A stretch of 64,000 bases of DNA from Gautieria morchelliformis (taxonomy: Eukaryota > Basidiomycota > Agaricomycetes > Gomphales > Gomphaceae). Below, piece after piece: positions 1 through 64,000 of the stretch. The DNA lies in assembly GCA_015179125.1 (NCBI GenBank), contig WHVA01000042.1, forward strand, positions 310,001 to 374,000, read 5' to 3'. Positions within the stretch are counted from its first letter, which is position 1. Each line of letters begins with the position of its first letter. A program made the position numbers and the translations under genes. The notes under the pieces were generated by a model that saw only the letters and a program-made list of their open reading frames with translations, did not search any database and had not been told where the DNA came from.

Positions 1-367
1 CATCACTTTCCGTAACCTTCTACAAGTTTCCATCTCCCCTATTATGTAAGCCTTGCCAGCGCTATAAGACTGTAGCCCGTGTGGTGGCGTTTCCTCAGCT
101 TGATCTCTGAGGATACCCACTACACAGGCAAGTCCCCATGTATCTATCGTTGGTAGAGTTATAAACTGAGGATACCCACTACACAGTTGGTCATTGTCCT
201 AGTATCGGCTCTTATCTCCTTGAGTATCTTTGGTTGTGGCTTCGTCATTAGTGTTGCCCTCACAAGAACGTAGCGGACATATTTACAAAGGGACTAGACT
301 TACACCAACATAGGTATTTATTAGGGAAATTAGGATTTTGCAGAAGGGACTTCTCGCTGAGGGGGAG
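1..367 (+). pseudogene. Decayed 3' end of a Ty1/copia pol gene (RNase H C-terminus)
   Basis: From 267 the frame reads NVADIFTKGLDLHQ and continues to the polypurine run at 361-367. ADIFTK is the usual C-terminal RNase H signature of copia polyproteins, just before the 3' LTR. Upstream the frame is interrupted, so this is a relic. The 5' part of the element lies outside the window. A 20-bp direct repeat (108-127 and 167-186) sits in the decayed part. The GAGGGGGAG tract immediately before 368 fits the polypurine primer for plus-strand DNA synthesis. The family match is by motif only. Confidence 0.75.
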
Positions 368-590
368 TGTTAGTAATTGGGACGATGATACGGCCGAGGC
401 AGAGCCGGCACGCACTTAGCCGGAAGTTCGAGAACGCTCTCGACTCTGGGATGCTGGTGCACCGGCACGGCATCGGCACAGCATCAGCTCGAAGGATTGG
501 TAACATAGGAGCATCATATTTAGTATATAAGGACAGACGATCTTGTGTAGATCGTAGAATAACAATTTATTATTACTCCTTCGTTCCACA
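368..590 (+). repeat. Copia 3' LTR (223 bp)
   Basis: Starts TGTTAGTAAT and ends CGTTCCACA, directly after the polypurine tract. A second copy of the same length, about 85% identical by eye, is the solo LTR at 39395-39617; comparing the two fixes both ends. A TATA-like TATATAAGG lies near 529-537. The 5' partner is outside the window, so the target-site duplication cannot be checked. Confidence 0.85.
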
Positions 591-1286
591 TTAATGAGGT
601 TAATTCTGTCAGTTTCTGCATGCTTCTTGCGCACTTCTTCTGAGCTTCTCATTGCTCCCGCTCCTTTCCGCACGCCACCGCGATGTCGCGAGCTCCTGAC
701 AGCCTTGCCAACCGCGCCCGGCCCCGAGATCGCAGGATGACGCACCGTGCGGAGCTCGTGCTCCGGCCGGTTGGTGGCGCATTTGGGGAGGCTTGCTGTT
801 GGTGGCGGGGGTGGCGCTGGAGGGGGGCGGTTTAAAAACATATCCTGGCAATGCCTCTATTTACGGACATGGAAGGATGGAGCTGCTGAGGACAGCTTCG
901 ATGAAGGGTTGTGAGTAGCACGTGTCTGGTGTATTCCGACGCACCTATTTCTCAGTCATGCCAGTCAGCTGTTCAGGGTGACATCGCCAGTACGTTCGGT
1001 AGTCAGACCTGGACAAGCACGAGCGCAAGTGCCTCCCGGTATGAGTCAGACAAGCAACTCGGGAAGCATCGCCGCTCGCATGAATCCCATTGTCCACATT
1101 ATGCAGGCCTCAGAGCCTGATGGCGGTTGTGTCGGACCATGTGGTGAACTGTAGGTGTCTGTAAGAAGCTTGGTGCATCATTGATATTCGAGCACATGGT
1201 CGATATTGCTTCTGGATCTACATTCCTGAGATACAGAACCCAGGTGCACTACTGTATCAAAGCTCACAATGCCAAGCCAACCACGT
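591..1286. other. Gene-free stretch
   Basis: GC-rich at 650-840, with short overlapping ORFs on both strands that show no recognisable motif or splice structure. A short patch near 920-950 resembles sequence at 12850-12880 and 37620-37650 (a shared TTCCGRCGCACCTATTTC core), suggesting old repeat debris. No supported gene. Confidence 0.5.
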
Positions 1287-1296
1287 GGATCAGGGG

Positions 1297-2774
1297 AGTT
1301 ATACACGGTTCACAGGGGTTAGCGCCGCGTGGTGCTAAACGGTGGTAATCGCCGGTGCACAGCGCTGGCCACCAGTGTGCACCACCACGGGTTGGTACCC
1401 GGCCATGCTGACTGATGCTGTCCACAGCCAACCTGTACCTCACGGCCTCGAACACCAACGCAGGGCAGACACGCAACATGTGGCCAGTGGTGAGTACTAC
1501 CCACCGCTGATAAACAGCGGATATCGCTGATTAACAGTACATGTCCCCGTTCCATCATGCCTCGCAGGGGGAAACGATCCACGCCAGGGAATCCGGCGGT
1601 GGCACCCAGGAAAGCTCAGACCACTGCAGGAAGAAAGGCACTTGTCATCAGTTCCGGAGGGACTGATAACAAGTGTCGAAACCATTGCGGACCAGTGCTC
1701 GGATACTGGTCCGCAGTGGCTTCAACGAAGCTGCGGCGAAGTTGGAAGACGCACACTGATGTGCAGTAAACAAAATGACTTTAAGTACAATTGGCACTGC
1801 TCATCAGTGTCCAATCACTGCTTAGAAGTTCAAATTATCAATATATAAGTCACTGGTATCAAGTGCTAGTATACACTGCTGTAGGAGCTGAAAAAAGGAC
1901 ACGGTCCGGACGGCGGGAACAAGGGCAAAGTTCGGTTGTACTCGAGGTAGCGAAAGGCACGAAGCAGAAGGTAGGACGTCGGGTACGCAGCCAAACACTG
2001 CGACAAGGGGCACCGTAAGTCTGAGTGAAGACGTGACTTGTGAAAATGAGATGAGGGCGGAATGGAGGACATTGAGACGTGCTGTAGGAGGATAAATATG
2101 AAGTGGCATTGGCAAAGGTTGGTTCGTCTGCATTGCCAGTCGGTGAGCCGGGGATTTCAATCGTCGTGAATTGGTCAGTATTAGTGAGAGATGCGCAGAC
2201 CCAGCTTACGAAAAACCATGCAGGGAATGGGGGAAAGACACGCGCACCAAGTTAGTTTGATCTGCGATTCTCTTTCACTTGAGATGTTTTGCCAGCATTG
2301 CCAGTTGGCAAAACGCGGCTTTCTTTCAATCGTTGCCAGTGTTGGTGAGGGCAGCGTCGTGCTTACAATCAGACGCCACGGGACGGAGCACTAGCGCCAC
2401 GATCGGGGGCTGGGCGTGGACGAAACAGGGTGGGGCGCAGATGGACACGCGAGTGTGCGGCGGGGCCGACAGCTGGTGAGTCTCAGCGCTGAATGTGATA
2501 ACAGCGCTCACCTGAGAGTGGGAGCGAGTGGTGACGAGGTTCCTCGTGGAAGTCGACGGTGCACCAAGGGCCGCCACTTGGCGCTGGGTGCGAGCGACGT
2601 CCGATGGGACGTGTTGAACCACGGTGCCACGCGTTGTGTGACAACGCGCAGCAGCGTGCGGTCCCGATCGAGGGTGGGTGCGAGTGCTGCAAAGGGTAAT
2701 TGCCACCGTGGATTGCCGAAAGTCAGTGGCCGGTGATGCCGGGCGGCCCCAGGCCCGATGAACCGTGTATTACT
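1297..2774. mobile_element. Non-autonomous DNA transposon with 10-bp TSD (Mutator-like?)
   Basis: Flanked by perfect 10-bp direct repeats GGATCAGGGG (1287-1296 and 2775-2784). The ends are inverted repeats: AGTTATACACGGTTCA at 1297 and the complement of AGTAATACACGGTTCA at 2774 (15 of 16 match). A 9-10 bp TSD is typical of Mutator-like elements, but the TIRs are short and no transposase is visible, so the superfamily is inferred. The interior is unusually rich in perfect or near-perfect hairpins, for example 1684-1711 (10-bp arms) and around 2283-2311. No supported gene inside. Confidence 0.8.
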
Positions 2775-2957
2775 GGATCAGGGGATCGGGTCGGCAAAGG
2801 CCGGCGGGCGACCGCGCCGCATGGTCACATGCAAATTATCGACAACCTGGGTGACACCCAAGTTCCCGGTGCTTGGACTGCATCAAAGCGTTCGTATGTG
2901 AAAAACTGAAAAGCGGCGCTTATAGACGTGTGTGGGTCCAGCGACTCACCTTTGACT

Positions 2958-5836
2958 CCCAGTGGAAATCGGCTCGAATTAGGGCTGCGCGTAGCTGTAA
3001 ATATCTGTAAAATAAGCGCTACATATGAGAACCGCCACAAACCGAGAAATGGAACTATAACCGATATTTTGTTCGGCTGAGAGATGCGCAGACTCGCTGT
3101 GAGATGTGTAGCGATGTTCTCCCCGGTAGATAGCAGAATAAAACCGATTTTTTTTGTATTGCCGTATGTGTACAACCGCTGGTACATGTACACAACCGAT
3201 CCCTCCATGCTCTGCGTCCACCTGCACCGCGTGCCCCAGAACCGATTCCCGGTCCTCCACCTGTACCCCGCGCCCCAGCACCGATCCCTCCGCTCTGCAT
3301 CCGCCTGCACCGCGCGCCCCAGCACCGATCCCTCCGCTCTGCATCCGCCTGCACCGCGCGTCCCGGAACCGATCCCTCCGCTCTGCGTCCACCCGTACCA
3401 CGTCCAATGGCTAGAAAGAAAAGACTGAAACAAATGAGAAAGCAACACAATAAAATGAGAGATATACACACCAATGTAATGCGAAGTGAGTGTTTGATGG
3501 GCGATATCTTGCGTGACTTGTTCGTTTTGCTGAGTTCACTGTAGAACTGTACCTAGATGAGACACTGGCATAACAGAATAAGGCTTTTAACTCACCTCCT
3601 TCTCTGCTTCTGAGAGCTTTGTGAATGCTTCTTTGACGCCACCCCTCGTTGACCTGCCCTTCGCTTCCTGATTGGCAAGGCAATAGTTAATAGAGAACAA
3701 GTTCCTGAGCAGCCGAAAATGTCAAATAATCGTTATGCTTAGTAGATGAATGAATACTCCTTACTGCGGTGAATTGGATGTTTTGCTGGGGTAATACGTT
3801 GCATCATCGTTTTCTTTGCTGTATAGTTCGTTTCGGCTTGTAGTGGCGGTTAGCTGACCTTCGTTATCCAGCGAAGCGGCGTGGGAGATGGTGCTGGCAT
3901 GGGAGGGGATTCGAGCCAAGAGTAGGGCATAAGATTTGCTGTGTATATGCGTGTGAGTTGACAGATTCTGGAGAAGTCATATATATCACCACTTACCCCA
4001 ATGTTTGGAGTTGATATTCGACTGCAAGGAAAGCAGTGTTGCGTGATTCCACCAAGAGTTGTTGTGTAGCCATACCGACGATCTGCAGCAAACCGTTAGA
4101 TGAGTCGAGTGGAGCAGGCGCGTTCAGGGACGCGGATCGACACTACAACAAGCGGTGAGGGCTGCAGGAGTCGGACAGCTGCACCCCTGACGTTGTGGGT
4201 GACGTGTCATGTCCTACGCTCGTTATCGACGCCCCCCGCCGCAGCTTCCGACCCCATGTAGGCGATTCCCAGCGCGCAGATCCCCCACGCGCGTTCGTGT
4301 CTACCCGCAGCGCCGCCTACGACTCGGAAAAGAGCGCGAAGCAGTGAGACGGACAGGGAACACATACACGCTCGTGTGACCCATGACGGAACCCAGCGAC
4401 GGACGCGACGTACGCAAGCCGAAGGCACGGTCCGGATGGACGGTGGTTTGGTGCACAGGCCTGCGGCAAGGAACGGAGACACCGTCAGACAAGCGGGAGC
4501 AACAGCAGCGGTGTGGGGCCAAGGAGAGACGAAGCAATCCTCACGGATCAGTGGCACCTCCTTAACCGCCTCGCTTCTTGCCCTCCGCAGTCCGCGCCCA
4601 CGCGTATTCTCATGGCCAATACGGACCGAAAATGCCCACGTCGCACACGCGGAGCTGACGACACGAAGGCGCCGCCAAGGATGCGTGTTGAAGAGGAAGA
4701 CAGGGATAGGGCCGATGTGGTACCGGCCCCGTCTCCCCCGTCTACGCGCCTCAAAGCGCTATGGGGGGATGGACAGCGATGCCCCAGAAGTCGCGCATAG
4801 CAAGCACGTCGCACGCCCATCGCCGACGCCACCACAACCGCCGATCGCGCGTCCAGCCTCCCACTCAGGCCGGAAAAGCGGCAACGACTCAAATGTGCAA
4901 TGGGAGATGTGCATCCACCCCTGGAAGCCCTCCCGATGGGTTCCAGGATTCCCTCAGGCGCTACGCCGGTCGCGCATCGCATCCGCACGCACCCGAGTCC
5001 TCGACGTGCACCACCATGGTCAGAGAGACAGACTCATCGCATGTCCTCCTCCCACGCCGAGACCGAGCGTGCACGCGCCCCCAGCACGTCGAGTCGCACG
5101 TACCGGCGTGAACTGAAACACGGGACCCCTTGGGAGACGTCTTCCAGTCGGTACAGGAACGTGGCCTGGTGAAGAGCAGCTGCCACGTTCAGGACCCGAT
5201 GCGTATCTGCGTAGTCGAGCTACGCTACATCCGGAGCACCCTTCGCGGGTCCTGAACCCTCCCCGCACGCCTCTCCCTTCCTAACTCTTAAGAATAGCGT
5301 GGTAAGTCCAATAAATCGTTAGTCGAGCCGTAGGTCGACTTACGAATAAAACACGCTCGGGTGTGCGTGGAAGGTGGAGAGAGCGAATGTCGAAAAACCT
5401 GAAGAAAAAATAGCGCCGGCCACACGTCGCGTGTCTGTGCGTAGAAAAATAAAAGATTATGTGCGTTTGCAGAAAACGAAAAACGAAAAACTCGCACCCG
5501 AAATCATGGAAATGGAAAATCGTGCGTTGACGTGAACGCGCAGCAACTGGAAATCGGGTTAAAATGGCAGAATGCAGATGTGATTGCACGCGCAGATATG
5601 GGAAATGGAGTAACAACGAGATGCGAGTAGGTCCAGAAAAAGTTGAGCAAAGCTGTCAAGCAGATGTACCGGTATCGGTTGGTGGCGGTGCTGAACCGGA
5701 AGCAACTGAGTTTTGTAAAAAAGTATTTTCATGCATCGGTGCGTCACAGGTACCTGCAGATTTAACCCCGACTTTCTATTTCAATACCGGTATTTACAGC
5801 TACGCGCAGCCCTAATTCGAGCCGATTTCCACTGGG
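2958..5836. mobile_element. DNA transposon with 46-bp perfect TIRs and 7-bp TSD
   Basis: The first 46 bases (2958-3003) are the exact reverse complement of the last 46 (5791-5836). The ends read CCCAGTGG...CCACTGGG. The 7-bp direct repeat TTTGACT flanks both sides (2951-2957, 5837-5843). Such a TSD fits Dada-like or a short Mutator-like insertion; the superfamily cannot be set without a transposase. The 2.8-kb interior shows no transposase motif. It has a minisatellite near the left end and a GC-rich part at 4200-5270 with only overlapping, motif-free ORFs. It is probably non-autonomous, and fairly young given the perfect TIRs. Confidence 0.85.
3196..3410. repeat. Minisatellite, about 44-bp units, 5 copies
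   Basis: Units begin at CCGAT (3196, 3242, 3281, 3325, 3369), so spacing is 46, 39, 44 and 44 bp. Consensus parts are CCGATCCCTCCGCTCTGC and CTGCACCGCGCGCCCCAG. The middle units are nearly identical and the outer ones diverged. The array lies inside the 46-bp-TIR element. Overlapping ORFs here on both strands are by-products of the repeat. Confidence 0.8.
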
Positions 5837-5843
5837 TTTGACT

Positions 5844-6349
5844 ACCTACCTTCCAAAACCAAGCATCGCTATGTCCTTACGTAAGCGACGCTTTGCTCTG
5901 TAAATCAGGGTGGTAATAATCAGTCCACGCATCCTCAGTCAGCGATCCCTCAACACGTCAGATACAGTGTCCCATTCCCGAAGGACGGACTTGAAAGCCG
6001 GATGTCAAGTCACCCTGCTTCTGAAGCCGACTGCTACGAGACGACTCAAACCATCGCATGGTCATATGGCCCTGGCTGCGTTGATCATCGTACCAGCGAC
6101 AGTATGACGCACCTCTTGTTCATGAATAGCGCAGCTATTTATGGCTTCTAGTATAGCCAACGGTTGAACGGCGGTGGCGCAAAGCGTTTGAGGGTTGTCT
6201 TATGTAAGCTTCTCACGCCACGTGTGGAAAAGCGCTGCCGCGCTGTCCACTGGCATTGTCCACCGAATCCTTGAGGCGGTACGTCTTTCAGCGCAAAAAT
6301 GCAGACTGACTATGGGGCTCCATACTAGTCTTCGTCCGCACACACACCC
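5844..6349. other. Intergenic stretch upstream of the 6350 gene
   Basis: No coding signal or repeat structure that I can support. It presumably contains the promoter of the downstream gene; no clear TATA box stands out. Confidence 0.4.
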
Positions 6350-7725
6350 ATGCCAATCGCCACCAACACCAGCACCTCCCAAACGCTCTCGGAAGAACAA
6401 GTCATCGATAGGTTCCATATGTTTCTGCAGTCGGCCCTTACGCAGGCGAGGGTCCAGAGACTGCTCGATGCGGATACGCTGGCGAGTGCGGAGGCGGACC
6501 TTATGATATCAGGTCCGTGATCGTTGGCCAGGGCATGCCGGGGACATAGCTTCCGTCCACCCGTCCATCCGCCGGTGTGAGCACGAGATACGTCTCCGGT
6601 GTCTAGCATGTCCTGGCCCAGGCATTCCATTCCCGCGCGACACGTATACTCACCCCGCCCCGCCCCCCCGCAGGTCCCGCAATATGTCTCTTCTTCGGTG
6701 CCCTCCGCTCCAGCATCCACCCCCCTTCCGTGCCACTCCCCCGCAGCCGCTTCGACAGATCCAACCCCCACCCCCTCTCCCTCTCGCGCACAACATGCCC
6801 CCCCGCCTTCGCGTCGTTTATCCAGGTCTGGGCCGCGACCGTCCCCATCATCCAGGGGCTGCCCCCGCCGCACCTGCTCGACCTCGCGCGCGTCATCTGC
6901 GACCTCCCCGCCCGCACCACGCCCGCGCATGCCGGAATAAATCGCATCGCGGTGAATCTAAGGGCGGTGGCGATTGAGATTAGCCAGAGGCGCACCTTCC
7001 AGGAGCGCTATCGGGTGGATTTGCAGGCGGCGCTGGATGCGGGGCAGGTCGGGAGCTGGGGGAGGAGGCGAGAGGGGGCGACGGCGCAGTTTATGCCGCC
7101 GCCGATGTATGTGTATGATGAGAACGACGCGTCGTCCACTGGGTTGCGCACCCCCGAGCCAGAGCCAGACCAAGAGCCGCAAGCAGAGCGTGAGCGGGAG
7201 TCAGACCCGCCAGAAAAACCCGACGCCGCCGACCCACCTGATGTCGGCAGCACCCTCTCCCAAACCACCTCCGCCCTCACCCTCATCCGCGAAACCCTCT
7301 TCGCCGCGCTCGCCGACGTCATCTCCAGCACGCCCTCCCTCCACGCCCTCCTCTCCACCGACCCCGCGCGCGCCTACTTCTCCAGCGTCGCCCTCGCGAT
7401 CCTGCGCGTCTCCCTCACCGCCCTCACCCCCGCCGGCGCCGTGCTCAGCGTGCTCGGGCGCGAGCTGACGCTGCAGGACTGCCTGGAGGCGCTGAGGCCG
7501 CTGATGCGTGAGCTCGCGGCGGTGGGCGCGGAAGCGAAAAGGTGCGCCGAGGACGATGAGGATGCGATACGGCTGGTGGGGGAGGGGAGGGTGGTGCCGC
7601 AGCCGCGGATGGAGCGCGTGGTTAGGATGCTGGAGAGCGGGGTGGGGTGGGACGAGCAGGAGTGCAGCCCTGATGCCGACGAGTATGCGAAGGATGTGTT
7701 TGAGGTCCTCCACGCATTAGGATGA
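6350..7725 (+). CDS. Uncharacterised fungal protein, two exons (404 aa)
   Basis: Model: exon 1 6350-6512, intron 6513-6673 (GTCCGT...CCCGCAG, 161 bp), exon 2 6674-7725. The phases join (G|GT) and the total is 405 codons including the stop. Exon 1 begins MPIATNTSTSQTLSEEQ. The middle has a hydrophobic helical stretch (FIQVWAATVPIIQG), then a Glu/Pro-rich acidic linker and a helical C-terminal half ending FEVLHALG. It weakly recalls fungal DUF3632-type helical proteins, which is an impression only. The intron is long for this genome, so a different acceptor near 6743 or 6832 is possible. Truncated paralogues of its C-terminal end lie at 28734-29012 and 38395-38664, which supports it being a real ancestral gene. 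Confidence 0.65.
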
Positions 7726-9331
7726 CTACACCTGAAGGACTCTGACTCCGCTTTTTTTTGCTTCATCTGATACTCTACAAGATATTATACCCCTGGCTGT
7801 GATATCCTGTATTCTATGTGATGCCAGCATGGATGTAGCCATTAGGAATTATTTCTATTTGCAAAAGAAAAACATCTTTTCGAGGTTCGTGCCCATTCCA
7901 AGTCCTTGAGTCTACAGTGGTCAGTGAGTGTTCAAGTCGATTCCTCTGCCCCAAGGCTCACACGGTGGACATCGCACGACTGGAGTACTGTCTTTGAAGG
8001 AATCTCCACAACGCAAATATACCAGCACATCCGAGTCGAAATATCCTTGAACAGGACGTTGTTCCTCAGGCTTCTGGTGGTTTGAGCGGGAGTTGTTTAT
8101 CGACCGACTCGCGTATAGTATATAAACGATGGGCGGACGAGCCGATGTTTGAAGAAGGATGTGCACCCGCAAATGTGAAGGTCCAGTCTTGCACGGAGCA
8201 ATTTACCAGCACATCGAAGGTGTAAACTTAGTATACTTCCACAGGACGCTGCTCCTGATCTGATGATTTGAGCCAAAGTTGTTTGTCGACCGACCCATGC
8301 AATGGGAGCGTCAGCCAATGTTTGAAGAATCACGGCCGTTCTGGCCCGGCGAATCACAAATCAATAACATACTACCAAGCAGAACGTGAGTCTGATCAGT
8401 TGCACGTACACATCACATGGTCCGTAATTAGTAGGGAGCAGCATCTCGGTGTCTAGGTGTCCAAGGGTTACATTGACCCTGGCAGCTATATGGTGCCTGA
8501 GTCTAGGACATAGGTGAAGTTATCGTCGTCGAGATTTTTCACGAGGAGTTGGGAAAGGAAATGCAACTCAGGCGAAGGCTCTAGTGGAAGATTTGAGACC
8601 AGGCCAGACGGCCACCGTGGGCGGGGGCCTGGGGAATGCAGGGAAGGTGGGGGTTGAATTTATGGGTTATGGTCAGCAGAAGGACTCGTACTGAGCGCTG
8701 AGCATTGAGAATTGAGAAGATCTCGTCAGTCAGCCTGAGTCGTTCTACTAACGCTGGAGAGAGCAGGACAGTTGCCGAAGTTCACGCACAGGACGCTGCT
8801 CACCGCTCCTGATCTGATGGTTTGGGCGAGAATTATTGATCGACCGACCCATGCAATGGGAGCGCCAGCCAATGATGACTTACAGCCGTACTAGCCCGGC
8901 GCATTCCAAATCGACTTGAACGAGAACTAACATGGAGAACGTGAGTTCGGCTGCAGTCGGGGATCGACTGCACTGTTGTGCTTCCATGGGTAGTTGTGCG
9001 ATATTTACCATCGTACTCAAGTCCCTATTGCGCAAATTCTGCATGTATTTTTTTGCCGGTACGGAAAGAATGAGTGTAAGCGCAAGGGTGCCTTTCGGGT
9101 CAAATCGTCGATGAGAACCGTGGTATAAGTAGCCATCCGGAAGAGTCAAGTACGCACAGGAATTAAGGTCCCACAGGAATTGGTCGTGCTCCCGCAACGC
9201 GGGGCTTAAAGTAAGACGAACAAGTAGAGTCCAATCAGGTAATTCGTGTTGAATATGAGCAGTTTTGCATTAAGAGTATGCTGCACGGAGGGAGACGGAG
9301 TAAGCAGAGGTGAGATATCATGAACAGCCGA
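7726..9331. repeat. Copy A non-coding repeat region of the triplicated locus
   Basis: Matches 29013-29397 plus 34225-35480 (copy B) and 38665-39870 (copy C). A sub-repeat of about 120 bp containing CAGGACGCTGCTCCTGATCT and CGACCGACCCATGCAATGGG occurs three times here (about 8040-8160, 8237-8360, 8783-8905), twice in copy B and once in copy C. Short ORFs such as the one ending 9114 share their last residues with one in copy B, but no exon structure is evident. No supported gene. Confidence 0.7.
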
Positions 9332-10717
9332 CATCGGCGAAACCGGAAAAAACTTATAAGCACCTTATAACGGTTTATAAGCTATGTAATATATGTCAGG
9401 TATATAATTATTATATATGACCTTACGAGGCCTCGTAGACCACTCTTTTTCACACAAGGTTATATAATCCCTCGGGAAGCACGGATAAGGCTTTACAGGT
9501 CCTGTAAGGCTTACCGCCGCTGAGATATACTTATAAGCTTGGCTATCCACTACTTTCTCTGGGAGGCATTGCGGATCCAAATAGGCCTTACACTCGGTTG
9601 TAAGTATGGTGTAAGTTGTTTGCAAGACATACGGTATTTGTATAATCAACATGGCTATTAATAAAATACACGGATGTGCGGTATGGGAGAGCGTGATGTA
9701 AGGCAACCAAAGGCAAGTGATACAAAGACCAATGGCGGCAGCCATGTGGCAGGTTGAAGAGAGCCATCATAGCCAGAGAAAGTGGACAGAGCAGAGCATA
9801 TGAGAGTGATGGGATGAAGAGTGTAGTGACAATGAGCATCAGATGGATGAAGGGAGAAATTTGGATGCATACTGCGAGAACGGCGAGGTCGTTGAGAGAC
9901 GCACCTAATTCAACTATGCACGTGCACTCCGATCCCACCAGTAACAAACGTGATGTTTGGCATTGGTGGGGTCGGAGTGCTCGACGCTAGGCAATGAAGA
10001 CGAGGAAGGGAGGGGCAGAGGTGGGGCAGACAATGTGGTGGCCGAGCAGGCATATGTGGGTAGTGTAGTGGTGGCTAGGAGGCAACGGCAGGTGGGCTAA
10101 ACTCATCAACAAGTGTATATATACGGTGTGTCTCACGTGACTCTTGAACATCGCCGACAACAATATCGGGGGACCAAAAATAGCTGTAAGTCAGGATATT
10201 CAGTCGGATTTATACCAGTATCAATGCTTACTAAGACCATATTGTGGATGTGTCGCGCCGATCGCACCTGACTGCGATGAAAAGGCCGAAAAAGGTAAGG
10301 AAGAGTCTGAAGCCGAATCAAGCAGCAAGGCCGAAGTTGGAGAAGAAGATGGGGGAGACGAGGAGGAAGACGAGGATGGTGATGGTGATGAGGGAGGTGA
10401 GGGAGAAGGCCATGACTCTGCAGCATGAGCCTCTTCAAGTTGCCACTGGGAATAAGCGGCGAGGGTACTTCATCATTGTAAGTGGGATAAAGGCTAAACA
10501 CGTACTTAAAAGGGCTCCACAATGCTTAATGTTGATTTGTGGGCCTGTGGAATGATTATGATATACTACAAGGAGCCTCAAGTATTACCTGAGGATTGTA
10601 GGGGTATGTAACGCCTGCAACACCTTGTACGGCCCAAGCGTGTATGAGGCGCTGGCATGATTACAAAATCGGCAAGCGCTTATACGGTGGTATTATCGAA
10701 TTCCGGTTTCGCCGATG
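9332..10717. mobile_element. Non-autonomous TIR element, 2-bp TSD, with palindromic subterminal repeats
   Basis: The two ends are 17-bp perfect inverted repeats (CATCGGCGAAACCGGAA). The flanks are GA on both sides (9330-9331, 10718-10719). The homologous copy B sequence at 35471-35485 reads straight through with one GA, giving the empty site. Next to the left end are repeated palindromes such as CTTATAAG and a CTTTACAGG/CCTGTAAGG pair. No transposase is visible; the only ORF of note (10144-10428) is an acidic low-complexity stretch. The superfamily is undetermined. Confidence 0.85.
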
Positions 10718-11050
10718 GAATTGGTCGAGATGCTGCCATAGGCTCTGAAGACTAGTGGTCTGGTGCAAACGAGTGCGATTACTCCAGTTTGCTTTAGGGA
10801 TTTCGAGCATGCAAAAGCTGGGTACTGTATGGGTGAATCGGAGGCCAACGAGAATGCGTCACGCGTGCGGCGTGACACGAATGTCGGTCAACTTAAGCCG
10901 GCACCTTGTGATTTCAATCGCTCATCATATACGCTCCAGCAACACATTTTTGTCAGGTGCTCATATTTAGTACATGCTGATCCGTGCCTTCTGCCAGGAC
11001 ATATTGTTTTCACGTGAATCAACTTCTCTCGTTGATAAAGCTTGAAACCC

Positions 11051-12240
11051 TCATGTTCTTTTCCGGGACTTCCTGCCTTGCGATGGAAAGGCTTTTACTA
11101 CCAAGCCTTCAATTGCCTTGTCATCGAGCCTTGGCTTGTCACCGATGCGCCCCTTGCAGGAATCCCTGAGGTGTTTCCACAGAGTATATCTCCGCATGTA
11201 TGTCCTGGCCTGCCCGTGGAGCATGCAGCCCTCGGGGCACAGCACCTTTGTCTCTCCTTTTTCTGGGCCAGCTATGGCCGCCGACCCATCCTCAATCCGT
11301 GTTCCCCTCATGTTCGCAGTTACTCCGGAAGGCGAGTCGGGTACTGGATCCGGCTGCATAGCCCGGGATCCCGCCATCAAACTGGCAACATTTTTTGCTG
11401 CCGGTGGGGTGTCCGTGGTGGTCCACGCGTCCCCCTGGTTGTAATATGAATGTTTAGGTTGGATGGTGGGCCTGTAGCATGCGCCAGGGTTATATCTCTG
11501 TCTGTCGAACACACGCGAAGGCACGCACATGTTTGGCCCACCATCTGGGTAGTCATCGCCTCCGCTATCATAAGAGCAAGAGGTATTTGCCTGATACGCT
11601 GGTGCGCCATTGTCTCGGTACCACGCGTATTCTTGTGGTCGAGACATGCCCAGTGTCTTGAACGCTTATGAACTAGGTCAGATACTTCTGTCCCATTACA
11701 CAAAAAATTCTCTGCCTACCTGAAGTAATCAATGAGAGCGGCGTATGACAGGGTTGTCCAGTCAATCTCCTCGCTGGGAGCCACACTGCATGACATCGAC
11801 CCAAGTTCTTGGGCGACACCCTCAGGAGCGTTGTTGTTTGTGGACCGCTCTTGCGGTAGATGAGGCGGTCCAGTCTCCTGACACCTGATAAACAGGTCAG
11901 ATATGTGCTGTTACACAGAAAAGGTCTTTGCATACCGCAGGTATTCCGCACCATTCCCAGCTGTCTGAGCACTCTGCGGGAAGTCCCGCCTCACAAAGTG
12001 ATGATATTCTGACCTGTGTGTGGGCCAGTGAGTTTTTCTGCGCTCTGACAGAAACACGAAACGTACTGAGAAGGTTGGCCGAGGTTGTTGGGCCGGGCCG
12101 GGAAGGCCGAAGTGTCAGGTGACTACATTTGCCATCCGCTGTTCTGGACATTGCCTCTCCTGATCCATCCGGTGCTACGATACCGCAGCCTGCCAAAACA
12201 TTGTTAGTGGCATACGCCCCAAGCTCGAGCATGAATGCTT
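11051..12240 (-). pseudogene. Broken copy A of the C2HC-finger gene
   Basis: Exon by exon it matches the intact-looking copy B gene at 35820-36938. Two lesions are seen. One extra base near 12124 (GACTACATTT versus GACACATTT in copy B) shifts the frame of the first exon. The acceptor before the last exon reads CTGG where copy B has CTAG. The last exon is still open (11051-11647, 198 aa) and keeps the finger CPEGC...HLRDSCKG. Copy B carries an extra acidic insert before the finger (DLSDEQE). A shortened product from 11647 cannot be excluded. Confidence 0.6.
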
Positions 12241-13120
12241 ACTCTTGTTTGCGGGAGGTAGGGTATATACATGCCAGGATGCTTGCTTGGGCCCGGAACT
12301 GATGGGTGTAGCCCATAAGGGTTTGGGGCAGTGTACTGATCATAGGTGCTAATGCATCGTGGTATCATATGTCAGCGTGCAGAGATACGGCATTGAATGG
12401 CAAGACTCACCTGCGCCCAGAGGTATTGCTGTAGTAGTGCATGGTATGGGAGAGTCAGAGTATGTTGCGACAGGGAAAGGAACGCATGTCCTTTATATAT
12501 CTACTTGGGTCAACACACGAATAGTCATCCTAGTACACGCCTGCGTTGAGTCCGATACCCTGGGAACGGCATTATAGAGTTTACGTGTCAAAAACGTGGA
12601 TACCTGACGGCATCCAGTCAAATGTAGACCAAGCTCAGATCGATCCTGTCGAGTCGCAATAATAGGGTGTCCCTGACACGATAACCCTAGCTTCTAGCGA
12701 AGAATATCTAAGCATGTTTTGGGCACTCACAGAAGCCGGAGAAAATATTCCACGTGAACAAGTGACATCGGGGTTTAGTAAAAATGTTTACCGGATGGCG
12801 TTGGACTTCGACCTGTGAAGCTTGAAGGCTTGTAAGAAGCACATGGCTGTTGTGTTCCGGCGCACCTATTTCAAAATGTTACAGCCGGAGCATGACTTTC
12901 TCGGAACCCCAATACTTTATCATCATGAATCGCCGGGTGATCGCCGTTCTCCAAGTTCATGGTGATTATCAGTGCACGTGAGCGCTCCCGTTTTCGCTGG
13001 AGTCCCATTGCAGTTGGAGCAGGCCTGATAGGTTGGCAATAGGGATACATATCTTACTGCTGCGTCAAAGGATGGGCCCAGTCGATCATGATACATATCC
13101 ATGAGGTTTGTCCTTGTCAT
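12241..13120. repeat. Copy A distal part of the triplicated locus, near-identical to copy B
   Basis: Pairs with about 37015-37899. The stretch 12240-12900 differs from copy B at only a handful of positions, including a fully identical 72-codon ORF (12359-12577 and 37129-37347), although the neighbouring gene is much more diverged. I see no splice model or motif for that ORF, and the identity extends well beyond it. It ends at the CCCA target site of the next transposon. Confidence 0.65.
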
Positions 13121-13671
13121 CCCACACTGCAGAAAGCACCGGCACCTAAAAATCAGATGAAACGGAACTTGAGTTTCAGTACAAAACCAGCTCAAAACCA
13201 GTGCTTGAGCACTGATTTTTAGCTCCTGAAGCGTTCTCGGCCCCTTTGACCATGAACTGATTTCTAGTAGTGAAAATGTCCCACTTTGCACTGTTTTTTT
13301 AGCTCAAAATGAACTGAATTCTAGCTTGTTTAGGACTAATAAACAGTACATTCAGAACTACTTTTTAAGTACAGACATCATTGCCTAGCGAGAGCTCGGG
13401 GTATGCATATCGCCAGAGTCAAACATAATTAGGAGCTCCGTGTCTGCCATAAAGTGCCCCAGACACATTCTGTATCATAATGTATCAGGCGATGTACCAG
13501 TCAGTGGGTGATAGATGTCTCGCAACGCACCATAGACCGAAACCGAAAGCGGTGAGGCATGGATCTGTGGTAAATATTAAGGGGGTACAAGGATGACGGC
13601 GGGTGCAAGGCGGCGCCGGCTAAGGAGGGGCCAGTAAGCAAGGGGAGTAAGACTTGGGTGGAGAGATGGGA

Positions 13672-13782
13672 CGTACCAGCATATGCCATTGCAGCCATGT
13701 TCTGCACCATCTCCTTGTCGATCTTCGCGTCGGGGTGGAGGCTCTCATCGAGTAGAGTCGACGTGAACGACGGGAGGGCCAT
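13672..13782 (-). pseudogene. Cytochrome P450 gene fragment inside the CACTA-like element
   Basis: The minus strand encodes PSFTSTLLDES...KIDKEMVQNMAAMAYAG, followed by a consensus donor GTACGT. This corresponds to the region leading into the I-helix of basidiomycete P450s, where AGxDT follows after the intron. Here the text after the donor does not continue as P450. It is only an exon-sized piece with no heme-binding region, and its 5' side abuts the Pumilio piece. Assignment by motif resemblance. Confidence 0.55.
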
Positions 13783-13849
13783 TCTTGCTGCCTGGTGACG
13801 TCAAGCGATCAGCACCAGGCAACATGTCTTGAAACCGCCTCCTCGTTGA

Positions 13850-14640
13850 GAAGCGCCCCAACAATGCTTCCTCACACTGTTCAAATGCAGTCTGCACGAT
13901 GAGTGAGCCAGTCTCATGGCAGGCCAGTGAGACCCATTTACCTGCTAGTGACTTATTAACACTATAACAATTTACAATTGAGTGCAACCCAAGTGAAAAA
14001 CATTCTAGAATACGACTTACTATGCGAAGATCGGAGGCGCCAGGAGAGCCCATATTATCTTGCTCCAAACATGCGCAGAATGCTTGTTGAGCAACGTTGA
14101 AAAGGGGTCGCCAAGGAGAAGTTCCGACACAATGAGGAGCTTGATGATGTGTGAACTGGGACGAAACCATACAGCAGCTATAGGAAAACTTACCCTAAAC
14201 ATCCTCCTCACAGTCCAGTGCTTTCTGCACAACATGGGTTCCGTAGCAATTCGTGGTAAGTTCAACGACTTGTCCCCTACATGGAAGATTGAGGTCGAAA
14301 TAGAGGCATATAAGAGTAATTTTACAACCCTCATGCACCGTACAATTTTCATCCTATCGGCGAGCTCACAGGAGGTTCCAAACAGCGTTGCACAGCCCAG
14401 TTTCCAAACCCATTCGTCTATGGAGGTATAGACTTGAGCGGTGGGAAAAGTAGAGAAATAATGTATACCATAATCCCAACGCCCCTCTGACTGACAGCAT
14501 CAACAACTTTCTTCCTCTCGGTAGCCTCTGCGATCTTGAGCTCCTGCTGGAAAAAAATGGACGCTTGCTGGTCGGATAATTTGACAATACGAGTTATAAA
14601 CTGGGAGTATGGTGGCACTGCGGTTGGGGAGAACAGATGG
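13850..14640 (-). pseudogene. Pumilio-family (PUF) RNA-binding gene fragment inside the CACTA-like element
   Basis: Several exons on the minus strand read as successive PUF repeats: SDQQASIFFQQELKIAE around 14570, VVELTTNCYGTHVVQKALD around 14230, LLIVSELLLGDP...NKHSAHVWSKI around 14100 and VNKSLAGKWVSLACHETGSL around 13930. Intron-like sequence with GTAAGT donors remains between them. The NCYGTHVVQKAL core is the classic PUF helix. Stops and frame changes (a TAG after CEEDV, for instance) show it is not a working gene. Retained introns mean it was taken from genomic DNA, not from mRNA. Confidence 0.85.
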
Positions 14641-15481
14641 ATAGGCTGTCACAGAAAGGTGCTGACCGGTTCTGTTAGTTCTCAAAATACTAACGTACCT
14701 CATTGACATGCTTGTCGGAAATATTGGAGGAGGGATCGTTGATGTACGTGTTGTACACAGGGGATTGGTTGAGCGAACGCCCAACTCACCATCTTCCTTT
14801 TCACAGCCTCAATCGGTCTCTCTATCAAATTGCGCAACAGCTTCCACCACAAAGAACAGCTGGGACAGCTACCTGGGGTGGTGGTGGAGAACCTGGGATC
14901 ACTCAGGTTGGGGCTGAGCGTGCAGGCGGTCCGGTAACTGTGCAGGAGGGATCAATCTCGCGTGTGCGGTCAGGCTGAGTTCAAGACTCTGCCCAACCAG
15001 GGCACGGGTGTAAGGAGGAGAGTGGGAGAAAAATACTATGTGCGCTACGACGAGGCGAGTTGAGGGGCTGACCGTGGTGGCGATGGCGAGAGCGAAGGAT
15101 GAAGAGCGCGCATACATTCGTTCTTGCATTAGTCAGCCAGGTTGTACTCCGACTTGTCCTGTGCCTTTCGCCTTCCGTGAAATCAATTATCTTGCCTACT
15201 AGGTATTAGCGCAACTCGCGATCATACCCCAGACACTTGCACTAGTACTTAGTTGACTTCTGGAGATTGATCATGATTAGGTAATAATAAAAATCTCATT
15301 CATCATTTGGACTTTGCATTTTTTCCTGTACCTAAATTTCAGTACTTGGATAGTACTGATTTTTAGTGCTCTGTGAAATTATCTTTTGGGGACTAAATTT
15401 CAGTACAAGTCGCTTCTGTAATTTAGCTGTAGTGCAAGCGGAACTGAAATATAGTGCTTATTCTTTCTACAGTGCCCAGGT

Positions 15482-17275
15482 TAGGGCTTGGCGCCGTACC
15501 GTATACGTGTACAGCTGTACATTGTACGGCGACATTACGGCCCCATCTGTACCGTATGTTGGGCTGCTGGAACCCTGACGGTACAGATACGGCAGTCATA
15601 CGGCCGTCGTATGGAAATACGGGGTTTCCAAGGTACTTAGGTGTATTTACAGACCTAGTAGTCACTCGTCAAATACTTCAACTCTCCCCGCAGCCAACCA
15701 CAAGTTCTGCTCGACCATTATGACTCGGTATGTATTGTTTCTGCTTCAAACTCACGCGATGCAGTGATATTGTATCCCAAATACTCAGCAAGCCATCTTG
15801 TCAAATGGTAACGTCAATACAACCCATACGGCAAGAACGGGATTTCACACGCACTGCGGCATGTTGCTTGTGCCTGCTGAATATCTTGGAGGAAAACACC
15901 AGGTCCCCTGCGCCTAACTTTGATATTTTGAACTAGGACAACATTTCTCACTTATCTGACGGCAGGTCTGTCACTCAGCACGTTGACTTGACAGTGTCAA
16001 TTACCCCCGGACACAGCCATACGCTGCAAGCCGTTGTTGCCACTATCCTAGGTATCAAAGCGACTGCGTTCAGAGTGCATCCCGCATTTGTTTCGAGAAT
16101 ATCATCATACACTTTGCAAGCCAGGAAATTTGATTCACAAGAAATTTAGGTCCTTTATCAAGTATGTATCTGTTAGCCATCCATGCATCTGACTGAGAGG
16201 AGACATTAAAACAAAAACAAAAAACCTCTATAATTTATTCGCGAGGGCCTTACAGAGTACTGGGAATCGAGGATGTTTGTGTATATCCTCGTGAGATAGA
16301 GCATCAAGTTCTGGCAGCAAAGGAACTGTGGGAAGCCTTTCATGACATGACCTCCGTCACAAAATGTATCTATAAGCGAGCCGCAGGTCCAGACAAGACA
16401 TTTGTCGAAGCGTTGACTACGATCCCTTTACTCACATCATTTGAACTGGTGGACACGATTTTTCAAAGAACCCAGAACCCAGAATTTAATTGGATCACTG
16501 GCCTTACTCGAGTGGCATTCCACTTCAGCGATTATTGGCGTAATCACACCCCAAAGGCTCGCTGGGATCTTGCTGTGGTGCAGCATGAGGCATACTACCT
16601 CTTGGTATTACTGTCTGGCTCGGCGCCAACGTTGGAATATGTCGAGATACCTGGAGAAATCGCCTGCCCAGAGGAAATGTCAGAGTGTTATTGGCCTCGT
16701 CTATGACATCTTGTTCTGCACGGCGTGGTCCCAGATAGGCCATTAATCCCTCTACTTCGTCAGGCGCCATCATTATGCATACCAATAGAGATCAACGCAT
16801 ACAGCACCGTTGATGGTCACGCTCATGGCTCTCTGTCCACCCTCTCCGGCCCCTGCCAATATCTCGCCAGAGCGTCCATGCCAGGCGCACCCGTGGGGAG
16901 GATCTCCATGAGGAGCGTGTCCGTGCGGCACATGCAGAGGTACTCGAGGAGAGGGTGCAAGCGGTGGACGGTGGGAGGTGCGCGCGGTAGATGGCCAAGC
17001 GTGTGGTTGGAAGTATTTAGTAGCATGGACTTGGTGTACAGGTATTTATGCAGTATTAGGCAATGTTTGAGGGATAGTTACCTTACATAACTGCGTCACC
17101 CGTACACTGCGTATATACGGCCGTAAACGGCCATAAGTCGTACGGCCTTGTACGGTGGTCATATATGCCGTAACCGTAATACGGTCAGAACAGGCAAGTT
17201 GAACTTCGGTACGGGTACAGGTCCGTAATACGGCAGCCGTATATATGGCTCATACAGGGACGGTGCCGAGCCCTA
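15482..17275. mobile_element. Non-autonomous hAT element with 8-bp TSD
   Basis: Starts TAGGGCTTGGCGCCGT and ends with the complement of TAGGGCTCGGCACCGT. The 8-bp TSD GCCCAGGT lies at 15474-15481 and 17276-17283. The empty site in copy B is at 37900-37906. TAGGG ends with an 8-bp TSD are diagnostic of hAT. Dense subterminal TACGGC/GCCGTA motifs in both orientations (15490-15640, 17100-17250) look like transposase-binding repeats. No transposase is present. The left TSD includes the terminal G of the neighbouring CACTA-like element, so this insertion is later. Confidence 0.9.
16263..16706 (+). pseudogene. F-box/LRR-type host gene fragment inside the hAT element
   Basis: An open frame reads through AKELWEAFHDMTSVTKC, ITGLTRVAFHFSDYW, APTLEYVEIPGE and ends ECYWPRL. 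The pattern (short strand-helix units, then a PTLEYVEIPG/WPRL step) resembles agaricomycete F-box proteins with irregular leucine-rich repeats. Both the F-box itself and the C-terminal end are missing. It is probably a captured fragment; the family call is by style of sequence and is tentative. Confidence 0.45.
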
Positions 17276-18342
17276 GCCCAGGTGCCCCGTGGCTACTTGA
17301 CATTACTAATCACCGCGTTTTACGGGTTAGTATTTGTAGTCCGAATACGTGCAAATAGCTCAGTTACTGCTGGCGTTCGGGAGTATTCTGAGTTCAACAA
17401 CGGCGGGTAAACTGACGCCTCTAACGCGTGCAGTTTGGATTAGTCTGCGGATGCACAAAGAAATATAATTTTGATTGTCACTCCAAATTATATATATATT
17501 TTATAGTATGAATTCATGAACTCCTCATACTATGGGCCATACACCTATTCAGATCCAAGTTACAGCAAACCTATACATGCAAACATTATACTCACAATAC
17601 AATTCACCGCGTTTTACGGGTTGGTATTTGTAGATCAAGTCCTCATGAACCCATAAGAATGTAGCGTTATGTACACGTAATTGAAGTTATTCTTACATAA
17701 TCTCTGGTTCGAGTATCTCGGCACAGTTGGATGTCTGAATACCCCAGACCGAACCAGAATCCAACAGAACGTCGGTACTTGGGCCAGTGGATCGCATCGA
17801 GAATTCCCCATGAGGTCAGTCCTCTAAATATGTTTAAATCTCTCTAAATTAACCCAGTACTCATTACCGATCGGTCTTCGAGCACCCGGCCATTGCTTCA
17901 AACATGTGTAATCATCCAAAAGTAACACCACGCCAATATGACTAGAGATTGAGTGAGGTAAAATATTCTTAAGTCCTTTCGGATCCCGACGTTACATAAT
18001 ATTAAGAGTACAACGTACGCGTGTACACCTTCCTCTCTCACCCTCGACCACCGGCGTGATATGTCCCAAGCTCGCAAGGCCGCAGCCTCGGAGAGAGCGG
18101 TAAGTAATTCTTATGTGTATTAAGTCTGGTTCGCCTTCTAACTCGCAAATGCATGTTAGAGGCAAGCTGACCAACGACTCGTCCTGTGTACATGCCCGAG
18201 CTGCGAAGAAAGCCCGGAACAGCATGCACCTCCTGGCCGAATGATCACCTTGCGGCATATGGTGTCGATTTTATCAGTACGTGGGTTGGCTGGCTGCAAT
18301 GACCGTAACAGCATGAAGCGTTAAAACACGATTTAGACAGGA

Positions 18343-18771
18343 TCAATGGTTACTTGCCCGGGCGACCAAGTCGCGGATAGAGGGAAGGGAGACCACAGGC
18401 GCAAAGACAGCCACCTCGACTACATTTTCGTGTCCACGCATTTCTGCCTTCGTAGCGCCTGACTCCACGTCTAATATCCGTGCGGTCTGTGAAACTTGAG
18501 ACCTTGATCCGATTGACCATATGTGACTTACATGATCATGAGAACATGTGAGAATCAATTTCCCATCTAAGCTCGACAAGGCGCAACGAATCCAATCTGT
18601 ATGGGAGTTTAAAACTTTGATGCAGTGTCTGCGAGAGGAGGTCATGTGGGGACGCAAGTTTCTAAATCATGCATACGTCGATGCTATGCTCCATATCCTG
18701 ACTGTCTGGTCCCTGCTTGCGCTCACAACACGATCATCGCCCGGCAGAAATCGGGCAGAGGAGACGGAATG
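18343..18771 (-). pseudogene. LIS1/PAC1 WD40 gene fragment inside the inner CMC element
   Basis: The minus strand reads [20 protein letters not shown] and [13 protein letters not shown], then after an intron CIKVLNSHTDWIRCALSSLD, and after a 46-bp GTAAGT...CACAG intron TARILDVESG, AEMRGHENVVEVAVFAP and PSIRDLVA. This is the order and wording of WD40 repeats in fungal LIS1 (dynein regulator, nuclear migration), including the GHENVVEV/FAP signature. Only about two and a half repeats are present and the ends are abrupt, so it is a captured fragment. Retained introns indicate capture from DNA. Confidence 0.85.
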
Positions 18772-18894
18772 TTCACGGATGGGGACAAGAATACATTGTA
18801 TCATCTCTATTGTGCGCAATGCGCAACATGCAGCTGAGGAATAAGTTATGTTTCCCCGATATGAATAATCCCTCTCTGTACGTCCCTGGTCCCT

Positions 18895-21150
18895 CTAATC
18901 CTCCACATGCCCACTCTCATGATCTTCTTCTCCGTCATCAGCTCCATCACCAACTTGTTTCAGAACCTGCAGGATGTTGATCTCTTCGAAGTCGTCGAAA
19001 TTGGGAGGGTTGTCGAACGAAGACCATGACTGTACGTACTCTCTGTGCTCACCTTCCTTCATCTCAAACCACCATGGCTCATTGATCATGAAGGGGTACG
19101 GAGCAGTTAAGGCAGGTTCGTGAGTGCTTCTACCCGACTTCTTGATGCGCTTATACTTGGAACTCTGACGCTCAGCCGAACTGAGGGAGAGATAGTGGAT
19201 ACGGCTGAGCTCGTGTAAGAGGCCGGATGCCTTTATTTCAAATGGTGTTATTCCATGATGATTTAGTCACGGTGCGCACTTACATAATCATTGCGCCATT
19301 CTGGTCTTACCACCTCCAGCAGAGCGAGATCGTCATGAAGCTTGATATCACCAGTGATTCCCAGACGATGCAGGCAGCTTGTCCGCCATGCCGTCATGAA
19401 TTCTTGCCTCTCGTGCGCAGTCTCATGCTTGTTTATTCCTTCTGGCTCACTATCCTCATCCGACATCCAGTCGACATGCAGGACCGCTGTTGGATTGAAG
19501 CCGTAATTGGCTACAAATTGGGGAACTGCAGCAAGTCGCCATCCCATCTTCTGCAGGTCTATATGTGAGACATTCATTTCAGCTCCGAATGTCAGAGTCA
19601 CTCATGTCCTCTCGCCTGCGCCTGTGATGGGAATTTTTTCGGTTAGTTTGTTCCATCTTTTTCTTGAAGCTATCTGTCTGTGCCTGATATTTTGTAACGT
19701 AGCCCCGGAACATTGTCTTAGCGAACTCGTAGAGCAAAGCCCGCTTGAACGGGACGGAAGAGTACAGGTCAAGGACAATGTCAGGTGGATTATCCTGACG
19801 TGAAGGTGAGCTAACACGACAGTGGTACTTGAGCTTATAACTTACATTTATTTCATGCACAGCGAGATCGGCTGTCTTGCCAAGTATGGCGCTATTAGTT
19901 TGGTGGTTTACATCTTCGGTGAAGTTGGGCGTCATTAGTTCCATTCCACTTTCATCTAACCGTGGATCAGCTCCAGGTTCAAGAGGATCTGGCAAAGGAA
20001 TTGGATCGGCAATTTTTTTCTGCGTAACCCGTATTCCAGTGAGGTCCTTGAAGATCCTACGCACGATATTCTTCGGTAATGTTTATTCAATGTAACCAAC
20101 TACGTTGTAAGAGTACTCACCTGCAACTCGCCCTTAAGCTCTTTTTCCTGCTTAGTTAGGTCCTTCAACTTCGTTTTGGCAAGAAGACGACATTTGTCAT
20201 GATTCGATGTTGGCACCACCCCACCGCCCTTCCTGCCACTAACATGCTTGAAAGATCGTCCCCTTTGAGGCAACTGCGATCGCCTGCTTGTGGATCGCAT
20301 TGGAGACCCCCCAGCTTCATCATTCGATTCATCTATGGGGTGCAACCAATTTATAAATACACATGCGTGTATTGGTGTGACGCACCTTCTCCCACTCCAC
20401 CCGGTTTGCGTGCATGTCCCTTCAACGCTGCAGCAAGATCTATTTCCACCTGACCATGAGTACTAGGCATGGCCGGCGAGGTAAGCGGCCGTCATGCTTC
20501 TTTGATGATTCCGGGGCAACTCACTTTACAGGGAGTTCGTTCAAAGGGCCGTCAATACTATATGAGCAACTGTGAGTAATTGACACCAGACTGGGATGTC
20601 GTAGTCATGCTTACCGTCCCATCTTTGTAAGAATGTGATTGCTGTGTGCATCACCATCCCCTATGTCATTCGCAGCGCATGCATTTGGAGAAGCTAGAAA
20701 TGATATTGACGAAGGTGAGTGAGGCCTTACCAGTGCCAGGATCTTACCAGACGTTATAGCATTATTTGCAGTTTTCTTAGCAGTCTTAGTAGAAGTGCTG
20801 CCGACTAAGAGAGGAGATGATAAGTGCGTCGTAATAATTTATTGACATTGGATCATGTGTCGCTTACCAGGTACGCTAGTGGGCTTAGAAGGGATGGGCC
20901 TCGGTCTTACAGTGTCTTCCTCCACCGGGGCGGCACGGGCAATTTTCGTCTGAAAGAGCTTAGAAGGGCTGGTTAGGCTAGAATCACTCTCAGGCTCGGT
21001 CTCAGATTCCTCTCCAGCAAGATGCTCCTTCCAGAATGCCTCACGCGCATCGGCCGTTAGCCTGCACCAGTCGCGGTGCAGTGCGGCACTTTTCAGGGTC
21101 GGCGGGGGCTTGCCGTATGGGTCAGGTGGGAAGGGGTTGCTCTCCTGCAT
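18895..21150 (-). CDS. Transposon-borne ten-exon gene of unknown function (569 aa)
   Basis: Exons (minus): 21150-20868, 20804-20748, 20693-20615, 20569-20525, 20462-20386, 20332-20121, 20019-19846, 19794-19602, 19558-19284, 19209-18895. All nine introns are GT-AG and every phase closes, giving 570 codons with the stop. The start MQESNPFPPDPYGKPPP is Pro-rich. A Ser/Glu-rich acidic part and a basic Lys-rich stretch (KTKLKDLTKQEKELKGELQ) follow. The C-terminal half contains MSDEDSE, EVVRPEWRNDY and a Trp pair (NEPWWFEM) before an acidic tail. I cannot name a family; the SDEDSE...VVRPEW pattern seems familiar from uncharacterised agaricomycete proteins. The outer copy retains the same first exons, so it belongs to the element. 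Confidence 0.75.
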
Positions 21151-21875
21151 GAGCTCTAGCGGTGGTACAGGTGCAGGTAGAGGAATGGTCTCTTGTGGCC
21201 GCGTTTGGATTTTTCTTTTCGATGACGCAGTGCATTTATATTACATGATGACGCTGCGCATGTGTATGTATGTGGGGAATTGGTGACATTTGTACTCTAA
21301 TTAGTACATGCGCTTTCAATGGCATGAGCACATTCTGACTAGATAAAAAGGGCTGTGTCTATGTGTACTAAGGTAAATGGGTTATGAGTTAAATGTTTGT
21401 GTGCATAGGTTTGCTGTAACTTGGATCTGAATAGGTGTATGGCCCATAGGATGAGGAGTTCATGAATTAAAATATATATATAATTTGGAGTGACAATCAA
21501 AATCATATTTCTTTGTGCATCCGCAGACTAATCCAAACTGCACGCGTTAGAGGCGTCAGTTTACCCGCCGTTGTTGAACTCAGAATACCCCTGAACGCCC
21601 ACAGTAACTCAGCTATTTGCACATATTCGGACTACAAATACTAACCCGTAAAACGCGGTGATTGCCACAGTACACATATACACAACCATTTTCATCATAG
21701 TCAGAATGTGCTCCTGCTATTGAAAGCTCATGTACTAATTAGAGTACAAATTCTCGCATACATACACACGCAATATAATATAAACACGCTGCGTCATCCA
21801 AAAAAAAGAAAAACACGTCCACAAGAAATTAATCCTTCACCTTGCACTGCACCTGCACCACCGCCACTAGAGCTC

Positions 21876-22172
21876 ATGCAGGCGAGCCATCCCTTCCCAC
21901 CCGACCCATACGGGCAGCCGCCACCATCCCTGAAGAGCTCTGAAACCGAGTCTGAGAGTAGTTGCAACCTAATCAGCTCTAAGCTTCTGAGAACTTCCAA
22001 ATAAAGTACCCCACGCCGCCCCGGTGGAGGAAGAAACCACGAGTACGAAGCCCGTCCCTTCTAAGCCCACTAGTGTATCTGGTAAGTGACATATGATCCA
22101 ATGAACTTATTATGACGCACTTGTTATCTCCTCTCTTAGTCGGCTTCGGCTAAGACCGCTAAGAGCTCAAAA
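21876..22172 (+). pseudogene. Broken 5' end of the same transposon gene in the outer element
   Basis: Starts MQASHPFPPDPYGQPPP, like MQESNPFPPDPYGKPPP in the inner copy, then jumps from LKS to ETESES because about 30 codons are deleted. It reaches a stop at 22004. Downstream the matching splice donor (GTAAGTGACATATGATCC) and the second exon start (TCGGCTTCGGCTAAGAC) are still recognisable, but later exons are gone. It shows that the outer element once carried the gene in the opposite orientation to the inner one. Confidence 0.8.
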
Positions 22173-22317
22173 TCAGCCGATAATAAGTCCCAACGTAGGC
22201 CCTAATTTAATTGAAATACACTTACAGACTGGCTTTATAAATGGACGCCCCGAGATCAGAGTCATGGACTGAATGCTGTGTAACAACACACATATAGCCA
22301 ACAGACCGAGTCCGAGA

Positions 22318-22640
22318 AACACGATGACACGGCACTTACACGGGCTCAAGTACCACCTCGCGCACGGCGTGTGCTGCTTTGCGCCGCACGGCCCTGTGGT
22401 GGAAGCACTGAGGAGGGCAAGTGGGAGCGCGTGGAAAGGTCGTGGATGTGTGCAGTGGACGGGGACGTCGATGGGGGAGAGCAGGAGGGGCGGGGAGGAG
22501 AAGAAAGGCTGCGAGAGGCGGTATAAGATTTTAACAGACTGCGTGAGTGGAACAGGGGAAGATGCAGACTCAATAGACTCAGGTGCAGCAGGTGCAGGAC
22601 CCTCCACATCAGAGGCCCGGTGGGAACCGCAACTGCTTCC
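22318..22640 (+). pseudogene. Possible captured zinc-finger gene fragment in the outer element
   Basis: The frame reads GLKYHLAHGVCCFAP, which resembles the second half of the C2H2 fingers of SFP1-like fungal transcription factors (GLKYH..HG.C.FAP). A Ser/Gly/Glu-rich stretch without motifs follows, in a markedly GC-rich segment (about 22350-22920) unlike the AT-rich transposon ends. The first cysteine pair of the finger is absent. Tentative. Confidence 0.3.
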
Positions 22641-23411
22641 CGCACAAGCAGCGGCAGCACGCGGCCCCTGTGCTGTCCACGCTGTCGCCGTGGGCACATG
22701 CACCCGAACCCGGACACGGTGGCGCACACGCACACAGCCCCACACATGCACGCACCCGCGCCCTTCCCTGCGCCGTCGCCGCTCTCGCCATTCCCCCGCG
22801 CACTGTGGTTCGTGGACGTGTGGTGCGTGCGCGCTGCGGGGCACAAAAAGCGAAAAGCAGACATGTCCATGACCGTGATGTGTCTGCCCAGTGCTACTGG
22901 CCCACACGGGGCGAACGCATCACGGTCATGGTGGTGGTGGTGAGAGAGGAAGAACGAGTGTACTCTAATTACATAAGGTCGGGATCCGAAAGGACTTCAG
23001 AGAATACTAGTACTTAGCTTACTGTATTAAAACTTTGTTCTATATGTTGCAGGCATATAAGCCCTTGGAAGGGCATGGTGTTGCTTTAGGATGAATATAT
23101 GTGCTCGCAGCAATGTTATGTTATTATGGGGTGTTCGAAGACCGATCTGTGATAAGTGCTTGGCTAATTTAGAGATATTTAGAGATATTTAGACGACTGA
23201 CCTCGTTGGGGATTCTCGATGCGATCCACTGGCCCAAGTACCGACGTTCAGTCGGATTCTGGTTCGGTCTGGGGTATTCAGACGTTCAACTGTGCTGACA
23301 TACTCAAACCAGAGACTATACAAGAATACCTTCAATTATGTGTAGATAATGCTACATTCTTATGGGTTCATGAGGACTTGATCTACAAATACTAACCCAT
23401 AAAACGCGGTG

Positions 23412-23639
23412 AATTCCACTTCTCAAAGACCACATGTCACCGGCCGGCATTCCAAGTTTCCGATGCCACGCCTTGTTATACACTTACATACTGCAGCAGA
23501 TCGCAGGTTTGTGCTGTGAGAACGTTTAGGTTCTCTCTAGCGTGCGGACTGGTAACTGGACATGGCATCTCAGTGGTTTTCCTCCATGCATGCTCGTTTG
23601 CTCTTGGTGGGTGTAGCTAAACACCTTGAACGTGTTTCA
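23412..23639. repeat. Start of copy B of the triplicated locus
   Basis: Matches 37934-38157 in copy C base for base over long runs (for example CACATGTCACCGGCCGGCAT). It is cut off at 23639 by the copia insertion and resumes at 28491. No coding signal. Confidence 0.8.
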
Positions 23640-23944
23640 TGTTGGGGTTATCGGGGATAAGCTAGAACACAGTCAGGGTGGAGGGGAGATCGGTCAGGGT
23701 GTTGTCTCATGTCAGTAGCCTCGGGCATATGCCCGAGGCCGTATATAGTGCAGAACCATAGTTAGCGGCACCTCAGTGAACTACCTCATTCACTGAGGTG
23801 CGTATCCTTTTCTATCGGCATCTAGATATAAAGCCACTCACTCTGTTGATAGCTTCTATATCTAGGTAGAGTACTAATACATACTCAGTGAACTACCTCG
23901 TTCACTGAGCTTCTATATCTAGACTACTGCGCATAACCTCCACA
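23640..23944 (+). repeat. Left LTR of copia 2
   Basis: TGTTGGGG...CCTCCACA. It contains a TATA-like TATATAG (23743-23749) and two hairpins with the AGTGAA/TTCACT core (23769-23800, 23884-23909). The change CCTCATTC relative to the right LTR is a CpG loss. Confidence 0.95.
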
Positions 23945-23948
23945 GGTT

Positions 23949-26900
23949 ATGGGCCCCGCAGAGCCCACCATGCCATCCTCCACCTCGAAGTCGTTCGCCA
24001 TCCCAAAGCTGGCTCGGGATGGCACGAATTGGGTAACGTGGAAAAGTCAGACACTAGCGACGACTCGAGGTGCCAGACGGCACCTAGAGGGGACCGATAG
24101 GATCCCCCCGACGCTCCCCACGTACCCAACTGGCCACACCTTGACGGAGAAGGAGGAGGAGGAATTAGAAGAGCTGGAAAAACGCTGGGACGACTATCAC
24201 CAGCGCAAGGTGACTATCAAGGTGCAGATCTTCACCACGGTGCCCGATAGCGTCCTCATAGAGGTACGGAACCTGGACACCGCGAAGGAGGTCTGGGACG
24301 CCGTGTGCACGAAGCACGAGGCGAAGGCCCTCACTGTCAAGGTCGACATGCGCCGACGCATGTACGAAATGAAATGTGAGGACGACTCGAATGTCCGCAC
24401 TCACCTAGAGTCGCTCATGAAAATGCATGAACAACTGGCAAGCATGAATGCGGCACTCACCGACGACAATCTAGTGACCATCATCCTCGGTTCGCTCCCG
24501 AAGTCCTATCGCCCACTGATAAACGCCATCACGATGTCTGCAACGCACACGAAGGCAAAATTGGAACCCGATCAGGTGGTGGAAACGCTGATTGACGAGT
24601 TTGAATGACTTACCATCGAAGAACATCAGCTCAAGGCCAGCGAGAACGCACTGGTAGCAGTGAAGGGCCACGGAAAACCACAGCCACGCAGCGGAACCTC
24701 CAGCAGCGCTAGGACTGACTTAGAATGTTGGAACTGCGGTAAAAAGGGGCATAAGAAGGCAGATTGCCGTTCTAAGGCCAAGAAGAAGGATAAAAAAGAG
24801 GGTGACACTGACAAGAAAGGCACCGACTCGGCAAACACAGCGACGGGAGGCGAGGAATTCGCCTTCACGACGACGTTCGCTGGGACCGCACTCGCACTAG
24901 GAACGAGTCCGATAACGGGCCACGAGGTCGACGTCTACGACTCAGGAGCGTCAGGGCACATGTCACCAGACCGGCACCGGTTAGTTACCTTCAAAGAGAT
25001 TGCGCCAGGCGCGATCAACGCCGTGGACAAGACGATATTCCAGGCTATCGGGATAGGGAACATGAGGATAGGCATCCCCAACGGGAAGACAACGATGCAC
25101 GTTACCTTGTGGGACGTGTTGTATTGCCCAGATCTGGCATTCACGTTGATATCCCTCACACACTGCGACACTGCCGGTTACTCGGTCCTCCTGAAGGACC
25201 GACAGTGCCTGATCCGAGACTCGAGAGGGGCGCTGATGGGGCAGATCCCACTCTCGAACGGACTCTACAAGGTAGAGCATAAGTCAGTGGCTGCGCCGGC
25301 AAATACAATAAGGAAAACGCTCACCATCGACGAGCTGCACCGGCGCATGGGCCATATATCCCCGCTGATCGCCCGGAAACTCGTCCGGGACGGTACCATA
25401 ACAGGGCTAGACTTGGATGCATCAAGTCAGCCGAGTTTTTGTAAGGCATGCGCACAAGCTAAGCCTACGCGCAAGCCGGTCCTGCAGGCGAGGGATGGAC
25501 CGCGAGCCTCCACATTCGGTGAAAAAGTCCACTCCAATGTCTGGGGACCGGCAAACCCCCAGAGCTACGATGGCAAGGAATATTTTGTCAGTTTCACTGA
25601 TGACCACAATAGATGGACCTACCTCGTCCCGATGGCACGGAAAGCCAAGGCGTTCGGCTGCTACAAACAATACGAGGCGTGGGTCGAGACCCAGCATGGC
25701 GTGAAGGTAAAACGCCTGCAAACGGATCGCGGCGGTGAATATCTTTCGCAGGAATTCACTACGCACCTTAAGTCGAAGGGAACGGTATGGAGTCTCACCG
25801 TACATGATACGCCAGAGGAGAACGGGGTGTCGGAGCATCTGAATAGAACACTGTTAGAGCACGCGCGAGCTATGATCCTGACAGTGGACTTACCCAAGTT
25901 CCTGTGGACCGAGTCAGTGCAGCACGCGGTGTGGTTAAAAAATCATACCTCGACGCGCGCGCTCGACGGCAAAACGCCATACGAGCTGGTACATGGCACA
26001 AAACCCGATCTCACGGACCTACCTGAGTGGGGCACAACAGTATTTGTGCTGAGGGAACATTCCAGCAAGCTGGATGCAAAGTCGGACGAGGGCAGGTGGA
26101 TGGGGTACAGCAACGAGAGTAAAGGGCACAGGGTTTACTGGCCCGGAAAATGCCGCATCACGGTCGAACATAACGTCACGTTCGACACCCCTATCCTTGT
26201 GACTCCTGCTGACGCACTGGCTGAGGGGGAGTCTGACCCTCAGGGCAGCCAGGGCGCCAGCAGCAGCATCCATCAGGCCCAAAGACCACCGCCGCTACCA
26301 CCAGGACTCCCAGAACAGACCGCGCGGATCGACCCGCTCGAAGGGTTCGAGAGGACGGACACACCGCCAGACCCGCCGCAGGGCAGGGGCCAGCGCACGT
26401 GAAAGCCATCGGCGTACGTGCGAGGGATCGCGGACGGCGCAGGCAGCAGTACGGGCCGCGCAAACGCGCCCGCCTACCCGCGTGGATTGCCCTTACCCAC
26501 AGACGGCACGGCCTTGGCTGTTCTGGCAGAGCTGGACAGTGGCATCGCCGCCGAGCCCGAGGGGGAGACGTGCTGCCCCTTCGAGTACTCGATGGCAGCA
26601 GCGGCACGCGACGCAGGGGATGACCCGGTCAGCGTGACTGACGCGCGTTCCCGCGACGACTGGCCGCTATGGGATGCCTCGATCAAGCGCGAGCTGCGCC
26701 AGCACGCAGATCTAGGTACTTGGGACTTGGTGGAACCACCGGATGGTGCGAGCATCGTGGGGAGCAAGCTTGTCTTCCACTACAAGCGCGACGCGAGCGG
26801 TCAGGTCGTAGCACACAAGACCAGACTCATCACGCAAGGGTTCTGACAGACCGAAGGGATTGACTACAACGAGACATTTTCCCCCACCGCCAAACTCTCC

Positions 26901-28178
26901 GCCATCCGTATTATAGCCGCCATAGCAGTCAGGAACGACTGGGAGCTGGAGCAAACCGATATCGACGGCGCGTACCTCAACGCGCCGATCACGGAAACGG
27001 TTTACATGCGTCAGCCCAAGGGCTATGAGGTCGCTGGCAGGGAAAACCACGTCTGCCGTCTTAACTGCGCGATCTACGGATAAAAGCAGTCGGGGAGGGA
27101 ATGGTACGACATGTTGTGCGGAATTATGTACAGGTTCGGTTTCACGCGATGCGAGGCGGAACACGCTGTGTTCCACCAATACGCTGACCAGGATGCGCTC
27201 ATTGTCGCCGTTGATGTCGACGACCTCACCATGGCAGGCAACTCGAGGGCCACGATCCGCAGATTCAAGGACGAGCTGCGCACCGTCCTCAAGATTAAGG
27301 ACATGGGGGATCTACATTGGTTATTGGGGATCGAAGTCAAACGGGACCGTGAGCTGCGAACTCTCTCCCTCTCACAGCGCACTTACATCGAGAGGATTCT
27401 CGAGTGATTCAACCTACAGGATGCCAACCCCTTGACCACGCCACTCGACCCCCATCATAAGCTGTCCCTATCGCAATCCCCGTCCACACCCTGGCAACAC
27501 GACGACATGCGCAACGCCCCCTACAGGGAGGCCATCGGTTCCCTAATGTACGCGGCGCTGGGCACGCGCCCCGACATATCCTTCCCCATCTCCTTCCTCG
27601 CGCAGTTCATGCAGAATCCGGGGAGGGCACATTGGGAGGCGGTAAAAAGGGTCTTTCGTTACCTGAAGGGAACGAAAGACACGTGCCTCATCATTGGAGG
27701 GACGGGACAGGGCCTAGAGGCGTTTTCAGACGCAGATTGGGCCTCACAGGAACACAGACACTCTATTTCTGGTTACATATTCACGATCGACGGAGGAGCG
27801 GTCTCCTGGAGCTCGAAGAAGCACCCTATCATCGCACTTTCGACGACGGAGGCTGAGTACATCGCGGCAACGCACGCTGCGAAGGAGGCTCTCTGGATTA
27901 GGACCTTTATCGCGGAAATCGCGCGACCACTCAAGGAGCCCGCCACGATTCACTTAGACAATATCTCTGCTATTTCTATCACGAAGAATGACGCCTACCA
28001 CCCTCGTACCAAACATATTGATATTCGCTACCACTTCATACGGGACGCCGTTCGCAGGAAGCTCATACAGGTCGACTACGTCCCTACCGCTGACATGGCG
28101 GCGGACATGTTCACCAAACCCCTAGCCCGGCACAAGGTGGAGTACCTGAACTCGCTGGTAGGGATGCATTCCACTTAA
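23949..28178 (+). pseudogene. copia 2 gag-pol polyprotein with five in-frame stops
   Basis: One frame of 1410 codons with no frameshift, interrupted at 24606 (TGA), 26400 (TGA), 26844 (TGA), 27081 (TAA) and 27405 (TGA). Order: Gag (KSFAIPKLARDG...), zinc knuckle CWNCGKKGHKKADC, protease DSGASGHMSPDR, integrase zinc region (HRRMGH...CKACAQAK) and catalytic core with LQTDRGGEYLS, reverse transcriptase (TAKLS, VAVDVDDL), RNase H (SDADWAS, EAEYIAATHAAKEALW, ADMFTKPL). All four TGA codons sit where CGA (Arg) is expected, which suggests CpG deamination. The ATG lies 4 bases after the LTR, inside the primer-binding site. Confidence 0.95.
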
Positions 28179-28185
28179 GGGGGAG

Positions 28186-28490
28186 TGTTGGGGTTATCGG
28201 GGATAAGCTAGAACGCAGTCAGGGTGGAGGGGAGATCAGTCAGGGTGTTGTCTCATGTCAGTAGCCTCGGGCATATGCCCGAGGCCATATATAGTGCAGA
28301 ACCATAGTTAGCGGCACCTCAGTGAACTACCTCGTTCACTGAGGTGCGTATCCTTTTCTATCGGCATCTAGATATAAAGCCACTCACTCTGTTGATAGCT
28401 TCTATATCTAGGTAGAGTACTAATACATACTCAGTGAACTACCTCGTTCACTGAGCTTCTATATCTAGACTACTGCGCATAACCTCCACA
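28186..28490 (+). repeat. Right LTR of copia 2
   Basis: Identical to the left LTR except at four CpG/CpA positions. It is preceded by AAGGGGGAG (polypurine tract, 28177-28185), and the 5-bp repeat TTTCG follows at 28491-28495. Confidence 0.95.
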
Positions 28491-28733
28491 TTTCGTACCC
28501 ACCATTCCACATACCAATAGCTCTTCTTCAGTTCCGCCCTTGTTTGACCTATTCCCTTGTGTTGCGAGGAAGGCCTGTGGGAAGCTTCTTCTGCAAGCAA
28601 GACATCATTCATAAGTATCTGGAGAGGTGTGTAGACTTTGGAGGCGACGTTTGGTGCCTTCAGAATACGCTTCCAGCGGGAGGTCTGCATATTGTAATTT
28701 CGCTGCTGCGTCGCCGATATATGAGGTTTCCCG

Positions 28734-29012
28734 GTGGGCGCGGAGGCACGAAGGTGCGCAGGGGAAGATAATGCAGATGCGATACGGCTGGTTGGGGGCA
28801 GCCGCGGATGGAGTGCGTGGTTAGGATGCTGGAGAGCGGGTGGGGTGGGGTGGGAAGAGCCCCAGGGGGGCGGTGGCGGGCCGGAGGAGGAGCATGATGT
28901 GTGCAAGAGTGTGGAGGGCCGTGCTGTGCAGTTCGCGAATGTGAATAGGCTCCCGCTCACGATGACGTGGCATATACGAAGATGGGTTTGAGGTCCTGCG
29001 TGCATTAGGATG
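28734..29012 (+). pseudogene. 3' fragment of the 6350-type gene, copy B
   Basis: Nucleotide match to about 7520-7725: VGAEARRCAGEDNADAIRLV corresponds to VGAEAKRCAEDDEDAIRLV. A deletion and frame change follow, then GTTTGAGGTCCTGCGTGCAT matches the last codons and stop. The shared 3' flank continues (GCTTCATCTGATAC). The upstream exon and most of the gene are absent, so the copy is dead. Confidence 0.8.
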
Positions 29013-29397
29013 ACTCCACTTGAAGGGCTTACTCCTCTTTTCTTTCTTTCTTTCTTTTTGCTTCATCTGATACGCTACGAGATTATACTCCCGGATGTGA
29101 TGTCTTGTATTCTATGTAGTGTGAGGGTGGACGTAGCCATTTAATTTCCGGACAAATGGGATCTTGCCCTTGAGTCTGGCCGTCAGTCTGGCTGTGACTC
29201 TGACTATATCTTACTTAGTGGCGGCGGCGTTTCTCGTCTGAAAAAAAAATGTCATGCATTTAATTGAGAATTTGAGACTCAGTGTTCAGTGTTCACGTCA
29301 CATGCTCTGGATGAGGCCTCAAGACCAGACGGTCACAGTGGGGGTCTTACAGCTAGAGTACTAGTACTGTCTTGCTTCCTGATCAGGGGATGTCCAC
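29013..29397. repeat. Copy B 3' flank of the fragment gene, up to the copia 3 insertion
   Basis: Matches 38665-39035 in copy C. It includes a CTTT-type short tandem run (29037-29056) and ends at the TCCAC target site. No coding signal. Confidence 0.6.
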
Positions 29398-29608
29398 TAT
29401 TGGAATCTGTACCGACTGTACCGACTGGTTAGATCTAGGTACAGGTGTATCAATACATATGAAGAAGCGGCAACTAGGTGAGATCACATTACCTCAGTCT
29501 CACAGATGATTGTGATAGACTGAGGAAAGGATGTGAACTCCGACACGCGTCTCAAGTACCGCGCCAGCGGAGTTTGGTACACGTATAGGTCACGCTTGAA
29601 CTCCAACA
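29398..29608 (-). repeat. 3' LTR of copia 3
   Basis: Read on the minus strand it runs TGTTGGAG...CCAATA. It contains a hairpin with CCTCAGTCT/AGACTGAGG arms. Differences from the other LTR: GAAGAAG for GAAAAAG and GTACACG for GTACGCG. Confidence 0.95.
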
Positions 29609-29616
29609 CACACCCC

Positions 29617-32600
29617 TCAAGCGATGACCTCGCCATTCAATCTTCGGAGGCCTAACTTGTCGAACAGGTAGCTGAAGATCGGACGGCTCAGAGCTTTGGT
29701 AAGTATGTCCGCGGAGTTTTCTCTTGTTGGAACATGCGTAAAGCTGACCTCAGCGCACGTGACACGTTCACGGATGAAATGGTGAGCAACATCGATGTGC
29801 TTCATCCTGGCATGGAAAGTGGGATCCTTGGTCAGGATAATCACGCCCATATTGTCACATAAAATGTTAGTGGCCCCTTTTTGTTCAAAACCGACGAGTT
29901 TCAGTAACGATCTTAGCCATAGTGCTTCTTTGGTTCCGTATGAGCACGACATGTATTCGGCTTCGACACTGGATGTCGCTACGGTGGGTTGTTTCTTCGA
30001 GCTCCACGAGATTGGACCACCACCTAAGGAGTATAGGTAGCCGGCAGTAGATCTACGGTCATCCCGATCCGAAGCCCAGTCCGAGTCCACCCACCCAGAT
30101 AGGAGAACATTCTTCCCACCTAGGACGAGCTCCACATCACGCGTCGTGTATAGGTAAGTGATGACTCTCTGGGCTTGCGTCCAATGTATGGGACCAGGGT
30201 TGACACTGAACTGACTCAGGTGGGAAACCGCGAACGATATGTCCGGCCACGTGCCCATCCCCACGTACATCATGGAACCAATAGCGGTGAGGTAGGGAAT
30301 TTTCTGCATGCCCCTCACCTCATCCTCACTTTTAGGGCATAGGTCTTTGGACAGCACGACGGTGTGGTCGAGGGGGGTATACTTGGCATATGCATTCTGT
30401 AAGTTCAACCGTTTCGCGATCGTCTCGATGTAGGCACGCTGAGACAGGGAGATCGTCCTCGCAGCCCTGTCCCTTTTTATAGCCATGCTGAGGAGGTGAT
30501 GAACCTCGCCAAGGTCCACTAGATCAAAGATCGCACCGACATCGGCCTTAACCCTCACCATTTCCGCCGTGGTACTCGCCGCCACACAAATGTCATCAAC
30601 ATGGATCGCGAGAATGGAGGTCCCATCTGCGGTGGTGCGTGTGTACACGCAGTGGTCAGCAGCGACTCTGGTAAAGCCCATCTCTTCCACCAGGGCTTTG
30701 TTAAGCCTAGCGTTCCACAACCGCGGTGACTGTACCAGACCGTAGAGAGTCTTCCTCAGCCGACAAACGTGAGTCTCCTTTCCTTTCACAACGCATCCTT
30801 CCAGTTGCTCCATATACACTGCATCGTCTAGCTCTCCATGCAAAAAGGCGGTTTTGATGTCCATCTGGTGGATCTCCCAATCCATTGCGGCACCAATGTG
30901 CAGTATTGCACGTACGGACTCCATCCTTGTAACAGGAGCGAAGGTGTCCGTGTAGTCGATACCGGCCCTTTGGACAAAACCTTTCGCCACCACACGGGAC
31001 TTAAACCTCTTAGGAGTGCCGACGACATCCTTCTTCCTCAGGAACACCCATTTGGATGGGATGACACGACGACCGTCAGGGACTTCAGTCCGTGGGACAA
31101 GATCCCACACACCGTGTTTCGACAGTGAGTTCATCTCCTCGTTCATACTCGACTCCCACTGCAGGGCATCCGATCTCTTTAGGATTTCTCGATATGTCTT
31201 GGGGTCATCCACTTCACCGACACAACACCATTCATCCTCGGACTCAGCCACAAAGATGCCCACTTCCTCGCTATCTAACGGAGCACCCCCACGAGTTTGC
31301 GCTTTGATTTCTCTCATCTCCCTGAGCGTTCTGTCCATTACTGACTCATATGACAGACCTCGCATCGCGGCGCCCGCGGCAGACACCTTCGGTACACGGG
31401 TGGAGTGTCTCAGTAGTACCTCAGTGGGAGCATCGGTCGGTACACCGGTGTTGTCAGTACTGCGGGCAGGATCACTGACTATAGGGCAGGGCACGGGGGA
31501 CAGATCCTCATCACGTTCAGGGTCAGGCTCCGGAATCGCGTCCGCATTCGCGATGACACCAGGGTGCAGCTTTCTGGGTCGGGAGTCCTGGCTTTCTGCG
31601 AAGACTACATTACGTGTGACATGGATCTTGCCAGAATGTCGCTCCAGACAACGGTAAGCCTTCGAAGTCTCCGAGTAACCAACCAGAACGCATTCAACAG
31701 ACCAATTATAGATCTTTGGGTTTTCACCGGCGATGTGTACCCATGCCCGGCACCCGAGCTCGCGCAGATGTGAGATATCAGGTCTTACACCGAACCACAT
31801 CTCATACGGCGTCAGTCCTCTAAGGGTCCTGGTATGTGTCCTGTTCTTCAGGTATGCAGCAGCCCTCACAGACTCAGCCCATAGGCTTGGAGGTAACTTC
31901 ACATCAGATCTGATAGCACGGGCACGGTTCATCACGGTGCGGTGACACCTCTCCGCACGGCCATTCTCTGCCGAGGTGTAAGGGGCAGTTGTCTGGTGAC
32001 GGATGCCTTCACGCTTCAGGTACGACTCGAATTCATCGGAGGTGTATTCACCCCCATTATCGGTGCGAAAGGTAAGTACCTTCTCATTGCTCTCCCTCTC
32101 AACTAGCGCAAGCCAATCCTTGAAGACAGCCGTAGCGTCCGATTTCTTCTTAAGCGGGAATAGCCAGGACATGCTTGTGTAGTCATCAATAAAGTTTAGA
32201 ACATATCTGTCCCCAGTTGCGCTGCCAACGTCCTCAGGCCCAGTAATGTCCGAGAAGACCTTCTCAAGCTGCCTCTTCGCCCGCACCCCCTTCCTGAGTT
32301 TCGGAACAGGCGATTTTGTCTGTTTGCCGACGACACAGTGTTCACAAATGGGGGGGAGGGTGGACAGATCAACGGGCATACCTTCCACCATACCGGACTT
32401 GGCCATTTTGATAATCGAAGAGTAGTTCAAATGGCCGAGTCGTCTGTGCCAGGTCTCAAGGTCGGGAGCAGCACGCGCAATATTGGCTGATTCAGCAATA
32501 GCCTTGGGATCACCAGATATGTAATAGAGGTCAGTACCAATTTTAGCACCTTCTGCCATAATTTTGCCATTTCGGGTTTTGATAGCAACGCGGCCGTCAC

Positions 32601-33852
32601 CGAAAGCAGCAAACAGGCCATCATCGTCTAGGCACACGATCGATATCAAGCGCAGCGTAGCCTCTGGGACGTAAAGGGCATTGTGGAGCGTCAATTTCCT
32701 CCCCTTTCCACAGCGCACACGAATGGTGCCGCTACCGATCGCAGCTATATATTGACCACCAACACCACGTATCCTTCCGTCGATGGGGACAAAGTCTGAG
32801 AAGTCGGACCGTATGGGAGATACGTGTGCGGTACAGCCAGAGTCAGCGCACCAGGGTGAGAGCTCAGTGACGAGGTGAGCACTATCATAAGGGAATTTGT
32901 TGACATTCTGGATATGCAGGGGATCGGGAGTGGAATCAGTCGGATCCTCTATGGCAGCACAGGAGTAATAGCCATCATTCAGACAGGATTCATCAGCGAG
33001 AGCACTGTTGACATCGACAGCGAGGTGTGCAGTCGCAGAATCGGAATCGGATGAGTCAGCGGCCACGTTCGATTTCTCAACCTTCTTCTTCTTGCCACCA
33101 TCGGACTTCTTTTTCTGAGCCTCCTTGAACCAGTCTGGAGCTTGGTCTTCCGCGCCTCCACCCTTCTTCCAGCAGCGCTCAAAGGGGTGATTCTTCCCAC
33201 AGTTCGTGCATTTCACCCTGTCCCGACGATCCCCCTTAGCAACATTCGCTTTCTCGAGGTGAGTCTTTTCACGCGTGCCCAGGTTTATCGTCTCGATAAC
33301 ATCCTTCTTGCTGGGGGGGGTCCTCGCGCTCGAGAAGGAAGCCAGGAGGTGTTTTCGAACCCAATCAAGCTGAGTGTTCTGTAGCGCGTTCATCAAGACA
33401 AGGATCGTGAATTCAGCCTGAGACGGCGCTCTGCCACCTTCATAGAGGTCAGAAATGAAATCCTCAATCTCCGAGATGGTTTGGGGAGTGCTGTTGAGGT
33501 CAGAGAACTTGGCAGACATGGCAGAGTTGATAGCATTGATCTTCGTGATCATTCCACCTTGGTGAGCTTCGGCTTTCAGTCTGTCCCAAGCTTCTTTTGC
33601 AGTCAGGGTGGGATCGAGGAGGCGGCGAAGGGCATTATCAACGTGTTTTCCAAGCGTGCCGACAATACGAACATTGATCTGTCTCCACTCAGACAGTTTC
33701 TTTGCATCGGTTGGCACATCGACGGTTCCATCGATGAAGCCCATGAAGCCGGATTCCATGAACGCAAACTCCATGTCCCTCGACCACTGCAGCCAGGTAC
33801 CCTCTTTCAGCTTCTCGACGTCCTTGATTCTGACATTGTACTCAAGGACCAT
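29617..33852 (-). CDS. copia 3 Gag-Pol polyprotein (1411 aa)
   Basis: One uninterrupted frame. The chosen start is MVLEYNVRIKD at 33852; the frame stays open upstream through the primer-binding site into the LTR (to an ATG at 34098), but the earlier part lacks Gag features. Rough residues: Gag 1-210; knuckle CTNCGKNHPFERC 215-227 (spacing CX2CX3HX4C, one shorter than usual); protease DSGC 337-340; GAG-pre-integrase WHRRLGHL...CEHC 468-506; integrase D535, D598, E629; reverse transcriptase 935-1180 with HVDD at 1084-1087; RNase H about 1255-1390 ending ADILTKAL. All catalytic residues are present. It supplies the capsid, protease, integrase and reverse transcriptase for copy-and-paste transposition. 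Confidence 0.95.
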   Translation of the reverse strand: MVLEYNVRIKDVEKLKEGTWLQWSRDMEFAFMESGFMGFIDGTVDVPTDAKKLSEWRQINVRIVGTLGKHVDNALRRLLDPTLTAKEAWDRLKAEAHQGGMITKINAINSAMSAKFSDLNSTPQTISEIEDFISDLYEGGRAPSQAEFTILVLMNALQNTQLDWVRKHLLASFSSARTPPSKKDVIETINLGTREKTHLEKANVAKGDRRDRVKCTNCGKNHPFERCWKKGGGAEDQAPDWFKEAQKKKSDGGKKKKVEKSNVAADSSDSDSATAHLAVDVNSALADESCLNDGYYSCAAIEDPTDSTPDPLHIQNVNKFPYDSAHLVTELSPWCADSGCTAHVSPIRSDFSDFVPIDGRIRGVGGQYIAAIGSGTIRVRCGKGRKLTLHNALYVPEATLRLISIVCLDDDGLFAAFGDGRVAIKTRNGKIMAEGAKIGTDLYYISGDPKAIAESANIARAAPDLETWHRRLGHLNYSSIIKMAKSGMVEGMPVDLSTLPPICEHCVVGKQTKSPVPKLRKGVRAKRQLEKVFSDITGPEDVGSATGDRYVLNFIDDYTSMSWLFPLKKKSDATAVFKDWLALVERESNEKVLTFRTDNGGEYTSDEFESYLKREGIRHQTTAPYTSAENGRAERCHRTVMNRARAIRSDVKLPPSLWAESVRAAAYLKNRTHTRTLRGLTPYEMWFGVRPDISHLRELGCRAWVHIAGENPKIYNWSVECVLVGYSETSKAYRCLERHSGKIHVTRNVVFAESQDSRPRKLHPGVIANADAIPEPDPERDEDLSPVPCPIVSDPARSTDNTGVPTDAPTEVLLRHSTRVPKVSAAGAAMRGLSYESVMDRTLREMREIKAQTRGGAPLDSEEVGIFVAESEDEWCCVGEVDDPKTYREILKRSDALQWESSMNEEMNSLSKHGVWDLVPRTEVPDGRRVIPSKWVFLRKKDVVGTPKRFKSRVVAKGFVQRAGIDYTDTFAPVTRMESVRAILHIGAAMDWEIHQMDIKTAFLHGELDDAVYMEQLEGCVVKGKETHVCRLRKTLYGLVQSPRLWNARLNKALVEEMGFTRVAADHCVYTRTTADGTSILAIHVDDICVAASTTAEMVRVKADVGAIFDLVDLGEVHHLLSMAIKRDRAARTISLSQRAYIETIAKRLNLQNAYAKYTPLDHTVVLSKDLCPKSEDEVRGMQKIPYLTAIGSMMYVGMGTWPDISFAVSHLSQFSVNPGPIHWTQAQRVITYLYTTRDVELVLGGKNVLLSGWVDSDWASDRDDRRSTAGYLYSLGGGPISWSSKKQPTVATSSVEAEYMSCSYGTKEALWLRSLLKLVGFEQKGATNILCDNMGVIILTKDPTFHARMKHIDVAHHFIRERVTCAEVSFTHVPTRENSADILTKALSRPIFSYLFDKLGLRRLNGEVIA

Positions 33853-34008
33853 CGTGATGGCACGAGGGTGGTAGCGTGGGGGATTAGAGTGGATATGTGC
33901 GTTCAAAAAAAAAGGTCTCGATACGAATCGAAGAAGCGATATGTAGGCAAGTGTGATCTTCCAAGCGTAGTAGTGATTGACTAAAGCGAGGACGGAAGCC
34001 CCATAACC

Positions 34009-34219
34009 TATTGGAATCTGTACCGACTGTACCGACTGGTTAGATCTAGGTACAGGTGTATCAATACATATGAAAAAGCGGCAACTAGGTGAGATCACAT
34101 TACCTCAGTCTCACAGATGATTGTGATAGACTGAGGAAAGGATGTGAACTCCGACACGCGTCTCAAGTACCGCGCCAGCGGAGTTTGGTACGCGTATAGG
34201 TCACGCTTGAACTCCAACA
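34009..34219 (-). repeat. 5' LTR of copia 3
   Basis: Promoter-side LTR on the minus strand, TGTTGGAG...CCAATA. The primer-binding-like GGTTATGGGGC follows (minus strand, 34008-33998). The gag-pol frame is open inside it. Confidence 0.95.
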
Positions 34220-34224
34220 TCCAC

Positions 34225-35480
34225 AACAGCTTCTAGCTGAAGCGGAGCAAATTTGCCAGCACATCCCCAGGTAACCGGTAAATGAAGGTTTCACGTCTGG
34301 CGGGACTTCAATATCCTTGAATCTATATAGGGAGATGGCAGGACAGCGTTATAACCGCCGAAGTTCGTGCATCGTGCACAGGACGCTGCTCCTGATCTGA
34401 CGCTTTGGGCGAGAGTTTATCGATCGACCCATATACGATGGGAGAACCAGCCGTAGTTGTGTTGTCTGTCGTTCACGTTGATTCGGAATTCGCTGGGCTC
34501 AGGCTGTGGGTATAATTCTCCAAAGCAGAATATGAGTCTGATCTGTTGCAGGGACACGTCACATGGCCCGTAATTAGGAGGAAGCATTGTCTCCGTGTCT
34601 AGGTGTCCAAGGTCTACTTCGACACTAGCAGCTGTACAAGGATATGGCCACGTCTAGGGCATAGAGGAAGGTATCGTCATCGGAGTTTGGCGCGAGGAGT
34701 TGGGAAATAGGAGTCAGGACGTACGACATAAGTTGAGGCCAGGTTGGACGGCGACCGTGAGCGCGGGCCCGGGGAATCGAGGGAAGGTTGGGGTTGAATT
34801 TATGTGCCCTGGACAGCACAAGGACTCGTACTGGGCGCTGAGCATTGAGAATTGAGAAGATCTCGTCAGTCAGTCCGAGTTGTTCTACTAAAGCTGGAGA
34901 GAGCAGGACAGTTGCCGAAGTTCACGCCCAGGACGCTGCTCCCCGCTCCTGATCTGATTGTTTGGGCAAGAATTGTTTATCGACCGACCCATGCAATGGG
35001 AGCGCTAGCCAATGTGTGAAGACTTACAGCCATACTAGCCCGGCGCATTCCAATTCGATTTGAGCGACAACTACCATGGAGACCGTGAGTTCGGCTGTAG
35101 TCGGGGAACGACTGCACTGTTGTGCTGCCATCTGTACTTGTGCGATATTTACCATCGTACTCAAGTCCCTATTGCGCAAATTCTGCGAGTATTTTTTGCC
35201 GGCACGGAAAGAATGAGTGTAAGCGCAAGGGTGCCTTTCGGGTCGAATCGTCGATGAGAACCGTGGTATAAGTAGACATCCGGAAGAGAGTCAAGTACGC
35301 ACAGTAATTAAGGTCGCACAGGAATTGGTCGTGCTCCCGCAACGCGAGGCTTACAGTAAGACGGATAAGTAGAGTCCAATCAGATCATTCGTCAAATATG
35401 AGCAGTTTTCTACGGGATTAAGAGTATGCTGCACGGAGGCAGACGGAGTAAGCAGCGGGGAGATATCATGGACAGCCGAA
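34225..35480. repeat. Copy B non-coding repeat region
   Basis: Counterpart of about 8190-9331 in copy A and 39049-39870 in copy C, with two copies of the CAGGACGCTGCTCC sub-repeat. The empty target of the 9332-10717 element is at 35478-35479. Short ORFs only. Confidence 0.7.
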
Positions 35481-35819
35481 TTGGTCGAGATGCTGCCATA
35501 GACTCTGAAGGCGACCGGTCCTCAGCAGGAAGCGAGTGTAATTATTTTAGTTTGCTTTAAGGATTTCGAGCATGCAAAAGCTGGGTACTGTATGGGTGGA
35601 TAATCAATCGGAGGCCAACGAGAATGCGTCACGGGTGACACGAATGTCGGTCAACTTAAGCCGGCACCTTGTGATTTCAATCGCTCATCATACGCTCCAG
35701 CAAGGCATTTGTATCAGGTGCTCATATTTTAACGAGTACATGCTGATCCGTGCCTTCTGCCAGGACATAATGTTCATTTCACGTGAATCAACTTGTCTCG
35801 TTGATAAACGTTGCAACTC

Positions 35820-36938
35820 TCATGTCCTTCTCCGGTACTTGCTGCCTGTCAATGGAAAGGCTTTTAATACCAAGGCATCGATTGCCTTGTTGTCGAGCCT
35901 TGGCTTGTCACCGATGCGCCCCTTGCAGGACTCCATGAGATGTTTCCGAAGAGTATCTCTCCGGACGTATGTCCTGGGATACCCGTTGCGCATGCAGCCC
36001 TCGGGGCACAGCACCTCCTGTTCGTCTGAAAGGTCATGCTCAGGCTTTGACTTGCCCTTTTTTTGTGTAGGAGGTATGTCCGCCGACCCATCCTCAAGCC
36101 GTGTTCGCCTCGTGTTCGCGGTTACTCTGGAAGGCGAGTCGGGTACTGGATCCGGCTGCATAGCCCGTGATCCCGCCATCAAACTGGCAACATTTTTTGC
36201 TGCCGGTGGGGTGGCCGTGGTGGTCCACGCGTCCCCCTGGTTGTAATAATAGTGTTCCGTTTCGATGGTGGGCCTGTAGCATGCGTCTGGGTTATATCTC
36301 TGTCTGTCGAATACACGCGAAGGCACGTACATGTTTGGCCCACCATCTGGGCACGCCTTACCTCCGCTATCATAAGAGCAAGAGATGTTTCCGTGATACG
36401 CTGGTGCGCCAAGAGACATATCCCTAGTCTCTTGAACGCTTATGAACTAGGTCAGATACTTATGTCCTATTACACAAAAAAACCTTTGCCTACCTGAAAT
36501 ATTCTAAGAATTCCGCATATGGCAGGGACGTCCAGTCTATCTCCCCGCTGGGAGCCACACTGCATGACATCGGCCCAAGTTCTTGGGCGACACCCTCAGG
36601 AGCGCTGTTTGTGGACGACTCTTGCGGTAAATAAGGCGGTCCAGTCTCCTGACACCTGATAAACAGGTCAGATGTGTGCTGTTACACAGAAAACGTCTTT
36701 GCATACCGCAGGTATTCCGCACCATTCCCAGCTTTCTGAGCACTCTGCGGAAAGTCCCGCCTCACAAAGTGATGATATTCTGACCTGTGTGGGGGCCAGT
36801 GAGTTTTTCTGCGCTCTGACAGAAACACGAAACGTACTGAGGAGGTTGGCCGAGGTTGTTGGTCCGGGCCGGGAAGGCCGAAGTGTCAGGTGACACATTT
36901 GCCATCCGCTGTTCTGGACATTGCCTCTCCTGATCCAT
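35820..36938 (-). CDS. C2HC-finger-like hypothetical protein, copy B (about 314 aa)
   Basis: Exons (minus): 36938-36838, 36784-36707, 36655-36494, 36423-35820, with introns of 53, 51 and 70 bp, all GT-AG. The phases close to 315 codons with the stop. The start at MDQERQCPEQRMANVS is chosen because the frame is open there; an upstream ATG at 36992 or 5' exons are possible. A conserved block SEYHHFVRRDFPQS is followed by EIDWTSLPYAEFLEYFR. The C-terminal part has CPEGC...RRDTLRKHLMESCKGR, a C-x3-C...H-x4-C arrangement like a degenerate C2H2 finger, and a basic tail. It may bind nucleic acid; no named family. Copy A (11051-12240) has broken splice and frame. Confidence 0.6.
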
Positions 36939-37905
36939 CCGGTGCTCCGATATCGCAGCCTGCCAAAACATTGTTAGTGGTATACGCCGCAAGCTCGAGC
37001 ATGAATGCTTACTCTTGTTTGCGGGAGGTAGGGTATATACATGCCAGGATGCTTGCTTGGGCCCGGAACTGATGGGTGTAGCCCATAAGGGTTTGGGGCA
37101 GTGTACTGATCATAGGTGCTAATGCATCGTGGTATCCTATGTCAGCGTGCAGAGATACGGCATTGAATGGCAAGACTCACCTGCGCCCAGAGGTATTGCT
37201 GTAGTAGTGCATGGTATGGGAGAGTCAGAGTATGTTGCGACAGGGAAAGGAACGCATGTCCTTTATATATCTACTTGGGTCAACACACGAATAGTCATCC
37301 TAGTACACGCCTGCGTTGAGTCCGATACCCTGGGAACGGCATTATAGAGTTTACGTGTCAAAAACGTGGATACCTGACGGCATCCAGTCAAATGTAGACC
37401 AAGCTCAGATCGATCCTGTCGAGTCGCAATAATAGGGTGTCCCTGACACGATAACGCTACCTTCTAGCGAAGAATATCTAAGCATGTTTTGGGCACTCAC
37501 AGAAGCCGGAGAAAATATTCCACGTGAACAAGTGACATCGGGGCTTACATAAAAATGTTTACCGGATGGCGTTGGACTTCGACCTGTGAAGCTTGAAGGC
37601 TTGTAAGAAGCACATGGCTGTTGTGTTCCGACGCACCTATTTCAAAATGTTACAGCCGGAGCATGACTTTCTCGGAACCCCAATACTTTATCATCATGAA
37701 TCGCCGGGTGATCGCCGTTCTCCAAGTTCATGGTGATTATCAGTGCACGTGAGCTCTCCCGTCTTCGCTGTAAACTCTGGAGTCCCATTGATTCGGAGCA
37801 GGCCTGATAGGTTGGGGATAGAGATACATATCTTACTGCTGCGTCAAAGGATGGGCCCAGTCAATCATGAGACATATCCATGAGGTTTGTCCTTGTCTTC
37901 CCAGG
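36939..37905. repeat. Copy B distal part of the triplicated locus
   Basis: Near-identical to 12125-13124, then runs directly into CCCAGGTGCGCCGTGGCTTC. That is the uninterrupted form of the site that in copy A holds the CACTA-like and hAT elements. An ORF at 37129-37347 is identical in protein to 12359-12577, but no exon model is supported. Confidence 0.7.
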
Positions 37906-38394
37906 TGCGCCGTGGCTTCCTGGCATTATTAATTCCACGTTTCAAAAACCACATGTCACCGGCCGGCATTCCAAGTTTCCGATGCCACGCCTTGTTATAC
38001 ACTTACGTCCTGCAGCAGATCGCAGGCTTGTGCTGTGAGAACATTCTAGGTTCTCTCTAGCGTGCGGACTTGTAACTGGACGTAGCACCACAATGGCCTT
38101 CCTCCGTGTATAATTGTTTGCTCTTGGTGTGAGTAGCTAAACACCTTGAACGTGTTGCGTACGCCACCATTCCACATACCGATAGCTCGACTTCCATTCC
38201 GCCCCTTTTTGACCCTACGCCCTTGCGTTGCGAGGAAGGCCTACGGGAAGCTTATTCTGCAAGCAAGACGTCATTCATAAGTATCCGGAGAGGCGTGTAG
38301 ACTTTGGAGGCGACGTTTGGTGCCTTCGGAATACGCTTCCAGCGGGAGGTCTGCATATTGTAATTTCGCTGCTGCGTCACCGGTATATGAGGTT
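37906..38394. repeat. Start of copy C, with empty sites for the CMC and copia 2 insertions
   Basis: GGCATTATTAATTCCAC at 37922-37938 is continuous where copy A/B has the 6.1-kb CMC insertion. GAACGTGTTGCGTACGCC near 38149-38166 is continuous where copy B has copia 2. No gene. Confidence 0.75.
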
Positions 38395-38664
38395 TCCCGG
38401 TGGGCGCGGAGGCGCGAAGGTGCGCAGGGGAAGATAATGCGGATGCGATACGGCTGGTCGGGGGCAGCCGCGGATGGAGTGCGTGGTTAGGATGCTGGCG
38501 ATCGGGTAGGGTGGGAAGAGCCCGAGGGGGCCGGAGGAGGAGCATGATGGGTGCAGGCGCGTGGAGGGCCGCGCTGTGCACTGTTCGCGAATGTGAATAG
38601 GCTCGCGCTCACGATGACGTGGCGTATACGAAGATGGGTTTGAGGTCCTGCGTGCATTAGGATC
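38395..38664 (+). pseudogene. 3' fragment of the 6350-type gene, copy C
   Basis: Parallel to the copy B fragment: VGAEARRCAGEDNADAIRLV in the 38400 frame, then a frame change and GTTTGAGGTCCTGCGTGCAT at the 3' end. It shares the same breakpoints as copy B, so the two descend from one truncated ancestor. Confidence 0.8.
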
Positions 38665-39389
38665 ACTCCCTTTGAAGGGCTGACTCCGCTATTCTTTCTT
38701 TTTTTTTTGGCTTCATCTGATACTCTACGAGATTATACCCCCGGTTGTGATGTCTTGTATTATATTTTATGTAATGCGAGCGTGGACGTAGTCATTATAT
38801 TATTCCTAATTTCCAGTAAAACGGAGGATCTTGCCGTGGAGTAGGTCTGGAGCTGGCCGTGCGGCGACGTTCCGCGTCTGAAAAAAAACATTCGTCCATT
38901 TAATTGAGATTCAGTGTTCAGTGTTCAGTGCTCAGTGTTGACGTCGCATGCTCTCCCTGAGACCTCAAGACCAGAAGGTCATGGTGTCGTACAGCTAGAG
39001 CACTTGTACTGTCTTGACTCCTGTTCAGGGGATGTCCACAACAGCTTCTAGCTGACGCGGAGCAAATTTACCAGCACATCGCCCTGTACCAGGTAAGTGA
39101 AGGTTTTACGTCTGGCGCGACCTCAATATCCTTGAATATATATAGACAGATCGCAGGACAGCGTTATAATCGCCGATGTTCGTTCATCGTGCACAGGATG
39201 CTGCTCCTGATCGGATGCCTTGGGCGAGAGTTTATCGACCGACCCATATACGATGGGAGGGCCAGCCGTAGTTGTGTTGTCTGTTCACGTTGATTCGGAA
39301 TTCGCTGGGCTTGCAGGGACACGTCACACGGCCCGTAATTAGGAGGAAGCAGCATCTCAGTGTCTAGGTGTCCAAGGTCTACTTCGACA
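38665..39389. repeat. Copy C 3' flank and repeat region
   Basis: Matches copy B, including the empty copia 3 site (GATGTCCACAACAGC) near 39029-39043 and one copy of the CAGGAYGCTGCTCCTGATC sub-repeat near 39194. No gene. Confidence 0.7.
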
Positions 39390-39394
39390 CTAGC

Positions 39395-39617
39395 TGTTAG
39401 TAATCGGGACGATGACACCGCCGAGGCAGAGCCGGCACGCACTTAGCCGGAAGTTCGAGAACGCTCTCGACTCCGGGTTGCTGGTGCACCGGCATTGCAT
39501 CGGCACAGCAGCTCGAAGATATTAGTAATATAATGGACATCGTATTTTGTATATAAAGGCAGGCGATCTCAAGTAGATTGTACAACAACAGATTATTATT
39601 TACTCCTTCGTTCCACA
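39395..39617 (+). mobile_element. Solo copia LTR (223 bp)
   Basis: TGTTAGTAAT...TTCCACA, flanked by the 5-bp direct repeat CTAGC (39390-39394, 39618-39622). It is the same family as the LTR at 368-590. The copy B sequence has the unbroken site (GACACTAGCAGCTGT near 34621-34635). A TATATAAAGG box lies at 39551-39560. It is a typical product of LTR-LTR recombination. Confidence 0.95.
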
Positions 39618-39622
39618 CTAGC

Positions 39623-40812
39623 AGCTGTCCAAGGATATGGCCACGTCTAGGACATAGATGAAGGTATCGTCGTCGAAATTTGGCACGAGGAGTTGGGAAA
39701 TATGTGTCAGGACGTACAGGATAATTTGAGACGAGGTTGCACGGCGACAGTGGGCGGGGGATCGAGGGATCGAGGGAAGGTGGGTGCGCTTGAATTTATC
39801 GGCTACTGCAGCACAAGGACTCGTACTGAGCGCTGAGCATTGAGCATTCAGAAGATCTCGTCAGTCGGTCGGTCGAGCAAGTGGTTGGCTTTAAGCGCGA
39901 GTGTCTTTGTAGCCGACGCGCTGGCTTAGGGCAGAGCTCGCTGACGCCGCCGCGAGGAGAACTTGGTTACGTTGAGATGTTTCGCCCTTCTCGAAGTCGT
40001 ATCTGAAGCTTCAGAACCCGGATGTCTTCGTTTAGATCCTATAAACGATTCTGAACCGTTAAGTGTTTCTGTCCCCATTTCGAACTCCTAGGATGTGCCT
40101 GCGCAACACCCTGCATAATATTCGGCTCAGTCCAGGTTGGGACGGCGCACAGCGCAGAGCCGAGAGTTAGCTCGTATTCCCCATCGTGCTGCGGCGGTTA
40201 CATGCTCGAAGTCAACTTTAATGCACATTTCGATGTACCCTCTGAGGCCGGTGCGCTTCTATCGTTATCGGGCAAGGTTTTGTAAAAAGAGGAGAACAGT
40301 AGCGGTGGAAGTCTTTCCTCTCCGCAGCTGCGAGAGGCAGTCCTCTGAGATTTCGGCCTCGGAAGGTCCAGCAATTTCAGAGGTATCTCCGTGAGATAGA
40401 GTGGTGCCGGTCGACTACCCATTGTCGGCCATAGATTGATATGATGACACACGAAGTGATAAAGGAAGCAAAAGAGCTAAAATCTAGGCTACGTGAAGTC
40501 AGCACGGGCAGGGATAGTGAGCTAGACTATTACTCCATCACTTGTGCGAATGTGGGAGTGCGACACAAGGGAGCGAGCGAACAGAAGACGCGAGGGGACA
40601 GATAAATAAGGCCGGAGTGAGCCTCTCATTGAGACACGATGACAATCTGTACGCAGATCCTGACGCGTCGAAGTGAGACTCAGGCCTTCATGAAGACACG
40701 TCCAACGGAACGAAAATCAGCAGAGGCGGGGCGTAAGCGCACCTTGGGAAGAAAAGACAAAGAAAAAGAAGCAAAGGCGAGGGCGACATGTAGGTGACCC
40801 GACAGCATGTAT
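39623..40812. other. End of copy C, then gene-free stretch
   Basis: Similarity to copies A and B runs to about 39870. From there to 40812 I find no repeat partner and no coding signal beyond short ORFs (40137-40394, 40198-40452) without motifs. Confidence 0.5.
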
Positions 40813-41039
40813 TGTTAGTGTTAGTAAGCAGAGAACGCACGGACCATGACGCTATTTTATAATCTCGCTAGAACATCATCGCACCTCAGTGAAACTGCCG
40901 TTCACTGAGGTGAGACTTACCTGTCGTTGGACAGACAGTTTACTTATCATATCCCCATAGATAACCTGTCTTAAGGTACTTTACTATATACACAGTGAAA
41001 CTGCCGTTCACTGAGATAACCTGTCTTAAGACATTTTCA
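40813..41039 (+). repeat. 5' LTR of copia 4
   Basis: Two hairpins with the AGTGAA/TTCACT core (40882-40912, 40993-41013) and a repeated GATAACCTGTCTTAAG (40965 and 41014 regions) mirror the layout of the copia 2 LTR, although the sequences are otherwise diverged. The start is uncertain by a few bases. Confidence 0.75.
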
Positions 41040-44000
41040 GGTTATGGGCCCCATTGATAGTACAGTACCTACCAGCGGCGCAAAGTCTTTCGCAGTTCCC
41101 AAGCTTGCCCGGGATGGGTCGAACTGGGTAACGTGGAAGATACAGATGAGGGCTACCCTTGCGGCAAACAAGGGTGTGCTACGACACCTCGATGGCACAG
41201 CTCGCTTACCAGCCCCGATCCCGACGTACCCTCCGAACCAGGTCCTGGATGAGGATGAGGAGGAGGCACTCGAGAGGGCAGAGAAGCGTTGGGATGAATA
41301 TCACCAACGCGAGGCCTTAATTACTGCACAGGTTTTTACGATAATACCGGACTCACTCTTGATAGAGGTTCGGAAGCTCGGTTCAGTGAAGGAAATCTGG
41401 GACGCGATATGTGCAAAGCACGAGAGTAGAGCTCTCACGGTCAAGGTTGATATATGGCGCAGGATGTATGGGATGAAGTGTGAGGATGAGTTGAATGTTC
41501 GCACCCACCTCGAAGCTCTCATGAAAATGCAAGAGCAGTTAGCTGGAATGGATGCAGGCCTTACCGATGATGACCTCGTCACCGTGATTCTAGGATCGTT
41601 GCCAAAAGGGTACCGACCACTCATCAACGCTATCTCGTTGTCAGCTACGCACGCGTGAGTCGTGCTCACACCCGATACGGTCGTCCAGAGTCTACTCGAC
41701 GAGTTCGAACGGCTCAAGATTGAGGAGCGGCAGCTTAAAGCTACCGAGCACGCACTCACAGTCGCAAAGGGTCGCAGAAAAGGCAGACGTACCGACAGCT
41801 CCAACAATGCTGGGAAATCAGACATTGAGTGCTGGAAATGCGGAAAAAAGGGGCATATAAAAGCTGATTGTAGATCAAAAGGGAAAAAGGAGAAGGACGG
41901 CGATAAAAAGAAGGGGAGCGAGTCAGTAAATGCTGTGACTGAAGACAGTGAGTGGGCCTTCACCACCACATTCGCCGGTCACATACTCTCTTGGGAGAGT
42001 AGCAAGCACAAAGGAACCGAAGTTGACGTTTACAACTTGGGAGCCTCGACTCACATGTCCCCGGATCGCCATCGGTTCACTACCTTCAAAGAAATCCCAC
42101 CCCGTAGAATTGCCACAGCCGAACAGATGATCTTCACTGCGACCGGGGTTGGAGACATGCGTGTTGTCATCCCGAATGGGAAAACAAACGACTCACATAA
42201 CGCTGAAGGACGTACTTTATTGCCAAGACTTGGCATTCACATTGATATCGCTAGTGCGATGTGATAAAGCTGGATTCGCCGTATTCTACGCGATCAGCAT
42301 TGCAGGATCCGAGATGCGAAAGGCACAACTGTGGGCAAGATACCGCTCAGAGATGGACTGTACAAGGTGGAACATGGATCACCTACAGAATCAGCCAATG
42401 CCGTGCAGAAAATCCTCACCATTGACGAGCTCCATCGCTGGATGGGTCACATCTCCCCACACGCCATAAAAAGCCTCGTAGTTAGAGGCGTTATCACCAG
42501 CATTGAAGTAGACAAGAAGAGCATACCTACGTTCTGCACATCGTGCGCGCAAGGGAAGATGACACGCAAGCCCATCCCTAGGGAAAGAATAGGGCCGCGA
42601 GCTACAAAGCTCGGTGAAAAGATACACAGCGATGTATGGGGACCTACCACCCCTCAGAGCTACGACGGGAGGGAGTACTTCGTCAGTTTTACTGACGATT
42701 TCACTTGTTGGTCACGCGTCAAACCAATGAAAAGAAAAAGCGAAGTACTTACTTGCTACAAGCAGTACGAGGCTTGGATAGAGACACAGCATGGCGGGAA
42801 AGTCAAACGACTTCAAAGTGATCGAGGGGGAGAATACCTATCCGAGGAGTTCGATCAGCATCTGAAGTCGAAGGGAATAGTCCGAAGTCTTACCGTTCAC
42901 GATACGCCAGAGCAGAACGGTGTAGCAGAACGTCTAAACCGCACCTTGATCGAGCACGCACGTGCCATGTACTACGCAGCCGACTTACCCAAGTTCCTAT
43001 GGCCGGAGTCCGTTCAACACGTGGTCTGGCTCAAGAACCGCACATCCACTTACCTGTTGGACAGGAAAACCCCCTATGAGCTCATGTTCAACAAAAAACC
43101 GGATTTGTCAAACTTACCGGAATGGGGCGCCAAGGTCTGGGTGCTAAAGGAGGATCACGGGAAGCTAGATGCGAAAGCAGATGAAGGGCGCTGGGTTGGA
43201 TACAGCAGAGAAAGCCAAGCTCACCGGATATACTGGCCGGGAAAACAGCGAGTGACAAACGAGCGCAATGTCGTGTTCGACAGCAATGTCACTGTTGGCT
43301 TGAGCGATATATCAGCTGAGAACGAAGGGGAGAGCATGCATGACAGTCAGCGCACTGCCCCAAACAAAGGCCACAATGTACCCTGAGAACATCCCAGTGA
43401 TGAGCCAATCCTGCACCAGGCAGCACCTGAACACACCCATGACGATGCGCAAGCACTCCAAGCCGATCCACTTGAAGGTTTCGAGGCGCCTGAACCTGCA
43501 ACGGGACCCGAGCAAGGGTGCAGACATAGACTACGCAAACCGTCAGCGTATGTCCGCGATATTGCGCAGGGCCAAGGCACTAGCTCTGGACGTGTGAACG
43601 CACCTGCGTATCCGCGTGGCATGCCGATCCCGCCCCAAAGCCCAAATGGGGACTCCAGGGAGACCGCTGCCATCGCAGCCCTCCATGATTCCGAGTACAC
43701 TGTCGATTCAGACTGCGACGACGTCGAACTTGAGGGGGAGTATATGGAGTACATGATGATGGCAGCACAAAGTGCGGGAAATGACCTCAAGAACATTGAG
43801 GAAGCCCGGAGACTCGACGATTGGCTAGAATGGGACGTGTCAATAAAAAAAGAGCTAAAACAGCACGAAGAGGTGGGTACCTGGGAACTGGTAGAGCCAC
43901 CTAAGGACGCGAACATCGTTGGAAGTCAGATCATTCTCCACTATAAGCACGATGCGAGCGACAACCTTGTCAGCCGCAAAAGCAGGGTCGTCGCCCAGGG

Positions 44001-44066
44001 GTTCACGCAAGTTGAAGGCATAGACTATAATGAGACCTTCGCGCCGACAGCGAAGCTCTCCCCTTT
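40813..44066 (+). mobile_element. 3'-truncated Ty1/copia element 'copia 4'
   Basis: The 5' LTR (about 40813-41039) ends TTTTCA and is followed by GGTTATGGGCCCC, as in copia 2. Similarity to copia 2 stops after TAKLS in the reverse transcriptase, near 44066. There is no RT catalytic core, RNase H, polypurine tract or 3' LTR. The 5' boundary is uncertain (TGTTAG at 40813 or 40819) because no TSD can be matched. Confidence 0.85.
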
Positions 44067-44085
44067 AGTTACAAGCAGTTTGTAA
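41044..44085 (+). pseudogene. copia 4 gag-pol, broken
   Basis: The frame starts MGPIDSTVPTSGAKSFAVPK at the primer-binding-site ATG. Lesions: TGA at 41656; a one-base insertion near 42183 (AAACAAACGACT); a compensating one-base loss near 42290; TGA at 43384; truncation after TAKLS. Present: Gag, knuckle CWKCGKKGHIKADC, a mutated protease site (NLGAS where DSGAS is expected), integrase with LQSDRGGEYLSEE and QNGVAERLNRT, and the RT start. Both TGA codons are compatible with a former CGA. Confidence 0.9.
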
Positions 44086-45797
44086 GGGCAACCCTGGCTG
44101 GTTGTGGAGATCACACTACCACACAACTGACAAGGGGAAATCCAAAGTATGTATAAATGAACAGAGTATACAAGAGAGGGGATTCTCACCTGACAAGGGG
44201 AAATCCAAAGAGAAAAGTCTAAGGACCCCCAATGTCAGCGAGCCCGTATTATACTACGCTGCGCAGCCAGGGACAACACTTGGCACCCGCCATCAACCCT
44301 GCATCCTCCTGACCTCCCTGACCCTTGATCGACCCTTGATGCCACCTATTACGTGAGTCGCTTGATTTCCGACACTGTTCTGAGAGTGGAAGTTGGAAAT
44401 TGGAGTGAAACTGGCAAGGCAAACAGAACTGGTGGAAGTTCTCCCAGGAGCGGAATCATTTCCGAAAGCGGAGGCGTAGATGGAATTGGAACTGGAAGCG
44501 GAGTCAGAAATGGTGTCGGAACTGGGTGTGGTGTCGGAACTGGAAATGGAAAACAGGGTGTCCCCTGACACAGTTTTTCGACCCATCTGCTCACTATCTC
44601 GAACACCAGTAGTTACCACTAATATAGTATAAATAGCTACTACAAATGTATGAACGAAATCATCCAGAATCAACTGTTTCACCCCTTGAAGTCACCGTAG
44701 TCTTGTTTGATAGCTACAGGACTTAGATCTCGATAGTTTGCTCCAATTCTTCGTTGAGAGCTCACTATTACTGCTTACTCTAGACTACCTCAAAAGCGAA
44801 TCCTTTTGACTTAGCTATCCCTTATATCGACACCATTCTCTTGTCAACACGGTCACGTGACCTCCATCCATCAGTGCCGGACGCCTCTCGAGAGGCTTAG
44901 TCAGCACACAGGAGAGGGACAGACATAGCGGTCCCAACTGCTAAGCAATAGAAATTGTTTGTTAAAGGCATCAAATAACATCTTAATCCAAAAAGCTTGG
45001 CAAGACACTGCCCATGTTGTGTGCAGCCAGCTGAGTGAAGGGAACAACATTGTGTGATGCTAGTCACATAGTGTTGCATCTAATTGGAAACATGACATTT
45101 TGAGCTGTGAAAGTGACCTCAATGCTAATGCTAAAATATTTATTTCTCAACCAAAATGCTTATAAGTCAGAAGAATTGTGTATTTGATTGATTCCAATTG
45201 GATTGTAAAAAAAACACTACAAAAAAAGCCTGAACATGAAATATGCAACACATATTTCACTTTGGTGTTGCAACTCGCAATACAAGACTGTAGATGACAT
45301 GGGTCTCACCTGGCAGAGAGGGATCTAAAGAGGAAAAGCTAAGGATCCCCACTGCCAGCAAACTACCTGTATACCTCACACAACTGGACACCGCTGCCCA
45401 CAGTCAGGGACTCTTGCTTCCCATCTGACATCAGCCCTGACTTGCCCTGTGATCCTGGGTCATGTACCACCGCTGATACCATTCCAGAATGGGTGCTGAA
45501 GCCAAAGGTTTGGGAACCTGGCCTCAGGACCAAGACATACATAGGGATGGCTCAGTGACTCAGGGTGTGCTTCGCAGTGTCCGGGGCTGACCACAAAAAT
45601 GGTCTCAGAAGGGGCAGTCTTGGGAATACCCCTGGGTGAGGCTATCAGATAGTTATTACATGTACAATATTTATAATAGTGCATGTGAGTGGCTAATTGG
45701 ATGCAGGAATGTTCTCAAAACCATCTGGAAGTCCAACCACTATGGTAGTAGGAGATGCAACATATCTGTGTGTCAATGAGTGATTCCCCTGGCAAAA
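44086..45797. other. Gene-free region with diverged direct repeats
   Basis: A repeat of about 160 bp at 44185-44340 recurs, diverged, at 45305-45470 (CTCACCTGACAAGGGGAAAT versus CTCACCTGGCAGAGAGGGAT). TGACAAGGGGAAATCCAAAG also occurs at 44128 and 44191. A GGAACTGGAA-type degenerate minisatellite lies at 44380-44560 and makes a Gly-rich ORF (44353-44568) that I do not regard as a gene. GTCACGTGAC lies near 44853. No supported gene. Confidence 0.5.
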
Positions 45798-48700
45798 TCA
45801 TGTTGCCTCTCTGCATCGCATCCATGATCTGCCATGCTCAAACCAGCTGAAATCAAGCTTTGTGGACCCCTTCGCAATGACAGCAGTGTTCGCCGGCCGC
45901 CAGAGGCCTACTTGTGACCAGGGTGGTATCCAGAATAAAAGTTCTGAGGGCGAGTTTAGTAACCAGCCATTTTCGAGCCTTGAGTCATTTCGAAACCCAG
46001 GCCCCGTAACTGTGCAAAGGATATTAGCAGATTTCGTCATGTTCCGACAAATCAAGATAACAGCTACTGGCTAGCCTCACCTGCAAATGGTGCTGAAATG
46101 ACCTCCCCGGTGTCTGCATTCCACACACGGATCGTCTTGTCTTCAGACCCGGAGACGATCCGCTTGCCATCCTGCGAGAACGCCACCGACATGACCTTGC
46201 CCGTATGGCCTTCGAATGGCGCTGAAATGACCTCCCCGGTGTCTGCATTCCACACACGGATCGTCATGTCATCAGACCCAGAGACGATCCGCTCGCCATC
46301 CTGCGAGAATGCCACCGATGTGACCCAGAAGGTGTGGCCTTCAAATGGTGCTGAAATGACCTCCCCGGTGTCTGCATTCCACACACGGATCGTCCCGTCA
46401 CGAGACCCGGAGACAATTCGCTTGCCGTCATGCGAGAAGGCGACCGACGTGACCGAGTCGGTGTGGCCTTCAAATGGTGTTGAAATGACCTCCCCGGTGT
46501 CTGCGTTCCACACACGGATCGTCATGTCATCAGACCCAGAGACGATCCGCTCGCCATCCTGCGAGAACGCCACCGACCCGACCCAGCAGGTGTGGCCTTC
46601 AAATGGTGCTGAAACGACCTCCCCGGTGTCTGAATTCCACACACGGATCGTCTTGTCTTCAGACCCGGTGACGATGCGCTTGCCATCGTGCGAGAACGCC
46701 ACCGAGGTGACCCAGCCGGTGTGGCCTTCAAATGGTGCTGAAATGACCTCCTCGGTGTCTGCATTCCACACACGGATCGTCTTGTCTACAGACCCGGAGA
46801 CAATGCGCTTGCCGTCCTGCGAGAACGCCACCGACCTGACCTCGCCCGTGTGACCTTCGAATGGTGCTGAAACGACCTCCCCGGTGTCTGAATTCCACAC
46901 ACGGATCGTCTTGTCTTCAGACCCGGTGACGATGCGCTTGCCATCGTGCGAGAACGCCACCGAGGTGACCCAGCCGGTGTGGCCTTCAAATGGTGCTGAA
47001 ATGACCTCCTCGGTGTCTGCATTCCACACACGGATCGTCTTGTCTACAGACCCGGAGACAATGCGCTTGCCGTCCTGCGAGAACGCCACCGACCTGACCT
47101 CGCCCGTGTGACCTTCGAATGGTGCTGAAACGACCTCCCCGGTGTCTGCATTCCACACACGGATCATCTTGTCTTCAGACCCGGAGACGATCCGCTTGCC
47201 ATCCTGCGAGAACGCCACCGACATGACGCAGTCGGTGTGGCCTTCGAATGGTGCTGAAACGACCTCCCCGGTGTCTGCATTCCACACACGGATCATCTTG
47301 TCATAAGACCCGGAGACGACCCGTTTGCCGTCCTGCGAGAACGCCACCGACATGACCCAGAAGATGTGACCTTCGAATGGTGCTGAAACGACCTCCCCGG
47401 TGTCTGCATTCCACACACGGATCGTCATGTCATAAGACCCGGAGACGATCCGCTTGCCGTCCTGCGAGAAGGCGACTGACATGACCCTGTCGGTGTGGCC
47501 TCCAAATGGTGCTGAAATGACCTCCCCGGTGTCTGCATTCCACACACGGATCGTCTTGTCTTCAGACCCGGAGACGATCCGCCTGCCGTCCTGCGAGAAG
47601 GCGACCGACATGACCCTATCGGTGTGGCCTCCAAATGGTGCTGAAATGACCTCCCCGGTGTCTGCATTCCACACACGGATCGTCTTGTCTTCAGACCCGG
47701 AGACGATCCGCTTGCCGTCCTGCGAGAAGGCGACCGACATGACCCAGCCGGTGTGTCCTTCGAATGGTGCTGAAATGACCTCCCCGGTGTCCGCATTCCA
47801 CACACGGATCGTCTTGTCGTAAGACCCAGACACGATGCGCTTGCCGTCGGGAGAGAATGCTACCGATGAGACGCCGTGGTTGTGGCCTACCAAGACGTTT
47901 TCAATAGCTGACCACATCTTCAGTTTCCCTGTCTCTATGCGGAGTAGTCTTGGAAAGTCTGGGAGGTACGTCTGTGACACTATGGAAGTTTCAGGTGCAA
48001 ACGGGAGTGCTGACACATAGAGATGAGGAGTGCTCTCCGAGATTACGCTCCAAAAAGTAGCTACAAACTTGCGGGTATCCCATACGAATGCTGTAGTGTC
48101 ATCATCCTGAAGTTCATTAGACTCACGTGGGAGCTCATAACAACAACTTGGGCACTCACCTGACTCCAGTCCATTATTGATGAGAGCACTGCTGATGCAT
48201 CGGGTACCTTCTTGATCAAACTTAAAACTTCTAGCCAATAGAGTAGCTTAGTCTCGAAGAACTCCTTGACCTTTGCACCTATTCCCGGCGTAAAGGTGGT
48301 GGCGTGAACATGGTCCGCCCCAAAACGGCAAGAGTATGAAAGTTGGGATGATATATACTTCTTGGTCCGTGTCGCCAAGTCGACAACGTCGTCGTTACGC
48401 AGATGTGAAGTTTCAAGCCGACAAATGTTGAAACAAAGTTCATCCTTCATCACGCGCAGGGACGAGGACGCAAGGACGTCATGGTGTAAAGATGTGTTGA
48501 TGTAGTATGGTCCACTCCGGTCGCGATCTGTTAAGAAGTCACGAAAAGACGTGTGCAGCAGACGAATTGGTTCAGTTGTTTGGGTGACATTGCTCAACAG
48601 AGATCCCATTGGCCCAACTATCAGATCCACCGCATATCCCGATCCGTATTCATCGTGTAACTTCTGGAGGGCAGATATGGACAAGGGCTCTTTGGCTGCC

Positions 48701-51168
48701 AGTATGCAGCCCATGACCGATCGGAATCGACGCACAATGCTATCGTTATTCCCCGGCCCAAACAACTGCGTGAGTATCTTAAGATACAGCCCATCCAACA
48801 GGCTGAGGTGCGTGCTCTGCGATGCCAAAAGGGTATCAAGTTGCTCGACAGGATCTAAACCCTTCAAGCCATCTCCTTTGACAAATAGACAAGCAGTGGA
48901 TGCCCATTGAAATAGGCCTTCCGATTTCTCGACTAATAATCTACACCAAGCTTTGTTGGGCCATTTCTGCTTGAGGGCCGGAACGTTCCCCAGTTGGGCT
49001 TGCACAAAGAGGGCACTGTCCTCATCAGGGTTGGGGTCAATCTCCTTTATGGACCTAGAAAGCACGTGCTTCTTCCCAAGAAGGGCGCCCTGGATGTCTT
49101 GTTCGGCACGGGAGGTGATGAGAATACGGAAGTTAGGCGGCAATTCTGCAGCTTCATTGCCAAGGACAGACAAGAGACCCTGGCGAGATTTCAGGTCTCC
49201 ACTCTCATCCAATGCATCAATAACGATCACCGTTGGTCCGACGGTCGTTAGGTCCTTGGAGGGATCTAGAATGAACTTTTGGAACTGCTCGCGAGGTACG
49301 CGTGTGGTTCGAAGTGCTTTCCGCTCCCCGACCACTTTCAGCAACGATGCCCTTCGTGCTGGATCCTGATCAGCCAGGTCACGAGCAATCGTGCTAAAGA
49401 CGTTGTCGGGGGATCGCTCTGCCTGAAGAGCGCGGTCAAAAAAGTACGACGACCCGAGACGTTCGAGCCTCTCAAATTGCTTAGCGACCTCGTGGGCGAT
49501 GGCAGACTTGCCGGCCCCCGCAACGTCGTTCAAGAAAAATATGCGTGGGGTGTCCTCGCTCTCCTGGTTGGCCCACTCCCAGATCTCCGCAAGAACTGCC
49601 TCCCGAGTATCCCGAAGACATCCTTTTTCAGAATTGAACGTAGCACCGTCTGCGTAGGGCATGTCACCCAGCAGAACTCCCCCAGCTGGTTGCAAGGTGT
49701 ATTAGGCTCGGGAAAGGCCTCAAACCAGAAAACTTACAGATGTCGCCGACGACATTCAGAACACGTAATACAGTGACCTCAACATGTTGTACAGTGGTTT
49801 CAACACGTTGCACAGTGATTTCAGTATGAATCGCGGCATGTTGTTGTAACTCCGACTTGAGTTTGTTGAAAGATTCCTGGTATTGTTTGACCTTGCTGTC
49901 GACATCCGATACTAGATTTTTCGCGGTTCTTTTCCCTGAACAAAGACCGTCAGCTGTGGCCACCTGACCGCGGGACCAACATACCAAAACCCTCTGTTTT
50001 TGCGTAGGCGCGGACAAAGTAGCTGCACTCTAACGTCTGTTGCGCCAAGGCTAAGATAATTGGCATCTGCGATTCAATTTTTTTTTTTTTCAACGGCTCT
50101 GCCAGATGGACGAATGCATAGGTGTCTCCAATCATTTTCGCCAGACCATGGATGCTATCGTCCCGGTCCATCTGAGCAATGATAACCTAAATAGAGTAAA
50201 CCTCAGATGTCAGCTATATCTATCCGGTTGGTGTATGTCATAGATGTACCGTGAGCCAGAGACAGGATGGACCACGCCATTTTCGCATAAGGATGGACCT
50301 AGAATCAAGCACACCGTACCAATGAGATGACCTTGGGAGACTGCCGGCATTTGAACCATACCTGGGAGATCCCATCCACGATCTCGGTAAACAGCTTGAT
50401 CTTGTTCAAGAGTGGATCCCAATCCGTCATTATCGGGATAGTATTATTGGTGGTGGAAAGGATGCCGTCGACCACATTCTCTGCATGAATAATTCCGGAC
50501 GGCGCGGGGTTCATACTATCGACCACTTTCGCTTCGCCGACTGCTTCGTTCAGCTGGGCATCCCGCGCTTCGTCTGACGTCGCGAAAGACGTGAGGGTGA
50601 ACTCTAGGGCAGTCAGAACCTCATGCATCTTTCCTGCCTTATCTGATTTTTGCAGTTTGCGAACAATGGCTGCTATGGTCGATGATTACGCGTGCATTCC
50701 GTCGATGAGCTACAAGGACTGACCTCCAGTTCCTCCTTCTGCAAGCAGCAACTCAATCCGTTCCTTCGCACCGCCTATGTAGTCATCACGTGTAAAGATA
50801 CGGTGCCCGTAGACTTCGATTCCTAATACGGAAGATCCATGAAAGCCCTTGCTAGGCATGGATTTAAGTCGCGTGAAGATAAAAAAACACTGGAATTAAA
50901 CGCACAAATAGAAGGACTCGTTCCACGAGGCAGTATTACGCCTCGCAGCTACCGCAGTCGTCTGGATATCCTTATCGACACAGAGTTTTACGTAGTAGTT
51001 ACCAGGACGTTTGCAGAACAGTCCGACATTGGGAAGGTGATCGCATTTCAGGTCTGTTATCGATCCGCAAGAGTCAGTATGCAATAGGCAGCGCAAACGA
51101 AAGAGTCTTTCCTGCAAGTTTGATTGCTGCGGGAATACTTCGGGGTGGAGAGTGAACAGTTGGCTCAC
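45798..51168 (-). CDS. C2-NACHT-WD40 NLR-like protein (about 1625 aa)
   Basis: Exons (minus): 51168-50906, 50851-50724, 50633-50362, 50298-50250, 50186-49985, 49935-49738, 49685-48160, 48106-46081, 46009-45798. A C2-like domain (YYVKLCVDKD, ASWNESFY, IEVYGHRIFTRDD) leads, then a helical region (VHPYAKMAWSILS, MDRDDSIHGLAKMIGDTYAF). NACHT has Walker A (NDVAGAGKSA), Walker B (VIVIDALDES) and ITSRAE. Fourteen WD40 repeats follow, then the family tail (LLFWIPPWSQVGLWRPANTA). Such STAND proteins act in fungal non-self recognition and programmed cell death. All phases close except at the intron 50187-50249, where canonical sites leave the frame off by one. The first exon start is uncertain. Confidence 0.85.
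46082..47870 (-). repeat. Fourteen tandem 129-bp WD40 repeats
   Basis: Each unit encodes 43 residues of the form GHTxxVxSVAFSQDGKRIVS and GSxDxTIRVWNADTGEVISA. Units 7-8 are repeated almost exactly as units 9-10 (a 258-bp duplication; compare 46603-46857 with 46861-47115). Variation is concentrated at a few codons: the two residues before the first Val, the residue after it, and those around the SxD. Confidence 0.95.
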
Positions 51169-52067
51169 TAGGGAAGTGATCGTGAACTTACGCTACCGTG
51201 CCCGTATCGTTGCCCTTGACGTTGTTCATTGTCAGTGTTCGAGGTGGGTAGTAGGCGGAAAAAGACGACGAGATACGCCGTATGGCACTGCGTACTTCGG
51301 ACCTATCATCGAAGACATGGCACTTCTTACATAAGCGCGCGTCGATCGTCACGTGCCATCGTACGTGCTCGTTCGCAAGTTCAGCTGGTCCACGGTGTCT
51401 GAGAGGTAACGCGGCGTGACTCGATCCGTGCACGGCCTGGGCAAGTTTCGTGGATCCGTTGCCTCGCCCTGTACATCCGCGCAAGTAAGTATTTCACCCA
51501 CGCGGTCTATCCAGATCACACATACAGCTGCTGCTTTGTCGACCAGTTCCGACGTCCAGTGCCCAGGTACCCCCCCAAAGCAGTCCGCTACCAGACCTTC
51601 AAATGCGACACTTGTCCCTCCAGTCCGTCTCGCCTCCCCACTTTTCAAGCTTGCCTAGACCATCAATATACAATGCCCCACGTCCCGTTACAGCAGTACT
51701 CGCTCCGGATAGGCGTCAGACGCCGGTTGTATTTAGACCCTACAGCCGGCTGTAAAATACATTTGCTGAAGGATGGCATCTAGCCAGACACGTCGCAGTG
51801 ACCGCCCGCTAGCTGCTCAAACCGTGGAGCCTTACTGTCTCCCGGCAGTCTTCGCAAAACAGCGACTCGGGTACCGTGTGGGTGGCCACGTCCGACTCAC
51901 TACGGCAGCCGCAGCGAGTCGGGTGTAACCAGCCACACCCGACCCACTACTGCGAGCTACCGAGCCTGTCTCGGAAGGTCTACGTGACGCGAGACAGCAG
52001 CAACAGTGGTATAAGTATTTCCTCTATCAAGCTAGGACCCCCCAAGCGCTTTCCAGAGTACTTCTTT
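51169..52067. other. Gene-free stretch between the NLR gene and the 52166 gene
   Basis: Overlapping ORFs of up to 99 codons on both strands (51349-51648) carry no motif I recognise. GACTCG/CGAGTC-type short inverted pieces lie at 51860-51930. It should contain the 5' end of the NLR gene and the promoter of the 52166 gene. Confidence 0.4.
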
Positions 52068-52131
52068 CTCATACTATATCTTCCTCATACTATATCTTCC
52101 TCATACTATATCTTCCTCATACTATATCTTC
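52068..52131. repeat. 16-bp tandem repeat in a promoter position
   Basis: Four perfect copies of CTCATACTATATCTTC end 34 bp before the ATG at 52166. Each unit contains TATAT, so copy number could affect the core promoter of the downstream gene. Confidence 0.85.
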
Positions 52132-52165
52132 CTCATTGACAAACATTAGTTAACCATCTACAAAG

Positions 52166-53115
52166 ATGTTCCAACTCTCCCAGACCCTTATCTCTTTGAA
52201 GCAGGTCGTTCGTGGTGTCGCGAGGCAAGCTGAAGGAAAGCTGTCCAAGGCCAAAGCGCGCATCGTCGAGCGGAAGAGGCCCCTGACGAGTGCTCCGTGG
52301 CTTGGGCTCGATCCCAAGGTATGGCCTTGTCAGGTCACTGACGAAAAGCCGGGAGTTAGCAGGGCTCCCGATGGTTCGACAGTGACCAGCAAGAGCTCGG
52401 ACCCCCTGCCCTTTTCCTCCTCCCCCACCTCCCCCACCTCACCGGCCACACCGGCCATGTTCTCCGAGGACAATCCCTCGACCGCTGCGATGCTCAACAT
52501 GCCGCCCCCTCGTATTCCCAACATTCTCATCTCAGATTATGACGCTGAGAAGGCTGATCGCCGCTCTGGCATAGAGCGGGAGTATAAGGATATAGTATGT
52601 CTCTTGAGAACATCACAAAGGTGGGTCAACGTTCTAACGTGCTGCTTCAGGAGGATCCCAAGACGTTGGGATTGTTAGCACCCCCTGGCGCCTTCCCGGT
52701 CTTGAAGAGGAAGAAAAGGGTTATTCGTGGGAACACCTGTCCTCTAGACGGAGCCCACATCATCGCGCGGAAGTGCCACTTGCCGAGTTCTCCGTGCGCG
52801 TTGGATCCCATAGTATTGTTGCCTTGTCGGCTCACCGACGAGAAGCGGGTAGTTAGCATGGCACCCAGTAGTTCGGCAGTGACCAGCAAGAGCTCGGACT
52901 TCCTGCCCTGTCCCTCCTCCTCCTCATCAGTCCTACCATCAATATTCTCCGGGGACAATTTCTCGACCGTTACGTTGCTCACCGTGCGGCCCCCTTCTAT
53001 TCCCACCATTGTCGTCCAGTCCGAGCACCATCAGACTGGCGTGGTCCCCACCATCGCAGACTATGATGCCGAGAAGGCTGGTCGCCGCTCAAAACACAGC
53101 CGCGGACAAAAGTGA
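52166..53115 (+). CDS. Hypothetical protein with internal duplication, two exons (297 aa)
   Basis: Exon 1 52166-52594, intron 52595-52650 (GTATGT...TTCAG, 56 bp), exon 2 52651-53115; both junctions are phase 0. It starts MFQLSQTLISLKQVVRGVA. The two exons encode diverged copies of one module: LTDEK..V, AVTSKSSD, a Ser/Pro-rich stretch, FSEDN/FSGDN, P.IP.I and DYDAEKADRRS/DYDAEKAGRRS. Hence the gene arose by duplication of an exon-sized unit. No signal peptide or transmembrane segment is evident and I recognise no family. The closed phases and module conservation support a real gene. Confidence 0.65.
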
Positions 53116-55309
53116 CGTTTTCAGGAAAAGTTGTCAAATCCTGGCATGAGCATCTTCTATACGGTTGTCTGTCAGTGCTGTATCGTGGCGGTCGTCCTCA
53201 TGCACGGGACTACTTCGCGCAGAAGTTTGGCGACCATAGTGGGCCACTTTGTGGATTTCAAGTGGCAGGCTCTCATTCTCTCCTCGGACCTTCGACTCTC
53301 TCTCTCTTGTGATATCCTCGGTCGTCGACTCTCTCTCAGCATCTGGACACTCAGGGTATCTCTCGGATTTGGCTTCGCTTAGACTTTGGCGTTTGATATT
53401 CTGACTGGAAGATGGAAGTACGACGCAGCGCTGATGAGCGAGCCCATAAAGCCCGCTCTTAACAAGGTTTCGAAAGCCTCCCACTCGCCTCTCAGTTCTC
53501 AGTGTGCACTCTTGGCACGCCCCGACCATCCCTCTAGTGCCAAGGAGACTACAAGAGTCACAGGCATTCTGGGGACGCTCACGAATAATCACATGGACAT
53601 GGCAGGTACTCCTCACTTCCCACGTGTCACAGTCCATGAGTCCTCCTTTAAGCACTCTCTGTCCTAGCTCTTCTAGCCTCGTATTTACAGTGCACGCTGT
53701 CCGCCCTATAGCGCTGCATGTGCTGCCATTCAACTCTTTGAGTATATGTATCAGTCACAACCAGCGCTACTTTAGTCGCCGCAGGGGGAGTCCACTTGTT
53801 CACCGGCATGGCGCGCCAAAAGCCGTGTTGGGAACTAAGGATGGGGGCGGCATGGAACGTTCCGGCACTTGGGTGAGACAGGAATGGATATTATTAGATA
53901 CGTCTCCATGTATTTAAGTGGGTCGCTGCTGGTCATCGAATCAATTATCGTGCACAGACTTGTTGACTGTAGACTCGGGCACTCTGGGGTGAGAGCTCGA
54001 CGCTGAGGATGCTCTGCTCAAGGTCCGTGAGGACAAGGAAGGTGAGCCAGCGCTAGCTGAGCCCGGATGACGGTAGTTCATGGTTCAGCCCGCTGATAAT
54101 CATCTGTGCGCACTGCACTTCGACCAGTCAGCATGCTGTCACTGTGAGCGCCATGGGTTTCAGTCAAGAAGCACTCCGAGCCTCCGCTGCTGTGTTTGTC
54201 GACCACGGACTCGATCTCGCGATCCGAGCTAGGGCGTACCGTAGAGAGAGGGGGGGGGGCTGACCGTGCACTGTTACCCATGCCAAACTCAGTGCTGAGT
54301 TTGGCATGGGTAGTTTTTTCTGATGTCAAGGCCGCTCGTATTACACCCAGGAGCCAGACGTTACGATTTTTCGAACAGAGTGCATGTTGTAGGATGCTGG
54401 ACGCGATGTCTCTCGCCAATCTCTGTTCCAACGGGTCCTGTAGTACCCTGAAAGACCAATGGCCGCGATTGCTATTTTAGGGTGGAAATGCTGCTGCGAA
54501 TCTGTTTTGAATGCCAAACACTCTATCAGCATTTGTATCAATTCACGGAACGAAAAATCTTCGGATCCAATGATCTACATCGGGTGTAGATCACTGGTTG
54601 CGGCGAGCAGTTACCGGGTGTCCCTCATGATTGTATATCCGTGAAATATTTAGTCTGAGCTCTCTAGTTGGATGCGGACACTTTCTTCATCCTTTCTTCA
54701 CTCTGCATTGTCAGATTGCATCGCAGCCATGTTCTGCCGTATTAGAACCTATTGGTGCCCACCTACGGGTTCTTGCTATTATCTCCAACGGTTTCCCGGG
54801 CACGAAGCACGACCACTTCGGATGCGCTCCATGGAGGAACCCCACAGTTCAGGCACGACTGGCTCGTTTTCTTCGTTACCCAATTTATCGAGTGTTTCTC
54901 GTATTGACTGCAATGAGTTCTGTTTGGAAACTCTGTATCAACGAAGCAAGCTCAATTTCTCACCCGGGAGAGGGGGTTACACGCGTTTGTGATTGCGTTC
55001 GTGGATCCAGTTCCTCGGAGTAGTCGACATTGAGAAGTAGTTGTCTAGTATATCGAACTTTCTGGGAGGACGTAAGGCGTGAGATGGTCGTATTCATCAA
55101 AACGTTGGCCTACCTGAGCCATCCCTTCGGCCTTCACCCAGGCATCCTCTCCATATTGATATTGTTTGCCTCCCTCATCCCAGTTGCCATTTGAAATAAC
55201 ATTCTCTAGTCTCTGGATGATTCACTTCGATAGTTGCAGTGACCATCCCCTCACGCTTCTGGGCAAATTTTCCGGATGGGAGTCACTGGACGCCGGCTGT
55301 CTACACCGT
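53116..55309. other. Gene-poor stretch
   Basis: Short ORFs on both strands (for example 53134-53733 minus, 54631-55023 plus) without motifs or consistent splice sites. It contains a perfect hairpin at 54275-54312 and a G10 run at 54250-54259. No supported gene. Confidence 0.4.
54275..54312. other. Perfect 17-bp hairpin followed by T6
   Basis: Arms TACCCATGCCAAACTCA and TGAGTTTGGCATGGGTA pair perfectly around a 4-base loop (GTGC). TTTTTT follows two bases later on the plus strand. It could be a folded small RNA with a pol III-type stop, or a tiny inverted-repeat remnant. Function unknown. Confidence 0.5.
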
Positions 55310-55536
55310 AAGCCGCCCCTCCATACGGTGCCCCTGCACCATATCGCGCCCCTCAACACGATATAGAGGCACGGTATCCGCCCCCTCAGTACGGTGCAGA
55401 GTCACCGCACCCGGCCTGTCAGTACGGTGCACATGCACCATAGGCCACCTCAGTGCGGTCCAGGTGCACCATATCCCGCCTCTCACTACGGTCTGGGCCG
55501 TAGGGCGCCGCTCACTACGGTGCACGTGCATGAGGG
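55310..55536. repeat. Degenerate tandem array of about 35-45-bp palindromic units
   Basis: About six units built on CAGTACGGTGCA...TGCACCATA, with spacers such as CGCCCCTCA. Each unit can fold on itself (TACGGTGCA against TGCACCATA). ORFs on both strands here result from the repeat. Confidence 0.7.
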
Positions 55537-55882
55537 CTATGAGCCTGGATGGACGTATTAGAGCGCGACTAGGATCTGCAAGACAGCTTACCCTCCTGTA
55601 CATTTACCGCAGATCATGTCGAAACGTTCGCACGGAAGGGGGCATCGTTTCTCGCCCTTGAGCATCCGATGTACGCACAGACGGATATGGCATTGTGTTG
55701 GTAGAGTACCAAAATGGTTTGGCGCTCCCCGAAACGTACCTCAGGGATGTAAGTTAGAAGCACCAAACAGAGCACGCGCGTCACGAGTTGGTCACGTGAT
55801 CACTAACTGACATCCGTGTAACGATCAAAAAGTGAATCAAAAAGTGAATCATCAATTCAAAAAGTGAATCATCAATTCCTAT
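55537..55882. other. Short gene-free stretch before Helitron 1
   Basis: Contains three imperfect copies of AAAAAGTGAATCATCAATTC (55827-55880) immediately before the presumed Helitron 5' end. No coding signal. Confidence 0.5.
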
Positions 55883-55907
55883 TCCTATAGGTGAAAGCAG
55901 CACGGTG

Positions 55908-56170
55908 GGAGGTTGTGGGCGCCGCTTACAAATAATATTACATAAAACTTATGTCAGCGGCGAGCGGCGCAGCCGCGAGCACCAACGCTGCGCAGCGGTC
56001 ACGTGACCGGCAGACCGGCGTGAACCTGGAGCGCGAGCGGCGCACGGCTGCGCGGGCTCCAGCGCTCAACCCTGCGCTGGCAACGAACGCTGCGCAGCGG
56101 TCACGTGACCCGTTCGCGCGTGGTCCGTGCACGACGCGCGCGCACGGTATAAAGGCAGAACGGTAAGGAT
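55908..56170 (+). promoter_or_regulatory. GC-rich Helitron leader with TATA box
   Basis: Contains GGTTGTGGGCGCCGC, GCGAGCGGCGCAGCCGCGAG, two CGGTCACGTGACC-type palindromes (55997, 56097) and GGTATAAAGG near 56148. A matching module lies at 59546-59780 in front of the Helitron 2 gene. It is probably the 5' promoter region of the Helitron family. Confidence 0.6.
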
Positions 56171-56499
56171 GGAATGGCAGGAATCTGCCCACCGGCAATT
56201 CCTCTTGCTGCTGTCTGCTCTGTTCCCTGTCTGCTCTGCTCTGTCTGCTGTCTGCTCTCTATGGTGTCTCCTCCTTTAGCTGGCTGGCTGTCTATTGCTT
56301 TGGCAGGCTAGCTATCTTTTGCTTGGCTTGGCTGGCTATCTATTGGCTTGGCTGGATTTCTATTGATAGGTAATATCTCTTTTTTAATGCATTGCCATGT
56401 ATTTTATTTTATTTGTGTTTGTAATTTCATTGGTTCCTTGATTTTTTTTCATTATATTGTATTGTCACATGTGCTTTATATTTTTCTGAATTTTTTCGA

Positions 56500-57110
56500 A
56501 AATAGATTTAAATAACATCCCCAGACTGTGGTGAAAAAATTGTAGTGTAATATCTATATTTTTCAGGTTTTTTTTGAAAATAGACATCAATAAGTTTCCT
56601 CTAAAATTAATGACAATAGGTTCTGCTTTTAAATGTGGTTTGTTTTATTGTTTTATGGACTGTAAAGCTGCTTACCTATACTGGTGGCTGGCTTACTATG
56701 GCTCTGGGTTTCTCTGTCAGTCCCTGGGCTTCTCTGGCTTTGACTGGGCATTAATAACAGCTTCTGCTTCAATGTACTGTACTTTTTTGACATTTTTTCG
56801 CAAATAGATATCAATAAATTATCCTGACTTTGTGAAAATTGACAACAGCTCCAGGTTAAATGTACAGTGCATTTTTTTGACATTTTCGAAAAATAGATAA
56901 CCCTAACTTTGCTAAAATTAATAACAGCTTCAGCTTACATGTACTGGACATTTTCTTGACATTTTTTCAAAAAATAGATAATCCTGACTTTGCTAAAAAT
57001 TAATGACAGCTGCTTAAATATGGTTTCCTGGACTATTTTATTTATGTCTGTATATGTCACAAAATAGATATTGATACATGTCCCTGAGCTTGCTAAAAGT
57101 TAATAAGTAG
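56500..57110. repeat. Tandem leader repeats, about 90 bp each
   Basis: Five or six diverged copies of a unit containing GACATTTTTTCGAAAATAGA, TAAATTATCCTGACTTTG and AACAGCTTCTGCTT. The same unit occurs at 60215-60410 in the leader of Helitron 2, which ties the two elements together. Confidence 0.75.
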
Positions 57111-57123
57111 TAACAGCCTCTGC

Positions 57124-57965
57124 TTGCTTCACTTTGAGGCCCTTGGGGATATGCTACACATGCCATTGGGACATGCTATGCATGCTATACTTGAGGGGCA
57201 TGCTACACACACTATGCATGGGGACACGCATGTTATGCATGGAGACATGCATGTTATGCGTGGGGACACGCACGCTATGCTTGGGGACACGCATGCTATG
57301 TGTGGAGACACTCATGGTATGCATGGAGACACGAATGTTATGCGTGGGGACACGCACGCTATGCTTGGGGACATGCACGCTATGCTTGGGGACACGCACG
57401 CTATGCATGGGGATGTGCACACTATATGTGGGGACACACTATGCTTGGGGGACATGGTACAAACAAGGGACACACTACAGGGGAAAACACTACAAACAAG
57501 GGACATTCTACACATGCTATACTTGGGGGACACGCTACAAACAAAGGACATGCTATGCACACTATACTTGGGGGACATGTTATGCATCGGGGACACACTT
57601 TGCACACTATACTTGAGGGAGATGCTACACACACTACATGTAGGGACATGCTACACATGTGGACACGCTATGCATGGGGGACACACATGCTATAATTTAG
57701 GGACACGCTATGTTTGGGGACATGCTACAAACCAGGGACATACTATGCATGTGAGACACGCCATGCACACTGTACTTGGGGACATGCTACATGTGGAGAC
57801 ACACTATGCATGGAGGACATGCTACACACACTATACTTGGGGACATGTTATGTGTGGGGTCATGTTACAAACCAGGGACACAATAAGCATGCTATATTCG
57901 AGGCTATGCATGGAGGACATGCTATGCACGCTATACTTGGGCACATGCAGACATGTGTAGAGACA
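57124..57965. repeat. Minisatellite, 21-bp units grading into 27-39-bp units
   Basis: At least ten 21-bp units of the type GGGGACACGCAYGCTATGCW (57218-57430), then longer units with ACAAACAAGGGACAT. Because the unit is a multiple of three and lacks stops, long ORFs appear in several frames on both strands (for example 57124-57960). They are low-complexity artefacts. Confidence 0.9.
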
Positions 57966-58092
57966 TTACCTATCTTGATGTGTTACTTATAGCTACTTTC
58001 AATTGCAATGAGATGTGTTTTACTTATCCCAAGTTTGATTTACCCAATGCATTTGACCTACACCCCCGTGTGAAGCATGGGTATCCACCTAG
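57965..58092 (+). other. Decayed Helitron 3' terminus
   Basis: Matches the 59340-59526 terminus (TGTTACTTA, AAGTTTGATTTACCCAA, GTATCCACCTAG). Its hairpin reads CCCCGTGTGAAGCATGGG instead of CCCCGCGCGAAGCGCGGG. Every difference in the hairpin is a CpG change. Confidence 0.75.
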
Positions 58093-58219
58093 AGGTAAGG
58101 GGTCAAGAATTGAGTTAAGTTGGATATCAGAAATCGAGTTGGAAGGCAGAGGTCAGAGAGACAGAGGCCTTGCAAGTACTTGCTGTGGTAAGAATAGGAA
58201 ACAGTGCAAAGGGAGTCAC

Positions 58220-58950
58220 ATATCAAAGTCAATTATCTGATTGCAGAATAGAGGCACACATGACTGGGTTTTATACAAAGAGCTGAGACAACATGTCAGA
58301 AGGTAGAGGTAAGCAATTCCAGTGCAAGCAAAAGTAACTAGGATAAATGGAGTAAGTAACTAATACGGAACAAGAGGAACTACAAGGGGGTGCCGGGTAG
58401 AACTAAGAACAATCAATAGGCAAAAGAACAAGGAGAATGTGGGTCTAATTGATTGTTATGTATTGGAATTCCCAGAGGTCGGAACTGGAAAGGACAACGG
58501 CTTCAACTTATGTGTTGCGCCCCTGATGAACTACCGTCCTAAGTATTTCAGGATTGACTTGCGGATATCGGAGAAGGCAGAAGTCGGGAACAGAGTACTG
58601 AGAGTCGAGGTTCGAGGGTCGGAGAACAAAGGTCAGAAGAGGCGGAAGAGGCGGAGGACAGAGGGTTGAGAGCGGAAGGAGACAAGACTAGCAAAACCCA
58701 TTGTGCTAAGAACAGGAGACAATGCGAAGGGAATCACGTATCGAAGTTGATTATCTGATTGCAGGAACAGAGACATACATGAGGGGGGTTTATACAAAGA
58801 GCTGAAGCAACAGGTAATGTTATGGTACTAAGCAAATTCCGGAGAGTGCAAGAATCGGATAGACATATGGGGCAAGTAACTAATGCGGAACAATGGGATG
58901 ACAAGGGGGGTGCAGGGTAGGGTAAGTACAATGGCAAAGAACAAGGCGAG
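58220..58950. repeat. Diverged direct duplication of about 215 bp
   Basis: 58220-58437 and 58737-58950 share TTATCTGATTGCAG, TTTATACAAAGAGCTGA, CAAGTAACTAATNCGGAACAA and AAAGAACAAGG, offset about 517 bp. It lies between the two Helitron 3' ends. No gene. Confidence 0.7.
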
Positions 58951-59339
58951 TAAGTACAATAGGCCTCGGAAGAAACGGAATTACGGAAATGGTATCTTGC
59001 TGTATTCAGGGTCGAGTACGGGGGCCGGTATCTGGAGGTGGCCAGGGGTACTGAAATCACAAGGGTCGAGGTAGAGGGTTGCGGATGGTGTGGAGGATAT
59101 GCGGATATGGTGGAGATGGTTGAGCAGAACAGTCGTAACATTGATAGTGGCACAAATGGATCTCCTGATGCTCCGGACTTGCTATGCTAAGGGTCAAGTA
59201 GGGAAGGCCGGTGAATAGAGTCAAAAGGGGAAGTATGTGAATAGTAAAGAACAAGGGGATCAAAAGGTCAAAGTGTGGACATTGCGGAATAGAGCCAGAG
59301 GAGGCATGGAGGTACCAGAGTTGGTCAAGCAGCATGGTC

Positions 59340-59526
59340 ATAACATTACCTACCTTGACCTGTTACTTAGAGCTACTTTCAATCAATAAGATGTGTTTTA
59401 CTTATCTGAATGAAATTTTCTTATCCAAATGTGTTTGACTTATCCCAAGTTTGATTTACCCAAGGTGTTTGACCTTACCGATGCGTTTGACTTGCACCCC
59501 CGCGCGAAGCGCGGGTATCCACCTAG
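59340..59526 (+). other. Helitron 1 3' terminus (hairpin and CTAG)
   Basis: The perfect 7-bp GC hairpin ends 11 bp before the terminal CTAG. The next bases are TCTAAGAG, the TC start of the following Helitron, so the junction is head-to-tail. Confidence 0.85.
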
Positions 59527-60144
59527 TCTAAGAGTTAAACGCGCTCAGTGGGTTGTGGGCGCTGCTGACCAATGCTTGGTCACCAGTTTGTCAGCGGAGC
59601 GCGCGAGCGGCGCAGCCGCGAGCCCCTGGGCCCTACCGGCGGTTTGCGCCACTCTGCCGGCTCCAGCGCTGCGCAGCGTTCTGGAGCGTGCGAGCGGCGC
59701 AGCCGCGAGCGGTTTACGCCGGTCTGCCGGCTCAGGCGCTCAAAGCAGCGCTGCGCTGGCAGATCGCTGCGCAGCCAGCCGCTTTGCGCACTCCACCACC
59801 ACCCTCCTCTCCTCTCCTCTCTGCCCACTACTAGATAGAATAAAAATTGCGTGAGACTGAATTAATAGTGTAGTACACAAAAGATCTCTTCCCAGGGAGG
59901 TCTCTGCAGTGAACTATTGGGGTTGACCCCTTCATTGGGGCAGCTTTTTCTCTGCTAAGGAGCCAGGTAGTCATCCCAGGCTGCCTTAGAGGGAGCCACA
60001 ATTGCATTGCAGTTCTTTCAGTGTTGACTTGCACTACTGGTGGCTGAAGAAGACATCTCCCCAGGACCAGGACCAGGACCAGGACCTTTTACTGGAAGAA
60101 TTCTTCCAGTTGGATAGCCGAAGAAGACTTGGATATTTTCATCA

Positions 60145-60380
60145 AAAAAATTCCCCATCCCTTCCTTGGTACATATATTTCTCTGTGGTCTGGTGTGAGC
60201 CATCTGACAGTTTTTTTTTTTCTTTTAAATAGAAATTATTAAATTCCCTTGACTTTGCCTAACAAACAGACTCCCCATCCCTTCCTTGGTATGTATGTAT
60301 TTCTCTGTGGTCTGGTGTGAGCTGTCTGACATTTATTTAATTAGAAATTAATAAATTCCCCTGACTTTGCCCAAGAAAAA
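60145..60380. repeat. Tandem duplication of about 125 bp in the Helitron 2 leader
   Basis: CCCCATCCCTTCCTTGGTA and TTTCTCTGTGGTCTGGTGTG occur at 60145 and 60271, each followed by a pyrimidine- or T-rich run and TAGAAATTA. Upstream, CCAGGACCAGGACCAGGACC (60061) is a short hexamer repeat. Confidence 0.8.
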
Positions 60381-60448
60381 TTAACAACAACAGCATCTGC
60401 TTGCAAATGTAAGTTGAAGTGGGGTAGCTTGATTGTTCCTCTAAGCTT

Positions 60449-63400
60449 ATGCCTGCATTTCTCAGGGATCCATCTACTCCAGAGAGAAATCGTCAGCAGG
60501 AGCGTGAAAGGGCGAGGGAGGAGCAGGAGGGTCGTATGACGTCGCCTACTGATCGGAGAGCGCGTGCCCTTGCTGTGGCTGCTGCCAGAGCTCGGAACCA
60601 GCCACCCCCTCCACCACCTCCTTTTGCCATCCCTCACCCTCCTCCTAGAAGCAATGCGGCTGATCCTTTTCAACAACCTGCTGCAGGGCCATTACGTCCT
60701 CCTGATCCCAGTCCTGGACAGCAGGTGGCTGCCCTTCGTGCTCAGTTAGCAGCAATCCCAGCAGCACAGCCCGTGAGAAGATACAGGCAGGCGCCTATAC
60801 AGCCACCTCCCAATCTTCCTGTGGTTGGTTCTGCAGGAATTGCACAGTTGCGTGCTCAGGCTGCTGAGCAGTCTGCTATATTGCAGCAATTTGGAAGAGG
60901 TAGACAGGCAGCTAATCCTCCTGTAGTAGGTTCTGCAGGAGTGGCAGCATTGCGTGCTCAGGCCAATGCAATAAGACCAATGCCTCCGCTACTCCCTGCG
61001 CTTCTGCGGCCTCTTCAGCGACTCCCTGCACCTCCTCAGCCTCCTCTGCCACTCCCTGCACCTCCACAGCCTCTTCTGCCACACCCTGCACCTCCTCAGC
61101 CTCCTCTGCCACTCCCTGCACCTCCACAGCCTCTTCTGCCACACCCTGTACCTCGGCAGTGTCCTCAGCGACTTCCTCCTTTTATTCCACTCGGTCGCTC
61201 TAGAATAATCGAGGCAGATGTGCTGCGTCATGATCTGGGTCCCATGGTTGTTGCCTGCCCTGACTGTGGAGCATTACACTGGATGGCAGAACGCCTGCTG
61301 AGATCCTCAAATCGGCGGCCCAGATTTGGTGATTGCTGTTTAGAAGGCAAGGTGCAGCTTCCAGAGCTGCCAGTGCTCCCTCAGCCATTGAGACGGCTCT
61401 TAGAGGGCCAGGACCCTGAGGCCAAACAGTTTCGCAAGAACATCAGGCAGTACAATGCTGCATTTGCATTCACTTCCTTGGGAGCCGACTTTGACCAAGA
61501 TTTGCTTCGGGAGGGTCGTGGTCCATATGTCCTCAAGCTGCAGGGCGAACTGTATCATATTCATGGCTCTCTCATCCCTAACCCTGGGAGGCGGATACAG
61601 TATGCCCAACTTTATATATATGATCCAGCATTGGCTTTGGCACAGAGGAACACCCGTAACCCAGGTCTGTCTCCAACTATCATGGGAGACTTGCAGGAAA
61701 TGCTCCTCTTATGCAATCCTCATGTTCCCATATATAGACAAGCGGCTGAGAGGCTCAGAGCTCAGGGACAGAATGGTGAGATCCGGGCTAGGCTCACGTA
61801 CAGGGAACACAGGGATCCTAGGAGGTATAATATCCCTACTGCGGATGAGATTGCGGTGGTTCTTCCTGGAGATGGCATCAACCCTGAACCTAGGGATGTT
61901 ATTGTCCAGCTCAAAGGTGGACGCTTTCAAAGGGTATCCGATATGAATCCAAACTATGCCTCTCTTCACTATGTCTTGCTCTTTCCCAGGGGAGAGTTGG
62001 GGTGGCAACCTGGTATTCGCTATCGCCAATTACCAGACGGGCGTGAGCGAAGTGGGCGTGTCACTCAAATTCAGTTCCATTCCTATCGTCTCTTCCAGAG
62101 AACAGAAGAACCTACAACACTCCTGCGCGCTGGCAAATTATTCCAGCAGTACATTGTAGACTCTTGGGCCGCTGCAGAGCAAAGCAGGCTGTGGTGGATC
62201 AGGACAAATCAACACACTCTCCGTGCTGAGATGTATAACCAGATGATGGATGCCTTTCATCGCAATGACAATGACAGAGATCCAAACAACTTGGGCATAA
62301 GATCCATTCTGCCAGCCACATTTCAGGGGGGGACACGGGACATGCAGGAAAACCTGCAGAACTCTCTGGCCATTTCAAGGAAGTATGGTGTGGCAGATCT
62401 CTTTATTACCATGACTGCCAATCCCAACTGGCAGGAGGTATTGGATGCATTGTTGCCCGGACAAACTCCTCAGGACAGGCCTGACCTGGTGTCGCGGGTG
62501 TTCCAGCTCAAAAAGAAATACCTCATTGACTTGATCGTCAAGGAAAAGATTTTTGGGGAAACCGTCGCTCGCGTGCACACCATTGAATTCCAGAAAAGGG
62601 GACTCCCACACATGCATATTCTTATCTGGTTTGAAAGAGATTCCAAGATCAGACATGCACATGAGGTGGATTCAATGATTTCGGCAGAGTTCCCTGATCC
62701 AGAGACTCATCCTGTCCTCTACCGGTTGGTCTGTGAGCTGATGACACATGGTCCCTGTGGACAAATGAAACCAAACGCACCCTGCATGGAAAATGGCAAG
62801 TGCAAGAAAAACTTCCCAAAGCCATTCTGTGAGGAAACCAGTCTGAATGAGGATGGATATCCAAAATATCGTCGTCGCAATGATGGAAGGCTGCACAATG
62901 TCAGAGGTGACATGCTGGACAACAGATGGGTTGTGCCATACTCTGCTCTGCTCTTGCTCAAATTCTGGTGTCACATCAACCCTGAGCTCACCATCAATGT
63001 GAGGTGTATCAAGTATATCCACAAGTATCTCTACAAGGGCCATGATTGGACCACCATGGAGTTTGGTCGCACCCAGGATGAAATTAAGCAGTACCTGGAC
63101 GCTCGCTATGTCAGTGCTCATGAGGCCTGTTGGAGGTTGCTGGAGCGGGAAATCCACACCCAGGTGCCTGCAGTCATGGCACTGCCAGTCCATGAAAAGG
63201 ACCATCACACAATCATCTTTGATCCCAACCAGGATGTGGACAACATCCTGGAAAGGGCTGAGGCGAAAAAGACACCGCTCATGGCTTACTTTGAGGCCAA
63301 TGATATCTACCCTGAAGCACGTGATCTGCTCTATGTGGAGTTTCCTGAGCATTTTACCTGGCACTCACAGGACAAGGTATGGACACCACGCCAAGGAGGT

Positions 63401-64000
63401 TATAGCATCGGTCGCCTTCACTTTGCAAACCCTAGATCAGGAGAGAGATTTTTTGTGCGCACTCTCCTCACAGTGGTCAAGGGGGCTAGATCCTTTGAGG
63501 AGCTTAGGTCGGTGGATGGCATACAATATGCTACTTACAAGGAGGCCTGTCGTGCAAGGGGACTTCTGGATGATGATCAGGAGTTGAGGTTGTGTCTCCA
63601 GGAAGCCAGTGGCATGAAAACAGGTGCTCAGCTCAGACATCTCTTTGCCACCATCCTTGGCCATTGCAATCCATCGGGCCCCGGCAGACTATGGGATGGC
63701 TTCAGGGAGCACATATGTGATGATCTCAGACATCAGCTCCAAATCAGACATGGTATGCAGGATCCACAGGACGATCAGGTTTATGATTTTGGCCTCTTTC
63801 TCTTGGAAAAAATCCTCCAGCAGGGTGGAATGTCCTTGAGCAGCTTTGATGATATGCCTCGGGTGGCAGGCGAGTGGGAGGCCCTCATTGGAAACAGGTT
63901 CATAGCTGAGCAGAGGGACTATGACCGTGTTGAAGAGAGGAACATAGCTGATGAGGAGGTTCCCAGGCTGAATGAGGGGCAAAGGTCCACGCATGATCAG
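60449..64000 (+). CDS. Helitron Rep/helicase (partial; open at window end)
   Basis: An uninterrupted frame of 1184 codons runs to the last base. The start MPAFLRDPSTPERNRQQ at 60449 is the first ATG after an in-frame TAG (60425). A basic, then Pro-rich N-terminus includes an exact 60-bp duplication (61021-61140). A zinc-binding region follows (CPDCGALHWMAERL...FGDCC), then the Helitron_like_N/Rep domain with FITMTANPNW, the HUH motif GLPHMHILIW and the two-tyrosine motif IKYIHKYLYKGHD. The helicase half should lie downstream, outside the window. All Rep catalytic residues I can check are present, so the element could be functional. Confidence 0.95.
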   Translation, partial: MPAFLRDPSTPERNRQQERERAREEQEGRMTSPTDRRARALAVAAARARNQPPPPPPPFAIPHPPPRSNAADPFQQPAAGPLRPPDPSPGQQVAALRAQLAAIPAAQPVRRYRQAPIQPPPNLPVVGSAGIAQLRAQAAEQSAILQQFGRGRQAANPPVVGSAGVAALRAQANAIRPMPPLLPALLRPLQRLPAPPQPPLPLPAPPQPLLPHPAPPQPPLPLPAPPQPLLPHPVPRQCPQRLPPFIPLGRSRIIEADVLRHDLGPMVVACPDCGALHWMAERLLRSSNRRPRFGDCCLEGKVQLPELPVLPQPLRRLLEGQDPEAKQFRKNIRQYNAAFAFTSLGADFDQDLLREGRGPYVLKLQGELYHIHGSLIPNPGRRIQYAQLYIYDPALALAQRNTRNPGLSPTIMGDLQEMLLLCNPHVPIYRQAAERLRAQGQNGEIRARLTYREHRDPRRYNIPTADEIAVVLPGDGINPEPRDVIVQLKGGRFQRVSDMNPNYASLHYVLLFPRGELGWQPGIRYRQLPDGRERSGRVTQIQFHSYRLFQRTEEPTTLLRAGKLFQQYIVDSWAAAEQSRLWWIRTNQHTLRAEMYNQMMDAFHRNDNDRDPNNLGIRSILPATFQGGTRDMQENLQNSLAISRKYGVADLFITMTANPNWQEVLDALLPGQTPQDRPDLVSRVFQLKKKYLIDLIVKEKIFGETVARVHTIEFQKRGLPHMHILIWFERDSKIRHAHEVDSMISAEFPDPETHPVLYRLVCELMTHGPCGQMKPNAPCMENGKCKKNFPKPFCEETSLNEDGYPKYRRRNDGRLHNVRGDMLDNRWVVPYSALLLLKFWCHINPELTINVRCIKYIHKYLYKGHDWTTMEFGRTQDEIKQYLDARYVSAHEACWRLLEREIHTQVPAVMALPVHEKDHHTIIFDPNQDVDNILERAEAKKTPLMAYFEANDIYPEARDLLYVEFPEHFTWHSQDKVWTPRQGGYSIGRLHFANPRSGERFFVRTLLTVVKGARSFEELRSVDGIQYATYKEACRARGLLDDDQELRLCLQEASGMKTGAQLRHLFATILGHCNPSGPGRLWDGFREHICDDLRHQLQIRHGMQDPQDDQVYDFGLFLLEKILQQGGMSLSSFDDMPRVAGEWEALIGNRFIAEQRDYDRVEERNIADEEVPRLNEGQRSTHDQ

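Follow-up and report, generated by a model that had tools for sequence, protein, structure and literature searches.

What is a gene of ten exons doing inside a transposon in which no transposase can be recognized? This question is raised by positions 18895 to 21150 of the stretch of DNA analyzed here (the window), 64,000 nucleotides of the basidiomycete Gautieria morchelliformis that form part of contig C471 of a 122-Mb genome. The answer we favor is that the gene probably serves as a helper, the second gene in a fungal two-gene lineage of CACTA/EnSpm transposons, and that it would act in the manner of TnpA in maize. For brevity we refer to it below as the helper.

With splice sites set by hand, the helper lies on the minus strand, begins with an ATG at 21150 and reaches its stop codon at 18895 after ten exons (21150-20868, 20804-20748, 20693-20615, 20569-20525, 20462-20386, 20332-20121, 20070-19846, 19794-19602, 19558-19284 and 19230-18895), which remain in phase across nine GT...AG introns and encode 593 amino acids. 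An earlier description made from the letters alone (the sequence-only reading) gave the same location, ten exons and nine in-phase GT-AG introns, all of which we retain, but a product of 569 residues, which we do not. Product length varies with the splice sites picked, and the figure of 569 must reflect other choices. Three sites in our model are weak, namely the acceptors CCGAAG and ATAAAG and the donor GTGACT. When the hand-set sites were checked against copies of the gene, the CCGAAG acceptor and that of the third intron were found not to be AG in the copies on C347, C866 and C417 (L011-L013), and a donor present in the window model was lost in L012 and L013. Restricting acceptors to C/T-AG with both ends fixed gave a best chain of 607 amino acids that strays from the conserved frame over a portion of the final exons, and restricting donors further to GTA/GTG yielded no chain between the same fixed ends (21150 and 18895). 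Automatic splice models were dropped because they preferred out-of-frame chains.

The two weak acceptors and the weak donor might suggest that the helper is only a set of chance open frames in dead repeat DNA, and the condition of its copies could be taken the same way: in-frame stops number two to six in 6 of the 10 aligned copies, and large parts are missing from the other four. However, under either of two splice grammars, 100 third-order Markov sequences yielded no chain as long as 569 amino acids and no score equal to that of the real sequence, in a test that scores the best free chain and not the hand-set model. This agrees with the earlier judgment that such a gene is hard to obtain by chance. 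The two-grammar test is the like-for-like version of a first attempt whose donor rule was too strict, in which the real sequence gave 305 amino acids versus at most 270 in 60 controls, and in which several other tiles of the window outscored the helper stretch.

Codon constraint also speaks against chance. Values of dN/dS are 0.40-0.43 relative to five copies that are 81-97% identical in exons, with bootstrap upper bounds of 0.55-0.57 for four of them and 0.72 for the nearest. These five constitute the main set, and the signal is less clear in the remaining five of the ten, which are short or near-identical (0.28 in L018, 0.60 in L014, 0.67 in L016, 0.68 in L015 and about 1.06 in L023). Exons of L010 and L034 and two exons of L021 carry stop codons and were excluded from two of the alignments. 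At the nucleotide level, helper exons are no more conserved than introns (0.88 versus 0.89 in L010). Finally, homologues can be followed exon by exon at roughly 30-60% identity, which would not be expected of chance frames. Judged by these comparisons, the helper is a real gene that was formerly constrained as coding sequence, and its close copies are mostly dead. The chance reading is refuted as far as sequence allows, and we assign it almost no probability.

The helper is carried by an internally deleted CACTA-type transposon of 4056 bp at 17605..21660, with ends of the form CACCGCGTTTTA...GTG (CACCGCGTTTTACGGGTT...), terminal inverted repeats (TIRs) of ~30 bp, and ATT duplications at 17602-17604 and 21661-21663. 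Its type A end (21375..21660, minus strand) lies beside the start of the helper, and its type B end (17605..17934, plus strand) lies beside the start of the transposase gene. This transposon is inserted in one of the ends of a second, non-autonomous element of ~2 kb, which belongs to a group of ~2-kb copies that lack transposase. The left part of the outer element, a type A end, occupies 17311..17604 on the plus strand and is preceded by AAT at 17308-17310. The remainder occupies 21664..23411, also on the plus strand, and includes a type B end at 23129-23411 with an AAT flank. Damaged pieces of the first helper exons are present in this remainder, as the sequence-only reading had noticed for the outer copy. 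That reading had not seen that the inner element extends from 17605 to 21660 and that the arm at 17311-17604 belongs to the outer one, and the long arms that it saw are pieces of two nested copies. We rejected TIRs of ~290 bp for this reason; the two ends of a single element share only ~30 bp.

Exact 3-bp duplications flank 8 of 10 short elements in a check of flanks and 5 of 7 end pairs in another check, both window elements included, and a further short element with an exact 3-bp duplication is present in L060. L025 contains a second nest of two related elements (740-5078 and 2645-4675), the outer flanked by TCT duplications and the inner by mismatched ones.

The window has further features. 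About 230 bp to the right of the outer element begins a retrotransposon at 23640-28485 that was judged Copia-type by eye; its 300-bp direct terminal repeats are 99% identical, its frame is interrupted after ~219 codons, and it is a young insertion. At 29617-34098, on the minus strand, a single open frame of 1493 codons has features of a Copia gag-pol by eye. A NACHT-like frame (by eye) at 46064-49695, also on the minus strand, is followed by WD40-like repeats, which look recently homogenized because their 129-bp units (13.9 copies) match at 89%. Two closely similar minus-strand frames (SCSYDSGG...PDGGPNM..PSRVFDRQRYNP.ACYRPT) lie ~25 kb apart at 11051-11647 and 35820-36419.

On the plus strand of the inner element, at 18061..18255, there is an apparent transposase start, consisting of exon 1 and part of exon 2 (MSQARKAAASERA / RQADQRLVLCTCPSCEESPEQHAPPGRMITLR), after which the frame is broken. 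This interval, whose reading as a transposase N terminus had escaped notice, is 96% identical to the sequence immediately preceding the transposase frames of L028. What the window keeps reads as only the first ~45 codons of the transposase, and of the body exons used as queries none was found in the window. An internal deletion has its junction at 18257..18258, where the transposase body sits in relatives, and it is because this deletion removed the body that no transposase is seen in the window copy. The elements on C130 and C892 are less deleted at the junction, each retaining ~660 bp extra, and the internal parts that are missing differ from copy to copy. Internally deleted derivatives exist in plant CACTA/En-Spm as well. 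Comparison with the relatives shows the window copy to be a deletion derivative in which the second gene was kept and the transposase was reduced to apparent N-terminal exons.

The transposase itself was located by reading open frames downstream of the helper in longer copies. In the relatives on C229, C608 and C1048, the strand that does not carry the helper has open frames directed toward it. These frames contain YELARLPYFNPITMTIIDPMHDLLIG and a CTRC motif, and relatives add NHH-x3-H and GERLNK. In L030 the motifs CDHPA, PCTRC, NHH-x3-H and GERLNK occur in the CMCT order of D, C(2)C, H(3-4)H and E, with catalytic residues assigned by eye from the motif published in PMC12730594. Both HH-x3-H and GERLNK are invariant in all five transposase lineages. 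Profile matches are below curated cut-offs, both for Transposase_21 (PF02992) on one transposase exon in two diverged lineages (E values of 0.0015 and 0.0019) and for DUF4218 on another exon in 4 of 5 lineages (best E value of 0.0093); on a third exon, the unrelated EGF_Sp38_C family reached 0.0024. None of these transposase loci is listed in a scan of the genome with the PF02992 profile. The description of a transposon without a recognizable transposase holds for the window copy, which has no body exons, but not for its longer relatives, in which the opposite strand codes for a CACTA-type transposase. C229 and C1048 carry ~1.27 kb of extra sequence where the transposase gene starts (L027 1050-2323 and L028 2885-4159), and in neither did the outermost 246 bases of the B end find a match.

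Elements that span both genes and retain both ends can be delineated. The far side was examined for five two-gene loci (C427, C91, C571, C342 and C209), and four of these, on four contigs, are elements of 7.6-8.1 kb whose two ends are both present and flanked by a matching 3-bp duplication, where "two-gene" denotes the span of both genes and not the integrity of their frames. They are C427:13060-20753 (ATG duplication, 4 mismatches in the outer 20 bases of the ends), C91:201289-209113 (TAT, 3 mismatches), C571:164268-172335 (ATT, 5 mismatches) and C342:48023-55627 (ACT, ends CACTGC, 7 mismatches in 20); no complete end pair was found at C209. The ends of C427, C91 and C571 are of the CACCGCGTTTT type, as are those of both window elements, and C415 shares the CACTGC ends of C342. 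The two-gene relatives show CAC...GTG ends, 3-bp duplications, a helper that starts near one end and a DDE-type transposase that starts near the other, with the two genes tail-to-tail.

The ends and the duplications are features by which CACTA/EnSpm elements are recognized. The TIRs begin with CAC and end with GTG, the literal CACTA pentamer being replaced by CACCG or CACTG, and the 3-bp target-site duplications extend to C427, C91, C571, C342 and C415. By its ends, its duplications and the apparent motifs of its transposase, the element has the characters of CACTA/EnSpm. Subterminal repeat arrays were not above shuffled sequence in 7 of 8 ends under two word settings. The sole exception is the A end of L030 (290-609), where CCAAATATA occurs five times, a count reached in none of 40 shuffles, and where it is possibly a candidate binding site. 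Two other classes were considered and set aside. Plavaka elements have ends TGT..ACA or CATCA..TGATG versus CACCG/CACTG.. here, and for KDZ (Zisupton) elements 8-bp duplications are expected whereas 3-bp duplications are found. Among 135 matches listed in a scan with PF18759, the Plavaka transposase profile, for which 123 of 277 candidates were scored, none overlaps the paired transposase loci, and the nearest listed, on C348, is ~5 kb from the helper gene.

The relationship between the two genes is most apparent across the whole genome. Using the C-terminal part of the helper product and two transposase exons as queries, we obtained 36 and 34 loci, respectively, after clustering. Helper relatives are spread across the genome, with identities to the window protein as low as about 30%. 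A transposase locus lies within 8 kb of 21 of the 36 helper loci, where random placement predicts 0.16, and in every one of the 21 the genes are tail-to-tail, convergent on opposite strands. Two more pairs are found on C174, with a second query, and on C229, which carries both genes with a helper that lacks most C-terminal exons. All loci come from one genome and several look like duplicates or alternative contigs: C91/C861 and C229/C1048 are near-duplicates, C165/C631 appear so by match pattern, and C347/C866/C417 have the 8 bases beyond the end in common. Independent pairs therefore number fewer than 21. The earlier proposal that the gene moves with a transposon family is well supported by these tail-to-tail pairs.

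The 15 helper loci that had no transposase within 8 kb in this first count could be viewed as remnants of a domesticated host gene that transposons later acquired, and at C150 and C391 inspection revealed neither an element end nor a partner transposase. However, C174 is paired on the second query, and four of the 15 (C415, C892, C130:192k and the copy in the window) are deleted elements that retain their two ends, each flanked by matching duplications. The helper loci on C347, C866 and C417 adjoin an element end and that on C227 adjoins part of one; all of the 15 but C130:36k, C182:287k, C560:286k and C596 were inspected. Moreover, C391 and C415 match at 98% over only 1.1 kb, as copies of a mobile sequence would. 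We consider an origin as a domesticated gene very improbable. The sequence-only reading held that it would be wrong if homologues were ordinary host genes never lying between TIRs, which is not the pattern seen in this genome, with its paired and deleted elements.

C415:15636-18966 parallels the window copy in being a helper-only element with both ends, flanked by AGT duplications. This locus and C391:119399-120176 have a diverged helper with long open frames and no transposase detected, and they perhaps represent a helper-only mobile lineage. A host-gene reading of the two is unsupported, given the short extent of their match and the two ends of C415.

Another possibility is that the helper is cargo, or a captured host gene, neutral for transposition. 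Such a gene might well lack a recognized domain, any functional role for the helper is itself read from sequence, and 13 of 34 transposase loci (C229 included) have no helper match. However, neutral cargo would not be expected to hold a constant tail-to-tail position in 21 of 21 pairs, including those whose helpers are only about 30% identical to the window protein, or to show dN/dS of about 0.4. Furthermore, helper and transposase protein distances are correlated across 11 loci (r=0.91, 0 of 5000 permutations), and remain so without near-duplicates (r=0.89, 8 loci, 0 of 5000) and among the 6 most diverged loci (r=0.80, 30 of 5000). To the extent that these alignments can reveal it, they show a second gene constrained as coding sequence that diverged in step with the transposase. 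Since the two co-diverge, mere cargo is unlikely, and we regard the cargo reading as improbable. Of the two roles suggested earlier, accessory mobility protein or cargo, the first is the one that fits.

The protein offers few direct clues to its function. Its product matched no Pfam family and had no relatives among solved structures. AlphaFold models of two C-terminal fragments were too poor to use (pTM of 0.29 and 0.27), and the first fragment (L032) probably includes an in-frame intron; from such models the helper is predicted to be mostly helical. The last 43 residues form an acidic tail with a net charge of -13, and there are two basic stretches, at net +8 and +10 per 50 residues. We infer a role in transposition. 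Under the reading we favor, the helper would act in trans as a partner of the transposase, binding element DNA through the two basic stretches of an otherwise acidic, probably helical protein, and would assist assembly, regulation or de-silencing of transposition, the part that TnpA plays alongside TnpD in maize Spm. A copy such as the one in the window would depend for its mobilization on the transposase that complete relatives encode, and may itself provide the helper, in its original or in an altered form.

The main rival is that the helper counters host silencing and takes no part in cutting or joining, working as VANC does in the VANDAL elements of Arabidopsis or as has been suggested for TET/JBP proteins. 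Its position as a separate gene on the opposite strand, tail-to-tail with the transposase, is consistent with this function. Precedents come from VANC proteins (PMC10398659, in the part drawn on) and from fungal transposons carrying TET/JBP genes that are proposed to allow escape from silencing (PMC12730594, likewise). TnpA itself reactivates a methylated promoter, according to the portion of PMC1636069 used here, so that this rival overlaps with a TnpA-like function and the two could coexist. On the other hand, the helper lacks any recognized domain, and co-divergence with the transposase suits a physical partner at least equally well. A purely anti-silencing role is thus a minority possibility, though one to be taken seriously.

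A bolder extension of the helper reading, which we advance tentatively, is that the protein represents a family absent from Pfam, with an origin separate from that of plant TnpA, on which a single lineage of fungal CACTA transposases depends as its obligate partner and with which it co-evolves. Helper-only copies, such as those in the window and on C415, would then persist as trans-acting regulators and not as passive wrecks.

Catalogues of fungal DNA transposons usually rely on the transposase. The helper is tied closely enough to a CACTA transposase lineage to mark elements that are missed by Pfam. Hypothetical proteins of this kind are common in agaricomycetes; should the pairing extend to other fungi, a class of such proteins would be reassigned from host gene sets to the mobilome. 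Whether movement of fungal CACTA elements requires two proteins, as in maize Spm, also becomes testable. The literature searched, with most subscription papers and Repbase reports outside the search, contained no description of the helper protein.

Several known systems share parts of this arrangement. Fungal EnSpm families (Kojima 2025, PMC12730594) are defined by the same CAC...GTG ends and 3-bp duplications and have CMCT-clade transposases with C(2)C and H(3-4)H motifs, but the accessory gene there is a TET/JBP dioxygenase, and the sections consulted do not mention a helper-like protein. CNIRT6, a CACTA element of Cryptococcus neoformans (PMC12810828), resembles our elements in its CACTG terminal repeats and DDE transposase, whereas the available extract describes one transposase gene of ~6.9 kb and mentions no second gene. 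SmTRC1 and the fungal TRC elements (PMC1636069) are similar in that a Transposase_21 element yields an extra product proposed as a TnpA analogue. However, in the excerpted account the extra SmTRC1 proteins are splice products, and its authors report that no other animal or fungal element proved similar.

As far as the portions cited go, two reading frames are present in plant CACTA elements, of which one encodes the transposase and the other a product of unknown function (PMC8978399), and TnpA and TnpD are both essential in maize Spm (PMC1636069). Unlike TnpA of maize Spm, a splice form of the transposase transcript, the helper is a separate gene on the opposite strand with its own start (21 of 21 pairs). 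The ends of plant CACTA elements carry subterminal repeats, whereas none were detected as arrays in the fungal elements here. Because subterminal arrays are lacking and the genes lie on opposite strands, a simple TnpA analogue is disfavored, and the suggested likeness to maize TnpA is one of role, not drawn from sequence comparison with TnpA. Nevertheless, the fungal elements resemble plant CACTA/En-Spm (PMC8978399 and PMC1636069, in the same portions) in having CAC...GTG ends, 3-bp duplications, and a transposase accompanied by a second protein.
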